A stretch of 51,140 nucleotides of DNA, taken from contig JAFYMC010000004.1 in NCBI GenBank assembly GCA_017556805.1, forward strand, positions 1 to 51,140, given 5' to 3'. Under the pieces are notes generated by a model. It saw nothing but the letters and a program-made list of their open reading frames with translations. It made no database searches and was not told the DNA's origin. Positions 1 through 51,140 of the stretch are shown here, in pieces. The position numbers and the translations under genes were made by a program. Within the stretch, counting starts at the first letter, position 1. Each line of letters begins with the position of its first letter. This DNA is from Lachnospiraceae bacterium (GTDB lineage Bacteria; Bacillota; Clostridia; Lachnospirales; Lachnospiraceae).

Positions 1-5
1 AGAAG

Positions 6-1889
6 ATGAAACGAAACAAAAAGGGAAAACAGGAGAATAAGGAGCAGGAAAAGAAGAATCCGCTCCACAAGGAATACGGCGTGTTTAAAAACATGGGGTT
101 TGTGTTTAAGCACATGATTGGGTATGAGAAAAAGTTATTGATGTTTATTGTGATGGGTCTGATTTGCGAACCTCTTATGCGCTATTTCTGGACCTTTCTT
201 CCGAAACTGATTTTGGACTTAATCACAAGGGAAGGTACTCAAAGGGAATTACTGTTAATGATGGGGTGCGTAACCGTTTTTCAGCTGGTGCTGACCATGA
301 CAACGACTTACTATCATCACGGAATCGGCTGGCGGTATGTCGGAGCACGTTTTTATATGATGCTTAAAATGAACCGGAAGGCCATGAAAATTGATTTTGA
401 GCATCTGGAAAATCCGGATGTGATGGATTGTTACCAGAAGGCACAGAATGCTTGCGGGGATAACAGCAACGGCGTGGAAGGTATGATGCGTGAATCCACC
501 CGGTTGTTGGAATCTACCACCACGGTGCTTCTCGGTATGGGTATTTTAAGTACCCTCAATGTGTGGCTTGTGGTTTTGATGGTGGGCATTGCGGTAATCA
601 ATTTCCTTATTGTGAATCGTACCAATAAAATTACGAAGATGCGGGTGTGGGACCCTCTGGCTACCTGGTGGAGAAAACGTTGGTATATGCAGAATGTGAC
701 CACCAACTTTGATGCGGCAAAGGATATCCGCATGTTCGGGTTAAAGGATTGGCTTAAGAATAAGTATGAAGAGTTAAATAAGACCCGTTACGAGGCCCAA
801 AAGGTAAATGCCACCTTTTGGTTCTGGACCAGTATTTCCGGAAATGTATTCTGGTGCCTGTCTCAGATTCTGGTATATTGGTGGCTGGTACGTGCCATGG
901 TACAGGGCGAGCTTACCATCGGCAACTTCAGCTTATACCTGGCTTCGGCGGCAACCTTCTTTGAATATGTTTCTACCTTGTTAAACGGTATGGCAGGGGT
1001 GCTGGCAAGAAGCCGTGAGGTGGATGACTTCCGAAGCTTCCTTGACTTTGACGGCGGTGACGGAAAGAAGGACGGTAAGGAGTTGCCGAAAACGGAGAAG
1101 TACGAGTTTGTATTTGAAAATGTATCTTTCCAATATCCGAAGGCAGAGCGTTACGCCTTAAAGAATCTGAATCTGACTCTGGCAGCGGGAGAGCGCCTGG
1201 CGGTGGTAGGATTAAACGGTGCCGGGAAGTCTACCATGATAAAGCTTTTGCTTCGGTTGTACGAGCCGACAGAGGGCCGTATTTTACTGAATGGTGTGGA
1301 TGTACGGGAGTATGACAAGGAGAGCTATTACGAGGCATTTGCACCGGTGTTCCAGCAGGTAGAATTGTTTGCTTTCCCGATGGATGAGAATGTTTCCATG
1401 AAGGAGCCGGGACGTACCGACGGAGAAAGGGCGAAGGAATGCTTAGAGGCGGCGGGACTTACGGAAAAGATTGCAACTCTTCCGAATGGTACCAAGACGG
1501 AGCTTTTAAAGATCGTGTATGATGACGGTGTGGATTTATCCGGTGGTGAAAAGCAGAAGCTGGCACTGGCAAGAGCCTTGTATAAGGATGCACCGGTGGT
1601 GGTTCTGGATGAGCCGACGGCGGCCTTGGATGCTTTGGCGGAAGCAAAGCTTTACGAGGATTTTGACAAGTTAATCGGAGGGAAGACGGCGGTTTATATC
1701 AGCCATCGTTTAAGTTCCACCCAGTTCTGCAGACATGTGGCAATGTTTGCGGAGGGAGAGATGGTAGAATACGGAACTCATGCCGAGCTGATGGAGAAAG
1801 ACGGTGCCTATGCGGAGATGTTTAAAATTCAGGCACAGTATTATTTAGAAGAAGCAGAGAAGGAGGTGGCTGCAAATGGCGAACAGTAA
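6..1889 (+). CDS. ABC exporter subunit (TM domain + ATPase), first of a heterodimeric pair
   Basis: A 627-aa type-I ABC exporter half-transporter. The N-terminal region is membrane-embedded (hydrophobic segments near residues 42-58, 84-104, 173-203 and 270-330). The C-terminal ATPase has Walker A GLNGAGKST (about 402-410), signature LSGGE (511-515), Walker B VVVLDE (531-536) and an H-loop His in YISHR (about 567). The N-terminus is Lys/Glu-rich and cytoplasmic. The ATG lies six bases into the window, so its ribosome binding site is cut off, but the start looks natural. It overlaps the next gene by 14 nt, so the two are co-translated and probably form a heterodimer. Family membership is clear; the substrate (drug, lipid or peptide) cannot be read from the sequence. 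Confidence 0.9.
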   Translation: MKRNKKGKQENKEQEKKNPLHKEYGVFKNMGFVFKHMIGYEKKLLMFIVMGLICEPLMRYFWTFLPKLILDLITREGTQRELLLMMGCVTVFQLVLTMTTTYYHHGIGWRYVGARFYMMLKMNRKAMKIDFEHLENPDVMDCYQKAQNACGDNSNGVEGMMRESTRLLESTTTVLLGMGILSTLNVWLVVLMVGIAVINFLIVNRTNKITKMRVWDPLATWWRKRWYMQNVTTNFDAAKDIRMFGLKDWLKNKYEELNKTRYEAQKVNATFWFWTSISGNVFWCLSQILVYWWLVRAMVQGELTIGNFSLYLASAATFFEYVSTLLNGMAGVLARSREVDDFRSFLDFDGGDGKKDGKELPKTEKYEFVFENVSFQYPKAERYALKNLNLTLAAGERLAVVGLNGAGKSTMIKLLLRLYEPTEGRILLNGVDVREYDKESYYEAFAPVFQQVELFAFPMDENVSMKEPGRTDGERAKECLEAAGLTEKIATLPNGTKTELLKIVYDDGVDLSGGEKQKLALARALYKDAPVVVLDEPTAALDALAEAKLYEDFDKLIGGKTAVYISHRLSSTQFCRHVAMFAEGEMVEYGTHAELMEKDGAYAEMFKIQAQYYLEEAEKEVAANGEQ

Positions 1890-3714
1890 AAAACAAAAGA
1901 AAGCGGCATCGGAAGACGGCGCAGCAATTAAGAGAACTTTGAAATTTATGGCCTCTGTGGCATGGAAAGAACGTCCGTCCCTGTTTGTGGTGTATGGCCT
2001 TCTGTTTGTGGCACAGCTGATTCAAAAGGCACAACTGGTAATCCTGCCGAAGTTTTTAATTGACGAGTTAATGTTAATTTTAGGCGGAGCGCCGGCAGAA
2101 AATCATTTGCGGAATGTAATGATTTATGTATTGTTGATTTGCGGATGTAACCTTCTTGCCAATGTAATGAACAATGTGGCAAATCAGTGGCGCAGTGTGT
2201 TGCAGGAATGGTTTAACGAATACTTTGAGGTGCGGTTGGCAGAGCATGCCATGGCGATGGATTTTGAACACACGGAGGACCCGGCGGCACTGGATCAGTT
2301 AAATCGTGCCAAGGAAGGTATCAGCTGGTACAGCGGCGGTGTTGTGGGCGTATTAAACAGTGTGTATGAATTAGTATGTAACATCGCGGTGCTTTTGGGT
2401 GTCAGTACTATTATTTTGATTACCTGTCCGTTGCTTTTGCCGGTACAGATAATCGGTCTTCTGGTAATCAGTTATTTCAATGCCAGAAATAACAGGCTGG
2501 AAATCGAAAGCTACAAGGAATTGGCAGGCATCAATCGTATTTTCGGATATTACCTGTTTCAGCTACCGGATTTTTCTTACGGAAAGGAAATTCGTCTCTA
2601 CGACAGTGCGGAGATGATGATCCAGAAGGCGGATACGGAAGGGAAAAAGATGGTTGGTGTTTGGGATACGCTGTCAAAGAAGCAGTGTAAAAATGCCTGG
2701 GGTATGGATATTATGAATGCGGCCAGAGACGGCATCAGTTATTTTTACATCGGTCTTTTGGCTTTGTTAAAGAAGATTACCATTGGTGACTTCTCCATGT
2801 GTATTACTTCTGCTTCCGAGCTTTACCGAGGCATGTTGGGCGTGGTACAGGGCTGTCAGGACATTGCAAAGCGCTGTGTGTATGCAAACCAGTTCTTAAA
2901 GCTTCTGGATTATCCGGTGGCCCTTTCTAAGGGGGACAAGGTGGTAGCCGGTGATACGCATGTGATTGAGTTTTCTCATGTGAGCTTTAAATATCCGCGT
3001 TCCGAGCAGTATGTCTTAAAGGATATTAATTTAGAGATTACCTCCGGGGAGCATTTGTCGGTGGTGGGCTTAAACGGTGCCGGAAAGACCACCTTCATCA
3101 AGCTGCTTTGCCGTCTGTATGATGTAACCGAAGGCGAAATATTAATCGATGGTATCAACATTAAGGAATATTCCGAGGAGGAATACCGGAAGCTGTTTGC
3201 GGTGGTGTTCCAGGATTTTCAGCTCTTTGCCTTCAGTTTAAAGGAAAACATTGCCTTTGGTGAGAATGAAAATACGGAAGAGGTTGAGAAGGTATTGAGG
3301 TTGTCCGGTTTCTACGAGGATGCGCAGAAGTTGCCGCAGGGTCTGGATACCATGCTGTATAAGAGCTTTGATGAAAAGGGCACGGAGTTGTCCGGCGGTC
3401 AGCAGCAAAAGACGGCCATTGCCAGAGCACTGTATAAGAACGCACCGATTGTCATTTTAGACGAGCCGACGGCGGCACTGGACCCGGTGGCGGAGTACGA
3501 TATTTACCGCAGCTTCGATACTTTGGTAGGAGGAAAGACTGCGATATATATTTCCCACCGTCTGTCAAGCTGTAAGTTCTGTGATAAGATTGCGGTATTT
3601 GCGGAGAATACCATTAAGGAATACGGTACCCACGACGAACTGGTGAATCAGAAAAACGGGATCTATGCGGAACTGTTTGCGGCCCAGGCACAGTATTATG
3701 TGGAGGCTGTCTGA
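1876..3714 (+). CDS. ABC exporter subunit (TM domain + ATPase), second of a heterodimeric pair
   Basis: A 612-aa half-transporter, paralogous to the upstream gene along its whole length. Membrane segments occupy roughly residues 35-300. The ATPase domain has Walker A GLNGAGKTT, signature LSGGQQQK, Walker B VILDEPTAALD and YISHR. Both subunits keep a canonical signature and Walker B Glu, so neither nucleotide site looks degenerate. The start codon lies inside the end of the preceding gene with AGGAGG just upstream (about 1860). The pair resembles lanthipeptide- or multidrug-type exporters common in Lachnospiraceae, but no precursor peptide is visible nearby. A terminator follows at 3764-3815. 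Confidence 0.9.
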   Translation: MANSKKQKKAASEDGAAIKRTLKFMASVAWKERPSLFVVYGLLFVAQLIQKAQLVILPKFLIDELMLILGGAPAENHLRNVMIYVLLICGCNLLANVMNNVANQWRSVLQEWFNEYFEVRLAEHAMAMDFEHTEDPAALDQLNRAKEGISWYSGGVVGVLNSVYELVCNIAVLLGVSTIILITCPLLLPVQIIGLLVISYFNARNNRLEIESYKELAGINRIFGYYLFQLPDFSYGKEIRLYDSAEMMIQKADTEGKKMVGVWDTLSKKQCKNAWGMDIMNAARDGISYFYIGLLALLKKITIGDFSMCITSASELYRGMLGVVQGCQDIAKRCVYANQFLKLLDYPVALSKGDKVVAGDTHVIEFSHVSFKYPRSEQYVLKDINLEITSGEHLSVVGLNGAGKTTFIKLLCRLYDVTEGEILIDGINIKEYSEEEYRKLFAVVFQDFQLFAFSLKENIAFGENENTEEVEKVLRLSGFYEDAQKLPQGLDTMLYKSFDEKGTELSGGQQQKTAIARALYKNAPIVILDEPTAALDPVAEYDIYRSFDTLVGGKTAIYISHRLSSCKFCDKIAVFAENTIKEYGTHDELVNQKNGIYAELFAAQAQYYVEAV

Positions 3715-3763
3715 CTGTGTTCGAGAGATTGAGTTGGGTTTGGCGAAACTGAATTAAGAAATG

Positions 3764-3815
3764 AAAGCGTCTCTTTCCGAAGATAGGAAAAATTTTCGGG
3801 AGAGACGTTTTTTTT
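3764..3815 (+). terminator. Rho-independent terminator after the ABC exporter pair
   Basis: CGTCTCT (3768-3774) pairs with AGAGACG (3801-3807), with further pairing inside, and an eight-T run follows. It separates the exporter operon from the YccF-like gene. Confidence 0.8.
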
Positions 3816-3836
3816 CTACCAATTTTTAGAGAAATA

Positions 3837-3845
3837 TGATATACT
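3837..3845 (+). promoter_or_regulatory. Possible extended -10 promoter for the YccF-like gene
   Basis: TGATATACT is an extended -10 (TGnTATACT) about 110 bases before the gene. No good -35 is seen at the usual spacing, so this is tentative. Confidence 0.35.
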
Positions 3846-3952
3846 GGATGGGAAGGTTTCGTTGTGAATTAGAATTCTAAGAAAACACCGGCGAAACAGC
3901 CTTTTTAGAAAAGACAAACGAGAAGGATATCAACAAAGGGAAGGTATGAAAC

Positions 3953-4357
3953 ATGAGTGACGTAAAGAATGTGATATGGTTTGTGTTGGGAGGATTTGTA
4001 TCGGTAGCGTTTTGGGGAGTGCTTGGATTAATTTTCTGTGCAACGATTATCGGAATGCCGTTAGGAAAACAGCTTTTACAGGTGGCGAAGTTTGCCATGG
4101 CTCCGTTCCGTGAGGACGTCGAAGTAGAGAGTAATTTTGCGAAGAATTTTGTTGCGAATCTGATATTTATTCCGATCGGCATTATTCTTATGCTGGTCTA
4201 TGCGGTGGTAGGTGCGGCTTTTTCCATTACTCTTATCGGAGCACCTATCGGCAAGGGTTACTTTAAGCTGATGACGGTAGCGATGGCGCCGTTCGGTATC
4301 GAAGTGGATAAGCATTACGAAGTAATCAAAGAGTGGGAAGAGTGGAAGAACTGGTGA
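3953..4357 (+). CDS. YccF-like (DUF307) inner membrane protein
   Basis: A 134-aa protein with two similar halves. Each has a hydrophobic hairpin followed by a short amphipathic stretch ending in an AMAPF motif (KFAMAPF at about 46-52 and VAMAPFG at about 108-114). This tandem layout, with the I-G-x-P-L/I-G-K turns, is characteristic of the YccF domain family of small membrane proteins, whose function is unknown. The start has AGGTATGAAAC upstream, a modest ribosome binding site. It appears monocistronic, with a terminator before it (3764-3815) and one after (4385-4423). Confidence 0.75.
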   Translation: MSDVKNVIWFVLGGFVSVAFWGVLGLIFCATIIGMPLGKQLLQVAKFAMAPFREDVEVESNFAKNFVANLIFIPIGIILMLVYAVVGAAFSITLIGAPIGKGYFKLMTVAMAPFGIEVDKHYEVIKEWEEWKNW

Positions 4358-4384
4358 TGTACCGGTACATAGTGGTGAATTTAA

Positions 4385-4423
4385 GGGGCTGTCGCATGAT
4401 ATGAATGCGCAGCCCCGCTTTTA
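4385..4423 (+). terminator. Terminator hairpin built on the recurrent GGGGCTGTCGCA sequence
   Basis: GGGGCTG (4385-4391) and CGCAT pair with ATGCG and CAGCCCC (ending 4416), followed by GCTTTT. It lies between convergent genes. The GGGGCTGTCGCA arm recurs at 41158, 47129 (one G fewer) and 51127. Confidence 0.7.
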
Positions 4424-4462
4424 CTGACTGGAGATAAAAACAGGTCGGACTCTTTTGTACGG

Positions 4463-4975
4463 CTATTTCAGAATGCCGATATGTACGAGTCCTTTTTCTT
4501 CGTAATAATAGGCAATCAGCCTTTTTGCATCGTAAATATATTTCGGAGCGGCAAAATTCAGATCCCCGTGTGTCATGCCGCCGTCTTCCAGTCTGGCATT
4601 TACTTCGTAAAATCCCCATTTGTTCATTTCGGTACTTACATAGGTGGCGTACTGATAGTACACGGTATAGCGGTGTACCTGGATGGCTCTGAGGATGACT
4701 TGGAAACCGTATTGGATAAGTATGACAACCAGGCACATAACAAGCAAGCCGGCGAAAACGCAGACAAATACGATAACGTGGGGGTTAGAAGGAACAAAAA
4801 AATTTTTCAAGGTGCTTCCGGAGGAAAGAAAGGCATGAATCAGATAAATAGCGAGAGCTCCTGCCATGATTAGTGTGGTAATCAGGGTGCCCTTTGCCGA
4901 TGAATAGTTCCAGCTGCCCTTACACCAGATGATTTCCTTTTTCTGTTGCTTCGTGGCGGACTTCCATTGGCTCAT
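4463..4975 (-). CDS. Hypothetical two-TM membrane protein coupled to the MATE gene
   Basis: A 170-aa protein not matched to a named family. Two hydrophobic segments (about residues 30-48 and 66-92) precede a polar C-terminal domain with several Tyr/Asp-rich strands (about 95-170), probably cytoplasmic. I chose the ATG at 4975 because its first bases form a 4-nt ATGA overlap with the MATE stop codon and GGAG lies eight bases upstream; the longer reading frame is unlikely. The overlap implies translational coupling to the MATE transporter. Its role is unknown. Confidence 0.7.
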   Translation of the reverse strand: MSQWKSATKQQKKEIIWCKGSWNYSSAKGTLITTLIMAGALAIYLIHAFLSSGSTLKNFFVPSNPHVIVFVCVFAGLLVMCLVVILIQYGFQVILRAIQVHRYTVYYQYATYVSTEMNKWGFYEVNARLEDGGMTHGDLNFAAPKYIYDAKRLIAYYYEEKGLVHIGILK

Positions 4976-6306
4976 GGTTTCATCTCCTTCTGCATCTTCT
5001 TGTAATATATAAAGCACAGTGCAATTCCGAATACGGTGGCTGCCGGTGCGGCAAGACCAATACCGGTCAGGGAGGCCTTCGGCTGTATGCTCATGATGTA
5101 AGACATCGGCAAACGGATCAGGAAGGACTGGGCCAGGCCCTGTGCCATAACAAAGAGGGTGCGGGAGTGGCCGTTAAAGTAGCCCATAAAGCTGAACAGA
5201 ATACAGGTGACTACGGCCTCCGGCGCAAAACCCCGCATAAATTCGAAGGCACGGGCAATGGCGGCCGGGTCCTCGGAGAAGACAGAGGCCAGCAAATCTC
5301 CTTTGAAAAAGGCCAACAAACCGATGGCTACACCGATACCGCAGCCCACAGCCATGCCGTAGAGCATGCCCTTCTTTGCGCGGTCTTCTTTGCCTGCACC
5401 GACGTTTTGGGCAACAAAGGAGGCCATACACTGGAAGATGGCGCTGGGAATCAGCATGACAAAGGATTGGATTTTCTGGGCAATGCCGTAACCGTTGGAG
5501 GCGTCCAGACCCAGGTTGTTGATAAAGGCACAAAGTGCCAGAAATGTCAGGTTGGTCAAAAATTCCTGTAACGCAATCGGGGTACCGATTTTTAAGAAGT
5601 CCCCGATTTCTCTGCCGAAGCGGATATCGGACTTCTTTAAGGTGAATGGAAGCTTCTGCTTTCTTATAATAAGAAGAGACAATACGACGCTGACAGCCTG
5701 GGCGGCTACAGTGGCAACGGCAGCACCGGCCACGTCCGTTTTGAATACCGCAACCAACAGTAGGTCGCCGAAGATATTTACCACACAGGCGATGCCTACA
5801 AACAACAGAGGTAATTTGGAATTGCCCATACCGCGGAAAATACAGCTGATGAGATTATACAACATAACGAAGATAAATCCACCGCCGCAGATACGGATGT
5901 ACTGCACGGTCAAATCAAGAGCCTCCTCCGGGGCCTTCATAAGCCTTGCGGCCGGCTCCGCAAACACAACCAGTAATATGGTAAATAAAACCGCAAAGGC
6001 CAGGAAAAAGGCAATGGAACGGCCCAGAAGCGGACCGATTTTGTGGTTATTCTTTTCTCCGATATATCTTCCGATTAAAATAGTAACACCGGACGCCAAT
6101 GCGCACAGCACAAAGGTCAGCAGATTCATAATATTGCTGCCGGTGGACACGGCAGACGGTGCGGCAGCGGTACCGAACCGGCCTACGATTAGCATGTCAA
6201 CGGCACCGTACATGGCCTGCAGTATGAGAGCTCCCAGAATCGGAAACATAAAGTGAATCATCTTTTTAAAAATACTACCCTCTGTAAAATCCTGTTTGTC
6301 GTTCAT
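4972..6306 (-). CDS. MATE family multidrug/Na+ efflux transporter
   Basis: A 444-aa polytopic protein with about 12 membrane segments and the MATE landmarks: an N-terminal FPILGALILQAMYGAVDMLIVGRFG segment (cited in parts: PILGALILQ, then VDMLIVGRFG), a conserved IGRYIGE region, and the internal repeat after residue 230. MATE proteins export cationic drugs or metabolites using a Na+ or H+ gradient. The ATG at 6306 is chosen over upstream in-frame codons because CAGGAG sits just before it and MNDKQDF begins a usual-length MATE protein. A consensus promoter (6368-6396, minus strand) drives it. Confidence 0.92.
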   Translation of the reverse strand: MNDKQDFTEGSIFKKMIHFMFPILGALILQAMYGAVDMLIVGRFGTAAAPSAVSTGSNIMNLLTFVLCALASGVTILIGRYIGEKNNHKIGPLLGRSIAFFLAFAVLFTILLVVFAEPAARLMKAPEEALDLTVQYIRICGGGFIFVMLYNLISCIFRGMGNSKLPLLFVGIACVVNIFGDLLLVAVFKTDVAGAAVATVAAQAVSVVLSLLIIRKQKLPFTLKKSDIRFGREIGDFLKIGTPIALQEFLTNLTFLALCAFINNLGLDASNGYGIAQKIQSFVMLIPSAIFQCMASFVAQNVGAGKEDRAKKGMLYGMAVGCGIGVAIGLLAFFKGDLLASVFSEDPAAIARAFEFMRGFAPEAVVTCILFSFMGYFNGHSRTLFVMAQGLAQSFLIRLPMSYIMSIQPKASLTGIGLAAPAATVFGIALCFIYYKKMQKEMKP

Positions 6307-6367
6307 AAAAGCACTCCTGTTTCTTCTATAATAATATGTAGTTAACTGTCGAAACGAACCAAAAGAA

Positions 6368-6396
6368 GTTATAGCACAAACGGTTTGGGATGTCAA
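6368..6396 (-). promoter_or_regulatory. Sigma-A promoter for the MATE operon
   Basis: On the minus strand TTGACA (6396-6391), a 17-base spacer and TATAAC (6373-6368). It is divergent from the promoter for the 6494 gene. Confidence 0.8.
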
Positions 6397-6415
6397 TGCG
6401 GAGTAAAAGGCGGTA

Positions 6416-6445
6416 TTGCAAAATTTTGAAAGCATGTAGTAAAAT
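6416..6445 (+). promoter_or_regulatory. Candidate promoter for the 6494 and 7012 genes
   Basis: TTGCAA (6416-6421), 18-base spacer, TAAAAT (6440-6445), about 50 bases before the 6494 start. It lies 20 bases from the divergent MATE -35, so the two could share control. Confidence 0.55.
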
Positions 6446-6493
6446 AAAAAAGAACGACAATGAAAATGTACAAAAGGTAAGGAGCGTAAAAGA

Positions 6494-6994
6494 ATGCTTG
6501 AGAAAAGAAAAACGCAGGCGATAATTACTTTTTTTCTATTGGCGGCATCCGTGATATGGATGGTGGCATCCCGCGGGAAGGTAGAAAGCAAACCGTTGGA
6601 TTACGAAGAAGTCAGGGTGACGGTGGTCAGTGCTGAAAGCCATCGCAAGAGAATAGGGAGTAGCCGGAGTTATAGCTATGACGTTGTAGTAGAATACGAA
6701 GGCAAACAATACGACCTAATCAATGTGAAAAGCGGGGAGATGGCACGGTACGAAGCATTGGCGAATTTGAACGAGGAGGTACAGTATGCAAATCCCTACC
6801 TTGACAATACGGTATTTTTGAGCAACGGTAAGCTGTACTCTAATATCGACGGTATCAAAACCGATGGGAAGGAATTCACATGGTATCTGGTGGGACTGGG
6901 GGGAACGGTATTGTTCGGTATCCTTTACCTGATGTGTGTGGCGGATTTGATTGATCGGAAAAAGAAGCAGAAGAAAAACGGAACAGAAGAATAA
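6494..6994 (+). CDS. Hypothetical two-TM membrane protein (DUF3592-like)
   Basis: A 166-aa protein with an N-terminal membrane segment (about residues 9-26), an extracytoplasmic domain rich in beta strands (about 35-125; it includes SYSYDVVVEYEGKQYDL), a C-terminal membrane segment (about 130-152) and a basic Lys-rich tail. The TM-beta-TM layout with a V-x-Y-x-x-x-G-K-x-Y core resembles DUF3592-type proteins. The assignment is by pattern only. The stop lies 17 bases before the next gene, so the two are probably co-transcribed. Confidence 0.65.
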   Translation: MLEKRKTQAIITFFLLAASVIWMVASRGKVESKPLDYEEVRVTVVSAESHRKRIGSSRSYSYDVVVEYEGKQYDLINVKSGEMARYEALANLNEEVQYANPYLDNTVFLSNGKLYSNIDGIKTDGKEFTWYLVGLGGTVLFGILYLMCVADLIDRKKKQKKNGTEE

Positions 6995-7011
6995 CGAAAG
7001 GGGAATCGTGT

Positions 7012-7956
7012 ATGTACTATAATAAGAAGAGAATGAAAGCGGTCGCACTGATGGGAGTAATTTTGTTGTTGGGAGTATGCGGTTGTACTGCCGAAGCGTT
7101 GGATCCGGAGGAACAAAAGCAGGAGAATATGGTGGAGACTGTAACGAAAGCAGTGGAACAGGATGAGGCAGAGCCAACACAAGCGGTGACCCAACAGCCC
7201 GCAGAAATAACGCAAGCGGTTACAGAGAAAGAAGAGGAAATTGCCGGAGAGGTAAAACCTACAGAGAGTGTAGAAACCCAACCGGCGGATAGTGGGGAAG
7301 AAGCGCCTGTGGATGAAGATGAATCGGAATTGCCGGATGCGGAAAATACTGAAAATGTTGAAGATACAGAAGAACCGGAAGCTACAGATGTTTTGAAAGA
7401 GCCGGAACCGGAGGAATTGGTACGCCATGTGCTGACCAATGCCGAGGGAGTGCCCTTTACAAGCGGCGGTGAGGGAGAGACTGAGCTTTTAGGATATGCG
7501 GAAGAAAAGGATGTTGCATATTTTATAATGAAGAAAAAGAATAGCTTCGGACGTACGCAGGAGGAGGTTTACATCGGGATACTGAATCCGGAAACAGGGG
7601 AGTTGCTACAGCATCAGGGCTATGGTAATACAACAGCGGATGCGGTAATGATAGAAAAGGAAACGGGTCTCTACATCGTATATGCTACGGAATGTACCGA
7701 CTTCGGGCTTTACAGTGGGCGCGGCGGTGTCCTTCTGGCAAAGGACGGAACCCTGACTCCGGTCTGGCCGGTAACACCGGAGGGCGTATACGATGACGGC
7801 TACTGGAGCGGACATACCGCCAAATTAAGCGGAGAAACACTGGAGATATATAAAGTAATCGTCACGGAAGTAAGCCCGGACGGAATCGCAAGCGAAATGA
7901 AAACGGAATTGGAACAAACTCTAACCTTGGACGAGATATTGGCAGGCGCAGTGTAA
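7012..7956 (+). CDS. Lipoprotein with long acidic Thr/Glu/Pro linker
   Basis: A 314-aa protein. The signal peptide ends in a lipobox (LGVCGC, lipidated Cys about residue 25). A low-complexity acidic linker (about 26-140, many Glu, Thr, Val, Pro) would span the cell wall. A globular C-terminal domain follows (about 145-314), rich in Gly/Tyr turns (AYFIMKK..., YIGILNPETGE, LYIVYATE) that suggest beta structure. The linker resembles wall-spanning stalks. No named family was recognised. It follows the 6494 membrane protein and precedes the S10 operon promoter. Confidence 0.75.
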   Translation: MYYNKKRMKAVALMGVILLLGVCGCTAEALDPEEQKQENMVETVTKAVEQDEAEPTQAVTQQPAEITQAVTEKEEEIAGEVKPTESVETQPADSGEEAPVDEDESELPDAENTENVEDTEEPEATDVLKEPEPEELVRHVLTNAEGVPFTSGGEGETELLGYAEEKDVAYFIMKKKNSFGRTQEEVYIGILNPETGELLQHQGYGNTTADAVMIEKETGLYIVYATECTDFGLYSGRGGVLLAKDGTLTPVWPVTPEGVYDDGYWSGHTAKLSGETLEIYKVIVTEVSPDGIASEMKTELEQTLTLDEILAGAV

Positions 7957-8094
7957 ACTGCGTCTGATTAACTTTGGGGTATGATGATAGGAAAAAAGAA
8001 GAACTAACTAAAAACTTATGGGGAACAGGTACTTTTTTCGGTACATGAAGCTTAAAGTCCGCAAAACCGTCCCCAAAAAAATTTAAAAAAGTAC

Positions 8095-8123
8095 TTGCAA
8101 TTATTTCCTATATCGTGTATAAT
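8095..8123 (+). promoter_or_regulatory. S10 operon promoter
   Basis: TTGCAA (8095-8100), 17-base spacer, TATAAT (8118-8123), so transcription should start near 8130. The promoter before rpmJ (47565-47593) has the same hexamers and spacer, suggesting matched strength for the two ribosomal operons. Confidence 0.9.
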
Positions 8124-8129
8124 CATTCT

Positions 8130-8403
8130 TGCTGTGACGTTGATAGCTATGAAGCGTGAGGTTGCCGCGTGCCATACGCGGGTTTTCCGTGGAGCGAATG
8201 TCAAGTTAGGAAACTGGCGACAAGTCACTGTACAATACAGCTTCTGCTATAAGGCAGATAAACCGTGATGATAATCGGGAATTGTCCGGGATGCCGAGCT
8301 ATGCGCTCGGGTTTTTGTTCGGACAGGCGCGAAACACACGGGAGAGTGTACAGTCACCGCTTGTCGTACTGAAATTAAGTGCGAAAAGGAGGCGACTTTT
8401 TTT
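8130..8403 (+). promoter_or_regulatory. Structured S10 operon mRNA leader (candidate r-protein autoregulatory element/attenuator)
   Basis: About 270 nt between the promoter and rpsJ with dense complementarity. A long-range helix closes the 3' part: CGACAAG (8218-8224) with CTTGTCG (8360-8366), and ACTGTAC (8227-8233) with GTACAGT (8348-8354). Inside it, TGTCCG (8283-8288) pairs with CGGACA (8320-8325) around hairpin CCGAGC/GCTCGG (8294-8310), which is followed by GTTTTTG and looks terminator-like. Upstream, CCGCGT/ACGCGG (8165-8181) is also followed by GTTTT. In other bacteria L4 regulates S10 operons through leaders, but no match to a known leader class can be claimed. Confidence 0.7.
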
Positions 8404-8721
8404 ATGGCAAGTCAAGTAATGAGAATCACACTCAAGGCGTATGATCATCAGTTAGTAGATGCATCCGCTGCAAAGATCATCGAAACCGCAAAGAAGGCGG
8501 GAAGCAAGGTAAGCGGTCCGGTGCCGATGCCGACGAAGAAGGAAGTAGTTACCATTCTCCGTGCAGTGCATAAGTACAAGGATAGCCGTGAGCAGTTCGA
8601 GCAGAGAACTCACAAGAGACTCATCGATGTAATTGCTCCGAACCAGAAGATGGTTGATGCTCTTTCCAGATTGGAAATGCCGGCAGGTGTGTTCATTGAC
8701 ATTAAGATGAAGACCAAGTAA
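8404..8721 (+). CDS. rpsJ: 30S ribosomal protein S10
   Basis: A 105-aa S10, including the characteristic [14 protein letters not shown] start and the GPVPMPT loop that reaches into the 30S head. S10 also takes part in NusB antitermination in bacteria. It is the first gene of the operon, with AAGGAGG about 10 bases before the ATG. The 171-nt gap to rplC is long for this cluster and holds small hairpins. Confidence 0.98.
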
Positions 8722-8892
8722 TCTTAGTCAGTGAGAAGCAACAAGTTTTAAGAAGTAAAAATCCTTAGGGTTTATATACAGGGTCCAAGCGTCTTATCTA
8801 TATCAGAAAAGGCCCAAGCATCCGGATAGACCATCTAGGATGATTGAGTTCCAAAGGGATTCAATCCGCTGTAGATTCACAGGAGGTGCAAA
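8722..8892 (+). other. Long rpsJ-rplC spacer with hairpins
   Basis: 171 nt with no ORF. GATTGA pairs with TCAATC around TTCC/GGGA (within about 8840-8865), and CATCC pairs with GGATG (about 8818-8842). It could be an mRNA processing or regulatory site; there is no T-run, so it is not an intrinsic terminator. Confidence 0.45.
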
Positions 8893-9528
8893 ATGAAGAA
8901 AGCGTTATTAACAACGAAGGTCGGAATGACCCAGATCTTCAATGCGGACGGCGTATTAGTACCGGTTACCGTATTGCAGGCTGCCCCGAACGTTGTAACC
9001 CAGGTTAAGACGGTTGACAACGACGGTTACGAGGCAGTACAGGTTGGCTTCGGCGAGATCAGAGACGTTCTCGTAAACAAGCCGCGCAAGGGCACATTTG
9101 CTAAGGCAGGTGTTGCTAACAAGAGATTTCTTAAGGAGTTCAAGTTTGACAACAGCTCTGAGTACACCGTAGGTCAGGAAATCAAGGTTGACATCTTCGC
9201 AGATGGTGACAAGATCGACGCTACCGGTATTACGAAGGGTAAGGGCTTCCAGGGTGCCATTAAGAGACACGGCTTATCCAGAGGACCGATGAAGCATGGT
9301 TCCAAGTATCACAGACATGCAGGTTCCAACGGTGCAGCAACGACTCCGGGTCGTGTATTCAAGGGCAAGCACATGCCGGGACACACCGGTAATGTAAAGG
9401 CTACTGTTCAGAACCTCGAGGTAGTTAAGGTTGATGTTGAGAACAACTTAATCCTCGTTAAGGGCGCAGTACCGGGACCGAAGAAGGCTTTGGTTATCTT
9501 AAAGGAAACCGTAAAGAGCGCAAACTAA
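8893..9528 (+). CDS. rplC: 50S ribosomal protein L3
   Basis: A 211-aa L3. It opens [15 protein letters not shown] and has the central [22 protein letters not shown] stretch (in parts: [19 protein letters not shown]) of the loop that approaches the peptidyl transferase centre. It is one of the early assembly proteins of the 50S subunit. AGGAGGTG precedes the ATG by five bases, and rplD follows after 28 nt. Confidence 0.98.
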
Positions 9529-9556
9529 GAAGCTTTAAGAAAGGAGGAACTTAAAA

Positions 9557-10177
9557 ATGGCTAGTGTTAAGGTTTATAATATCGAAGGCAAGGAAGTTGG
9601 CACTATGGAGCTCAACGACGCTGTGTTCGGTGTAGAAGTAAATGAGCATTTGATGCATTTGGCTGTTGTGAGCCAGCTTGCTAACAAGCGTCAGGGCACA
9701 CAGAGCGCAAAGACTCGTGCAGAAGTAAGCGGCGGCGGAAGAAAGCCGTGGAGACAGAAGGGTACCGGTCATGCAAGACAGGGATCCACCAGAGCTCCGC
9801 AGTGGACCGGCGGTGGCGTAGTATTCGCTCCGAAGCCGAGAGACTACTCCGTAAAGATGAACAAGAAGGAAAAGGCAGCTGCTATCAAGTCTGCATTATC
9901 CGCTAAGGTTGCTGAGGAGAAGTTTATCGTAGTAGACGGTCTCGCATTTGATGAGATTAAGACCAAGAAGATGGCAGCAGTTCTTGATAACCTTAAGGTG
10001 AACAAGGCGCTTGTTGTTCTTGATAAGAAGGATGAGAACGTAATCCTTTCCGCAAGAAATATCCCGGAGGTAAGAACTGTTCTTTCCGGTAGCGTAAATG
10101 TTTACGACGTTCTTAAGTACAACAACGTAGTAATCACCAAGGAAGCTGTTGCTCAGATTGAGGAGGTGTACGCATAA
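9557..10177 (+). CDS. rplD: 50S ribosomal protein L4
   Basis: A 206-aa L4 with the extended loop lining the exit tunnel (GGGRKPWRQKGTGHARQGS region) and the usual C-terminal domain ending in IEEVYA. In several bacteria L4 represses its own S10 operon, so it is the natural candidate ligand for the leader at 8130-8403. Its stop overlaps the rplW start by one base. Confidence 0.98.
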   Translation: MASVKVYNIEGKEVGTMELNDAVFGVEVNEHLMHLAVVSQLANKRQGTQSAKTRAEVSGGGRKPWRQKGTGHARQGSTRAPQWTGGGVVFAPKPRDYSVKMNKKEKAAAIKSALSAKVAEEKFIVVDGLAFDEIKTKKMAAVLDNLKVNKALVVLDKKDENVILSARNIPEVRTVLSGSVNVYDVLKYNNVVITKEAVAQIEEVYA

Positions 10178-10476
10178 TGGCAGATTTAAAGTATTATGAC
10201 GTTATCTTAAAGCCGGTAGTAACCGAGAAGAGTATGAACTCCATGAGCGAGAAGAAGTACACGTTCTCCGTACATCCGGATGCAACGAAGCAGCAGATTA
10301 AGGAAGCAGTTGAGAAGATGTTCGCAGGTACCAAGGTTGCCAGCGTTAACACCATGAACTTAGACGGAAAGACCCGCAGACGCGGTATGGTTTTCGGCAA
10401 GACTGCTAAGATGAAGAAGGCAATTGTACAGCTTACCGCTGACAGTGCTGAAATCGAGATTTTCGCAGGTTTATAA
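10177..10476 (+). CDS. rplW: 50S ribosomal protein L23
   Basis: A 99-aa L23 (YYDVILKPVVTEKSM start, KYTFSVHPDATKQQIKEAVE core). It sits at the tunnel exit and is the docking site for trigger factor and SRP. Its ATG shares a base with the rplD stop, with GAGGAGG upstream, so the two are translationally coupled. Confidence 0.98.
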   Translation: MADLKYYDVILKPVVTEKSMNSMSEKKYTFSVHPDATKQQIKEAVEKMFAGTKVASVNTMNLDGKTRRRGMVFGKTAKMKKAIVQLTADSAEIEIFAGL

Positions 10477-10538
10477 TTCGCGTACGTAGAGAATAGAACA
10501 CAAGATATTGCGTAGCGCAGACGAAAGGAGTAACAACA

Positions 10539-11387
10539 ATGGGAATCAAAACTTATAACCCATATACACCTTCCAGAAGAAATATGACCGGCTCCGATTT
10601 CTCCGAAATCACTACGAGCACACCGGAGAAGTCCTTAGTAACTTCTTTAAAGAAGAACGCTGGTCGTAACAATCAGGGAAAGATTACTGTAAGACATCAG
10701 GGCGGTGGTTCCAGAAGAAAGTACAGAATCATCGACTTCAAGAGAAACAGCAAAGATGGTATCCCGGCAACGGTTAAGACCATCGAGTACGATCCGAACA
10801 GAACCGCAAACATTGCACTTATCTGCTATGCAGACGGTTCCAAGTCCTACATCCTTGCGCCGAACGGCTTAAAGGTAGGTCAGACCGTTATGAACGGTGC
10901 AACCGCAGAAGTTAGAGTAGGTAACTGCTTACCGCTTCAGAACATTCCGGTTGGTGCTGAAATTCATAACATCGAGCTTTACCCGGGCAAGGGCGGTCAG
11001 CTGGTTCGTTCCGCTGGTAACAGCGCACAGCTGATGGCAAAGGAAGGCAAGTACGCAACCCTTCGTCTCCCGTCCGGTGAGATGAGAATGGTTCCGATTA
11101 TCTGCCGTGCAACCATCGGTCAGGTTGGTAACATTGATCACGAGCTTATTAACATCGGTAAGGCAGGACGTAAGCGTCACATGGGTATCCGCCCGACTGT
11201 ACGCGGTTCCGTAATGAACCCGAACGATCACCCGCACGGTGGTGGTGAAGGTAAGACCGGTATCGGTCGTCCGGGTCCTGTTACCCCGTGGGGTAAGCCG
11301 GCTCTCGGTCTTAAGACCCGTAAGAAGAATAAGCAGTCTAACAAGCTGATTGTAAGAAGAAGAGATGGTAAGGCGTTAGCGAAGTAA
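10539..11387 (+). CDS. rplB: 50S ribosomal protein L2
   Basis: A 282-aa L2 ([14 protein letters not shown] start). It has the RNA-binding core with [10 protein letters not shown] and the C-terminal [12 protein letters not shown] stretch, whose conserved His is needed near the peptidyl transferase centre. Length is normal, with a few extra N-terminal residues. A 62-nt spacer with AAAGGAG precedes it. Confidence 0.98.
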
Positions 11388-11418
11388 TCGCACGTCCAGG
11401 TAAAAGGAGGTAAACCAA

Positions 11419-11697
11419 ATGGCACGTTCATTAAAGAAGGGCCCGTTCGCGGATGCTCACTTATTGAAGAAGGTAGATGCTGTAGTGAAGTCCGGTGACA
11501 AGCAGGTTATCAAGACCTGGTCCCGTCGTTCCACAATCTTCCCGCAGATGGTTGGTCTTACAATCGCTGTTCATGACGGAAGAAAGCATGTACCGGTATA
11601 CGTAACCGAAGATATGGTTGGTCACAAGCTCGGTGAGTTCGTAGCTACCAGAACCTATCGTGGTCACGGTAAGGATGAGAAGAAGTCCCGTAGATAG
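11419..11697 (+). CDS. rpsS: 30S ribosomal protein S19
   Basis: A 92-aa S19 ([16 protein letters not shown] start, [13 protein letters not shown]-terminus). It forms the 30S head complex with S13. AAAGGAGG precedes the start. A 144-nt spacer with a strong hairpin follows. Confidence 0.98.
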
Positions 11698-11726
11698 TCT
11701 TTTTCTCAAGCTAACACAAACAAATA

Positions 11727-11760
11727 TGGTAACGGTCGGCACACGCCGCACCGTTTACCA
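11727..11760 (+). other. Hairpin in the rpsS-rplV spacer
   Basis: TGGTAACGGT (11727-11736) pairs with ACCGTTTACCA (11750-11760), extended by GGC/GCC around an ACAC loop. No T-run follows, so it is more likely an mRNA processing or stability element than a terminator. AGCGG/CCGCT forms a second small hairpin near 11803-11816. Confidence 0.55.
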
Positions 11761-11841
11761 AACCCCATAACATTGCCCGGCAGGACACGGGCGGAAGAAG
11801 AATAGCGGAGAGCCGCTAACATTTGAAAGGAGGTCACATCC

Positions 11842-12231
11842 ATGGCAAAAGGACATAGATCCCAGATTAAGAGAGAGAGAAATGAGCAGAAGAGAGACAG
11901 AAGACCGTCTGCGAAGTTATCCTACGCAAGAGTTTCCGTACAGAAGGCTTGTTTCGTTCTTGATGCAATCAGAGGCAAGGATGTACAGTCAGCACTCGGT
12001 ATTTTAGCTTACAATCCGAGATATGCTTCAACTTTAATAGAGAAGTTACTCAAATCTGCAATCGCAAACGCAGAGAACAACAACGGTATGGACGTTTCCA
12101 AACTCTACATCGCTGAGTGTTACGCAAACTGCGCACCGACCATGAAGAGAGTAAGACCGAGAGCACAGGGTAGAGCTTATCGTATCTTAAAGAGAATGAG
12201 CCACATCACCATCGTGCTTGATGAAAGATAG
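11842..12231 (+). CDS. rplV: 50S ribosomal protein L22
   Basis: A 129-aa L22 with ARVSVQKACFVLDAIRG and the tunnel-lining hairpin APTMKRVRPRAQGRAYRILK (KRVRPRAQGRAYRI), where macrolide resistance changes occur in other species. Its N-terminus (MAKGHRSQIKRERNEQKRDRR) is longer and more basic than in E. coli, as is common in Clostridia. AAAGGAGG precedes the start. Confidence 0.97.
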   Translation: MAKGHRSQIKRERNEQKRDRRPSAKLSYARVSVQKACFVLDAIRGKDVQSALGILAYNPRYASTLIEKLLKSAIANAENNNGMDVSKLYIAECYANCAPTMKRVRPRAQGRAYRILKRMSHITIVLDER

Positions 12232-12252
12232 ATCTAAGAAAGGAGAAGAATC

Positions 12253-12915
12253 ATGGGACAGAAGGTTAATCCTCACGGCGTAAGAGTCGGCGTTATCAAG
12301 GACTGGGATTCCAAGTGGTACGCAGAAGCTGATTTTGCTGACAACTTAGTAGAAGATTACAACATCAGAAAGTTTCTGAAGAATAAGTTATACAGCGCAG
12401 GTATCGCAAAGATCGAAATCGAGAGAAGAGGCGCTGATCAGGTTAAGGTTATCATCTCCACCGCAAAGCCGGGCGTAGTTATCGGTAAGGCTGGTGCAGA
12501 AATCGATAAGTTAAAGGACGAAGTAGCAAAGGTTTGCGGCAAGAAGGTAAATCTTGAGATCAAGGAAATCAAGAGACCGGACATCAACGCACAGCTCGTT
12601 GCAGAGAACATCGCACAGCAGCTTGAGAACCGTATTTCTTTCCGTAGAGCAATGAAGTCCACCATGTCCAGAACCATGAAGGCTGGCGCAAAGGGTATTA
12701 AGACCATGGCATCCGGTCGTCTTGGCGGTGCAGATATCGCACGTTCCGAGTTCTATACGGAAGGTACCGTTCCGCTTCAGACCCTGAGAGCAAACATTGA
12801 CTATGGTTTCGCAGAAGCAAACACCACCTACGGTAAGGTTGGTATCAAGACTTGGATTTATCTTGGAGAAGTTCTTCCGACGAAGGCAACCAAGAAGGAA
12901 GGGAGCGATAAGTAA
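12253..12915 (+). CDS. rpsC: 30S ribosomal protein S3
   Basis: A 220-aa S3 ([22 protein letters not shown] start, in parts MGQKVNPHG and [13 protein letters not shown]) with a KH domain ([12 protein letters not shown]) and the C-terminal [12 protein letters not shown] motif of the mRNA entry channel. Its stop shares one base with the rplP start. Confidence 0.98.
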
Positions 12916-13355
12916 TGTTAATGCCAAAGAGAGTAAAGCGTCGTAAGCAGTTCCGCGGAACTATGACCGGTAAGGCACAGAGAGGTAACACCATCTCTTA
13001 CGGCGAATTCGGTATTGTAGCAACAGAACCTGCTTGGATTAAGTCCAATCAGATTGAGGCAGCCCGTATCGCAATGACACGTTACATTAAGCGTGGCGGT
13101 AAGGTTTGGATTAAGATTTTCCCGGATAAGCCGGTAACAGCAAAGCCGGCAGAAACTCGAATGGGTTCCGGTAAGGGCTCCACTGAGTACTGGGTAGCAG
13201 TAGTTAAGCCGGGTCGCGTAATGTTCGAGATTTCCGGCGTAGCAGAAGAAGTGGCAAGAGAAGCTCTTCGTCTCGCAACCCATAAGCTTCCGGTTAAGTG
13301 TAAGATCGTTTCTCGCGCAGATTTAGAGGGAGGTGCGGCTCGTGAAAACCAGTAA
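12915..13355 (+). CDS. rplP: 50S ribosomal protein L16
   Basis: A 146-aa L16 ([15 protein letters not shown] start, [21 protein letters not shown] core). It binds at the A-site/E-loop region of 23S rRNA. The ATG overlaps the rpsC TAA by one base, and its 3' end overlaps the rpmC start by 14 nt. Confidence 0.98.
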
Positions 13356-13542
13356 GTATGTGCAGGATTTAATGGCTAAGTCTGTTGTTGAGCTGAATGA
13401 GGAATTAGTTTCCGCAAAGAAGGAACTCTTCAATTTGAGATTCCAGAATGCAACCAACCAGCTGGACAACACAAGCAGAATTAAAGAAGTAAGAAAGAAC
13501 ATTGCCAGAATTCAGACCGTGATTTCTGCAAAGGCAAACTAG
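13342..13542 (+). CDS. rpmC: 50S ribosomal protein L29
   Basis: A 66-aa L29, a helical hairpin ([24 protein letters not shown] core) at the tunnel exit. I start it at GTG 13342, because GGGAGG lies about eight bases upstream; the in-frame GTG at 13333 directly abuts that site. It overlaps the end of rplP by 14 nt. Confidence 0.95.
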
Positions 13543-13578
13543 TTCATTGAATAGTAACTTCGGAAAGGAGTACCCGCA

Positions 13579-13833
13579 GTGGAGAGAAATCTTAGAAAGA
13601 CGCGTACCGGTAAGGTAGTAAGCGACAAGATGGATAAGACAATCGTTGTAGCAGTAGTAGATAACGTAAAGCACCCGCTTTACAACAAGATCGTTAAGAG
13701 AACCTACAAGTTAAAGGCTCACGACGAGAACAACGAGTGCCGCATCGGTGACAGAGTAAAGGTTATGGAGACGAGACCGTTATCCAAGGATAAGAGATGG
13801 AGACTCGTTGAGATTATCGAGAAGGCAAAATAA
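13579..13833 (+). CDS. rpsQ: 30S ribosomal protein S17
   Basis: An 84-aa S17 ([21 protein letters not shown] start, in parts [14 protein letters not shown] and DKMDKT). It has the OB-fold strands and the [20 protein letters not shown]-terminal region. The start is a GTG with AAAGGAG upstream. Confidence 0.97.
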
Positions 13834-13872
13834 GTATTTGTTTTGCAGGAATAGTTGAAAGGAGATTGTACC

Positions 13873-14241
13873 ATGGTACAGCAGGAAACCAGACTTAAGG
13901 TTGCTGACAATACCGGCGCAAAGGAATTACTTTGCATCCGTGTAATGGGCGGTTCAACCAGAAGATATGCAAACATTGGTGATGTCATCGTTGCTTCCGT
14001 TAAAGATGCAACGCCGGGCGGTGTTGTAAAGAAGGGCGATGTAGTTAAGGCAGTTGTAGTTCGTTCCGTAAAGGGCGCACGCCGTAAGGACGGTTCTTAC
14101 ATCCGTTTCGATGAGAACGCAGCAGTTATCATCAAGGAAGATAAGAACCCGAGAGGAACTCGTATTTTCGGACCGGTAGCAAGAGAACTCAGAGAGAAGC
14201 AGTTCATGAAGATTGTTTCCCTGGCTCCGGAAGTATTATAG
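13873..14241 (+). CDS. rplN: 50S ribosomal protein L14
   Basis: A 122-aa L14 ([18 protein letters not shown] start). The ATG at 13873 gives the family's standard length, with AAAGGAG ten bases upstream; an earlier in-frame ATG would add six unconserved residues and remove that site. L14 lies at the subunit interface near the factor-binding site. Confidence 0.97.
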
Positions 14242-14252
14242 GAGGTACTGCG

Positions 14253-14567
14253 ATGTTAAAGATTAAGAAGGGCGATACCGTTAGAGTAATCGCAGGTAAG
14301 GATAAGGGCAAGGAAGGAAAGGTTCTTTCCGTTGCTGACGGTAAGGTAGTTGTTGAAGGTGTCAACACTGTGACGAAGCACACGAAGGCATCTCAGGCAA
14401 ACCCGCAGGGCGGTATCATTACGAAGGAAGCAGCACTTGATGCATCCAACGTTATGTACGTTCACAAGGGTAAGACCACCAGAATCGGTTTCACCACTGT
14501 AGAAGACAAGAAGGGCCCGAAGAAGGTTCGTGTTGCAAAGTCTACCGGTGAAGTAATCGACAAGTAA
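14253..14567 (+). CDS. rplX: 50S ribosomal protein L24
   Basis: A 104-aa L24 with an N-terminal KOW motif ([20 protein letters not shown]). It is an assembly-initiator protein of the 50S subunit. AGGAGG precedes the ATG and overlaps the rplN stop region. Confidence 0.97.
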
Positions 14568-14591
14568 TTCTGAGAGAGGAGGTTCACAAAG

Positions 14592-15131
14592 TTGACTAGA
14601 TTAAAGGAAAAGTATAATAACGAAATCGTTGCAGCAATGCAGAAGAAGTTCGGTTATAAAAACGTAATGCAGGTTCCGAAGTTAGACAAGATCGTTATCA
14701 ACATGGGTGTCGGTGAGGCAAAGGATAACGCTAAGGCTTTAGAGTCCGCAGTTAGAGATATGGAAATCATCGCAGGTCAGAAGCCGGTTGTAACCAAGGC
14801 TAAGAAGTCTGTCGCAAACTTCAAGATCAGAGAAGGTCTTGCAATCGGTTGTAAGGTAACCTTACGTGGTGACAAGATGTACGAGTTCGCTGATCGTTTA
14901 ATCAGCCTTGCTCTTCCGCGTGTACGTGACTTCCGTGGTGTTAACCCGAACGCATTCGATGGCAGAGGTAACTACGCTCTTGGTATTAAGGAGCAGTTGA
15001 TCTTCCCGGAAATCGAGTACGATAAGGTTGATAAGGTAAGAGGTATGGATGTTATTTTCGTAACCACCGCAAACACCGACGAGGAAGCAAGAGAACTGTT
15101 AACTCAATTTGGTATGCCGTTTAGCAAATAA
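14592..15131 (+). CDS. rplE: 50S ribosomal protein L5
   Basis: A 179-aa L5 ([19 protein letters not shown] start, [18 protein letters not shown] core). It binds 5S rRNA and contacts the P-site tRNA. The start codon is TTG with AGAGGAGG about nine bases upstream. Confidence 0.97.
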
Positions 15132-15146
15132 TAAGGAGGAATTCCC

Positions 15147-15332
15147 ATGGCAAAGACTTCTATGAAGTTAAAGCAGCAGCGTCCGGCAAAGTTCTCCACC
15201 CAGGAGTACAACCGTTGTAGAATTTGCGGTCGTCCGCATGCTTATTTGAGAAAATACGGAATCTGCAGAATCTGCTTCCGTGAATTAGCTTATAAGGGTC
15301 AGATACCGGGTGTTAAGAAGGCATCTTGGTAA
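15147..15332 (+). CDS. rpsZ: 30S ribosomal protein S14, zinc-binding type Z
   Basis: A 61-aa short S14 with CRICGRPH and GICRICF: two CxxC pairs that bind zinc in the C+ form. Some Firmicutes also carry a zinc-free paralogue; none is in this window. AAGGAGG precedes the ATG. Confidence 0.97.
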
Positions 15333-15364
15333 GTCCGAAATATTTTTAGAAGGAGGAAATCCAA

Positions 15365-15766
15365 ATGACAATGAGCGATCCGATTGCAGATATGCTTACA
15401 AGAATCCGTAATGCAAATACTGCGAAACATGATGTTGTAGATGTACCTGCATCTAAGATGAAGATTGCAATCGCAGAAATCCTGTTAAAGGAAGGTTATA
15501 TTAAGGCTTTTGAAGTGGAAGAAGTTGGTTCTTTCAAGACCATCCACATCACGTTAAAGTATGGCAAGGATAAGAACGAAAAGGTTATCTCCGGTCTCAA
15601 GAGAATTTCCAAGCCGGGTCTGCGTGTATACGCAAATGCGGAGGAGCTTCCGAAGGTACTTGGCGGTCTTGGTATTGCTATCGTATCCACCAACAAGGGC
15701 GTGCTTACCGATAAGGAAGCAAGAAAGGCTAACGTTGGCGGCGAAGTTTTAGCTTTCGTTTGGTAA
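15365..15766 (+). CDS. rpsH: 30S ribosomal protein S8
   Basis: A 133-aa S8 ([18 protein letters not shown] start, C-terminal GEVLAFVW). It is a primary binder of the 16S central domain. In E. coli S8 represses the spc operon by binding its mRNA near rplE; no such site is identified here. A 151-nt structured spacer follows. Confidence 0.98.
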
Positions 15767-15917
15767 TAAAAGATGCATGGAAAGGAAGTCTGTCAGAGCA
15801 AGTGTTCTTAAGGACATGAGGTGATGCGGATACTCTTTTCTGAGGAGACCCGATAGGGTCAGGAAGTGTGTGAGACACTCACCGCTTTCCACATTCATAA
15901 TTTTAGGAGGTACGGGC
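15767..15917 (+). other. Structured rpsH-rplF spacer
   Basis: 151 nt without a gene. GGAAAG (15779-15784) can pair with CTTTCC (15885-15890), enclosing GACCC/GGGTC (15847-15860) and AGTGT/ACACT (15865-15879). It could be a regulatory or processing element inside the spc genes. Confidence 0.5.
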
Positions 15918-16460
15918 ATGTCACGTATAGGTAGAATGCCAATCGCCATCCCGGCAGGTGTAACTGTCGATGTGGCAGAAAATAATAAGGTTACCGTTAA
16001 GGGACCGAAGGGAACTCTTGAGAGAGTTTTAGCCCCGGAGATGGAAATCAAGGTAGAGGGTTCTGAAATCGTTGTTAACAGACCGAATGACTTAAAGAGA
16101 ATGAAGTCTCTTCACGGTTTGACCAGAACGCTTATCAACAACATGGTAGTCGGTGTTACCGCTGGTTACGAGAAGGTTCTCGAAGTTAACGGTGTCGGCT
16201 ACAGAGCAGCAAAGTCCGGTAAGGAGCTTACCTTAACTCTCGGATATTCTCATCCGGTAGTTATGATCGATCCGGAAGGTGTTGAGACCGTTCTCGACGG
16301 CCAGAACAAGATTACCGTTAAGGGTATTGATAAAGAGAAGGTTGGTCAGTACGCAGCAGAAATCAGAGATAAGAGAAGACCGGAGCCGTATAAGGGCAAG
16401 GGTATCAAGTATGCTGATGAGACCATCAGACGTAAAGTCGGTAAGACCGGTAAGAAGTAA
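15918..16460 (+). CDS. rplF: 50S ribosomal protein L6
   Basis: A 180-aa L6 ([15 protein letters not shown] start) with two tandem alpha/beta domains and the C-terminal [16 protein letters not shown] motif. I use the ATG at 15918, which follows TTAGGAGG and gives the normal length; a longer in-frame start would run through the spacer hairpins. Confidence 0.97.
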
Positions 16461-16478
16461 AAGGAGGAATGAAAGAAT

Positions 16479-16847
16479 ATGGTTAGCAAAGAGTCTAGAT
16501 CTAAAGTTCGCGTAAAGAAGCATATGAAGATTCGCAATCGTTTCTCCGGTACCGCAGAAAGACCGCGTTTGGCAGTATTCAGAAGTAATAATCATATGTA
16601 TGCGCAGATTATTGATGATACCGTTGGTAACACTCTTGTAGCAGCTTCCACCCTGGATAAGGATGTAAAGGCTGAGCTTGAGAAGACGAATGATGTTGCA
16701 GCTGCAGCAAAGCTCGGAACTGTTATCGCAAAGAAGGCACTTGAGAAGGGAATCACAACCGTTGTTTACGACCGTGGTGGTTTCGTATATCAGGGTAAGG
16801 TTAAGGCACTTGCTGAGGCAGCAAGAGAAGCCGGCTTAGAATTCTAA
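16479..16847 (+). CDS. rplR: 50S ribosomal protein L18
   Basis: A 122-aa L18 ([27 protein letters not shown] region, in parts [17 protein letters not shown]), a 5S rRNA-binding protein of the central protuberance. AAAGGAGG precedes the ATG. Confidence 0.97.
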
Positions 16848-16861
16848 TCAGGAGGGAAAAC

Positions 16862-17365
16862 ATGAGACGTACAATCGTTGATGCCAGCAATTTGGAATTA
16901 GAAGATAAATTAGTCAGCCTCAAGCGCGTTACCAAGGTTGTAAAGGGTGGTCGTAACTTCCGTTTCGCAGCACTTGTTGTTGTAGGAGACAGAAACGGTC
17001 ACGTTGGTGCAGGTCTTGGTAAGGCAAGCGAAGTTCCGGAAGCTATCCGGAAGGCAAAAGAGGATGCAAAGAAGAACATCATCGAGCTTCCGCTTGATGA
17101 GAACGGTTCCGTACCGCATGACTACCTTGGTAAGTTCGGTAGCGCTTCTGTATTGTTAAAGCGTAGCCCGGAAGGTACCGGTATCATCGCAGGCGGTCCG
17201 GCACGTAACGTGCTTGAACTTGCAGGATTTAAGAACATCCGTACTAAGTCCCTTGGTTCAAACAACAAGCAGAACGTAGTTCTTGCAACAATCAACGGAT
17301 TAAGCCAGTTAAAGACTCCGGAGCAGGTAGCAGCACTCCGCGGTATTTCCGTAGATCAGCTGTAA
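16862..17365 (+). CDS. rpsE: 30S ribosomal protein S5
   Basis: A 167-aa S5 with the N-terminal double-stranded-RNA-binding-like domain ([18 protein letters not shown]) and [20 protein letters not shown]. Spectinomycin resistance in other species maps to the loop that includes KGGRNF. The N-terminus begins [16 protein letters not shown], shorter than in E. coli. Confidence 0.97.
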
Positions 17366-17397
17366 GACGTAACCAAATTTCACGGAGGTGTTTAGAA

Positions 17398-17580
17398 ATG
17401 GCAGATAAATTAAAGGTTACTTTAATTAAGTCTACGATCGGTGCTGTTCCGAAGAACAAAGCAACCGTAGAAGCTATGGGCTTAAGAAAGATCGGTAAGT
17501 CCGTTGAAATGCCTAACAACGCAGCAACCAAGGGTATGCTTCAGCAGGTTAGACATTTAGTAAAGGTAGAAGAAATTTAA
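17398..17580 (+). CDS. rpmD: 50S ribosomal protein L30
   Basis: A 60-aa L30 ([20 protein letters not shown] core). It is a small, dispensable-type 50S protein. GGAGG precedes the ATG by about nine bases. Confidence 0.96.
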
Positions 17581-17603
17581 ATTTTGCAAGGAGGTGTAAC
17601 ACG

Positions 17604-18044
17604 ATGAATTTATCAGAATTAAGACCTGCAGATGGTTCTAAGCAGAGTGCAAATTTCAGACGTGGTCGTGGTCACGGTTCGGGAAACGGTAAGACTGCCG
17701 GTAAGGGTCATAAGGGTCAGAAGGCACGTTCCGGAGCACCGAGAATCGGTTTCGAAGGTGGCCAGATGCCGTTATACCGTAGACTTCCGAAGAGAGGTTT
17801 CCATAACAGAAACACGCAGGAGATCATTACGATCAATGTTAGTATGTTAAATAGATTTGAGGATGGAGCAGAGGTAACCGTTGAGTCTTTGATGGAGATC
17901 GGTTTGGTTAGCAATCCGAAGGACGGCGTAAAGATTCTTGGAAACGGTGAACTTACCAAGAAGCTTGATGTTAAGGTTAACGCATTCAGTGAGAGTGCTG
18001 TTGAAAAGATTCAGGCCCTTGGTGGAAAAGCAGAGGTGGTATAA
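17604..18044 (+). CDS. rplO: 50S ribosomal protein L15
   Basis: A 146-aa L15 ([14 protein letters not shown] start, Gly-rich basic [20 protein letters not shown] arm, [17 protein letters not shown]). It is a late 50S assembly protein. Its stop shares one base with the secY start, so translation is coupled. Confidence 0.97.
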
Positions 18045-19372
18045 TGTTTGATACAGTCAAGAATGCATTCAAGGTAAAAGAAATTCGAAGCAAGCTGCTG
18101 TTCACTCTTCTGTGTCTGCTTATTGTAAGAATCGGATGTGCATTTCCGGTTCCGGGCATTGACCGCGACTATTTCCAGTTGTGGTTGGCACAGAAGGAAG
18201 GACTTGGATTCTTAGATACCTTAACCGGTGGATCCTTTTCCCAAATGTCCATTTTTGCACTGAATATTTCCCCGTATATTACTTCCTCCATTATCGTTCA
18301 GCTTCTGACCATCGTATTCCCGAAGTTGGAAGAGATGCAGAAGGATGGCGAGACCGGAAGAAAGAAGATTGCAGAGATTTCCCGTTATATGACCATTGGT
18401 CTTGCGGTAGTTGAGTCTATCGCACTTATCATCGGTTTCGGTAACTCCGGTATTCTGGAAGGTGGTTTAACTTTCGGAAATGCGGTAATCATTACTGCTT
18501 CCTTCACCGCAGGTAGTGCATTCTTAATGTGGTTAGGTGAGCGTATTACCGAGAAGGGTGTCGGTAACGGTATCTCCATGATTCTCTTAGTGAACATTGT
18601 AGCAAGCCTTCCGAACGACTTCTCTAACCTTGTGAAGAAGTTTGTAATTGCTCCGACAGCAGTTGTAAACAAGGTACTCGGTGTGGTTGGCATTGCAGCA
18701 GTTGTTCTTGTATTGGTTGTACTTGTTATCCTATTACAGGATGCACAGAGAAAGATTCCGGTACAGTACGCAAAGAAGGTACAGGGAAGAAAGATGGTTG
18801 GCGGACAGGGTTCCTTCATTCCGTTAAAGGTAAATACCGCAGGTGTTATCCCGGTTATTTTCGCATCTTCCTTAATGAATACTCCGGTAATCATTATGTC
18901 CTTTATGGGCGTTAAGCCGGCGAGAGCACATTTCTGGCCGAAGATTGCATATTTACTTAGCTCCGATAAGTGGTTTAATTTCAAGGATTTCGGTGAATTT
19001 AAGTACACGTTGGGTGCTTTGGTTTATGTTGCATTACTTGTTATCTTCGCATATTTCTATACTTCCATTACCTTCAATCCGATGGAAGTTGCAAATAACA
19101 TGAAGAAGCAGGGTGGTTTCATTCCGGGTATCCGTCCGGGTAGACCGACTACCGAATATTTGTCGAAGGTGTTAAATTACATCGTATTTATCGGTGCGGT
19201 TGCGCTTACTATCATCAGCTTAATCCCGATGATTTTCTCCGGCGCATTTGCGGCACAGGTAAGCTTCGGTGGAACATCTATCATCATTATTGCAGGTGTT
19301 ATTCTTGAAACCGTTAAGCAGATTGATTCTCAGTTATTGGTTCGCCAGTACAAGGGATTCTTAAACGACTAA
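18044..19372 (+). CDS. secY: Protein translocase subunit SecY
   Basis: A 442-aa channel subunit with about ten membrane segments, the plug/TM2 region (LTGGSFSQMSIFALNISPYI, a 20-residue stretch) and the cytoplasmic loops GQGSFIPLKVNTAGVIPVIF and FIPGIRPGRPT that contact SecA or the ribosome. It is the core of the Sec export pathway, which the accessory-block lipoproteins depend on. It overlaps rplO by one base. Confidence 0.98.
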   Translation: MFDTVKNAFKVKEIRSKLLFTLLCLLIVRIGCAFPVPGIDRDYFQLWLAQKEGLGFLDTLTGGSFSQMSIFALNISPYITSSIIVQLLTIVFPKLEEMQKDGETGRKKIAEISRYMTIGLAVVESIALIIGFGNSGILEGGLTFGNAVIITASFTAGSAFLMWLGERITEKGVGNGISMILLVNIVASLPNDFSNLVKKFVIAPTAVVNKVLGVVGIAAVVLVLVVLVILLQDAQRKIPVQYAKKVQGRKMVGGQGSFIPLKVNTAGVIPVIFASSLMNTPVIIMSFMGVKPARAHFWPKIAYLLSSDKWFNFKDFGEFKYTLGALVYVALLVIFAYFYTSITFNPMEVANNMKKQGGFIPGIRPGRPTTEYLSKVLNYIVFIGAVALTIISLIPMIFSGAFAAQVSFGGTSIIIIAGVILETVKQIDSQLLVRQYKGFLND

Positions 19373-19468
19373 CAAACACTTTATAGGGTGGGACTCTTTG
19401 TTCCACCCTATGTTGGATATTCGGAATATTTCTATTTAGGCAGTTTTGAGGAAGAATGGAGGCATGGC

Positions 19469-20110
19469 ATGAAGATTATTATGTTAGGTGCTCCGGGTGC
19501 CGGCAAGGGTACCCAGGCAAAGCAGATTGCGGCAAAGTTCTCGATTCCGCACATTTCCACCGGAGATATCTTCCGCGCGAACATCAAGGCGAATACAGAG
19601 CTTGGCAAGAAAGCAAAAGAATATATGGATCAGGGTATGTTAGTACCGGATTCCTTAACCTTAGAGTTGATTATGGACCGTTTTACCAATGCGGATTGTG
19701 CAAACGGTTATGTATTGGACGGTTTCCCGAGAACCATTCCGCAGGCAGAGGCTCTTACGAAGGCTTTGGCGGATAAGGGCGAGAAGATTGATTTTGCAAT
19801 CAATGTGGAAGTACCGGACGAGTCCATCGTAAATCGTATGTCCGGCAGACGTGCATGTCTGACCTGTGGTGCAACCTATCACATCAAGTACAATGCTCCG
19901 GCAAAGGAAAATGTATGTGATACCTGTGGCGCAGAGCTTGTACTTCGTGACGATGACAAGCCGGAGACCGTGTTAAAGCGTCTTTCCGTATACCACGAGC
20001 AGACTCAGCCGCTCATCGACTACTACAAGAACGAAGGCGTTCTTCGTGAGGTAGACGGTACCCAGGACATGAACAAAGTGTTTGACGATATCCTTGCAAT
20101 TTTGCAGTAA
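19469..20110 (+). CDS. adk: Adenylate kinase
   Basis: A 213-aa long-type adenylate kinase (ATP + AMP to 2 ADP). It has the P-loop [10 protein letters not shown] (7-16) and the AMP-binding STGDIFR. The LID domain has a Cys4 zinc site (CLTCG and CDTCG), as in many Gram-positives. I start it at ATG 19469, which follows GGAGG and gives the usual N-terminus MKIIMLGAP; the upstream in-frame extension of 27 residues is not conserved-looking. Confidence 0.97.
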
Positions 20111-20122
20111 AGGAAGCAGACT

Positions 20123-20881
20123 ATGGCAGTATCAATTAAATCAGAGCGGGAAATAGAGTTGATGCGCGAATCGGGAAGAATTCTTTCCATCGTGCATACC
20201 GAGCTTGCAAAAATGATAAAGCCGGGCATCAGTACCTTGGATATCGACAAGCGTTGTTACGAAATTATCCGTGACTTCGGATGTATACCGTCTTTCTTAA
20301 ATTATCAGGGCTATCCGGCGTCTGTGTGCGTCTCTGTCAATGATGAGGTGGTACACGGTATTCCGAATAAGAACCGTATTTTAAAGGACGGAGATTTGGT
20401 AAGTCTGGATGCGGGCGTTATTTACAAGGGCTATCATTCCGATGCGGCACGTACCGTGGCGGTCGGAGAGGTGAGCACCGAGTGGAAGCGCCTTATGGAT
20501 GTAACGAAACAATCCTTCTTTGAAGGAATCAAATATGCAAAGCCGGGATACCGGATCGGAGATATTTCCGGTGCGATTCAGGATTATGCAGAATCTTTTG
20601 GCTATTCTTTGGTAAGAGAGCTGGTCGGACACGGGGTCGGTCGTGAGCTTCACGAGGATCCGCAGGTACCGAATTTCCGTACCAAGAGAAAGGGCATCCG
20701 CCTGGAGCCGGGTATGACCCTTGCCATCGAGCCGATGGTCAATATGGGACATTACGACGTAAACTGGTTGGATGACGGTTGGACGGTAGTGACCGCAGAC
20801 GGTTCCCCGTCGGCACACTATGAAAATACGATACTGATAACTGACGGTGAGCCGGAGTTGCTTACCATAGAACGTGATTAG
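20123..20881 (+). CDS. map: Methionine aminopeptidase, type I
   Basis: A 252-aa enzyme that removes the initiator Met from nascent proteins. Dinuclear metal ligands are visible: the Asp pair in SLDAGVIYKGYHSDAART, the His in ELVGHGVGRELHE, and Glu residues in AIEPM and HYENT. It sits 12 nt after adk, in the classical secY-adk-map-infA order. Confidence 0.97.
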   Translation: MAVSIKSEREIELMRESGRILSIVHTELAKMIKPGISTLDIDKRCYEIIRDFGCIPSFLNYQGYPASVCVSVNDEVVHGIPNKNRILKDGDLVSLDAGVIYKGYHSDAARTVAVGEVSTEWKRLMDVTKQSFFEGIKYAKPGYRIGDISGAIQDYAESFGYSLVRELVGHGVGRELHEDPQVPNFRTKRKGIRLEPGMTLAIEPMVNMGHYDVNWLDDGWTVVTADGSPSAHYENTILITDGEPELLTIERD

Positions 20882-20897
20882 ATTTTAAGGAGGACTT

Positions 20898-21116
20898 ATG
20901 TCGAAGACAGATGTTGTTGAAATTGAAGGAACTGTTGTAGAAAAGCTGCCGAACGCTATGTTCCAGGTAGAGCTTGAGAACGGACACCGCGTGCTTGCAC
21001 ACATCAGCGGTAAGCTCCGTATGAACTTCATCAAGATTGTACCGGGCGATAAGGTAACCTTAGAGCTTTCCCCGTACGACTTGACCAAGGGAAGAATCAT
21101 TTGGAGAGATAAGTAA
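20898..21116 (+). CDS. infA: Translation initiation factor IF-1
   Basis: A 72-aa single OB-fold protein ([20 protein letters not shown] start, C-terminal [11 protein letters not shown]). It binds the 30S A site during initiation. AAGGAGG precedes the ATG. It is the last gene before the accessory block; in most Firmicutes rpmJ would follow directly, but here rpmJ lies 26.5 kb downstream. Confidence 0.98.
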
Positions 21117-21123
21117 GAGTTAC

Positions 21124-21155
21124 GGGCCCTGCGCTTTTGCGCGGGGCCTTTCTTT
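21124..21155 (+). terminator. Terminator after infA, overlapping the end of repeat element A
   Basis: GGGCCC-T-GCGC (21124-21134), TTTT loop, GCGC-G-GGGCC (21139-21148), then TTTCTTT. It closes the S10-spc transcript. Its 5' arm is also part of a 13-nt sequence (21128-21140) repeated in inverted form at 21532-21544. Confidence 0.8.
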
Positions 21156-21544
21156 GTGTAGGAGGCGTGACGCACTTCTTGCTGAGTGTGCGTTCTTGTA
21201 AAATCAGGCTTGTAGTATTGTCTGTATGGTGCTGGCGCAACGTTCCGTCAAACTTCCTCTAAGAACGACTAGGACGCTCGGGTGAGGCCTCGCGTCCAGT
21301 CTTTTCTAAGAGGTGATTTCGACTGCACTAATATTCGCGTAGGCAAAGTGAGCATGCGGACACCGTAAGGTGTCCAGTCATGCGAACGCGCCCGCGACCG
21401 AGCGACGACGTCGCGAGGCGCGCCCCTTCGGGAATGCACCATCACAGACAATATTACAAGCCTGATTTTAAGTGTTACGATATGAAACGCAAGAAGTAGC
21501 CACGCCGGACCTGCATAATTTTTTTGCCCGTGCAAAAGCGCAGG
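21128..21544 (+). repeat. Inverted structured element, copy A (candidate ncRNA or MITE-like)
   Basis: This 417-bp element folds end to end. The outer arms are CCTGCGCTTTTGC (21128-21140) with GCAAAAGCGCAGG (21532-21544) and ACTTCTTGC (21174-21182) with GCAAGAAGT (21489-21497). Inside, AAAATCAGGCTTGTA (21200-21214), TATTGTCTGT (21216-21225) and TGGTGC (21227-21232) pair with 21455-21469, 21444-21453 and 21436-21441. The core at 21236-21434 matches copy B in inverted orientation. Core helices: CCTCT/AGAGG (21256/21309), GGACGC/GCGTCC (21272/21292), GGACACC-GUAA-GGTGTCC (21358-21375), CGCGCC-CGCGAC with GTCGCG-A-GGCGCG (21387-21422), and a C(UUCG)G hairpin (21426-21431). No protein is encoded. 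Confidence 0.8.
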
Positions 21545-21696
21545 AAGGTTGTAGGTAGTAGGTGAACGTGGGAGAGCGTCGGCTAAAGTGTAAGAAAGAG
21601 AAATCAGTTGGGGAAAGCCCAAGAAAATAAAACTGGTCTGCTCCCTGTCGGAAAGAGAGGCTTTGTCAAAAATACCAAAATAAATGTAAAATATAC
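21545..21696 (+). other. Non-coding gap between element A and the next promoter
   Basis: About 150 nt with no credible ORF, tRNA or strong hairpin. Only short complementary stretches are seen. The gap from infA to the next gene (21117-21767) is otherwise filled by element A and the promoter at 21697-21725. Confidence 0.5.
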
Positions 21697-21725
21697 TTGA
21701 CAAAAAGTCGTGCCGATGTTATGAT
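21697..21725 (+). promoter_or_regulatory. Consensus promoter for the 21768 gene
   Basis: TTGACA (21697-21702), 17-base spacer, TATGAT (21720-21725), about 42 bases before the ATG at 21768. It starts the accessory block's first transcript. Confidence 0.85.
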
Positions 21726-21767
21726 GAATTTGCAATAAAGAATAAAAGATAAGTGAGGGAGAGTTTT

Positions 21768-22790
21768 ATGAAGAAGAAAGTTATTGCAATTTCAGTTTTG
21801 GCAGTTATTGTAGCGTTTGTGGTGGCGTTTCTGTTATGTAAGCCGAAGTACAACTATATGGTGGATTTTGAAGAGAACTTTGTCGTGGAGAACGGTGTGG
21901 CGCAGGAGGAGATGGAGTACATTATGGTGTTAGCGGAGGACGGCGAGTACGTAATGGATGCGGAATGGAAGATTGAACCGTCCGGGATGCTGATGGCGTT
22001 AAGTATTGTGGATGAGACCGGAAAGGATGTCAATACGTTCAGTGCACATTGGATTGATATGAATTCGGGTGTTATGGAGCTGCCGGCAGGTAAGTACACC
22101 ATGACCTTGACACCGATTACAAGTGTAGAGCAGTGGAAGGAGTATTTTGCGAAGTTCGATACATCTGACTGGGATGAGCCGGTGGAAGAGGGCGAAGAAC
22201 CGGAAATGGAGTTCGCAGACGGGGAGTACAAGTTTGAGTTTTCCTTTAAATTAGAGGAACGAGGAAATCTGAATATTCAAAGGATGGCCTGTGTGTTCGG
22301 CGCGATATTCGGAGTAATATTGGTTGTTATTATGGTTGCTGTTGGTCAGAAGGACAACAGCATGAAACAGAATTATGATGAGCGTCAGGAGTTGCTTCGG
22401 GGCAGAGGTGCCAAGTACGGTTTATATACCATGATTCTTTTGAGCTTTGTGTTGTATTTGCTGGAGGGAGCAGAAGTTCCGATTCCGTTGAGTACAGGGA
22501 TGAGCGGGAGTTTTATTTCCTTTTGCGGAATCGGCGTATATGCGGTATATTGCATTTGGAAAGATGCGTACTTTGCATTAAATCATAGGGTTGGAGTTTA
22601 TATAGGAATATTTGTTGTGGGCGGTCTTATAAATCTGGTTATCGGTATCGGTGCTTGTTTGGGAGGAACCTTGATTCGGGATAATCGATTATCTTCTCAG
22701 AGTTTGAATCTGTTTTGCGGTATACTGATGTTGGTTGTATGTGTAGCTTTGATTTTGAAAAAGATTAGCAGTGACAGGGAGGATGAGTAG
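21768..22790 (+). CDS. Multi-TM membrane protein with N-terminal extracytoplasmic domain, paired with an HTH regulator
   Basis: A 340-aa protein. An N-terminal membrane anchor (about residues 5-24) is followed by an acidic extracytoplasmic domain (about 28-160). Then come five hydrophobic segments, the first at about 175-195, with the motif YDERQELLRGRGAKYGLY after it. DERQ-x-x-x-R-x-x-x followed by helices and a 3' HTH gene is typical of DUF2178/DUF6773-like membrane proteins in Clostridia; the N-terminal domain is an addition. The ATG at 21768 is chosen for its GGGAGA site. Function is unknown; it probably works with the HTH gene two bases downstream. Confidence 0.65.
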   Translation: MKKKVIAISVLAVIVAFVVAFLLCKPKYNYMVDFEENFVVENGVAQEEMEYIMVLAEDGEYVMDAEWKIEPSGMLMALSIVDETGKDVNTFSAHWIDMNSGVMELPAGKYTMTLTPITSVEQWKEYFAKFDTSDWDEPVEEGEEPEMEFADGEYKFEFSFKLEERGNLNIQRMACVFGAIFGVILVVIMVAVGQKDNSMKQNYDERQELLRGRGAKYGLYTMILLSFVLYLLEGAEVPIPLSTGMSGSFISFCGIGVYAVYCIWKDAYFALNHRVGVYIGIFVVGGLINLVIGIGACLGGTLIRDNRLSSQSLNLFCGILMLVVCVALILKKISSDREDE

Positions 22791-22791
22791 C

Positions 22792-22986
22792 ATGAAGAAT
22801 CTGAAATTAAAATCCGCCCGGGCTGCTTTGGATTTGTCCCAGCAGGAGCTGGCGGAGCGAGTCGGGGTATCGCGGCAGACCATCAATGCCATTGAGAAGG
22901 GCGACTACAATCCTACCATTCAGCTTTGTAAAAGTATCTGCAAGGTGTTGGGTAAGACTTTGGATGAATTGTTTTGGGATGAGTAG
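22792..22986 (+). CDS. Cro/CI-type HTH transcriptional regulator, small
   Basis: A 64-aa single-domain HTH_3 protein: LKLKSARAALDLSQQELAERV, then GVSRQTINAIEKGDYNPTI forms the recognition helix region, ending LGKTLDELFWDE. It belongs to the YozG-like small regulators that usually sit beside a membrane protein gene, as here. The ATG at 22792 is chosen because AGGGAGG lies nine bases upstream; it starts two bases after the preceding stop. It probably represses its own operon. Confidence 0.85.
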   Translation: MKNLKLKSARAALDLSQQELAERVGVSRQTINAIEKGDYNPTIQLCKSICKVLGKTLDELFWDE

Positions 22987-23033
22987 ATTTTGATAAAAGG
23001 GATTTTGGAAGAGTGATATACGGAGGGAAACTT

Positions 23034-23801
23034 ATGAGAACCGACTACCACATTCACACGGAGTTTTCCTGTGATTCGGAAGCAAAGATGGAGACATATA
23101 TAAAGCAGGCGTTGGAGCGGGACATCCGGCTGCTTTGTTTTACGGATCATGTGGATTTAAATCCGGAGGATTACGGCTACAACTATTATAATCCGGTAAA
23201 ATATTTTGAGGCGTTTCGGAAGGTGAAGGAGAAGTACAGGGAGCAGCTTACCTTATGCTCCGGCATTGAGTTCGGGGAGCCGCATCTGTATGCGGATGCC
23301 TTAGAGCATCTGTCAACGTACCCTTATGATTTTATCATCGGAAGTATTCACTGGATCGGGAATATGTTTCCCTGTCAGAAGGTGAGGGAGCAGTATTCGG
23401 CGAAGGAGTTTTACACGCTGTATTGGAAGGAAGTCTTAAACACCGTGAAGCAGGGCGGTTTTGATGCCCTGGGACACATGGATTTTCCGAAGCGATACTA
23501 CGGCGAAATCTATTATGTAGAAGCGGAAATTAAAGAGATTTTCGAGCGTTTGTTGGACAAGGACAGAATCATTGAGATTAATACCTCCTCCTTACGAAAA
23601 GGCCATAATGAAACTATGCCGGGGAAGGAATTGCTGCAGCTCTACGCTGATTGCGGTGGACGGTATGTTACCATCGGTTCCGATGCCCATGTGGAAGAGG
23701 ATATAGGTGCGGATTACGAGGCGGCGAAGATGCTGGCGGAAGGGCTTGGATTGCGTCAGGTGGTGTATCGGGAGAGGAAGAGAGTAGAGGTAGAATGGTA
23801 G
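23034..23801 (+). CDS. PHP-domain phosphatase, histidinol-phosphatase (HisJ/HisK) family
   Basis: A 255-aa PHP protein. Metal-binding motifs are TDYHIHTEFSCDS (HxH), CFTDHVD, a Glu in GIEFGEP, GSIHW, and GSDAHVEEDIG near the C-terminus. The family hydrolyses L-histidinol phosphate or other phosphate monoesters using a trinuclear metal centre. There are no histidine genes nearby, so the substrate could differ. The ATG at 23034 follows CGGAGGG and gives the conserved MRTDYHIHT start. Confidence 0.88.
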   Translation: MRTDYHIHTEFSCDSEAKMETYIKQALERDIRLLCFTDHVDLNPEDYGYNYYNPVKYFEAFRKVKEKYREQLTLCSGIEFGEPHLYADALEHLSTYPYDFIIGSIHWIGNMFPCQKVREQYSAKEFYTLYWKEVLNTVKQGGFDALGHMDFPKRYYGEIYYVEAEIKEIFERLLDKDRIIEINTSSLRKGHNETMPGKELLQLYADCGGRYVTIGSDAHVEEDIGADYEAAKMLAEGLGLRQVVYRERKRVEVEW

Positions 23802-23835
23802 AGTGTAATAGAGAAGTATTTATAGGAGGAAACTC

Positions 23836-24273
23836 ATGGTCAGGGAAGTGCAGGAAAAGGATTTAAACGGACTACTGGAGTTATATTTACATCTACACGA
23901 GGAGTCTGTCCCGGATATAACGGAACATTTAAGTAAGACTTGGCAGACCATACTTGCGGACGAGAATCATCACATCATTGTAAAGGAAATCGACGGCAAG
24001 CTGATGTCCTCCTGCGTATGTGTCATCATACCGAACCTGACTCGGGGAATCAGACCCTACGCCTTTGTGGAGAATGTGGTAACTCATGGGGATTACCGCG
24101 GGAAGGGGTATGCTACGGAGTGTCTAAACTACGCCAAAGCCCTTGCAGAGAAAGCAAATTGCTATAAGATGATGCTGCTCACCGGTTCGAAAAAGGAATC
24201 GACACTAAAGTTTTATGAGCGGGCAGGATATAACAGTAGCGATAAGACGGCGTTTATTCAGTGGTTGGAGTGA
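23836..24273 (+). CDS. GNAT family N-acetyltransferase
   Basis: A 145-aa single GNAT domain. The acetyl-CoA pyrophosphate loop is HGDYRGKGYATECL (about residues 88-101), preceded by the beta-4 strand AFVENVVT and followed by KFYERAGY. The acceptor is unknown. TAGGAGG precedes the ATG by about seven bases, and it may be co-transcribed with the PHP gene (34-nt gap). Confidence 0.88.
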   Translation: MVREVQEKDLNGLLELYLHLHEESVPDITEHLSKTWQTILADENHHIIVKEIDGKLMSSCVCVIIPNLTRGIRPYAFVENVVTHGDYRGKGYATECLNYAKALAEKANCYKMMLLTGSKKESTLKFYERAGYNSSDKTAFIQWLE

Positions 24274-24276
24274 GGA

Positions 24277-24306
24277 TTGACGTGCTTTCTTTTAGTGGTG
24301 TATAAT
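24277..24306 (+). promoter_or_regulatory. Promoter for the second GNAT gene
   Basis: TTGACG (24277-24282), 18-base spacer, TATAAT (24301-24306). It places the transcript start near 24313, which excludes the earlier in-frame TTG at 24306 as the start of the next gene. Confidence 0.8.
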
Positions 24307-24338
24307 TGAAAGAACATAGGTATAACGGAGGTGGTACT

Positions 24339-24800
24339 TTGGTAGAAGTCATTGCCTATGAAATGAAGTATGACAAAGCGTCTGTAGAACAGAGTACGAT
24401 TTCCTGTATTCCGTTCGATGTTCAGTATTTTGAACAATACAAAAGTATTTACAACGAATGCTTTTACGATATGCGGAAAGCGTTGGAGATTGAACCGTAT
24501 AATTTCCTAAACGATTACGGGCAAATAAAAGAGAAAGCAGACGACATCTACTTGCTTATGAAAGACAGCGAAATCATCGGTTCAGTGGCGTGCTACGGAA
24601 ATGAGATAGATGATTTAATCGTAAACAAAAAGTATCGGAAAAAAGGGTACGGAAAACAGCTGCTACTGTGGGGAATGCAACAGATTCGAAAGAAGAATGC
24701 TGACCCGATTACATTACATGTAGCAGAGTGGAATCAGAATGCCCTTAGATTGTATAAAAATGTAGGGTTTGAAGTGGTAAGCAGTGAAAGAATACGTTAA
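24339..24800 (+). CDS. GNAT family N-acetyltransferase
   Basis: A 153-aa protein. The GNAT core is at the C-terminus: IDDLIVNKKYRKKGYGKQLL gives the R-x-x-G-x-G acetyl-CoA loop, then NQNALRLYKNVGFE. The N-terminal half has a MRKALEIEPYNF segment seen in several clostridial GNATs. The start is TTG 24339, seven bases after GGAGG and downstream of the promoter's expected start site. It is not closely similar to the preceding GNAT. Confidence 0.82.
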   Translation: MVEVIAYEMKYDKASVEQSTISCIPFDVQYFEQYKSIYNECFYDMRKALEIEPYNFLNDYGQIKEKADDIYLLMKDSEIIGSVACYGNEIDDLIVNKKYRKKGYGKQLLLWGMQQIRKKNADPITLHVAEWNQNALRLYKNVGFEVVSSERIR

Positions 24801-24852
24801 AAGCCCCGGCATAGATTACCATAGTGAATTATGATATAAAAGGAGAACCATC

Positions 24853-25179
24853 ATGGAAAACATCATTGATTTATTGGAAGCATTGACCATCTTTTGCTTC
24901 GGTCTGTCCTGGCCGATTTCCATACGGAAGTCCTGGGTATCCCGGACGGCAAAGGGAAAGAGCGTATTGTTTGAAATCATTCTGCTCGTGGGTTACGGCA
25001 TCGGTATTGCGAGAAAAATCATCCAGTTGACCTGTACGGGAGCAAGCGGATTTTTGTTCGGATTAAGCTTTGCGTTTTATATTATCAACTCTATTGCGAT
25101 TTCCATCGATATCGCACTGTATTTCAGAAATAAGAAGCTGGATGCGTTAGCGGAACAGGCAGAAAACGCAAACCGGTAG
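24853..25179 (+). CDS. Small three-TM membrane protein (PQ-loop/SemiSWEET-like)
   Basis: A 108-aa protein with three hydrophobic segments (about residues 8-22, 40-58 and 66-92). The motif SWPISIRKSWVSRTAKGKS between the first and second resembles the PQ-loop turn of half-transporters related to SemiSWEET, here with P-I in place of P-Q. The C-terminus is Lys/Glu-rich and cytoplasmic. This identification is by pattern only. AAAGGAGA precedes the ATG. Confidence 0.6.
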   Translation: MENIIDLLEALTIFCFGLSWPISIRKSWVSRTAKGKSVLFEIILLVGYGIGIARKIIQLTCTGASGFLFGLSFAFYIINSIAISIDIALYFRNKKLDALAEQAENANR

Positions 25180-25227
25180 TCCGGAAAGTAAAGCACAAAA
25201 GAGAGAACAGTAGGAGGGAGGTTCCTA

Positions 25228-25932
25228 ATGTATATCGTAATATGTGAGGATGAGCGCAATTTTGCGGAGGAATTACAACAAGAGCTGGGGCGCATTCTGC
25301 AGCAAAAGGAAGTGGAATGTCGTATTTGTTACTGCGAAAACGGAGCGGCCTTTCGCCGGGAGATGGAGAAGGGAGAGGCCGTAGATTTACTGTTTATGGA
25401 TTTGCATCTGGGAGATGCGGATGGTGTGGAACTGGTAAAAGAGCAGGCGAAAAGCAGTATAAAGATTCCGACGGTGTTTTTATCCAGTATGGAGGAACGA
25501 ATCGCGGAGGGCTACGATGTGAACGCCTTTCATTTCCTGTTTAAGCGTAATTACAAGGAAAAACTGCCGGAGCTTTTGGAACGTTTTTTAAACGAGATTT
25601 ATGTGCGGAAAGCCATTGTGATTCAGGATCATGATACGGTAGTGCGACTGAATTTTGCGGAGATTTACTACGTGGAATCGGATAACCGGAATACGGCCAT
25701 TCATACGGCGGTTTCCTCTTATCAGGAGAAAAGCTCCATCCAGAATTTTGCGAAGCAGCTGCCGGAGGAATTGTTCATCGAGGCGTATCATTCGCTGTAT
25801 ATCAATATCGACCATATCCGCAAGGTAAATCCGGATACGGTGGTGTTGGATAACGATAAGGAGCTGCCGGTGAGCCGGAGAAAACGAAAGGCATTGATGA
25901 CTGCGGTAATGAGGAGGATACGGAGCCGATGA
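25228..25932 (+). CDS. LytTR-family response regulator (AgrA/VirR type)
   Basis: A 234-aa regulator. An N-terminal CheY-like receiver has acidic CEDER (7-10), the phospho-acceptor Asp58 in LFMDLHLGD, and a VFLSSMEE segment. A C-terminal LytTR DNA-binding domain (about 130-230) has IYYVESDNRNTAIHT and ELPVSRRKRKAL. LytTR proteins bind paired 9-bp direct repeats two helical turns apart. It overlaps the kinase gene by an ATGA 4-nt junction and heads the signalling/lipoprotein/ABC locus. AGGGAGG precedes the ATG. Confidence 0.93.
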   Translation: MYIVICEDERNFAEELQQELGRILQQKEVECRICYCENGAAFRREMEKGEAVDLLFMDLHLGDADGVELVKEQAKSSIKIPTVFLSSMEERIAEGYDVNAFHFLFKRNYKEKLPELLERFLNEIYVRKAIVIQDHDTVVRLNFAEIYYVESDNRNTAIHTAVSSYQEKSSIQNFAKQLPEELFIEAYHSLYINIDHIRKVNPDTVVLDNDKELPVSRRKRKALMTAVMRRIRSR

Positions 25933-27794
25933 AACGAAAAAGACAGTTTTATTTCTTTCTTGCGCTGCTGTTTCCGGTGATGCTGTTTTTAAACGGCGTG
26001 CTGTTTTATTCCATGAAATGTACCGGCGAATATATGCAGTCGGAGAATGTGTGGGGCGTGAAGCAGTCCATCCGGGTGGGCGATTACGCCAGACAAAAGC
26101 AGATTATCGGGAACTTACCGGAGGACGCGGAAGCTGCGGTGACCGCGGTGGATGAAATTATTACTTACCTGGAACTCAGCGATGCAAAGGTAAATGATGT
26201 ATATGCGAAATATATGGAGGCTTTGCTGGGACGTCCGTGGCTTCCGGTACCGACGGACCCGGAGGACAATGAGCTGATTCCCGAGGCTATGGTTACCATG
26301 GGGATTTCTTCCACAGATATGGAGAACTACAAAAAGGTAAAGGAATGCGTGGAAAATGTGGCCGGATATGGGGAGTATGCCGCCGGAGTGGCGGAGAATG
26401 CAGGTGTGATTGCGGATTCTCTGTACTCGATTTATGATGATGTATGGCTGTTAAAAAATCTGGCCCGGTGCCAGAAGGATTATTACGGACTGGAGTTTTT
26501 GCAGCTTACACCGGAGCTTGATAACGCGTATGAACTGGTGATTAATTATCATGCAACAGATGTGTTTGCATTTCTGTTTGCACTGGCAGTCACCTTTTTG
26601 TTCTGCCGGTATATCCGGGGGGATTCTTTTGGAGAAATTCAGAATGTAAGACGGACCACGGTGGTGATGCTGGCGGTGATGGTGTTTGGGCTCATCGGGT
26701 TTTACGGAGTCAATTTTGTAATTGCCCATAAGGTATACGGGTTGCCGTCCATGGGAACACCGCTACAGTCTCTGGAAAACTTTTATGTGTGTCCGTATCA
26801 GATTACGGTGGGAGGCTTTACGGCGCTGTACATCGGGATTAAGGTGATTATCCAATTGCTGGTTCTGGGGATTTGTATTCTGGCCTATACCGCAAGGAAG
26901 AGAGTTCTTGCTTGTGGGGTTACGCTGGCGTTCTTTGTTTTTGAGTTTATCCGGCATTTTGATATGCCGGAGCAGAATGCGGCGGGGGTATTCGGAGAAA
27001 TCAATTTGTTTTCCGGATTTACTCCGGAACGGTTCTATAACCGTTATCTGAATCTGAACGTGGCAGGGCTGATGCTGCCGCGCCTGCAGACCTTTCTGAC
27101 GGTGTTTTTCGTGGCATTTCTCGTGGTGGCGGTACTTGTGTACCGGCGCTTCGGCAGATGGCACAAGACCTCGAGACAGGAGGCAATGAACGTATACTTT
27201 GGGGAAATCGACAAGCGGTATCAGGAAACAAGAATGCTGTGGCATGACTTTAACAATCATCTGCTGGCCATAAAGGCACTGTACGAAAACGGCCATGAGG
27301 CCCAGGCGGCAAAGTATATCGATGAACTGTCGGAGCAAAGCTATGCAAGGCTGCTTCCGGCAAAGAGCGGTTCCGATACGCTGGACTTGCTACTGTTTAA
27401 AAAGCACCAACAGGCAGGTGAAATGGGTGTGACGGTCCGCTTTAAACTGGGCTGCAGCCTCGCGGGGCTTGCCATTACGGACTATGATATGTGCAGCCTG
27501 TTCGGAAACATTCTGGACAATGCCATTGAAGCGGTACACAAGGTGAAGGCAGCGGACGCAGAGGTGGTGCTGCGGGTAGAACAGCAGAACAGTATGCTGT
27601 ATATCTGTTGTGAAAACCCATATGAGGGTGAACTGATGAAGCAGGATGGGGAGTTAAAAACAACCAAAAAAGATGCGGCAAAGCACGGCATCGGCTTGTC
27701 GTCGGTGAAGCATATTTGCAAGAAATACAACGGTAGTCTGGAGGTAGAAACCGCAGACAACATCTTCCGTGTATCCGTTCTTCTGAATGTGTAA
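25929..27794 (+). CDS. GHKL histidine kinase (AgrC-like) with an ABC-2-permease-like membrane sensor
   Basis: A 621-aa sensor kinase. The N-terminal TM (about 8-28) is followed by an extracytoplasmic domain (about 30-208) and five to six further TMs (about 213-228, 244-266, 292-320, 326-343, 386-405). The kinase core has a phospho-acceptor His439 in LWHDFNNHL, N box NILDNAIEAV (527-536) and G box HGIGLSSV (586-593), as in AgrC. The membrane part is unusual: MGTPLQS (275-281), ITVGG (292-296) and INLF...YLNLNV (358-378) are collinear with motifs in the ABC-2 permease at 38387. I infer a permease-derived sensor. Confidence 0.9.
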   Translation: MKRKRQFYFFLALLFPVMLFLNGVLFYSMKCTGEYMQSENVWGVKQSIRVGDYARQKQIIGNLPEDAEAAVTAVDEIITYLELSDAKVNDVYAKYMEALLGRPWLPVPTDPEDNELIPEAMVTMGISSTDMENYKKVKECVENVAGYGEYAAGVAENAGVIADSLYSIYDDVWLLKNLARCQKDYYGLEFLQLTPELDNAYELVINYHATDVFAFLFALAVTFLFCRYIRGDSFGEIQNVRRTTVVMLAVMVFGLIGFYGVNFVIAHKVYGLPSMGTPLQSLENFYVCPYQITVGGFTALYIGIKVIIQLLVLGICILAYTARKRVLACGVTLAFFVFEFIRHFDMPEQNAAGVFGEINLFSGFTPERFYNRYLNLNVAGLMLPRLQTFLTVFFVAFLVVAVLVYRRFGRWHKTSRQEAMNVYFGEIDKRYQETRMLWHDFNNHLLAIKALYENGHEAQAAKYIDELSEQSYARLLPAKSGSDTLDLLLFKKHQQAGEMGVTVRFKLGCSLAGLAITDYDMCSLFGNILDNAIEAVHKVKAADAEVVLRVEQQNSMLYICCENPYEGELMKQDGELKTTKKDAAKHGIGLSSVKHICKKYNGSLEVETADNIFRVSVLLNV

Positions 27795-27821
27795 CCACTT
27801 GTGCACGGATAACAACCACTT
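27793..27821 (+). promoter_or_regulatory. Candidate LytTR operator: direct repeat at 21-bp period
   Basis: AACCACTT occurs at 27793-27800 and again at 27814-27821, with a matching TGC one base on. The 21-bp period equals the two-turn spacing of LytTR operators. It lies about 60 bp upstream of the weak promoter before the lipoprotein array. The second repeat is also part of a terminator arm, so coincidence is possible. Confidence 0.4.
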
Positions 27822-27852
27822 CTGCGGAGGTGGTTGTTTTTTCTTTTTTTTC
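27811..27852 (+). terminator. Terminator after the kinase gene
   Basis: ACAACCAC (27812-27819) pairs with GTGGTTGT (27830-27837), followed by a long T-rich tract. It separates the two-component genes from the lipoprotein array or attenuates read-through into it. Confidence 0.8.
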
Positions 27853-27861
27853 GTTTTAAGA

Positions 27862-27867
27862 TACAAT
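27862..27867 (+). promoter_or_regulatory. Possible -10 for the lipoprotein array
   Basis: TACAAT lies 24 bases before the first lipoprotein ATG. The -35 position holds only T-rich sequence (TTTTCT), as expected for an activator-dependent promoter. Confidence 0.4.
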
Positions 27868-27891
27868 TGAGAAGGTAGAAAAGGAGGGCGC

Positions 27892-29286
27892 ATGGTTATG
27901 AAGAAACTACTGTTTACGGTGTTGCTTTTGCTCTGTGTGACAGGCTGTGTGGGGTGTAAGAAAGAGAAGGATGTAAAGGAAGAAGAACATGTAATCACTT
28001 CTGAGGATTATGAGAGAGGAAACACCACATCTATATTGCAGACGCCGATCCTGGTTACGGATATGGGGCATTATTATTACAGTGAAATGTACGGAGGCTG
28101 GCGGTATTACGATGTGGAAACCGGACAGGAGATGTACCTTTGCAATAAGCCGGAGTGTAAACACGACGGAAATGCATTCTGTGTAGCTACCAACTCGAAA
28201 TACCGGTACGAGCGGTTTACCATGTACAACGAAATGATTTATGCAACTGCAGTGGAAACCACAGATACCCAGTACTTATATAAACTGATTGCCATTGCCT
28301 TGGATGGGTCGGAACTGACAGAGGTTGCTACCTATATGACGACAGAACGAATGGGGCAGATACCGGACAACAACAGTATAAAGAAGAATCTTTGTATTCA
28401 TCGGAACAAAGCCCTGATTCCCATGACTGCCTTGGGACAAGACGGTTTGGCTGACAGCAGGGTCTACGGAACGGCATTGCTTGATTTGGATACAAAAGAG
28501 GTGGAGTATTTGGATGAAGAGCCCCTTGGAAGGGATAATCCGATGGTTTCCAATATTACCGGCTATGGGGATTACATTTATTATTACAGACGGGAAGGAA
28601 AGAAAAATGTTCTGCACAGACGGAATATCAGGGATAACACGGATGAGAGCTATAAGCTTCTGGCGGGATTTGACGGACGCTATGCCGTATTAGACGAGAA
28701 CACCGTAGTCTATTTGCGGTTACGGGAACGTGCCTATTCTTTGTGTGTTCATAACAGTGTCACAGGAGAAAATGTGGAAAGAGACCCGTTCGTAAGAACT
28801 GTACATGTTACTACATTACCGGATGGAACAACGAAGGAAAGGAAGGAACCGTACATAATAACCGAGATTGTCACGGACGGGACATACCTGTATGTAGAGC
28901 ATGGTGCGGTCCATAGCAGCAGTCATGATGGAGACGGACAAAACAGAAAGAGATGGTTACAGGCGGATGTAAGAGTATTGGATTATGACTTCAATGAAGT
29001 CGCCCTTGTGAATATGACGGACAGTAAGTTCCCGGAGGAACTGCCGATGATGGCGTGGAGGCTTGGCTTTGGAGGCAGTATCCGTGGGGGATATATTCAG
29101 GAGAATCTGTATTTCCTGGGGGAGGATATCTATGTAACCCTGTACGAAAGAGAGGTGCAGGAAGTGGAAGAATATTCAAGTCCCGTGTACGAGGACGGAC
29201 TTTATACCTTCAAGTTTAAGCGAAGCGATTTGTTAAAGGGTGACGTGACGATGGAATTTGTATACAAGAGAGAGGAACAGGAGTAG
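27892..29286 (+). CDS. Array lipoprotein 1 (LCNKPEC-x-H-x5-C family)
   Basis: A 464-aa lipoprotein. The signal peptide ends at a lipobox (CVTGC, lipid Cys near 19), then TSEDYERGN, a YYYSEMYGGWRYYD turn and the signature LCNKPECKHDGNAFCVATN with Cys84, Cys89, His91, Cys97. Later come IALDGSEL, IHRNKAL, YGTALLDLDTKEV, a GDYIYYYRREGKK repeat-like strand and C-terminal FKRSDLLKGD. Repeated Tyr-Gly-Asp strands suggest a beta-propeller, by inference. The ATG at 27892 or 27898 could be used. First of seven tandem paralogues; no named function. Confidence 0.8.
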   Translation: MVMKKLLFTVLLLLCVTGCVGCKKEKDVKEEEHVITSEDYERGNTTSILQTPILVTDMGHYYYSEMYGGWRYYDVETGQEMYLCNKPECKHDGNAFCVATNSKYRYERFTMYNEMIYATAVETTDTQYLYKLIAIALDGSELTEVATYMTTERMGQIPDNNSIKKNLCIHRNKALIPMTALGQDGLADSRVYGTALLDLDTKEVEYLDEEPLGRDNPMVSNITGYGDYIYYYRREGKKNVLHRRNIRDNTDESYKLLAGFDGRYAVLDENTVVYLRLRERAYSLCVHNSVTGENVERDPFVRTVHVTTLPDGTTKERKEPYIITEIVTDGTYLYVEHGAVHSSSHDGDGQNRKRWLQADVRVLDYDFNEVALVNMTDSKFPEELPMMAWRLGFGGSIRGGYIQENLYFLGEDIYVTLYEREVQEVEEYSSPVYEDGLYTFKFKRSDLLKGDVTMEFVYKREEQE

Positions 29287-29328
29287 AAGGAAATTCGGGA
29301 TATAAGGATAGAGAGGAGCTGGATACGG

Positions 29329-30594
29329 ATGAGAAAACTTTGTTTGATTTTAATCGCGGTGTGTCTGTTGGTGACGGTAGGTCCGGCCGGCTGTAACAGC
29401 AAGGATGGCGAGAAAGGAAAACAGACAGGCGATGCCCCTGCACCGGTATCGGAGGATTTGAAGCCGGGCAACGATACCGTCTTTGCAACGGAGAAGGGGT
29501 ACTATTATTACAGTTATGCAGAGAATGGGTTCCGTTATACGGACCGTGCTACAGGAAAGGATATGTATCTTTGCAATAAGCCGGAATGCCGACACGACGG
29601 CAATGAGTTTTGTGTGGCAACCAATGACAAATATAATATTGAACGTGTAGGGATGTACAGCGGACAGATTTTTGCAACGGCTATAGAAGTAACGGATACA
29701 CAGTATCGGTATCATCTGCTTTCCCTTGCCCTGGATGGGTCGGTGCTAAACGAACATGTAACCTATCTGACGTTGGAAAAGATGGGCGTGATACCGGCGA
29801 GGCATATCGATGGAAGTCAGTTGTATATTCACCGGAATGTGGCCATGATTCCTTTGTGGCTGGTAGGGGATGACGGAACGGAGACTACCCAGTATTTCGG
29901 AACCGCGATAATTAATCTGGAAACAAGGGAAGTAACCTATCTGGACGAGGAGCCGTTTTCTACGGAAAATGAAAAGGCAACCGATATTACCGCCCATGGA
30001 GACTACTTTTACTATTGCAGAAAAGAAGGAAAGAAGACGGTATTGCACCGGTACAACATAAAGGACGGTACGGACGAGACCCATAAGCTGTTGGTGGGCT
30101 TTAAAGGAAATTATGCGGTGCGGGACGACAATACAATTGTATATACCAAGACAGATGACAAGACCTTGTGCGTGTATCACAGAGAAACGGGAGAGAATGA
30201 AGAAAAGGTAATCTTAGAGCGATATCAGACGGTGCATTATCAGGACGGAAGTTCGGAAGAAAAGAGTGTGGCCTATACGGCATCGAATCTTAAAACGGAC
30301 GGGGAGTACATTTATGTGAAGGAGACGTACCTCCATGTATTTAACCGGGAATTGAAGGAAATCGCGACAATTAACATGGCGGAGGATATATCATTTGAGG
30401 AAGTAACCCAGACAGAAAATCAGGAGGAGGCTTCTATGAGTTATGGACGCCATTTGTACTATGAAGACGATGCGGTTTATTGTGTGGTGCCGGATGAAAA
30501 CAACAATCGGAAAGAGTACGTGTTCCAATGCGCAAAAGAGGTGTTTTTAAGCGGCGATCCGGAGTTTACGTTTGAATGTACACTACATTGGTAG
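29329..30594 (+). CDS. Array lipoprotein 2
   Basis: A 421-aa paralogue, the shortest of the seven. Lipobox GPAGC (Cys about 22), then VSEDLKPGN and signature LCNKPECRHDGNEFCVATN with Cys82, Cys87, His89, Cys95. It keeps LALDGSVL, IHRNVAM, YFGTAIINLETREV, LDEEPF and the HGDYFYYCRKEGKK strand. The C-terminus is FQCAKEVFLSGDPEFTFE, where the usual RSD has become KEV. It lacks the longer loop seen in paralogues 3 and 5 before the C-terminal motif. It starts 42 nt after paralogue 1. Confidence 0.8.
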   Translation: MRKLCLILIAVCLLVTVGPAGCNSKDGEKGKQTGDAPAPVSEDLKPGNDTVFATEKGYYYYSYAENGFRYTDRATGKDMYLCNKPECRHDGNEFCVATNDKYNIERVGMYSGQIFATAIEVTDTQYRYHLLSLALDGSVLNEHVTYLTLEKMGVIPARHIDGSQLYIHRNVAMIPLWLVGDDGTETTQYFGTAIINLETREVTYLDEEPFSTENEKATDITAHGDYFYYCRKEGKKTVLHRYNIKDGTDETHKLLVGFKGNYAVRDDNTIVYTKTDDKTLCVYHRETGENEEKVILERYQTVHYQDGSSEEKSVAYTASNLKTDGEYIYVKETYLHVFNRELKEIATINMAEDISFEEVTQTENQEEASMSYGRHLYYEDDAVYCVVPDENNNRKEYVFQCAKEVFLSGDPEFTFECTLHW

Positions 30595-30641
30595 AATGAG
30601 CGATTGGAGCAGGGATACACAGGGAACGAGGAGGTATACGG

Positions 30642-31961
30642 ATGAAAAAGATAATCGTATTGGGCTTGATTGTATTGGTTTTTTTGTGTCTTGCGGGTTG
30701 TAAGAAGGAAGCTCCAAAAGAATCGGTATTAAGCGTGGCGGTGTTTCCGGAGGATTATAGGAAAGAAACCGGGGGAATGATGTTGACGGAGCAGGGCTAC
30801 TATTATTGCAGCATGGAAAATCGCGACCTGCATTATTATGATTTTGCCACCGGAACGGATATGTATCTTTGTAACAAGCCGGAATGTAAGCACGACGGAA
30901 ATAAGTTTTGCGTGGCCACCAACGACAAGTATCGAATTGACCGGGTTTGTCTGTATGGCGGAAGAATCTTTGCCACAGCAGTGGAGGAGACCGATACCGC
31001 CTATCTGTTTAAGGTACTGCAGATTGCGTTAGACGGTTCCGAGATGAATGAGTTTGTGACTTATTATACGCTGGAGAAAACCGGCGTAACCACAGTGGAG
31101 TATGCGGATGACAGTTTGTTTATTCACCGCAACCGGATGGTGATTCCGATGCAGGTAAAGGGCCAGGGGGAGGACACGACGTATTACGGAACGGCGTGGG
31201 TGAATCTGGACACAAAGGAAGTATCCTATTCGGATGAAGAGGTGCTTAGCAAGGAGAATATTGCGCTTACCCATATGGACGGCTTCGGGGAGTATATCTT
31301 TTATTGTAAGCAAGTGACAAAAAAGAAGATGGAATTGTACCGGTATCATATGACAGACGGGACAGAGGAGACATTTAAGCTTGTGACCAGCTTCGGCGGT
31401 CAGTATGAGCCGTTGGATGAAAATACCGTTGTTTACATCAGAAAAAACGGCAGGACCTTTTTCGTCTATGACCATACTACGGGGAATAATGAGGAGAAGC
31501 AGTTAACTTTTACCTTCACGGAGCATTTTCATGATGAGGATGGCGCGGATCATATCTGGGAGCATGACTCGGAGGCGGTAGGACTGCGCTATGACGGGAC
31601 CTATTTCTATGTGGCGGATAAAAGCTATTTACGAGGGGATGGCGACCCGGAGGGCAGCGGAGAAAAGGTGATTATCGGAAATTCTTATCTGCATGTCTTT
31701 GACGGGTCATATAAGAAGCTTGCTGAGATGAATGTGGAGGAGGAGCTGACCAGACCGAAACCGTGGAACAGTTATGCGTATTTAAATAAATACCTGCATC
31801 ACTCCGACCCGAATGTGCATTTATGCTACTTCGGAGATACCGTGTACGGAGTATGGTCGAAGGTGGAAGCAAAGGAAGGGCATTATGTGGTGAAGTTCAA
31901 CCGGAGCGATTTGCTTGCCGGAAATCCGGAGTATGAGCTGGTGCTGAAGGAACTGCCGTAA
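30642..31961 (+). CDS. Array lipoprotein 3
   Basis: A 439-aa paralogue. Lipobox CLAGC (Cys20), short linker, signature LCNKPECKHDGNKFCVATN with Cys77, Cys82, His84, Cys90. It keeps IALDGSEMNEF, IHRNRMV, YYGTAWVNLDTKEV and SDEEVL in place of LDEEP. The GDYFYYC strand is altered to GEYIFYCKQVTKKK. It has an extra Cys in GYYYCSMEN (about 56). The C-terminus is FNRSDLLAGNPEYELV. GAGGAGG precedes the ATG. Confidence 0.8.
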   Translation: MKKIIVLGLIVLVFLCLAGCKKEAPKESVLSVAVFPEDYRKETGGMMLTEQGYYYCSMENRDLHYYDFATGTDMYLCNKPECKHDGNKFCVATNDKYRIDRVCLYGGRIFATAVEETDTAYLFKVLQIALDGSEMNEFVTYYTLEKTGVTTVEYADDSLFIHRNRMVIPMQVKGQGEDTTYYGTAWVNLDTKEVSYSDEEVLSKENIALTHMDGFGEYIFYCKQVTKKKMELYRYHMTDGTEETFKLVTSFGGQYEPLDENTVVYIRKNGRTFFVYDHTTGNNEEKQLTFTFTEHFHDEDGADHIWEHDSEAVGLRYDGTYFYVADKSYLRGDGDPEGSGEKVIIGNSYLHVFDGSYKKLAEMNVEEELTRPKPWNSYAYLNKYLHHSDPNVHLCYFGDTVYGVWSKVEAKEGHYVVKFNRSDLLAGNPEYELVLKELP

Positions 31962-31980
31962 AGGATACGGAGGGATATGG

Positions 31981-33318
31981 ATGAAGAGGATAGTTTTATT
32001 TGGATTGATGGTGTTGGGACTTGTGGCTTTCGCCGGCTGCTCCAAGGACAAGCCGGGCGAGACAACGAAGGCGGTGACTGCCGGAAAGACGGAGAATCAA
32101 TTCGTTCCGGAGGATTACGAGCCGGGGAACAGGACCAAGTATTTGTCCCCCATGATGAAGACGGACAAAGGCTTATATTACTACTCTTTTGCGGATAAGG
32201 GCATTCATTATTATGATCTTGCGACACAGAAAACCATGTTTCTATGCAATAAGCCGGAGTGCCGGCATGGCGGGAGTGAGTTCTGTGTGGCTACCAACGG
32301 AAAATATTTAACGCTGAGTCAATGCAAGTACAATGATGTGATTTTGGCGTTTGTGCTGGAGGAAACGGATACACAATATCTCTTTAAAGTACTTTCCATA
32401 GCCCTGGACGGCTCGGAAATGGATGAGGTGGCTACTGTACTGGAATTGGATAAGACGACAGATGATTTTTCTATTTATCAATGCTTTATGTATGCCCATC
32501 GGAATAAGGTATTTCTCACGTTTACCGGCTCGGGACAGGTGGAGACGGAATATCACGGAACGGCTGTGTTGGACTTGAATACGAAGAAAACGACCTTTTT
32601 GGATGAGGAGCCTTTCAGTAAAGATAATGTGGCAGTGTCTGATGTGAGTGGATACGGGGACTACTTTTATTATTGTAAAAAGGAAGGGAAAAAGCTTTTG
32701 CTACACCGTTACCACATTGAGAACGGGACGGATGAAAGCTTCCGGTTGTTGACGAATTTCTCCGGACAATATGTATTGCTGGATGAGGATACAATCGCCT
32801 ATATCAGGAGTGCGGGAACAGTAATTTGCACCCATCAGATTTCCACCGGACACAACACAGAGCATACAAAAATAATGCGTTATGCATATTGGTATAAGTG
32901 GCAGGAGAAAACTTTTATCCGATATGATGAAAAGAGCGAAAGTGAAGTGGTCCAGCTTTTGACGGACGGTACATATGTCTATGCACCGGAGATATACAGA
33001 GAGTATCGGGATACGGATGAAAATGGGGAGGAGATTGTTGTCAGAAGAGAAGGCTATATTCACGTGTATAATCAGGCGCTGGAAGAAATTGCTTTGGTGA
33101 ATATGGCAGAGGCTGCGGCTTCGTTAGGTTTTGATGACATGGAGTGGAGTGAAAAGAGTTATACCCAGATGCTCCACTACCTGGGTGAGGAAATCTATTG
33201 GAAACTGATACCGAAGGGGACAACGGATTCTGAGAAATATGTATTCCGTTGCAATCGCAGCGACTTTATAGCAGGGAAACCGAAGTTTGAGTATGTGTAT
33301 CAGTATAGCGGATACTAA
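31981..33318 (+). CDS. Array lipoprotein 4
   Basis: A 445-aa paralogue. Lipobox AFAGC (Cys20) followed by SKDKPGE, a leader shared with paralogues 6 and 7. The signature is LCNKPECRHGGSEFCVATN with Cys89, Cys94, His96, Cys102; the Asp after His is Gly here, the only such change in the array. It keeps IALDGSEMDEVATV, AHRNKVF, YHGTAVLDLNTKK, LDEEPF and GDYFYYCKKEGKK. The C-terminus is FRCNRSDFIAGKPKFEYV. Confidence 0.8.
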   Translation: MKRIVLFGLMVLGLVAFAGCSKDKPGETTKAVTAGKTENQFVPEDYEPGNRTKYLSPMMKTDKGLYYYSFADKGIHYYDLATQKTMFLCNKPECRHGGSEFCVATNGKYLTLSQCKYNDVILAFVLEETDTQYLFKVLSIALDGSEMDEVATVLELDKTTDDFSIYQCFMYAHRNKVFLTFTGSGQVETEYHGTAVLDLNTKKTTFLDEEPFSKDNVAVSDVSGYGDYFYYCKKEGKKLLLHRYHIENGTDESFRLLTNFSGQYVLLDEDTIAYIRSAGTVICTHQISTGHNTEHTKIMRYAYWYKWQEKTFIRYDEKSESEVVQLLTDGTYVYAPEIYREYRDTDENGEEIVVRREGYIHVYNQALEEIALVNMAEAAASLGFDDMEWSEKSYTQMLHYLGEEIYWKLIPKGTTDSEKYVFRCNRSDFIAGKPKFEYVYQYSGY

Positions 33319-33338
33319 GAAACAGAGGAGGGGGTCTG

Positions 33339-34820
33339 ATGAGAAAATGGTTTGCTGTGATAGTGACCGTGTTGTGTCTTGCAGTGCTTGCTGGGTGCAA
33401 TAAGAATACATTTTCAGAGCATTCGGGAGAAAAGACCGGATTTGTTTCCGAGGATTTTTATCAGGGCAATACATCCAGGTTCATGCCGGAACCTATGCTT
33501 ATGACGGAAAAAGGATATTATTATTACAGTGAAGGGTATGAGGGCTTTCGGTATTATGATATTGCCACTGGAAAGGATATGTACCTTTGTAATAAGCCCG
33601 AATGCAAGCATGACGGGAGTGCGTTTTGCGTGGCATCTAATAACAAATATAATGTAATCGATTACTGCTTGTATGATGATTGTATTTTAGCCTATGTTTT
33701 GGAAAAAACGGATACACAGCAGGTGTTTAAGGTGATTTCACTTGCGTTAGACGGCTCCTCCTTAAGCGAGGTGGCTACGGTTATGATGCTGGAAAAGACG
33801 GCACAGTCGACACCGGAGACCGGCGGTAGTTTTTATGTACACCGCAATAAGGCATTGTTGCTTATGTGGGCGGAAGCAGATGAGGATTTGGGAGATGTGG
33901 TATTGTATGGTACGGCCTTCCTTGATTTGGAGACGCGGGAAGTCACCTATCTGGACAAAGAACCGATGGCAATAGGTAATACGGAGCTTATGCATGTAAA
34001 AGCCCATGGAGACTATTTCTATTATTGCAAAAATGAAGGGAAAAAGGGCAAAAAGAAGATACTGCATCGCTACCATATTGCAGACGGAACGGATGAGTCG
34101 TTCTCGTTTTTGGTTGGATTTAACGGAGATTATGTGGTGGTGAATGATGTAACAGTGGCATATTTGAGAAAAGATAAAAGTGCGGTTTGCGTACATCATT
34201 TGGAAACGGGAGAGAATGAAGAAATTACGTTTGATATGGCAATGCTATATCGGTACAACCCGGATGGGACATTGATGACAAGTTCGTTTATGGAGGATGA
34301 CTATACGGATGAGGAACTTCAGGAAATACTGGCCCGTGGGGAGACACCCGAAATCGTAGAGCTTCCGTGGGTGTGGTATGTCAATAATTGTCCGGAGACA
34401 ATACTGTCGGATGGTGATTATATTTATATCCCTATGTCGAGTGAACGTATTTTGTCAAGTTACATTGAAAAGCAAACGGAAGACAGAGTATTTGGTTTTT
34501 TTCATCGGGATAGCGGGGAAGGTGCATGGATTCGGGTTTTTGACCGTGAGTTTAATGAAATCGCGCAAATCAATATTTATGATGCGGTGGAGGCGGTCCG
34601 GCCGGAAGGCACAGAATGGGAAATGAAGTACTACTCCATAAGTTTGCGATATATGGGAGAGGACATTTATCTTGAACTGTGTCCGAAGGGGAATACCTCG
34701 GAGTGGGAGGTGTTCCGATGTACGCGGGCAGAGTTCTTAAGCGGAAATCCGAAATTTGAGTATGTATTCCGAATGCACCGGGAGCAGAATGGAGATACAT
34801 TGTTATTGGATTCGCGGTAA
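33339..34820 (+). CDS. Array lipoprotein 5 (longest)
   Basis: A 493-aa paralogue. Lipobox VLAGC (Cys20), VSEDFYQGN, signature LCNKPECKHDGSAFCVASN with Cys84, Cys89, His91, Cys97. It keeps LALDGSSLSEVATV, VHRNKAL, LYGTAFLDLETREV, LDKEPM and GDYFYYCKNEGKK. Its extra length comes from an acidic insertion at about residues 310-390 before IRVFDREFNEIAQIN. The C-terminus is FRCTRAEFLSGNPKFEYVF plus a short hydrophilic tail. Confidence 0.8.
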   Translation: MRKWFAVIVTVLCLAVLAGCNKNTFSEHSGEKTGFVSEDFYQGNTSRFMPEPMLMTEKGYYYYSEGYEGFRYYDIATGKDMYLCNKPECKHDGSAFCVASNNKYNVIDYCLYDDCILAYVLEKTDTQQVFKVISLALDGSSLSEVATVMMLEKTAQSTPETGGSFYVHRNKALLLMWAEADEDLGDVVLYGTAFLDLETREVTYLDKEPMAIGNTELMHVKAHGDYFYYCKNEGKKGKKKILHRYHIADGTDESFSFLVGFNGDYVVVNDVTVAYLRKDKSAVCVHHLETGENEEITFDMAMLYRYNPDGTLMTSSFMEDDYTDEELQEILARGETPEIVELPWVWYVNNCPETILSDGDYIYIPMSSERILSSYIEKQTEDRVFGFFHRDSGEGAWIRVFDREFNEIAQINIYDAVEAVRPEGTEWEMKYYSISLRYMGEDIYLELCPKGNTSEWEVFRCTRAEFLSGNPKFEYVFRMHREQNGDTLLLDSR

Positions 34821-34857
34821 AGAAGGAGAAGTGTAATAACGAGAACGGAGAGTGCAA

Positions 34858-36243
34858 ATGAGAAAAGGTTTATTTACAGTATTGACGATTGTATGCCTCG
34901 CAACTTTTATGGCATGCTCCGGCGGAAAGGACAAGCCGGGCGAACAGCCGGGAGGGGCGACGGGGCATGTAACTGCCGGAAAGAAAGAGTATCAATTTGT
35001 TTCCGAGGATTTTGAACAGGGAAACCGTCCGGGTACTGTGGGAAATGCCATGATGCGGACAGATAAGGGCTTTTATCATTATAGCGACACCTTGGGCGGG
35101 TTTCGGTATTATGATACGGCCACGGGGAAGGAGATGTTTCTTTGTAACAAACCGGAGTGCAGACATGACGGAAACGAGTTTTGTGTAGCAACAAATGGGA
35201 AGTATACGGTGTTGGACTATTGTTTGTATGGAGAACGCCTCATGGTGTTTGCGGCGGAGGTGACGGAGACACAGGTGCTTTATAAGGTGCTGGCTTTGGC
35301 ATTGGACGGGTCATCTATGGATGAGGTGGCAACGGTGCTGGAATTGGAACGGTCTCCTGATATGAGTTTATATACAAGCCGGATGTATCTTCACAGAAAC
35401 AAGGCATTGCTTACCTTTACAACGGGGGCATCCTATGAGCAGGAAGATACCATGCATTACGGGACGGCATTGCTTGACTTGAATACAAAGAACGTTACCT
35501 TTTTAGAGGAAGAGCCTCTGGCAAAGGAAAATGTGGAGACTACCGATATTACTGCCTACGGAGACTATTTCTATTATTGCAAAAAAGAAGGAAAGAAAAC
35601 CGTTCTGCACCGGTATCACATTGAGAACGGAATCGATGAGACCTGTAAGCTTTTGACCAATTTTACGGGAGACTATGCGGTATTGGAGGAAGACTACATT
35701 GTATATTTGCGTAGCAGCCAAAAGGCACTCTGTACCTATCGTTTTTCTACCGGGGAGAATGAAGAGAAGGTAATGTTATATGAGAAGGTGCCGTGGTATG
35801 ATTCATACGGAAATCTGATTCATGAGACGGAGGAAGGAGTACCGGCGCAGGGACTGGTAACAGACGGGACCTATTTGTATGTACCGCAGGCAACGATACA
35901 TTTCGATGTTCCGTATTCAGATGGAAGAGTGGAAGAGTGGACAGAGGCAGAGTCCGCTTGCATCCGGGTGTTTAACAAGGAGTTGGAAGAGGTTACGGTG
36001 CTGAATTTAGCGGAGCAACTTCCTTTGGAGAACGGGGAGTATGATTGCAGTGCGGAGGAGAGCATTAGTCTCAGAACTACCCAGAATTTGGGCTTCCGCT
36101 ATATGGAAGAGGATATTTATTGGTGTCCGGTTTCCGTGCCGGATCAGCAAACTGTGGAAAATCATGTATATCATTGCAAACGCAGTGATTTCTTGGCGGG
36201 AGAACCGGAGTTTGAGTTTGTGTATGGATACAGTGTTGATTAG
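34858..36243 (+). CDS. Array lipoprotein 6
   Basis: A 461-aa paralogue. Signal MRKGLFTVLTIVCLATFMAC is nearly identical to that of paralogue 7 (lipid Cys20, with Phe at -3). Signature LCNKPECRHDGNEFCVATN with Cys96, Cys101, His103, Cys109. It keeps LALDGSSMDEVATV, LHRNKAL, HYGTALLDLNTKNV, LEEEPL and GDYFYYCKKEGKK. The C-terminus is YHCKRSDFLAGEPEFEFV. I start it at ATG 34858, eight bases after GGAG; an in-frame GTG six bases earlier is too close to that site. Confidence 0.8.
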   Translation: MRKGLFTVLTIVCLATFMACSGGKDKPGEQPGGATGHVTAGKKEYQFVSEDFEQGNRPGTVGNAMMRTDKGFYHYSDTLGGFRYYDTATGKEMFLCNKPECRHDGNEFCVATNGKYTVLDYCLYGERLMVFAAEVTETQVLYKVLALALDGSSMDEVATVLELERSPDMSLYTSRMYLHRNKALLTFTTGASYEQEDTMHYGTALLDLNTKNVTFLEEEPLAKENVETTDITAYGDYFYYCKKEGKKTVLHRYHIENGIDETCKLLTNFTGDYAVLEEDYIVYLRSSQKALCTYRFSTGENEEKVMLYEKVPWYDSYGNLIHETEEGVPAQGLVTDGTYLYVPQATIHFDVPYSDGRVEEWTEAESACIRVFNKELEEVTVLNLAEQLPLENGEYDCSAEESISLRTTQNLGFRYMEEDIYWCPVSVPDQQTVENHVYHCKRSDFLAGEPEFEFVYGYSVD

Positions 36244-36263
36244 AAAGAGGAGGAGGGATTTTG

Positions 36264-37586
36264 ATGAGAAAAGGATTATTTGCAGCATTGACGATATTGT
36301 GCCTTGCAGCCTTTGCCGGATGTTCAAAGGACAAGCCGGGTGAACCGGAGGCGACAAAAGGAGTGGCATCGGAAACAACGTTTGTATCCGAGGACTATAT
36401 CCCGGGAAGCGAAGCGCTTCGGAAGACGGACAAGGGAATTTATTATTACAACAAGAAACTGAATGCCTTCCGGTATATTGATTTCGGGACGGGAAACGAG
36501 ATGTATCTTTGCAATAAACCGGAGTGCAGGCATGACGGCAATACCTTTTGCGTTGCCACAAATCAAAACTATACTATAGACAGATTTTGTATTTATAACG
36601 GAAAAATCATAGCGACGGGAGTGGAGGAGACCGATACGGAGTATTTGTATAAGGTATTTACCATAGCCCTTGACGGTTCGGAGATGAACGAGATTGCGAC
36701 TTACCATACGGCGGTTAAAAACGGATCGGCCGGAGGCGTTTCCGAACGGAACGGTGTTCTTTATGTACACCGGAACAAGGTATTGTTAAGGCTTGCTATC
36801 CCGGGACAGGAGGGGCTGGAGGACAGTGCGCAGTACGGGACTGCAATCCTGGATTTGAATACAAAGGAGATAACCTGGTTGGACGAGGAGCCGGTCAGTA
36901 AAGATAATGTATCGGTTACGGATATCTTCCCACAGGGGGATTATTTCTACTACTGCCAAAAAGAAGGTAAGAAGACGGTACTGCACCGGTATCGCATTAC
37001 CGACGGAATCCATGAAACTTTTAAGCTTTTGACAGGGTTTAAGGGGATTTACACGGTGTTGGGGGAAAACATTTTTTATTCGAAGGGAAACGGAGATGTA
37101 CTTTGTGTCCACCATATAAATACGGGTGAAAATGAGGAGAAGCCGTTGTCAAGGACGCATATAAAATATGCGTGGGACGGAACCGGAGAGGAAGAAGAGT
37201 GGAAGTATAGAATTACGGATTTACTGACGGATGGAACCTATCTTTACATTCCGGAACCTACGAGCTCCTTTGTGAGTAATGAACCGGATGCCGGTGGCGT
37301 GGCGGAATGGACGGAGGCATGTCTTAATATTTTTGACGGCAACGGAACTGTGGTGAACTCCCATGACCTAGTAGAAGAACTGCAGTGTGAAGCAAACGGG
37401 GAAGCGGTATACGGTGAGACTGAGGATTTGTATTTTACGGGAGAAGAGGTTTATTGCAGAATGCGTTCGGAGAATGAAGCTAACTATGATAAGAACTATA
37501 TTTTTAAGTGTAAACGCAGTGATTTGCTGGAGGGTAATCCGAAGTTTGAGTATGTAGTGGAAACGGAGTCGGGGGTCTGGTATTAG
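36264..37586 (+). CDS. Array lipoprotein 7
   Basis: A 440-aa paralogue. Signal MRKGLFAALTILCLAAFAGC (Cys20), then SKDKPGEPE. Signature LCNKPECRHDGNTFCVATN with Cys83, Cys88, His90, Cys96. It keeps IALDGSEMNEIATY, VHRNKVL, QYGTAILDLNTKEI, LDEEPV and GDYFYYCQKEGKK. The C-terminus is FKCKRSDLLEGNPKFEYVV. The ATG at 36264 follows GGAGG by about eight bases. It lies 26 nt before the ABC ATPase, so array and transporter probably share a transcript. Confidence 0.8.
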   Translation: MRKGLFAALTILCLAAFAGCSKDKPGEPEATKGVASETTFVSEDYIPGSEALRKTDKGIYYYNKKLNAFRYIDFGTGNEMYLCNKPECRHDGNTFCVATNQNYTIDRFCIYNGKIIATGVEETDTEYLYKVFTIALDGSEMNEIATYHTAVKNGSAGGVSERNGVLYVHRNKVLLRLAIPGQEGLEDSAQYGTAILDLNTKEITWLDEEPVSKDNVSVTDIFPQGDYFYYCQKEGKKTVLHRYRITDGIHETFKLLTGFKGIYTVLGENIFYSKGNGDVLCVHHINTGENEEKPLSRTHIKYAWDGTGEEEEWKYRITDLLTDGTYLYIPEPTSSFVSNEPDAGGVAEWTEACLNIFDGNGTVVNSHDLVEELQCEANGEAVYGETEDLYFTGEEVYCRMRSENEANYDKNYIFKCKRSDLLEGNPKFEYVVETESGVWY

Positions 37587-37612
37587 GAAAGTAAGAGAGG
37601 AGGCAGTTGATT

Positions 37613-38374
37613 GTGCTGGAATTAATTAATGTAACCAAAAAGTACGGCAACAAGACCGCATTAAATGATCTGAGTGTGAAGTTTGAGACCGGAGTCTACG
37701 GGCTTCTAGGGGCCAACGGTGCGGGCAAGTCCACCATGTTGAATCTGATTACGGACAACATTCCCCGGACCTCCGGAGAGATTTTGTATAACGGAAAGGA
37801 TATTCTGTCCCTGGGGAGAGGCTACCGCAAGAGAGTGGGCTACACCCCGCAGCTACAGGGTATGTACGAGGATTTCACGGCGAGGGATTTTCTGCATTAC
37901 ATAGGGGCGTTGAAGGGAATGAAGCGGGGAGCTTGTAAGAAGCAGACGGAGCAGTTCCTGGATATTGTTTGTCTGGCGGGGGATGCCCATCATAAGCTGG
38001 GTTCCTTTTCCGGCGGTATGCGGCAACGTGTGCTTTTGGCGGCGGCTATGCTGGACGAGCCGGAAATCTTGATTCTGGACGAGCCGACGGCGGGCCTTGA
38101 TCCGACCCAGCGTATTCGTCTGAGGGATTATATCGCATCCGTGGCGACAGAGCGGACAGTACTTCTGGCGACCCATGTCATCGGAGATATCGAGACCATT
38201 GCGAAAAAGGTGCTGTTGCTTCATCACGGAACCCTTTGCCGGTTTGCTCCGATTCCGGAGCTTTTGTCGGAGGCGGAGCGGCTCATGACAGAGAAAGGAC
38301 AATTACCGGCGCATGCGCTAACCTTGGAGGATGTGTATTTGTTCCATGCCGACGAACAACTGACGGAAAACTAG
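37613..38374 (+). CDS. ABC transporter ATP-binding protein
   Basis: A 253-aa stand-alone ABC ATPase. Walker A GANGAGKST (33-41), Q-loop in YTPQLQGMYEDF, signature SFSGGMRQR, Walker B ILILDEPTAGLDP and H-loop LATHVIGD. The type that pairs with ABC-2 permeases is clear from GLLGANGAGKST and the LDPTQR D-loop. I prefer GTG 37613 (MLELINVTKKYG); a TTG six bases earlier is possible, with GGAGG upstream of both. It partners with the permease 12 nt downstream. Confidence 0.92.
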   Translation: MLELINVTKKYGNKTALNDLSVKFETGVYGLLGANGAGKSTMLNLITDNIPRTSGEILYNGKDILSLGRGYRKRVGYTPQLQGMYEDFTARDFLHYIGALKGMKRGACKKQTEQFLDIVCLAGDAHHKLGSFSGGMRQRVLLAAAMLDEPEILILDEPTAGLDPTQRIRLRDYIASVATERTVLLATHVIGDIETIAKKVLLLHHGTLCRFAPIPELLSEAERLMTEKGQLPAHALTLEDVYLFHADEQLTEN

Positions 38375-38386
38375 GGGGTGACGGGG

Positions 38387-40372
38387 ATGTTAGAGTTAAA
38401 GCGGATTTTGTGGAACGGGAGAACCATGCTGCTGTTCGGAATTCTCCTTCTGCTTCACGGCATTTTCTTTGTGTTCCAATGTAACGAAGAGAAGTCCATT
38501 ACTCCCGTGGGGGAGGAACTGACGGCGTATCTGGACGGGTATGACGATTATATGGCATCGGTACAGGACAATGTAACCATGATGAAGGAGAATCCGTTGT
38601 TTTCTGTGGACGATTCCTTTGTTTACCGAAATCTCATAAAGACCGGCGAGGATTATGCCAAGATTTCGGATATTACGCCGGTGGAAGGAGAGAACCGGGG
38701 TGTCATGGCGGTGCTTCAGTTTACGCTGTCTACCTTTATTTTGCTTCTGGTGGGCGTGTATATTGTGCTGTGCTTTCTGGCGGAGCGGCAGAAAGGGCTG
38801 TATCTTCTGGTGCGTTGTACAGAGCGGGGCCGGACGGTGCTTTCTTTGCAGAGAATCGGGATTTTGTGCCTCGGGGTATTCGGTGCGGCGGTCATTTTGT
38901 ACGGCACGATTTTTGTCATCAGTTCGGTGATTTTTCCGGGCTGTGACATGGGGCGTCCGGTGCAGTCTATCTCGGAGCTTGGCAGTGTTATCGGGCGTTA
39001 TTCCATCGGACAGTATTTTGCTTTGTACGTGTTACGTAAGGCTGTGGGATGCTTGTTTGCCTGTTTGTTACTGTATTTTTGTATGTCGCTGTTTCGTTCC
39101 AGCTTTTGTGTGGTGGCGTTTTTTCTTTTGATGCTGGGTGAATATGCGCTGTACGCCTTTATCATTCCTACGGGCAGATGGAGCGTGTTTAAGTATATCA
39201 ATTTGTATACCTATACCTTTTGCGGAACGGATTATGCCCACTATTACAACCTGAATGTGTTCGGCAAGCCGATGAATATTGTAGGGACCTCCGATTGGTT
39301 TGTTCTCATCGGTACGGTAGTGATGGTGCTTACATGTTTGTTTCAGTATGCGAGACAGTATCCGCGGAGTGAGTATCGTACGCTGAAGGTGATTGAGAAG
39401 CTGCGGGTATTTGTGAGCCGGCATAAGCCGTCCTGTTCTCTTATGACCTGGGAGTTAAAGAAGGTCATGTTTTCCCAGAAGGGCTTGTTTATTATGGCAA
39501 TCCTGATTTATCTGGCCTATTCCGCATCCGTGGAGTCCAATTATATGGACTTCCGCAGTAAATATGTGACCCACTGGTATGAGGATTTTGCGGGGGAGAT
39601 TACGGTGGAAAGTGTGCAGCGGATGTACGATACCAGAACGGAGATGGAGGAGGATATTGCCCGCTGGCAGGCGTCTGTTTTACGCCTGCAAGAAGATAGA
39701 ATGAAAAATCTTATGATGGGAGCGGATACCGCCATGATTGACCGGCTGATTAGCGGACTGGAGGATTCCATTCTGGAAAACGAACGGCAAATCACAGGTC
39801 TGAATGTGGTACTGGAGCAGGCGGAGGACGGTCTGGCGTATTCCCTGAAAACAGGAAACACGGTGATGCTGATTGATTCCGGGGCTTATGAGCTTTTGCT
39901 TCAGAACGATAAACAGACGATTTCAAGGAATTATTTGTATACCCTGCTTACGGTGGTGCTGGTGCTATCCGGTATTATGGCCTGCGAAAAATCCTCTCAT
40001 ATGGAGATGATGCTGCATTCCCTGTATCGGGGCAGAGCACAGACCATGGTCCGCAAGATTGTAATTATGCTTGCCGTTTGTATCGTAGCGACTCTTTCCA
40101 TTCATCTGGTGCAGTATTTCCAAATCGGGGAGGTGCTGAATTTTACCGATAAGGAGGTACTGGTCCAGAGCATTCCGTGTGTTCGGGACTTCCCGTTAGC
40201 CATCACCATTGGGCAGTACCTGTACTTTATCTACGGAGTTCGCGTGGTGATGTCGATGCTTATGGGCAGTACAGTTATGTATCTCAGCAGTAAATTCAGC
40301 CGGATTACCACGCTGGCCTTCGGTGTGTTCTTGCTGATTATCCCGATGGGGCTGGTGGCATTGCGGTTTTAG
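38387..40372 (+). CDS. ABC-2-like permease with two homologous halves
   Basis: A 661-aa permease made of two repeats, each a first TM, an extracytoplasmic domain and several TMs. In half 1 the TMs begin at about 12-30 and 110-132; half 2 begins near 362. Shared landmarks are QS at 193-194 and 594-595, each followed 15 residues on by a Gly in YSIGQY (half 1) or ITIGQY (half 2). Half 1 also has INLYT (271-275) and YNLNV (287-291). The same pattern is found in the kinase at 25929. A predicted coiled coil lies at about 410-480 in half 2. Start ATG 38387 follows AGGGGG. The substrate is unknown. Confidence 0.8.
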   Translation: MLELKRILWNGRTMLLFGILLLLHGIFFVFQCNEEKSITPVGEELTAYLDGYDDYMASVQDNVTMMKENPLFSVDDSFVYRNLIKTGEDYAKISDITPVEGENRGVMAVLQFTLSTFILLLVGVYIVLCFLAERQKGLYLLVRCTERGRTVLSLQRIGILCLGVFGAAVILYGTIFVISSVIFPGCDMGRPVQSISELGSVIGRYSIGQYFALYVLRKAVGCLFACLLLYFCMSLFRSSFCVVAFFLLMLGEYALYAFIIPTGRWSVFKYINLYTYTFCGTDYAHYYNLNVFGKPMNIVGTSDWFVLIGTVVMVLTCLFQYARQYPRSEYRTLKVIEKLRVFVSRHKPSCSLMTWELKKVMFSQKGLFIMAILIYLAYSASVESNYMDFRSKYVTHWYEDFAGEITVESVQRMYDTRTEMEEDIARWQASVLRLQEDRMKNLMMGADTAMIDRLISGLEDSILENERQITGLNVVLEQAEDGLAYSLKTGNTVMLIDSGAYELLLQNDKQTISRNYLYTLLTVVLVLSGIMACEKSSHMEMMLHSLYRGRAQTMVRKIVIMLAVCIVATLSIHLVQYFQIGEVLNFTDKEVLVQSIPCVRDFPLAITIGQYLYFIYGVRVVMSMLMGSTVMYLSSKFSRITTLAFGVFLLIIPMGLVALRF

Positions 40373-40401
40373 TTGCAAGGAACTCGGAAGTATGCTATAC
40401 T
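40373..40401 (+). promoter_or_regulatory. Promoter for the 40444 gene
   Basis: TTGCAA (40373-40378), 17-base spacer, TATACT (40396-40401), directly after the permease stop codon. Confidence 0.75.
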
Positions 40402-40443
40402 TTTCTTGGCAAACAGAGGACAAATGATGTAAGGAGGAAAAAG

Positions 40444-41151
40444 ATGGGGGAAAGCATACTTACGCAAAATAAGCCTGAAGTAAGCGCAGCCAAAAAAGCA
40501 AGAGCTAAGTGGTTGGCGAATTATACGAGAAAATGGATATTGGGGTTGTTGTGGTTGGCGATTCCAAATGCAATTGCAAATGTACTTACTACGAATACAT
40601 ACTTATCGTCCATTGATTTGTTCAACAATATAGGTTGTATCATCGGATATTTATGTGCAATCGTAGAGATTTTCTTCTTGATAAAGCTTCGTCAGGACGA
40701 GGATGAGTATTTTCAATGTGCATTGTTTGGAATGGGAGCAATAATCACATATGGGATTTCTGAAGTGATGTACAGAATAGATGCATCGGGATTGTATTTG
40801 GGTTGGTTATTCTTCGAAGGTGTTGCTGTGGTGTTATCTTGTCTTCGGATGTATCATGAGTGTTCTGCGCATGCAACGGTGATATATAGTGTGGATGATG
40901 ACATTGCAAAAAAGTGGTTAGGCCTTTGGAAGTGGCAAGTAATCGGAAGTGCAGGTACTTTTGTCGGGTCGCTTTTGTTAATATATCAAAGATTGGATAG
41001 GGTATTGATTACGGTAAGGATAGGGCTGTTTTTGGGGACGGTAATGTTAGTTGTATCTGGAATTGCCGCTATCTTCCGAATGATATATTTAGAACAATCG
41101 GCAAAAGCAATGCGCGAGTATGAAAAATACTACACATCATATAATTCGTAA
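40444..41151 (+). CDS. Hypothetical multi-TM membrane protein
   Basis: A 235-aa protein with about six hydrophobic segments (about residues 30-46, 58-78, 95-112, 116-135, 163-182, 190-215) and short polar loops. The N-terminus is basic and cytoplasmic. Parts of it (NVLTTNTYLSSIDLFNNIGCI with a later IVEIFFLIKLRQDEDEY) resemble the C-terminal membrane domain of the 42165 gene (NVLSNENVFGSF... and ILMIRLGREES), so the two may be distant paralogues. No named family. AAGGAGG precedes the ATG. Confidence 0.65.
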   Translation: MGESILTQNKPEVSAAKKARAKWLANYTRKWILGLLWLAIPNAIANVLTTNTYLSSIDLFNNIGCIIGYLCAIVEIFFLIKLRQDEDEYFQCALFGMGAIITYGISEVMYRIDASGLYLGWLFFEGVAVVLSCLRMYHECSAHATVIYSVDDDIAKKWLGLWKWQVIGSAGTFVGSLLLIYQRLDRVLITVRIGLFLGTVMLVVSGIAAIFRMIYLEQSAKAMREYEKYYTSYNS

Positions 41152-41157
41152 GAGAAA

Positions 41158-41212
41158 GGGGCTGTCGCATTTATGATTAAAAATTGTAGGTGCGGTAGCA
41201 CCTTTTTGTTTT
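41158..41212 (+). terminator. Terminator after the 40444 gene, degenerate GGGGCTGTCGCA copy
   Basis: AGGTGC (41188-41193) with GCACCT (41198-41203) and a T-run. The GGGGCTGTCGCA sequence at 41158-41169 can also pair with TGCGGTAGCACC, giving a longer alternative stem. Confidence 0.7.
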
Positions 41213-41333
41213 ATAGAAAATTGCGTAAATTGTTCCAAATGGTGTATGATGAGGTTGAAAAAAGCATGACAAAGAGCGAAAGGAGAGTTTATCCAGAAGG
41301 AACTTATGGAGTAAAGGTTTCTGTTTTGCTTAG

Positions 41334-41393
41334 AATCTCACGGGTTGAAAAGTTAAAATCACACGGGTTGAAAATACAAAATCACACGGGTTG
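41334..41393 (+). repeat. Three tandem 23-bp repeats upstream of the 41467 gene
   Basis: AATCTCACGGGTTG (41334), AATCACACGGGTTG (41357) and AATCACACGGGTTG (41380) recur at exactly 23-bp intervals, separated by AAAA-rich 9-nt spacers. They lie 25 bp upstream of the -35 at 41418. The stretch 41152-41466 is otherwise a terminator and non-coding DNA. Confidence 0.75.
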
Positions 41394-41417
41394 GGAATAA
41401 AATGTGTTGGAATTTGA

Positions 41418-41446
41418 TTGAAGTATGTCGATGGTTATGCTACAGT
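41418..41446 (+). promoter_or_regulatory. Candidate promoter for the 41467 gene
   Basis: TTGAAG (41418-41423), 17-base spacer, TACAGT (41441-41446), about 20 bases before the ATG at 41467, leaving room for the AGGAGGGGG site. Confidence 0.6.
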
Positions 41447-41466
41447 ATAAGCAAGGAGGGGGAACC

Positions 41467-42081
41467 ATGAAAAAGCTTATTATTTCAGTTTGTATAGTGT
41501 TGCTTGCGGTTGCGGGCATTGTGGGCTATCTGTGGTGGCGTGAGGCGAACACCCTTTATCAGGCAGAGCCTCCGGCAAGTTATGTGTCCGAGGCGGAAGG
41601 GGTGACGCTTGCGGAGGGAGAAACGTGGATTCCGTGGAGTGTGGACGTGATTGCGTCGGACCGGTATTATTGGAAGGATTGGAAGCGGCAGTTAAACGGT
41701 ACGGAGTCGGAGACGTTGTATTACGCGTATCAGGAATCCTGGGATGCGTTTGTAGAGACGGCCCATGCCAGAGAGTTAAAACGCTATGAACGGATGCATT
41801 CCGGAGGAGGCGGCATATTTCATTCCTTTAACGATATCTTTTGTATTGTGGAGCAGAACCATGCCGGGCTACAGCCGGAGGTGCAGGCAGTGTCGCAAAT
41901 TGTAGAGGAAAACGGAAAAAGTAAGGTGACACTCTATGTTTCCTATGCGGGGGACGGAGCGGAGGATGCGCTTGTGACATACTATTATATTGTAAAGCTT
42001 CCGCCGGATCTTCCGCGGGTGGACGAAATCGTCATCTGCCCAAGCAGGTCGGACCGGGAGAAAGAGGAGACGACAGAATAA
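41467..42081 (+). CDS. Hypothetical membrane-anchored protein
   Basis: A 204-aa protein with an N-terminal signal anchor (KKLIISVCIVLLAVAGIVGYL, in parts KLIISVCIVLL and AVAGIVGYL; about residues 3-22) and an extracytoplasmic domain (about 30-204) rich in Trp, Tyr and Glu (WSVDVIASDRYYWKDWKRQL). There is no lipobox Cys. No family was recognised. The ATG at 41467 is chosen over an upstream in-frame ATG because AAGGAGGGGG precedes it. Confidence 0.65.
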   Translation: MKKLIISVCIVLLAVAGIVGYLWWREANTLYQAEPPASYVSEAEGVTLAEGETWIPWSVDVIASDRYYWKDWKRQLNGTESETLYYAYQESWDAFVETAHARELKRYERMHSGGGGIFHSFNDIFCIVEQNHAGLQPEVQAVSQIVEENGKSKVTLYVSYAGDGAEDALVTYYYIVKLPPDLPRVDEIVICPSRSDREKEETTE

Positions 42082-42164
42082 ACCGTTTGACGACACGCTG
42101 TAAAAATGATATAATATGCATGTTTTTTGAAGAAAGATAAAGCCGATTATTTTGGAGGGATACG

Positions 42165-43109
42165 ATGGAGAATTCATATTGCGGAAAAGACTGTGACGAT
42201 TGTCTGGACCGGGAGGCGGTAGGCTGCCCGGGATGTAAGAGTGGTCCGGGAAAAGAAGATGGGACCTTATGTGAGATCGCACGTTGCTGTAGCAACAAGT
42301 ATAAGAATTTCTGCGAGGTCTGTGACAGTAATGGGTCTTGTGCAATGTTGGCAAATCGTGAAAACATGATGCAGAAGTGGAACGGAAGCAGAAAGCGTGA
42401 GACGGCAGAGCCGGCGGCTATGTCCGGTGTGGCGGGTGCGGTAAGCGGTACTTATGCGGAGCCGCGAACCAATATCGCGCGAGATAATCATGATGCACCG
42501 TTTGTGAGAAGTCATCTGATTGCGATTTTCTGGTTGTTCCTTTTGGCGGGCTTCGGAAATGTACTGTCCAATGAGAATGTGTTCGGTTCTTTTTCTGTTG
42601 TGATCGGTCTCGGAACCGTTATGAATATCGGTGCCAGTATTGCAACCGCTATTCTGATGATTCGTCTGGGAAGAGAAGAAAGTACCTTTAAGACTGCCGG
42701 TATTTGTGATTTGGTAGCGACGGGATTAATGTTTGTGGCAGAACTGGTTTTGGCGGGTGCTCTTGTAGCAATGGAGTTTTCCGGTCTGGCTGCCGGAGGA
42801 ATCGGTGCGATTCTTGCAATTTTGATGTTGTTGGCAGCGGTAGTACTGGAAATCATTGCAGGCTATAAGTTTTTGGTTGCCTGCGGAAGAATCGTGGAGC
42901 GGAGAGATTTGGCATTGGCAAACCGTTGGCACGTAATGTCCAAGTTGTTTTTCTGGATCTTCGGAGGAATTATTATCCTTCTGATTTTATTGCTTATTAT
43001 GCCGGGAATCGCTTTGATATTGACTATCCTTTTTGCTTTGGGAGTACTGGCCTTCGGCGTATGCGAATATGTATTTTTATATCAGACGGCGAACCGGTTC
43101 CGTATTTAA
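42165..43109 (+). CDS. DUF3795-like Cys-rich domain fused to a membrane domain
   Basis: A 314-aa fusion. The N-terminal 70 residues carry CGKDCDDC, GCPGC, LCEIARCC and FCEVCDSNGSC, a Cys-dense zinc-binding pattern like DUF3795. A polar Ala/Glu linker (about 70-110) leads to a membrane domain with five to six segments (about 118-136, 141-168, 185-210, 215-240, 262-290) and a short tail. DUF3795 function is unknown. GGAGGG precedes the ATG. The membrane domain resembles that of the 40444 gene. Confidence 0.7.
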   Translation: MENSYCGKDCDDCLDREAVGCPGCKSGPGKEDGTLCEIARCCSNKYKNFCEVCDSNGSCAMLANRENMMQKWNGSRKRETAEPAAMSGVAGAVSGTYAEPRTNIARDNHDAPFVRSHLIAIFWLFLLAGFGNVLSNENVFGSFSVVIGLGTVMNIGASIATAILMIRLGREESTFKTAGICDLVATGLMFVAELVLAGALVAMEFSGLAAGGIGAILAILMLLAAVVLEIIAGYKFLVACGRIVERRDLALANRWHVMSKLFFWIFGGIIILLILLLIMPGIALILTILFALGVLAFGVCEYVFLYQTANRFRI

Positions 43110-43133
43110 GTATTGTGTGTAAGGAGAAGTAGT

Positions 43134-44036
43134 ATGTACATAACCAATGTTTTGGATTTAATCGGAAATACCCCGCTGGTGAGCTTAGAGGCTACCACCG
43201 GCCTGCAGATTTATGCAAAGGCAGAGTTTTTTAATCCGGGCGGTAGCATCAAGGACCGTATTGCGCTCAATATGTTAGAGGAAGCGGAAAAAAGCGGTGC
43301 CCTTAAGCCCGGCATGACCATTATCGAGCCGACCTCCGGTAATACCGGAATCGGTCTGGCGCTTTGCGGTGTGCGCAAGGGCTATAAGGTCATTATTGTG
43401 ATGCCGGAGAATATGAGCGACGAGCGGAAGAAGATTATCCGTGCTCTCGGTGCGGAGCTTGTGCTGACACCGCCGGAGCTCAGTATTGACGGTTCTGTGC
43501 AGAAGGCACTGGAGTTGGCATCCTCTTCCGACGAGTATTTTGTGCCGCAGCAGTTTGAGAACCTTGCCAACCCGCAGGCACACTATAAGGGAACCGCACG
43601 GGAGATTGTGGAGCAGCTTGGAAAGAAAATCGATATTTTTGTATCCGGTATCGGCAGCGGCGGTACCTTACAGGGCATCGCAAGTTATCTTTTGGAGCAG
43701 AATCCGGATTGTAAAATCGTAGCGGTAGAACCGAAGAATGTGTCCGCACTTTTAGGTCACGAGCCGGGCCTGCATCAGATTCAGGGCATCGGTGACGGTT
43801 TTGTGCCGGCAGTACTGGATACAAAGATTATTACCGACATCGTGGAAGTATCCGATGACGATGCCATCAACACTGCCAGAGAGCTGGCAAAGGTACAGGG
43901 TCTCTTGGTAGGTACCTCCTCCGGCGCAAACGTCTGGGCAGCAAAGAAAATGGCGGAAAAGTACGGTAAGGATAAGGTCATCGCAACGATTCTGGCAGAC
44001 AGAGCGGAGCGGTATTTCAGTACGTCACTCATCTAA
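43134..44036 (+). CDS. cysK: Cysteine synthase (O-acetylserine sulfhydrylase)
   Basis: A 300-aa fold-type II PLP enzyme that makes cysteine from O-acetylserine and sulfide. The PLP lysine is in NPGGSIKDRIA (about 38-48), followed by the substrate loop EPTSGNTGIGLA, the phosphate-binding GIGSGGTLQG, and a C-terminal GTSSGAN and ERYFST. The ATG at 43134 (MYITNVLDLIGNTPLV) follows AAGGAGA and is the usual start. There is no serine acetyltransferase beside it. Confidence 0.93.
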   Translation: MYITNVLDLIGNTPLVSLEATTGLQIYAKAEFFNPGGSIKDRIALNMLEEAEKSGALKPGMTIIEPTSGNTGIGLALCGVRKGYKVIIVMPENMSDERKKIIRALGAELVLTPPELSIDGSVQKALELASSSDEYFVPQQFENLANPQAHYKGTAREIVEQLGKKIDIFVSGIGSGGTLQGIASYLLEQNPDCKIVAVEPKNVSALLGHEPGLHQIQGIGDGFVPAVLDTKIITDIVEVSDDDAINTARELAKVQGLLVGTSSGANVWAAKKMAEKYGKDKVIATILADRAERYFSTSLI

Positions 44037-44053
44037 GAACGGAGGCGTGTGTA

Positions 44054-44782
44054 TTGGGAGAATATGGGGAAGCAGAATTACAGGTAACAAAAGGCAAAAA
44101 GATCGCGCTCTTCCTGGCAAGCGTCCACATGGTATTTTGCGTAATTATGGTGCTCTCCGGAGTGTATACATTGTGGAGGATGAGCAGACCTTACCCTGTT
44201 GTCGGTAAGGATGCGGTAGCATTAAAGGAAGGGAATATCGTAGAGGTAAAGTACGAGTACGCCTACAATTCGTATTTTGAGTTCGGGCGAGCCTTCGGAA
44301 CGCAGAGCTTTGTGGTGCTGAAGCTATGGGGAGAAGAGGAGTATATCTATGCGGAGACGGACGATTCCTCCAATGGTTTTTGGAAGAATAAAAATTATTT
44401 GAACAGTCCGGAAAAGTTGAAGGATTTTTCCACAGACACTCCCTTATACTTTGTGGGTAAAGTAGGGAAGATAGAGCAGGATTGGCCGGAGTATTTGGTG
44501 CGGCGGATGAATAGGCCGAAGGACGATGAGTTCAGTGTACCGAATCTGCCGGAAAACACCAATATGAAGTATTATGTTTCCTTTTTGAATCCCTACTGGA
44601 TACGGGATACATTACTGATAAAGCTGATGTTTACCGGCGTATCCGCAATTGTCTGGGGTGTGTTCTTTTACCGCTATATGCAGGAAAAGAAAACAATGGA
44701 AGGGCTGCAGCGTCTGAAACGTTTGGAACAGCAGAAAAAGCAGTGCCTGGCGGCGATGAACGATAAGCCGCATGAAAAATGA
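44054..44782 (+). CDS. Hypothetical two-TM membrane protein
   Basis: A 242-aa protein with a first TM (about residues 15-38), an extracytoplasmic beta-rich domain (about 50-180) and a second TM (about 190-212), ending in a Gln/Lys-rich cytoplasmic coiled tail. The layout matches the small TM-domain-TM proteins at 6494 and 4463, but no family is recognised. The start is TTG 44054, eight bases after GGAGG. A terminator follows directly. Confidence 0.65.
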   Translation: MGEYGEAELQVTKGKKIALFLASVHMVFCVIMVLSGVYTLWRMSRPYPVVGKDAVALKEGNIVEVKYEYAYNSYFEFGRAFGTQSFVVLKLWGEEEYIYAETDDSSNGFWKNKNYLNSPEKLKDFSTDTPLYFVGKVGKIEQDWPEYLVRRMNRPKDDEFSVPNLPENTNMKYYVSFLNPYWIRDTLLIKLMFTGVSAIVWGVFFYRYMQEKKTMEGLQRLKRLEQQKKQCLAAMNDKPHEK

Positions 44783-44798
44783 AAAAGATATATCACTT

Positions 44799-44834
44799 CA
44801 AAGAATCTCGCATGCGAGATTCTTTGTTCTTTGT
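44799..44834 (+). terminator. Perfect palindrome terminator
   Basis: A perfect 28-bp palindrome (44799-44826, CAAAGAATCTCGC arm) followed by TTCTTTG. Its symmetry would terminate in either direction. It separates the 44054 gene from the acyltransferase unit. Confidence 0.7.
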
Positions 44835-44875
44835 ATGAGGAGCAGAGGTCTTCTGTTAATAGGAAGAAAGTTCGG

Positions 44876-44905
44876 TTGTTTTTCCTTTTTTTCCCATGCT
44901 ATAAT
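44876..44905 (+). promoter_or_regulatory. Extended -10 promoter for the acyltransferase/methyltransferase pair
   Basis: TTGTTT (44876-44881), 18-base spacer, TGC-TATAAT (44897-44905). The start codon at 44952 follows. Confidence 0.7.
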
Positions 44906-44951
44906 AGCCACAGAGTGGTTTGAAAACCAAAGAGAAGGAAGGAATGAAAAC

Positions 44952-46289
44952 ATGGGGACAAAAAAGAGAAAGGAAATTGTAGCAGGACAAGGGTTCTATT
45001 ATATGCCCTCGGCATATGTAACCCTGAAGGTAACTGTGGAAGGACGGTACAGTCATGAGAAAATGGAGCGGGCGGTGCGCCTCTTAGAGGAAGCACATCC
45101 GCTGATTCATCATGTGGTACGAAAGTCCGGAAGCAAAATGTGGTTTGAAGATGCGGGAAAGCATGTAAAACTGAAGGAGTTTGACGAACTACAAAACCTT
45201 ACATGGGAAAATGCAATCCGTAAAATGATCTACAAACCGATTAATCTATTGGAGACGCCGGGGGTTATCATAGGGGTTGTGATAAGGGCCGATCGTTTCT
45301 ATTTGATGGTAGTTTGCCAGCATATGTACGGAGACGGAATGTCGGTAAAACTGTTGATGGATGATTTGATTTATGCGTATCGTACCGGAGAGGCTCCGGC
45401 GAAGAAGGCGGCCTATCCGGAGCTTTGCGAAAGGGATTTGCCGGAGGCGTACAGAATTCCCGAGGCGGTACGTGACGCCCTGATTGCGGTAAGCAAGAAG
45501 TGTGAAGAAAAGCAGGTGGAGTTTACGTGGGATGACTACAAGCAAATGATTGAGACTCACAATGCTTCCGTCGGATACGGCTTGGTCTGCAGGAATATTA
45601 AGAAGCCGATGTTTTTAAAGTTGCGGGAAAAATGTAAGGAGCTGGGCGTAACCATCAGTGCGGCAATCAGTACCGCCATTGCGGGCGCTATGCTTCAGGA
45701 AGATGCCATAGAAGCCATTATATCGGTAGACACGAGATGTTTTTTTGAACGAAAGAACGAGGAAGAGATGGCCAATTATGCGTCCTGTATCAAACCGCTT
45801 CTGCACTATGACCGAAGCATCGGGTTCTGGGACAACGTGGTGATTACCGACCGTTGTATCAAGGAACGACGTACTCATACGGAGGAAATGTTTGAGACCT
45901 TGTATACCTTTATGCTGCTCAGTGCGGATGCTTTCGGTGCGGCTTATTATGCGAGATACGGCATGTTCCGGGACATGGAAGTGCTGGGAATGATGCGGAA
46001 TGCATTATCCTTAAGCTACGGTAGCGAAAATTTCGAATTATCAAACATAAGAAATATCTCCTTTGAAGAAGTGGCGGGAGATATGGTAATAAGAGATGCT
46101 TATTTTATACCAAATCTGATGCCGGCTTGTAATTGTACCTTCGGCGTGACGTCGTTACGAGAGGTATTGACCATTTCTCTGGGACACAAGCCGAATGCGG
46201 TATCAGAGAACAAAGCCAGGGAGATTATCAATGCGGTATATGACAGCCTGACAATGAGTCTGGAAGAGGATGCTTCCGTGGCATCCTAA
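44952..46289 (+). CDS. Stand-alone condensation-type/CoA-dependent acyltransferase-fold protein
   Basis: A 445-aa protein of the chloramphenicol acetyltransferase/NRPS condensation superfamily. The active-site motif is HMYGDG (His124, Asp128, Gly129), the second half of HHxxxDG, within a CQHMYGDGMSVKLLMDDL stretch. An N-terminal lobe (EAHPLIHHVVRKSG) and a C-terminal lobe with AISTAIAGAML follow. There are no carrier-protein or adenylation domains. I infer transfer of an acyl group onto an unknown acceptor. I use ATG 44952; the longer frame would start upstream of the promoter. Confidence 0.75.
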   Translation: MGTKKRKEIVAGQGFYYMPSAYVTLKVTVEGRYSHEKMERAVRLLEEAHPLIHHVVRKSGSKMWFEDAGKHVKLKEFDELQNLTWENAIRKMIYKPINLLETPGVIIGVVIRADRFYLMVVCQHMYGDGMSVKLLMDDLIYAYRTGEAPAKKAAYPELCERDLPEAYRIPEAVRDALIAVSKKCEEKQVEFTWDDYKQMIETHNASVGYGLVCRNIKKPMFLKLREKCKELGVTISAAISTAIAGAMLQEDAIEAIISVDTRCFFERKNEEEMANYASCIKPLLHYDRSIGFWDNVVITDRCIKERRTHTEEMFETLYTFMLLSADAFGAAYYARYGMFRDMEVLGMMRNALSLSYGSENFELSNIRNISFEEVAGDMVIRDAYFIPNLMPACNCTFGVTSLREVLTISLGHKPNAVSENKAREIINAVYDSLTMSLEEDASVAS

Positions 46290-46318
46290 AAATACAATCA
46301 GAAGAGAGGTAGCGTACG

Positions 46319-47077
46319 ATGGAAAAGGTTGCGGACTTGGAAGTATATGTACAGCGGATGCAAAAGTCCTTTATGGACAAGATGTTCTTTATTGATAAGA
46401 TATTTGAGCCGATTGATGCGATACTGGACTTCGGATGTGCCAACGGGGTGCTGATTCGGGCGATGCAGTACCTGTTTCCGGAGTATGAGTATATCGGATA
46501 TGATATCAGTGAGGATATGATTCGGAAGGCCAAGGAATTGTTGCCGGACTGTAAGTTTTACAAAGAGTGGAATGCGATTGCCATGGACCCGAGGGAGACC
46601 TTAATCAATATTTCCAGTACTTTGCACGAGGTGTATTCTTACGGAACCGAGGCGTCGGTAGCAGAATTTTGGGACAGAGTCTTCGGCTCCGGATTTAAGT
46701 ACATCGCTATCCGTGACATGATGGTGTCCGTGACCGCCAACGGTAAGGCAGACCCTTCCGATGTGGAAAAGGCAAGAAACCTCTTTCCGGAAAAGCTGGC
46801 AGAATACGAAGGCATCTGGGGAAGCATCGAGGAACGCTTCAACCTCATTCATTACCTATTAAAATACAGTTACACGGAAAACTGGGACCGGGAAGTAAAC
46901 GAAAACTACCTACCGATTAAAGTGGAAACGTTGCTCCGCATGATACCGGAAGAATATGAAATCGTATACAGCGAGCACTATGTACTTCCTTATGTGAAGC
47001 AACAGATCAAACGTGACAGCGGCATCGACTTAAAGGATGCCACACACTTTAAAATTCTGCTGAAAAGAAAGGACTAA
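46319..47077 (+). CDS. SAM-dependent class I methyltransferase
   Basis: A 252-aa Rossmann-fold methyltransferase. Motif I is ILDFGCANG (35-43), then YIGYDIS (58-64) with the acidic residue that binds the SAM ribose, and a later ISSTLHEV motif. The C-terminal half (about 125-252) is an alpha-rich substrate domain. AGAGAGGTAG precedes the ATG. It lies 29 nt after the acyltransferase, so the two probably act in one small-molecule or lipid modification. Element B follows. Confidence 0.88.
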   Translation: MEKVADLEVYVQRMQKSFMDKMFFIDKIFEPIDAILDFGCANGVLIRAMQYLFPEYEYIGYDISEDMIRKAKELLPDCKFYKEWNAIAMDPRETLINISSTLHEVYSYGTEASVAEFWDRVFGSGFKYIAIRDMMVSVTANGKADPSDVEKARNLFPEKLAEYEGIWGSIEERFNLIHYLLKYSYTENWDREVNENYLPIKVETLLRMIPEEYEIVYSEHYVLPYVKQQIKRDSGIDLKDATHFKILLKRKD

Positions 47078-47128
47078 AGATGCCTTTCGGGATTTTTCAA
47101 GTTTCTCTACATATTTATAGAAGCAACA

Positions 47129-47514
47129 GGGCTGTCGCAGGAATGCGGCGGCTCTTTCTTCGTGGGTTTGAGGAATCATCCCTAAGTCACCGGATGGACA
47201 GTTGGAACATGTTTTTGCTTTTCCCGAAGGGTCGCGCCTCGCGACAGAGTCGCTCGGTCGCGGGCGCGTTCGCATGACTGAGCACCACACGTGCTCGCAT
47301 GCTCACTTTGCCAACGCGGATATTAGCGCAGTCGATATCACCTCCTAGCGGTTCTAAGTCTCGAGGTCATACCCGAGAGACGTTTAGAACCGGTTGGAGG
47401 AAGATTGACGGAGCGTTGCGACTTGCAAAAACTGTTCCAATCTGTTCGACGGTGACAGGGAAGAGCCCCTAGCCTCCCACGAAGAAAGAGCCCCGCATTC
47501 TCCCACGACAGCCC
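47129..47514 (-). repeat. Inverted structured element, copy B
   Basis: 386 bp, core at 47221-47420 inverted relative to copy A. Outer arms pair: GGGCTGTCG (47129-47137) with 47506-47514, GAATGCGG (47141-47148) with 47493-47500, a 16-bp helix 47151-47166 with 47476-47491, and TTGGAACA-T-GTTTTTGC (47202-47218) with 47425-47440. These arms differ in sequence from copy A but pair as well. Inner helices show compensatory changes: CCTCC/GGAGG, CGGTTCTAA/TTAGAACCG, GTCTC/GAGAC, GAGCAC/GTGCTC (47280-47296). The CGCGAC/GTCGCG helix and UUCG hairpin are conserved. Confidence 0.8.
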
Positions 47515-47564
47515 ATACCTCTAGAAAAATGTGGAAAAACATGAAAAATCCCTCAAAAAAGGAC

Positions 47565-47593
47565 TTGCAAAATGGAAATATCGGTGTTATAAT
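47565..47593 (+). promoter_or_regulatory. Alpha operon promoter before rpmJ
   Basis: TTGCAA (47565-47570), 17-base spacer, TATAAT (47588-47593), about 35 bases before rpmJ. It lets the alpha operon be transcribed independently of infA. Confidence 0.9.
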
Positions 47594-47628
47594 GATAGAC
47601 GGACTTTTTTCGAAAGGAGTGAAAAGAC

Positions 47629-47742
47629 GTGAAAGTAAGATCTTCCGTAAAACCGATTTGCGAAAAATGTAAGATCATCAAGAGAAAGGGCGCCATCAGA
47701 GTTATCTGTGAGAACCCGAAGCACAAACAAAGACAGGGCTAG
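47629..47742 (+). CDS. rpmJ: 50S ribosomal protein L36
   Basis: A 37-aa L36 ([20 protein letters not shown] start) of the zinc type: CxxC (Cys11, Cys14) with Cys27 and His32. The start is GTG 47629, about nine bases after AAAGGAG; it is too short for most ORF callers. Normally it sits directly after infA; here 26.5 kb separates the two genes. Confidence 0.95.
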
Positions 47743-48167
47743 GACCTTTGCTTTGTAGGGAGTTTCCCTGAAAGCAGGTCGTTTCAATAAATACCGCATG
47801 GTAGATAGAGGAACAGTTCTTGCTTTTTGTGTTACAAGCCCCTGCGCAAGGCCGCAGGACGGTCTGCAGTGGGAACATTGTGATATTGTGGGCGGACATC
47901 GATACGATACGCGCGGCTGCGTGTTGGATTGCGGAGTACCTTTTAGGTGTGAAAGGGTTCCGGCATTTGATGTCAGGCTTTAGAGACGGTGTCATTATCA
48001 CTTTCTCTTTCGGCACGGGAAACGCCGTCGCCGTCACAATTTAAAGCGGCTGGTGACTGCAATGCAGTCAAACCCCACATTCTTATAAGAAGTGGGTCGC
48101 CCAAAGTGGGCAGGCGGAATTCCGCCAAAGAAACTATCAAAATTTTTAACGGAGGTGTAATACGCAC
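47743..48167 (+). promoter_or_regulatory. Structured rpmJ-rpsM spacer (candidate alpha operon regulatory leader)
   Basis: 425 nt without a credible gene. It holds many hairpins: GACCT-GCTTT-AGGGA with TCCCT-AAAGC-AGGTC (47743-47780), CCTGCG/CGCAGG (47841-47858), GACGG/CCGTC (47985/48025), TGACTGC-AAT-GCAGTCA (48054-48070), CCCAC-A-TTCTT with AAGAA-GTGGG (48074-48096), GCCC/GGGC (48099-48111) and palindrome GGCGGAATTCCGCC (48113-48126). In E. coli the S4 repressor site lies at this same place, before rpsM. The structure here has not been matched to it. Confidence 0.6.
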
Positions 48168-48536
48168 ATGGCTCGTATCAGTGGTGTAGATTTACCAAGA
48201 GAGAAACGTGTAGAAATCGGCCTTACCTATATTTACGGTATCGGCAGAGTAAGTTCCAACAAGATTCTTGCCAAGGCAAATATCAATCCGGACACTCGTG
48301 TGAAGGATTTGACCGATGAAGAAGTGGCAAAGATTCGTGATATCATCGATGAGGATTTCCTTGTAGAGGGTGATTTAAGACGTGAAATCGCATTAAACAT
48401 CAAGAGATTGCAGGAAATCGGTTGCTACAGAGGCATTCGTCACAGAAAGGGTCTCCCGGTTCGCGGTCAGAATACCAAGAACAACGCGAGAACCAGAAAA
48501 GGTCCGAAGAGAACCGTTGCGAATAAGAAGAAGTAA
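48168..48536 (+). CDS. rpsM: 30S ribosomal protein S13
   Basis: A 122-aa S13 ([26 protein letters not shown], in parts [14 protein letters not shown] and [10 protein letters not shown]) with a C-terminal basic tail ([16 protein letters not shown]) that reaches the P-site tRNA. CGGAGGTG precedes the ATG. Confidence 0.98.
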
Positions 48537-48553
48537 TATAAGGAGGATTTGTC

Positions 48554-48952
48554 ATGGCTAAGAAGTTAGCAGCAAAGAAAGTGACTAAGAAGCGTGTCAA
48601 GAAGAACGTAGACCGTGGACAGGCACACATTCAGTCATCTTTTAACAATACAATCGTTACGCTTACAGATGCAGAAGGCAATGCTCTTTCCTGGGCAAGT
48701 GCCGGTGGATTAGGATTCAGAGGTTCCAGAAAGTCTACTCCTTATGCAGCACAGATGGCAGCTGAGACTGCAGCAAAGGCAGCTCTCCCGCACGGCTTAA
48801 AGTCTGTTGATGTTATGGTTAAGGGACCGGGTTCCGGTAGAGAAGCAGCTATTCGTGCCCTTCAGGCATGTGGCATCGAAGTTACCAGCATTAAGGACGT
48901 AACTCCGGTTCCGCACAATGGTTGCCGCCCGCCGAAGCGTAGAAGAGTCTAA
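48554..48952 (+). CDS. rpsK: 30S ribosomal protein S11
   Basis: A 132-aa S11 with [18 protein letters not shown] and the C-terminal [17 protein letters not shown], which contacts 16S rRNA near the mRNA exit. AGGAGG precedes the ATG. Confidence 0.98.
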
Positions 48953-48976
48953 TGAATTGTTGAAAGGAGAACTGAC

Positions 48977-49573
48977 ATGGCTAGAGATATGGGTCCTGTT
49001 TTAAAGAAGTGCAGAAGCCTTGGCATTGAGCCGGCTTTCATCGGCATTGATAAGAAGTCCAACAGAAACTTCGCAAGAGCAGGTAAGAAGGTTAGTGAAT
49101 ATGGTTTGCAGCTTCGTGAGAAGCAGAAGGCAAAGTTCATCTACGGCGTGCTTGAGAAGCCGTTCCGTAACAACTTTGAGAAGGCAAAGAAGCTTAAGTA
49201 CGGTACCACCGGTGAGAACATGATGATTCTCTTAGAGCTTCGTCTTGATAACGTTATTTTCCGTCTCGGTTTCGCAAGAACCAGACGTGAGGCTAGACAG
49301 ATTGTTGACCACAAGCACGTATTAGTAAACGGCAAGTGCGTAAACATCCCGTCTTACATTGTAAAGGCCGGCGATGTGATTTCCATCTCCGAAAAGGCAA
49401 AGAGCACCCAGAGATACAAGGATGTTCTTGAAGTAACCGGCGGCAGAACCGTTGCTTCTTGGTTAGAGGCAGATCAGGAGAACCTTACCGGTACTGTTAA
49501 GGAAATCCCGAACAGAGAGCAGATCGATGTTCCGGTAAATGAGATGCTTATTGTCGAGTTGTATTCTAAGTAA
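48977..49573 (+). CDS. rpsD: 30S ribosomal protein S4
   Basis: A 198-aa S4 with the S4 RNA-binding domain ([33 protein letters not shown]) and an N-terminal domain lacking the CxxC zinc ligands (C- form). It is a primary 16S binder and, in other bacteria, an autoregulator through its mRNA leader; here it could act on the 47743-48167 leader. AAAGGAG precedes the ATG. Confidence 0.97.
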
Positions 49574-49603
49574 TCAACTTTTTAATAACAAGGAGGGTCC
49601 GCT

Positions 49604-50563
49604 TTGTTTGATTTTGAAAAACCGAAAATTGAAATTGTTGAAATTTCCGAAGATAATAAGTACGGTCGTTTTGTGGTAGAGCCTCTTGAAAGAGGATACG
49701 GTACGACGCTTGGTAATTCCCTCAGAAGAATTATGCTTTCGTCCTTACCGGGTGCAGCTGTCAGTCATGTAAAGATTGACGGTGTTGTACATGAGTTCAG
49801 CACGATTCCGGGCGTTAAGGAAGACGTTACCGAAATCATTATGAACATCAAGAGCCTGTCCATTAAGAACACAAGCGAAACAAATGAGTCAAAGACGGCT
49901 TACATTGACTTCTCCGGCGAAGGCGTAATTACTGCCGCTGACATCCAGGTTGATCAGGATATCGAGATTACGAATCCGGATCAGGTAATCGCTACCTTAA
50001 ACGGTGGTGCTGATTCCAAGCTTTACATGGAGCTCACCATTCAGAAGGGCAGAGGTTACATCGGTGCAGATAAGAATAAGAACGATAAGATGCCGATTGG
50101 CGTTATCGCAATCGATTCCATCTACACCCCGGTTGAGCGTGTAAACCTTACGGTTGAAAATACCCGTGTAGGTCAGATTACGGATTTCGATAAGCTGACA
50201 CTTGATGTGTTTACCAACGGTACATTAGCTCCGGACGAGGCAGTCAGCCTTGCAGCGAAGGTACTCAGTGAGCATTTGAATTCCTTTATCGACCTGTCCG
50301 AAAAGGCAAAGAACGTTGAAGTTCTGGTTGAGAAGGAAAACAACGATAAGAGTAAGGCACTTGAAATGAGCATCGAGGAATTAGAGCTTTCCGTTCGTTC
50401 CTTCAACTGCTTGAAGAGAGCCGGCATCAACACCGTTGAAGAATTAATCGACAAGACTCCGGAGGACATGATGAAGGTTCGTAACCTTGGTCGTAAGTCC
50501 CTTGAGGAAGTCCTTGGTAAGTTAAAAGAGCTTGGTTTATCTTTAAACCAGGGTGATGACTAA
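49604..50563 (+). CDS. rpoA: DNA-directed RNA polymerase alpha subunit
   Basis: A 319-aa alpha subunit. The N-terminal assembly domain ([37 protein letters not shown]) dimerises and binds beta/beta-prime. The C-terminal domain (about 250-310; [30 protein letters not shown]) binds UP elements and activators. The start is TTG 49604, with AGGAGGG about eight bases upstream. Confidence 0.97.
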
Positions 50564-50581
50564 ATTTAGGAGGAAGGCACA

Positions 50582-51118
50582 ATGGCAGGTTATAGAAAGC
50601 TCGGCAGAACATCTAGCCAGAGAAAAGCATTGTTAAGAAACCAGGTAACAAACCTGTTATACCATGGTAAGATTAAGACCACCGAAGCGAAGGCTAAGGA
50701 AATCCGTAGCATCGCTGAGCACTTAATCACTATGGCTGTTAAGGAAAAGGATAACTACGAGATGGTTACTGTTAAGGCTAAGGTTGCCCGCAAGGACAAG
50801 GATGGCAAGAGAGTAAAGGAAGTAGTTGACGGCAAGAAGGTAACCGTATTTGACGAAGTTGACAAGCAGATTAAGAAGGAGAACGCTTCCAGATTACATG
50901 CAAGACGTCAGATGAACAAGGTTCTTTACGGAATTACCGCAGTTCCGACCGAAGCAGCCGGTAAGAAGAAGAACACGAAGACCGTTGATGTTGCAGATAA
51001 GCTCTTTGATGAGATTGCACCGAAGTACGCAGATCGTAAGGGTGGTTACACCAGAATCGTTAAGATTGGTCAGCGTAAGGGTGACGCAGCAATGGAAGTT
51101 TTCATTGAATTAGTTTAG
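50582..51118 (+). CDS. rplQ: 50S ribosomal protein L17, long form
   Basis: A 178-aa L17 ([20 protein letters not shown] start). It is longer than the roughly 120-aa E. coli form because of a Lys/Asp-rich insertion (about residues 62-108) between the N-terminal half and the [21 protein letters not shown]-terminus. Clostridia often carry such an insertion. AGGAGG precedes the ATG. It ends the alpha operon; a GGGGCTGTCGCA sequence follows at 51127. Confidence 0.97.
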
Positions 51119-51126
51119 TGATTGTC

Positions 51127-51138
51127 GGGGCTGTCGCA
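51127..51138 (+). repeat. GGGGCTGTCGCA sequence after rplQ (start of a likely terminator)
   Basis: It matches the terminator arms at 4385 and 41158 and, less one G, 47129. Its pairing partner would lie beyond the window edge. Confidence 0.6.
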
Positions 51139-51140
51139 CT

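Follow-up and report, generated by a model that had tools for sequence, protein, structure and literature searches.

The window, a 51,140-nt stretch of the genome of a Lachnospiraceae bacterium (contig JAFYMC010000004.1 of assembly GCA_017556805.1), holds two copies of a large palindromic element (Table 1): copy A, at the end of infA, and copy B, on the opposite strand between a methyltransferase gene and rpmJ. The original prediction, which described copy A as a large structured element with covarying helices, placed it correctly: the interval follows the infA stop codon (21116) and overlaps the infA terminator, part of which is taken into the locus-specific outer stem of the element. A similar infA terminator occurs without any element in G008, a genome of the same genus.

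Table 1. Coordinates of copies A and B, their parts, and the adjoining genes in the window
Feature	Position	Strand	Basis or remark
infA (IF-1), whose end carries copy A	20898..21116	+	Pfam PF01176, 2.1e-27; stop codon read
infA intrinsic terminator, GGGCCCTGCGC TTTT GCGCGGGGCC TTTCTTT	21124..21155	+	sequence; overlaps outermost left arm of copy A
Copy A, whole palindromic element	21128..21544	+	fold z -14; best match in own-genome scan
Inner locus-specific left arm of copy A	21199..21225	+	27 nt, 96% complementary to 21444-21470
Type I core of copy A	21225..21354	+	model R1, 101.6 bits, E 2.7e-20
Module 2 piece within type I core of copy A, GGCAAAGTGAGCATGCG ... GTCGCGAGGCGC	21335..21421 (approximate)	+	comparison by eye with stand-alone module 2 copies
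CCCUUCGGG hairpin closing type I core	21424..21432	+	invariant in alignment A1
Inner locus-specific right arm of copy A	21444..21470	+	complementarity to 21199-21225
Copy B, palindromic element	~47089 to ~47552 (outer limits approximate)	-	paired arms; core-model and own-genome matches
Module 2 piece in copy B	about 47221-47310	-	
Type I core of copy B	47300-47432	-	model R1
rpmJ (L36), adjoining copy B	47629..47742	+	Pfam PF00444

Elsewhere in the window, an S10-Clostridia ribosomal protein leader lies at 8141-8223 (93.6 bits). The 26-kb block from infA to rpmJ contains a LytTR response regulator and GHKL sensor kinase pair (25228-27794), seven tandem paralogous genes of about 420-490 aa (27892-37586; the sole one scanned, at 30642-31961, lacks a Pfam match and, by eye, begins like a lipoprotein) and, beyond these, a gene for an ABC transporter ATPase (37607-38374).

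Copy A folds from end to end as predicted, at -219 kcal/mol versus -137.5 +/- 5.8 for 100 dinucleotide shuffles (z -14), none of which folds as well. The core of about 200 nt recognized earlier is structured but composite: it joins a type I core to part of another element, module 2, that stands alone elsewhere. Copy B is likewise a type I core with a module 2 piece. Of the two loops singled out, UUCG is common to both copies, whereas GUAA occurs in copy A only, copy B having GTGTG there. The paired differences named between the core helices of copies A and B are all present in the two sequences; that of GGACGC versus GTCTC, although it exists, does not reflect slow drift of two copies but one of two hairpin alleles.

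A BLAST search of this genome with copy A gives 48 matches, mostly in two groups, at query bases 109-204 (the type I core) and about 248-295 (part of module 2). With R1, a covariance model of 14 type I cores (alignment A1), all of which lack the module 2 piece, we found 22 type I copies in this genome. Across 61 genomes, R1 finds copies in 10, namely 9 of the 10 genomes of the genus (22 in this one, then 11, 37, 21, 16, 24, 23, 18, 0, and 1) and G035, a member of another genus of the same family that has 16; the same search, with stricter filters, found none in the other 50 of the 51 relatives from outside the genus. A degenerate pattern run over a public genome set matches 63 stretches (59 titled as Lachnospiraceae bacterium MAGs, many from ruminant guts), some of which may be genomes counted before. 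Nine were inspected: three are STE_209, with sequences equal to those of G035; four further records have both core and palindrome (L173, Clostridia bacterium; L175 and L221, Lachnospiraceae; L211, uncultured Roseburia); and two, from Limisphaerales (L179) and Myxococcales (L200), have no palindrome and were taken as chance. With regard to a phage origin, an exact-pattern search of a viral collection gave 3 candidate matches.

We set aside the idea that copies A and B are the inverted ends of a 26-kb mobile island: copy B has orthologues in 4 other species, and on contig C33 of G004, infA (4548-5542) and the rpmJ-side copy (32340-32475) lie about 27 kb apart, although no type I core stands at infA there. 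Two type I copies in G035 (C12:24097-24578; L058, L149; L220) lie about 370 bp apart in opposite orientation.

The type I core, of about 135 nt, is built from two helices, the first of which closes it, together with a hairpin that varies and conserved blocks such as AACG and CUAAG. The hairpin has two main alleles in the genus, which differ as blocks, and orthologous copies can differ in the allele or in the presence of module 2. The covariation first noted between copies A and B holds with more homologues: both-sided changes affect 9 of the 29 predicted pairs among 14 copies from this genome, and among 17 other sequences (14 copies from G035 and three from other records) both sides are changed in 64 of 408 cells, compared with 15.6 in shuffles, and one side only in 5. 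In these 17 sequences, the covariation score is 0.464 (0.188 in shuffles), with 0 of 500 shuffles reaching either the score or the both-sided count, and 17 pairs show both-sided changes versus 9.8 in 500 shuffles. The underlying 24-pair structure, drawn by eye from the same 17 sequences on which it was tested, forms in 93.6% of cells, and sliding its 3' partner cuts pairing to 31-44%; a measure of further pair types is weaker, 34 of 500 shuffles being as high.

The original prediction recognized no known family, and neither do we: the window and eight type I loci (L004, L006, L012, L040, L049, L173, L175, and L221) are without an Rfam match at threshold in the element, and a lax threshold gives only scattered weak matches on copy A (best E 0.1). 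A match of L049 to MIR447 (52.8 bits versus a gathering score of 200; E 9.4e-10) was rejected because this microRNA precursor model was taken to match any long hairpin. In the literature searched, we came across no account of type I, nor of TwoAYGGAY (RF01731), the Rfam motif treated below, as lying within locus-specific palindromes. Type I has the mark of a new family, a conserved covarying core in many copies, and we read it as a family of dispersed structured gene-end elements.

Module 2 is present in 31 copies in this genome; all 10 genomes of the genus have it, with copy numbers from 10 to 37, and none was found in the 51 other relatives. On its own it forms a structured element of about 130 nt, with 18 of 39 predicted pairs double-changed among 10 aligned copies (12 were cut out; L014 and L020, being longer, were omitted). 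By eye, it often directly follows the T-run of a terminator. It lies between a T-box leader terminator and the next gene at L015 and L016 of this genome (G000), where Rfam confirms the T-box, and by eye at L017 and L022. At C9:45136-45363 of this genome (L019, L026, and L027), its 3' part is repeated in tandem with 90-nt spacing. In other genomes it is found about 100 nt or less from an opposite-strand TwoAYGGAY copy (G003:C45, G004:C38, G005:C383, G006:C44, and G007:C53).

The core folds into a branched structure, and nearly every tested copy is enclosed in a long, almost perfect stem specific to its locus. The two arms of one copy align with a score of 16 or more in 111 of 117 distinct type I copies (103 from the genus and 14 from G035; L149 is the same copy as L058 and was counted once, and L151 had no match), a score reached in 3 of 2,000 draws that combined arms from different copies of the same genome (mean 8.7; 99% point 13.5). 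At many loci of the genus, about 50 bp are paired before the first interruption. In G035 this first stem measures either about 33 bp or, in an extended form, 50 to 131 bp, and just outside the stems stand conserved motifs, GGACGC to the left and GCTGGTT to the right, that look like selected ends. By eye, the longest G035 stems (L142 and L148, about 90 to 131 bp) hold inner GCTGGTT-like end motifs, as if they had grown in steps. Among 69 copies preceded by a suitable open reading frame, 6 have a far (right) arm that pairs with the end of this upstream coding region, versus 0 of 1,380 swapped-arm controls; we prefer this stricter test to a laxer alignment (29 of 73 copies) that had no control and some of whose results look spurious. 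In L068, 20 of 20 coding bases are paired. The coding end at its orthologue, L035, is a different one, and the far arm there pairs with that end (16 of 17), so that copying seems to have continued after the species split.

Pairing that is selected at the level of RNA would be expected to tolerate G-U far more than A-C. Isolated non-Watson-Crick positions in the arms of the genus comprise 68 G-U, 51 A-C, and 114 transversions, against 6,154 Watson-Crick pairs; under six settings, G-U exceeds A-C by a factor of 1.1 to 1.4, a slight lead (p 0.10 to 0.17). The corresponding counts are 6, 4, and 11 in G035 and 14, 21, and 29 in TwoAYGGAY arms; in this genome alone, G-U outnumbers A-C by 19 to 8 (p 0.05; ratio 1.5 to 2.4 over settings). 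A cruder count over fixed 60-nt arms favored G-U (43 versus 6 in G035, p 6e-8; 221 versus 166 in the genus, p 0.006), and it was replaced since we judged it to mix in gap-shifted and conserved positions; with isolated mismatches, the bias of G035 vanished and that of the genus became the 68 versus 51 given above. Of 74 orthologous pairs, 49 have arms too diverged to compare, and in the 25 that are alignable, 56 arm positions have exchanged one Watson-Crick pair for another by changes in both arms, 63 have changed in one arm only (16 becoming G-U and 47 something else), and 15 have changed in other ways. Mean ortholog identity is 0.81 in the gene flank (some flanks being badly aligned) and 0.81 in the core, versus 0.63 and 0.60 in the two arms, and the arm changes would fit template switching together with a high rate of change.

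The predominance of both-sided changes in the core (64 versus 5) and the mismatch spectrum of the arms together point to copying between arms in DNA. The original prediction had treated paired changes as the signature of a functional RNA, a step that these counts do not bear out: the covariation is real but is not alone proof of a functional RNA, because template-switch copying in DNA explains the changes better than RNA pairing alone. As we read it, covariation is driven by DNA copying, at least in the stems. The reading in which the core is a protein-binding or regulatory RNA, transcribed from gene ends or from the opposite strand, with a protecting stem whose pairing is selected in RNA, seems to us possible but rather improbable. 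It would account for strong covariation beside conserved blocks, for the cUUCGg of the type I core and the GUAA loop of copy A (both on the + strand), and for the G-U preference of the cruder count; little or no wobble excess is left among isolated helix mismatches, however, and an RNA gene would hardly be expected to vary from 0 to 37 copies among sister species.

Type I copies of the genus lie between convergent genes in 46 of 106 cases and between divergent genes in 8 of 106, and the left-hand gene is co-directional in 83 of 105 (counts from a simple ORF caller, with orthologues counted apart). Placement in the genus thus favors gene ends and avoids promoters, and the type I copies of G035 show no gene-end bias. 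TwoAYGGAY copies are antisense to the right-hand gene in 17 of 25 cases, so that the strand of any functional RNA is ambiguous between the two families, a further point against the functional-RNA reading. The gene-end and convergent bias, as well as the host terminators found inside the outer arms at several loci, would suit a large bidirectional terminator or an insulator of converging genes; we regard this as very unlikely, given that an ordinary terminator already precedes the element at infA, that a terminator has no need of a conserved 135-nt core, and that the G035 copies lack the bias.

SbcD (TIGR00619) is over the cut-off in 0 of 10 genomes of the genus and in 33 of the 51 other relatives, among them 21 of the 27 that belong to the same family. 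The genomes compared are MAGs with a completeness of 72 to 97%, and the loss represents one lineage rather than independent tests; the link between SbcD loss and palindromes is only suggestive, because G035 has SbcD and still keeps long stems. Neither of the two mobilizing-enzyme families searched tracks the type I copies: of 11 genomes, only 3 have a Y1 transposase (PF01797) above the cut-off, including G008, where type I is absent, and only 3 have RVT_1 (PF00078) above it. These distributions weigh against a single-stranded DNA mobile element, in which a single-strand recombinase, of the HUH type or another, would recognize the hairpin and every insertion would rebuild the arms, by the logic of REP, attC, or IS200-like elements, as do the short, family-shared stems of REPs as described in the available excerpt of PMC3733652. 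Such an element would explain the DNA-level pairing of arms, the fixed ends GGACGC and GCTGGTT in G035, and the different post-infA cores of sister species, but we consider it unlikely.

Sister species differ in the core, type I or TwoAYGGAY, that they carry at the site after infA. An infA query matched 8 of the 10 genomes of the genus: the site holds type I with module 2 in this genome; a TwoAYGGAY core within a long palindrome, on the strand opposite infA, in G003, G005, G006, and G007 (Rfam, 60 to 116 bits), with a module 2 copy ahead of it in G007; an outer stem with a short loop in G004 and G001; and the terminator only in G008. TwoAYGGAY itself has 16 copies in this genome and up to 33 in relatives (11 to 33 in 7 of the 10 genomes of the genus), with no match in G002 or G035. 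Its stems extend beyond the Rfam model: among 25 of 30 loci (5 at contig edges were left out), 22 have locus-specific stems scoring above 20 and three score 16 or less, where the 95% point of the mismatched-arm control is 12.5, although one control draw reached 186.7.

A 2014 paper (PMC4333381, as excerpted) reports a poorly conserved external stem for TwoAYGGAY and proposes CsrA binding. AYGGAY loops are seen in a TwoAYGGAY copy at infA in a sister species, and CsrA is found in 10 of 10 genomes of the genus, G002 included, with no match in G035. Shared architecture and CsrA-like loops (PMC4333381, as excerpted) thus lend the functional-RNA reading some support, and if TwoAYGGAY were a CsrA sponge, selection on the arms would be expected at the level of RNA. 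Against this, G002 has CsrA without a TwoAYGGAY match, and no conserved GGA loop is seen in type I, nor, by eye, do its cores contain two AYGGAY-loop hairpins. For type I, CsrA was set aside as an explanation because G035 has 16 copies and no CsrA match.

We lean toward the view that copy A belongs to a dispersed, noncoding gene-end repeat family of uncultured gut Lachnospiraceae whose stems are kept by template switching in DNA and whose core is largely selfish. Terminator hairpins at gene ends would be the starting point of the palindromes; during DNA replication, a switch of the nascent strand to the opposite arm as template would both make the stems and keep them complementary; and the loss of SbcD in the genus may let such palindromes persist. 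The core would spread, and be homogenized, by ectopic conversion or insertion, and we propose that the element is tolerated because it sits between gene ends and not in promoters. A role of the core as RNA, perhaps that of a protein ligand within 3' transcripts, would come in addition to this and is hypothetical. Several observations count against this template-switching account: G035 has SbcD over the cut-off and yet stems up to about 131 bp; stem length is fairly constant in many copies (about 50 bp in the genus and about 33 bp in G035), a feature that free template switching would not predict; the motifs flanking the G035 stems resemble selected ends; one-sided ortholog changes are as many as both-sided ones (63 versus 56); G-U is slightly ahead of A-C in the genus and in this genome alone; neither enzyme family follows the copies; the gene-end bias is absent from G035; and no case of transposition, target-site duplication, or clean empty site came to light for type I.

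More tentatively, and with well under an even chance of being right in our estimation, interchangeable cores (type I, TwoAYGGAY, and module 2 pieces) may be installed at gene ends within a locus-specific palindrome of set length that is written by copying the flank. If this were true, an Rfam "RNA motif" would really be the center of a palindrome-forming mobile element that acts at the DNA level. Apart from this conjecture, the findings recast the orphan family TwoAYGGAY as one of several cores in the same type of palindrome and suggest a link between SbcD loss and giant palindromes. The elements also offer a natural case in which textbook covariation can mislead, since the compensatory changes seem to arise in DNA with few G-U steps, and the roughly 100 parallel palindromes of one genus make template-switch maintenance of hairpins directly testable.

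Bacterial MITEs are short, noncoding, dispersed elements with inverted-repeat ends. The original prediction, of a noncoding RNA or a MITE-like element, holds for the structure, the covariation, the many copies, and the absence of an Rfam match, and not for the inference from an RNA signature. Its MITE half is only partly apt: type I has dispersed copies with a common core but no terminal inverted repeats common to the copies, the arms being unlike between loci, so that the shared part is the center and not the ends. REPs, in the available excerpt of PMC3733652, are palindromes of 20-40 bp whose stems are common to a family and which carry a tag, GTAG or CGTC, those with CGTC being said to lack a RAYT. 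Type I resembles them in being dispersed, palindromic, located at gene ends, present in many copies, and variable between relatives, and differs in its locus-specific stems of 33-131 bp around a structured core of 100-220 nt; on that excerpt, neither the size, the family-shared stem, nor the tag of a REP applies, although GGACG, the reverse of the CGTC tag, stands at the left end of G035-type copies only. An association with a RAYT (Y1), as in GTAG REPs, is likewise not seen, PF01797 being over the cut-off in 3 of 11 genomes and not following the copies.

TwoAYGGAY resembles type I in its structured core, many copies in the genus, locus-specific outer stem, and presence at infA in 4 sister species; its poorly conserved external stem is a property of type I too, the stems of both families being specific to the locus. 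The two differ in that their orientations relative to the neighboring gene are opposite, in that type I also occurs in G035, which has neither a TwoAYGGAY nor a CsrA match, and in that the window and the eight type I loci contain no RF01731 covariance-model match above the gathering score. Comparisons of Rfam matches, loops, and stems, at infA and elsewhere, indicate the same architecture, yet not one sequence family. With the hairpins that Monttinen and Loytynoja attribute to template switching, a mutation process they describe in RNA genes (PMC8794818, as excerpted), type I shares changes in both arms without wobble intermediates and arms that copy flanking sequence; relative to that excerpt, what differs is that here, in a single genus, repeated cores lie within about 100 tested palindromes that such copying would maintain.
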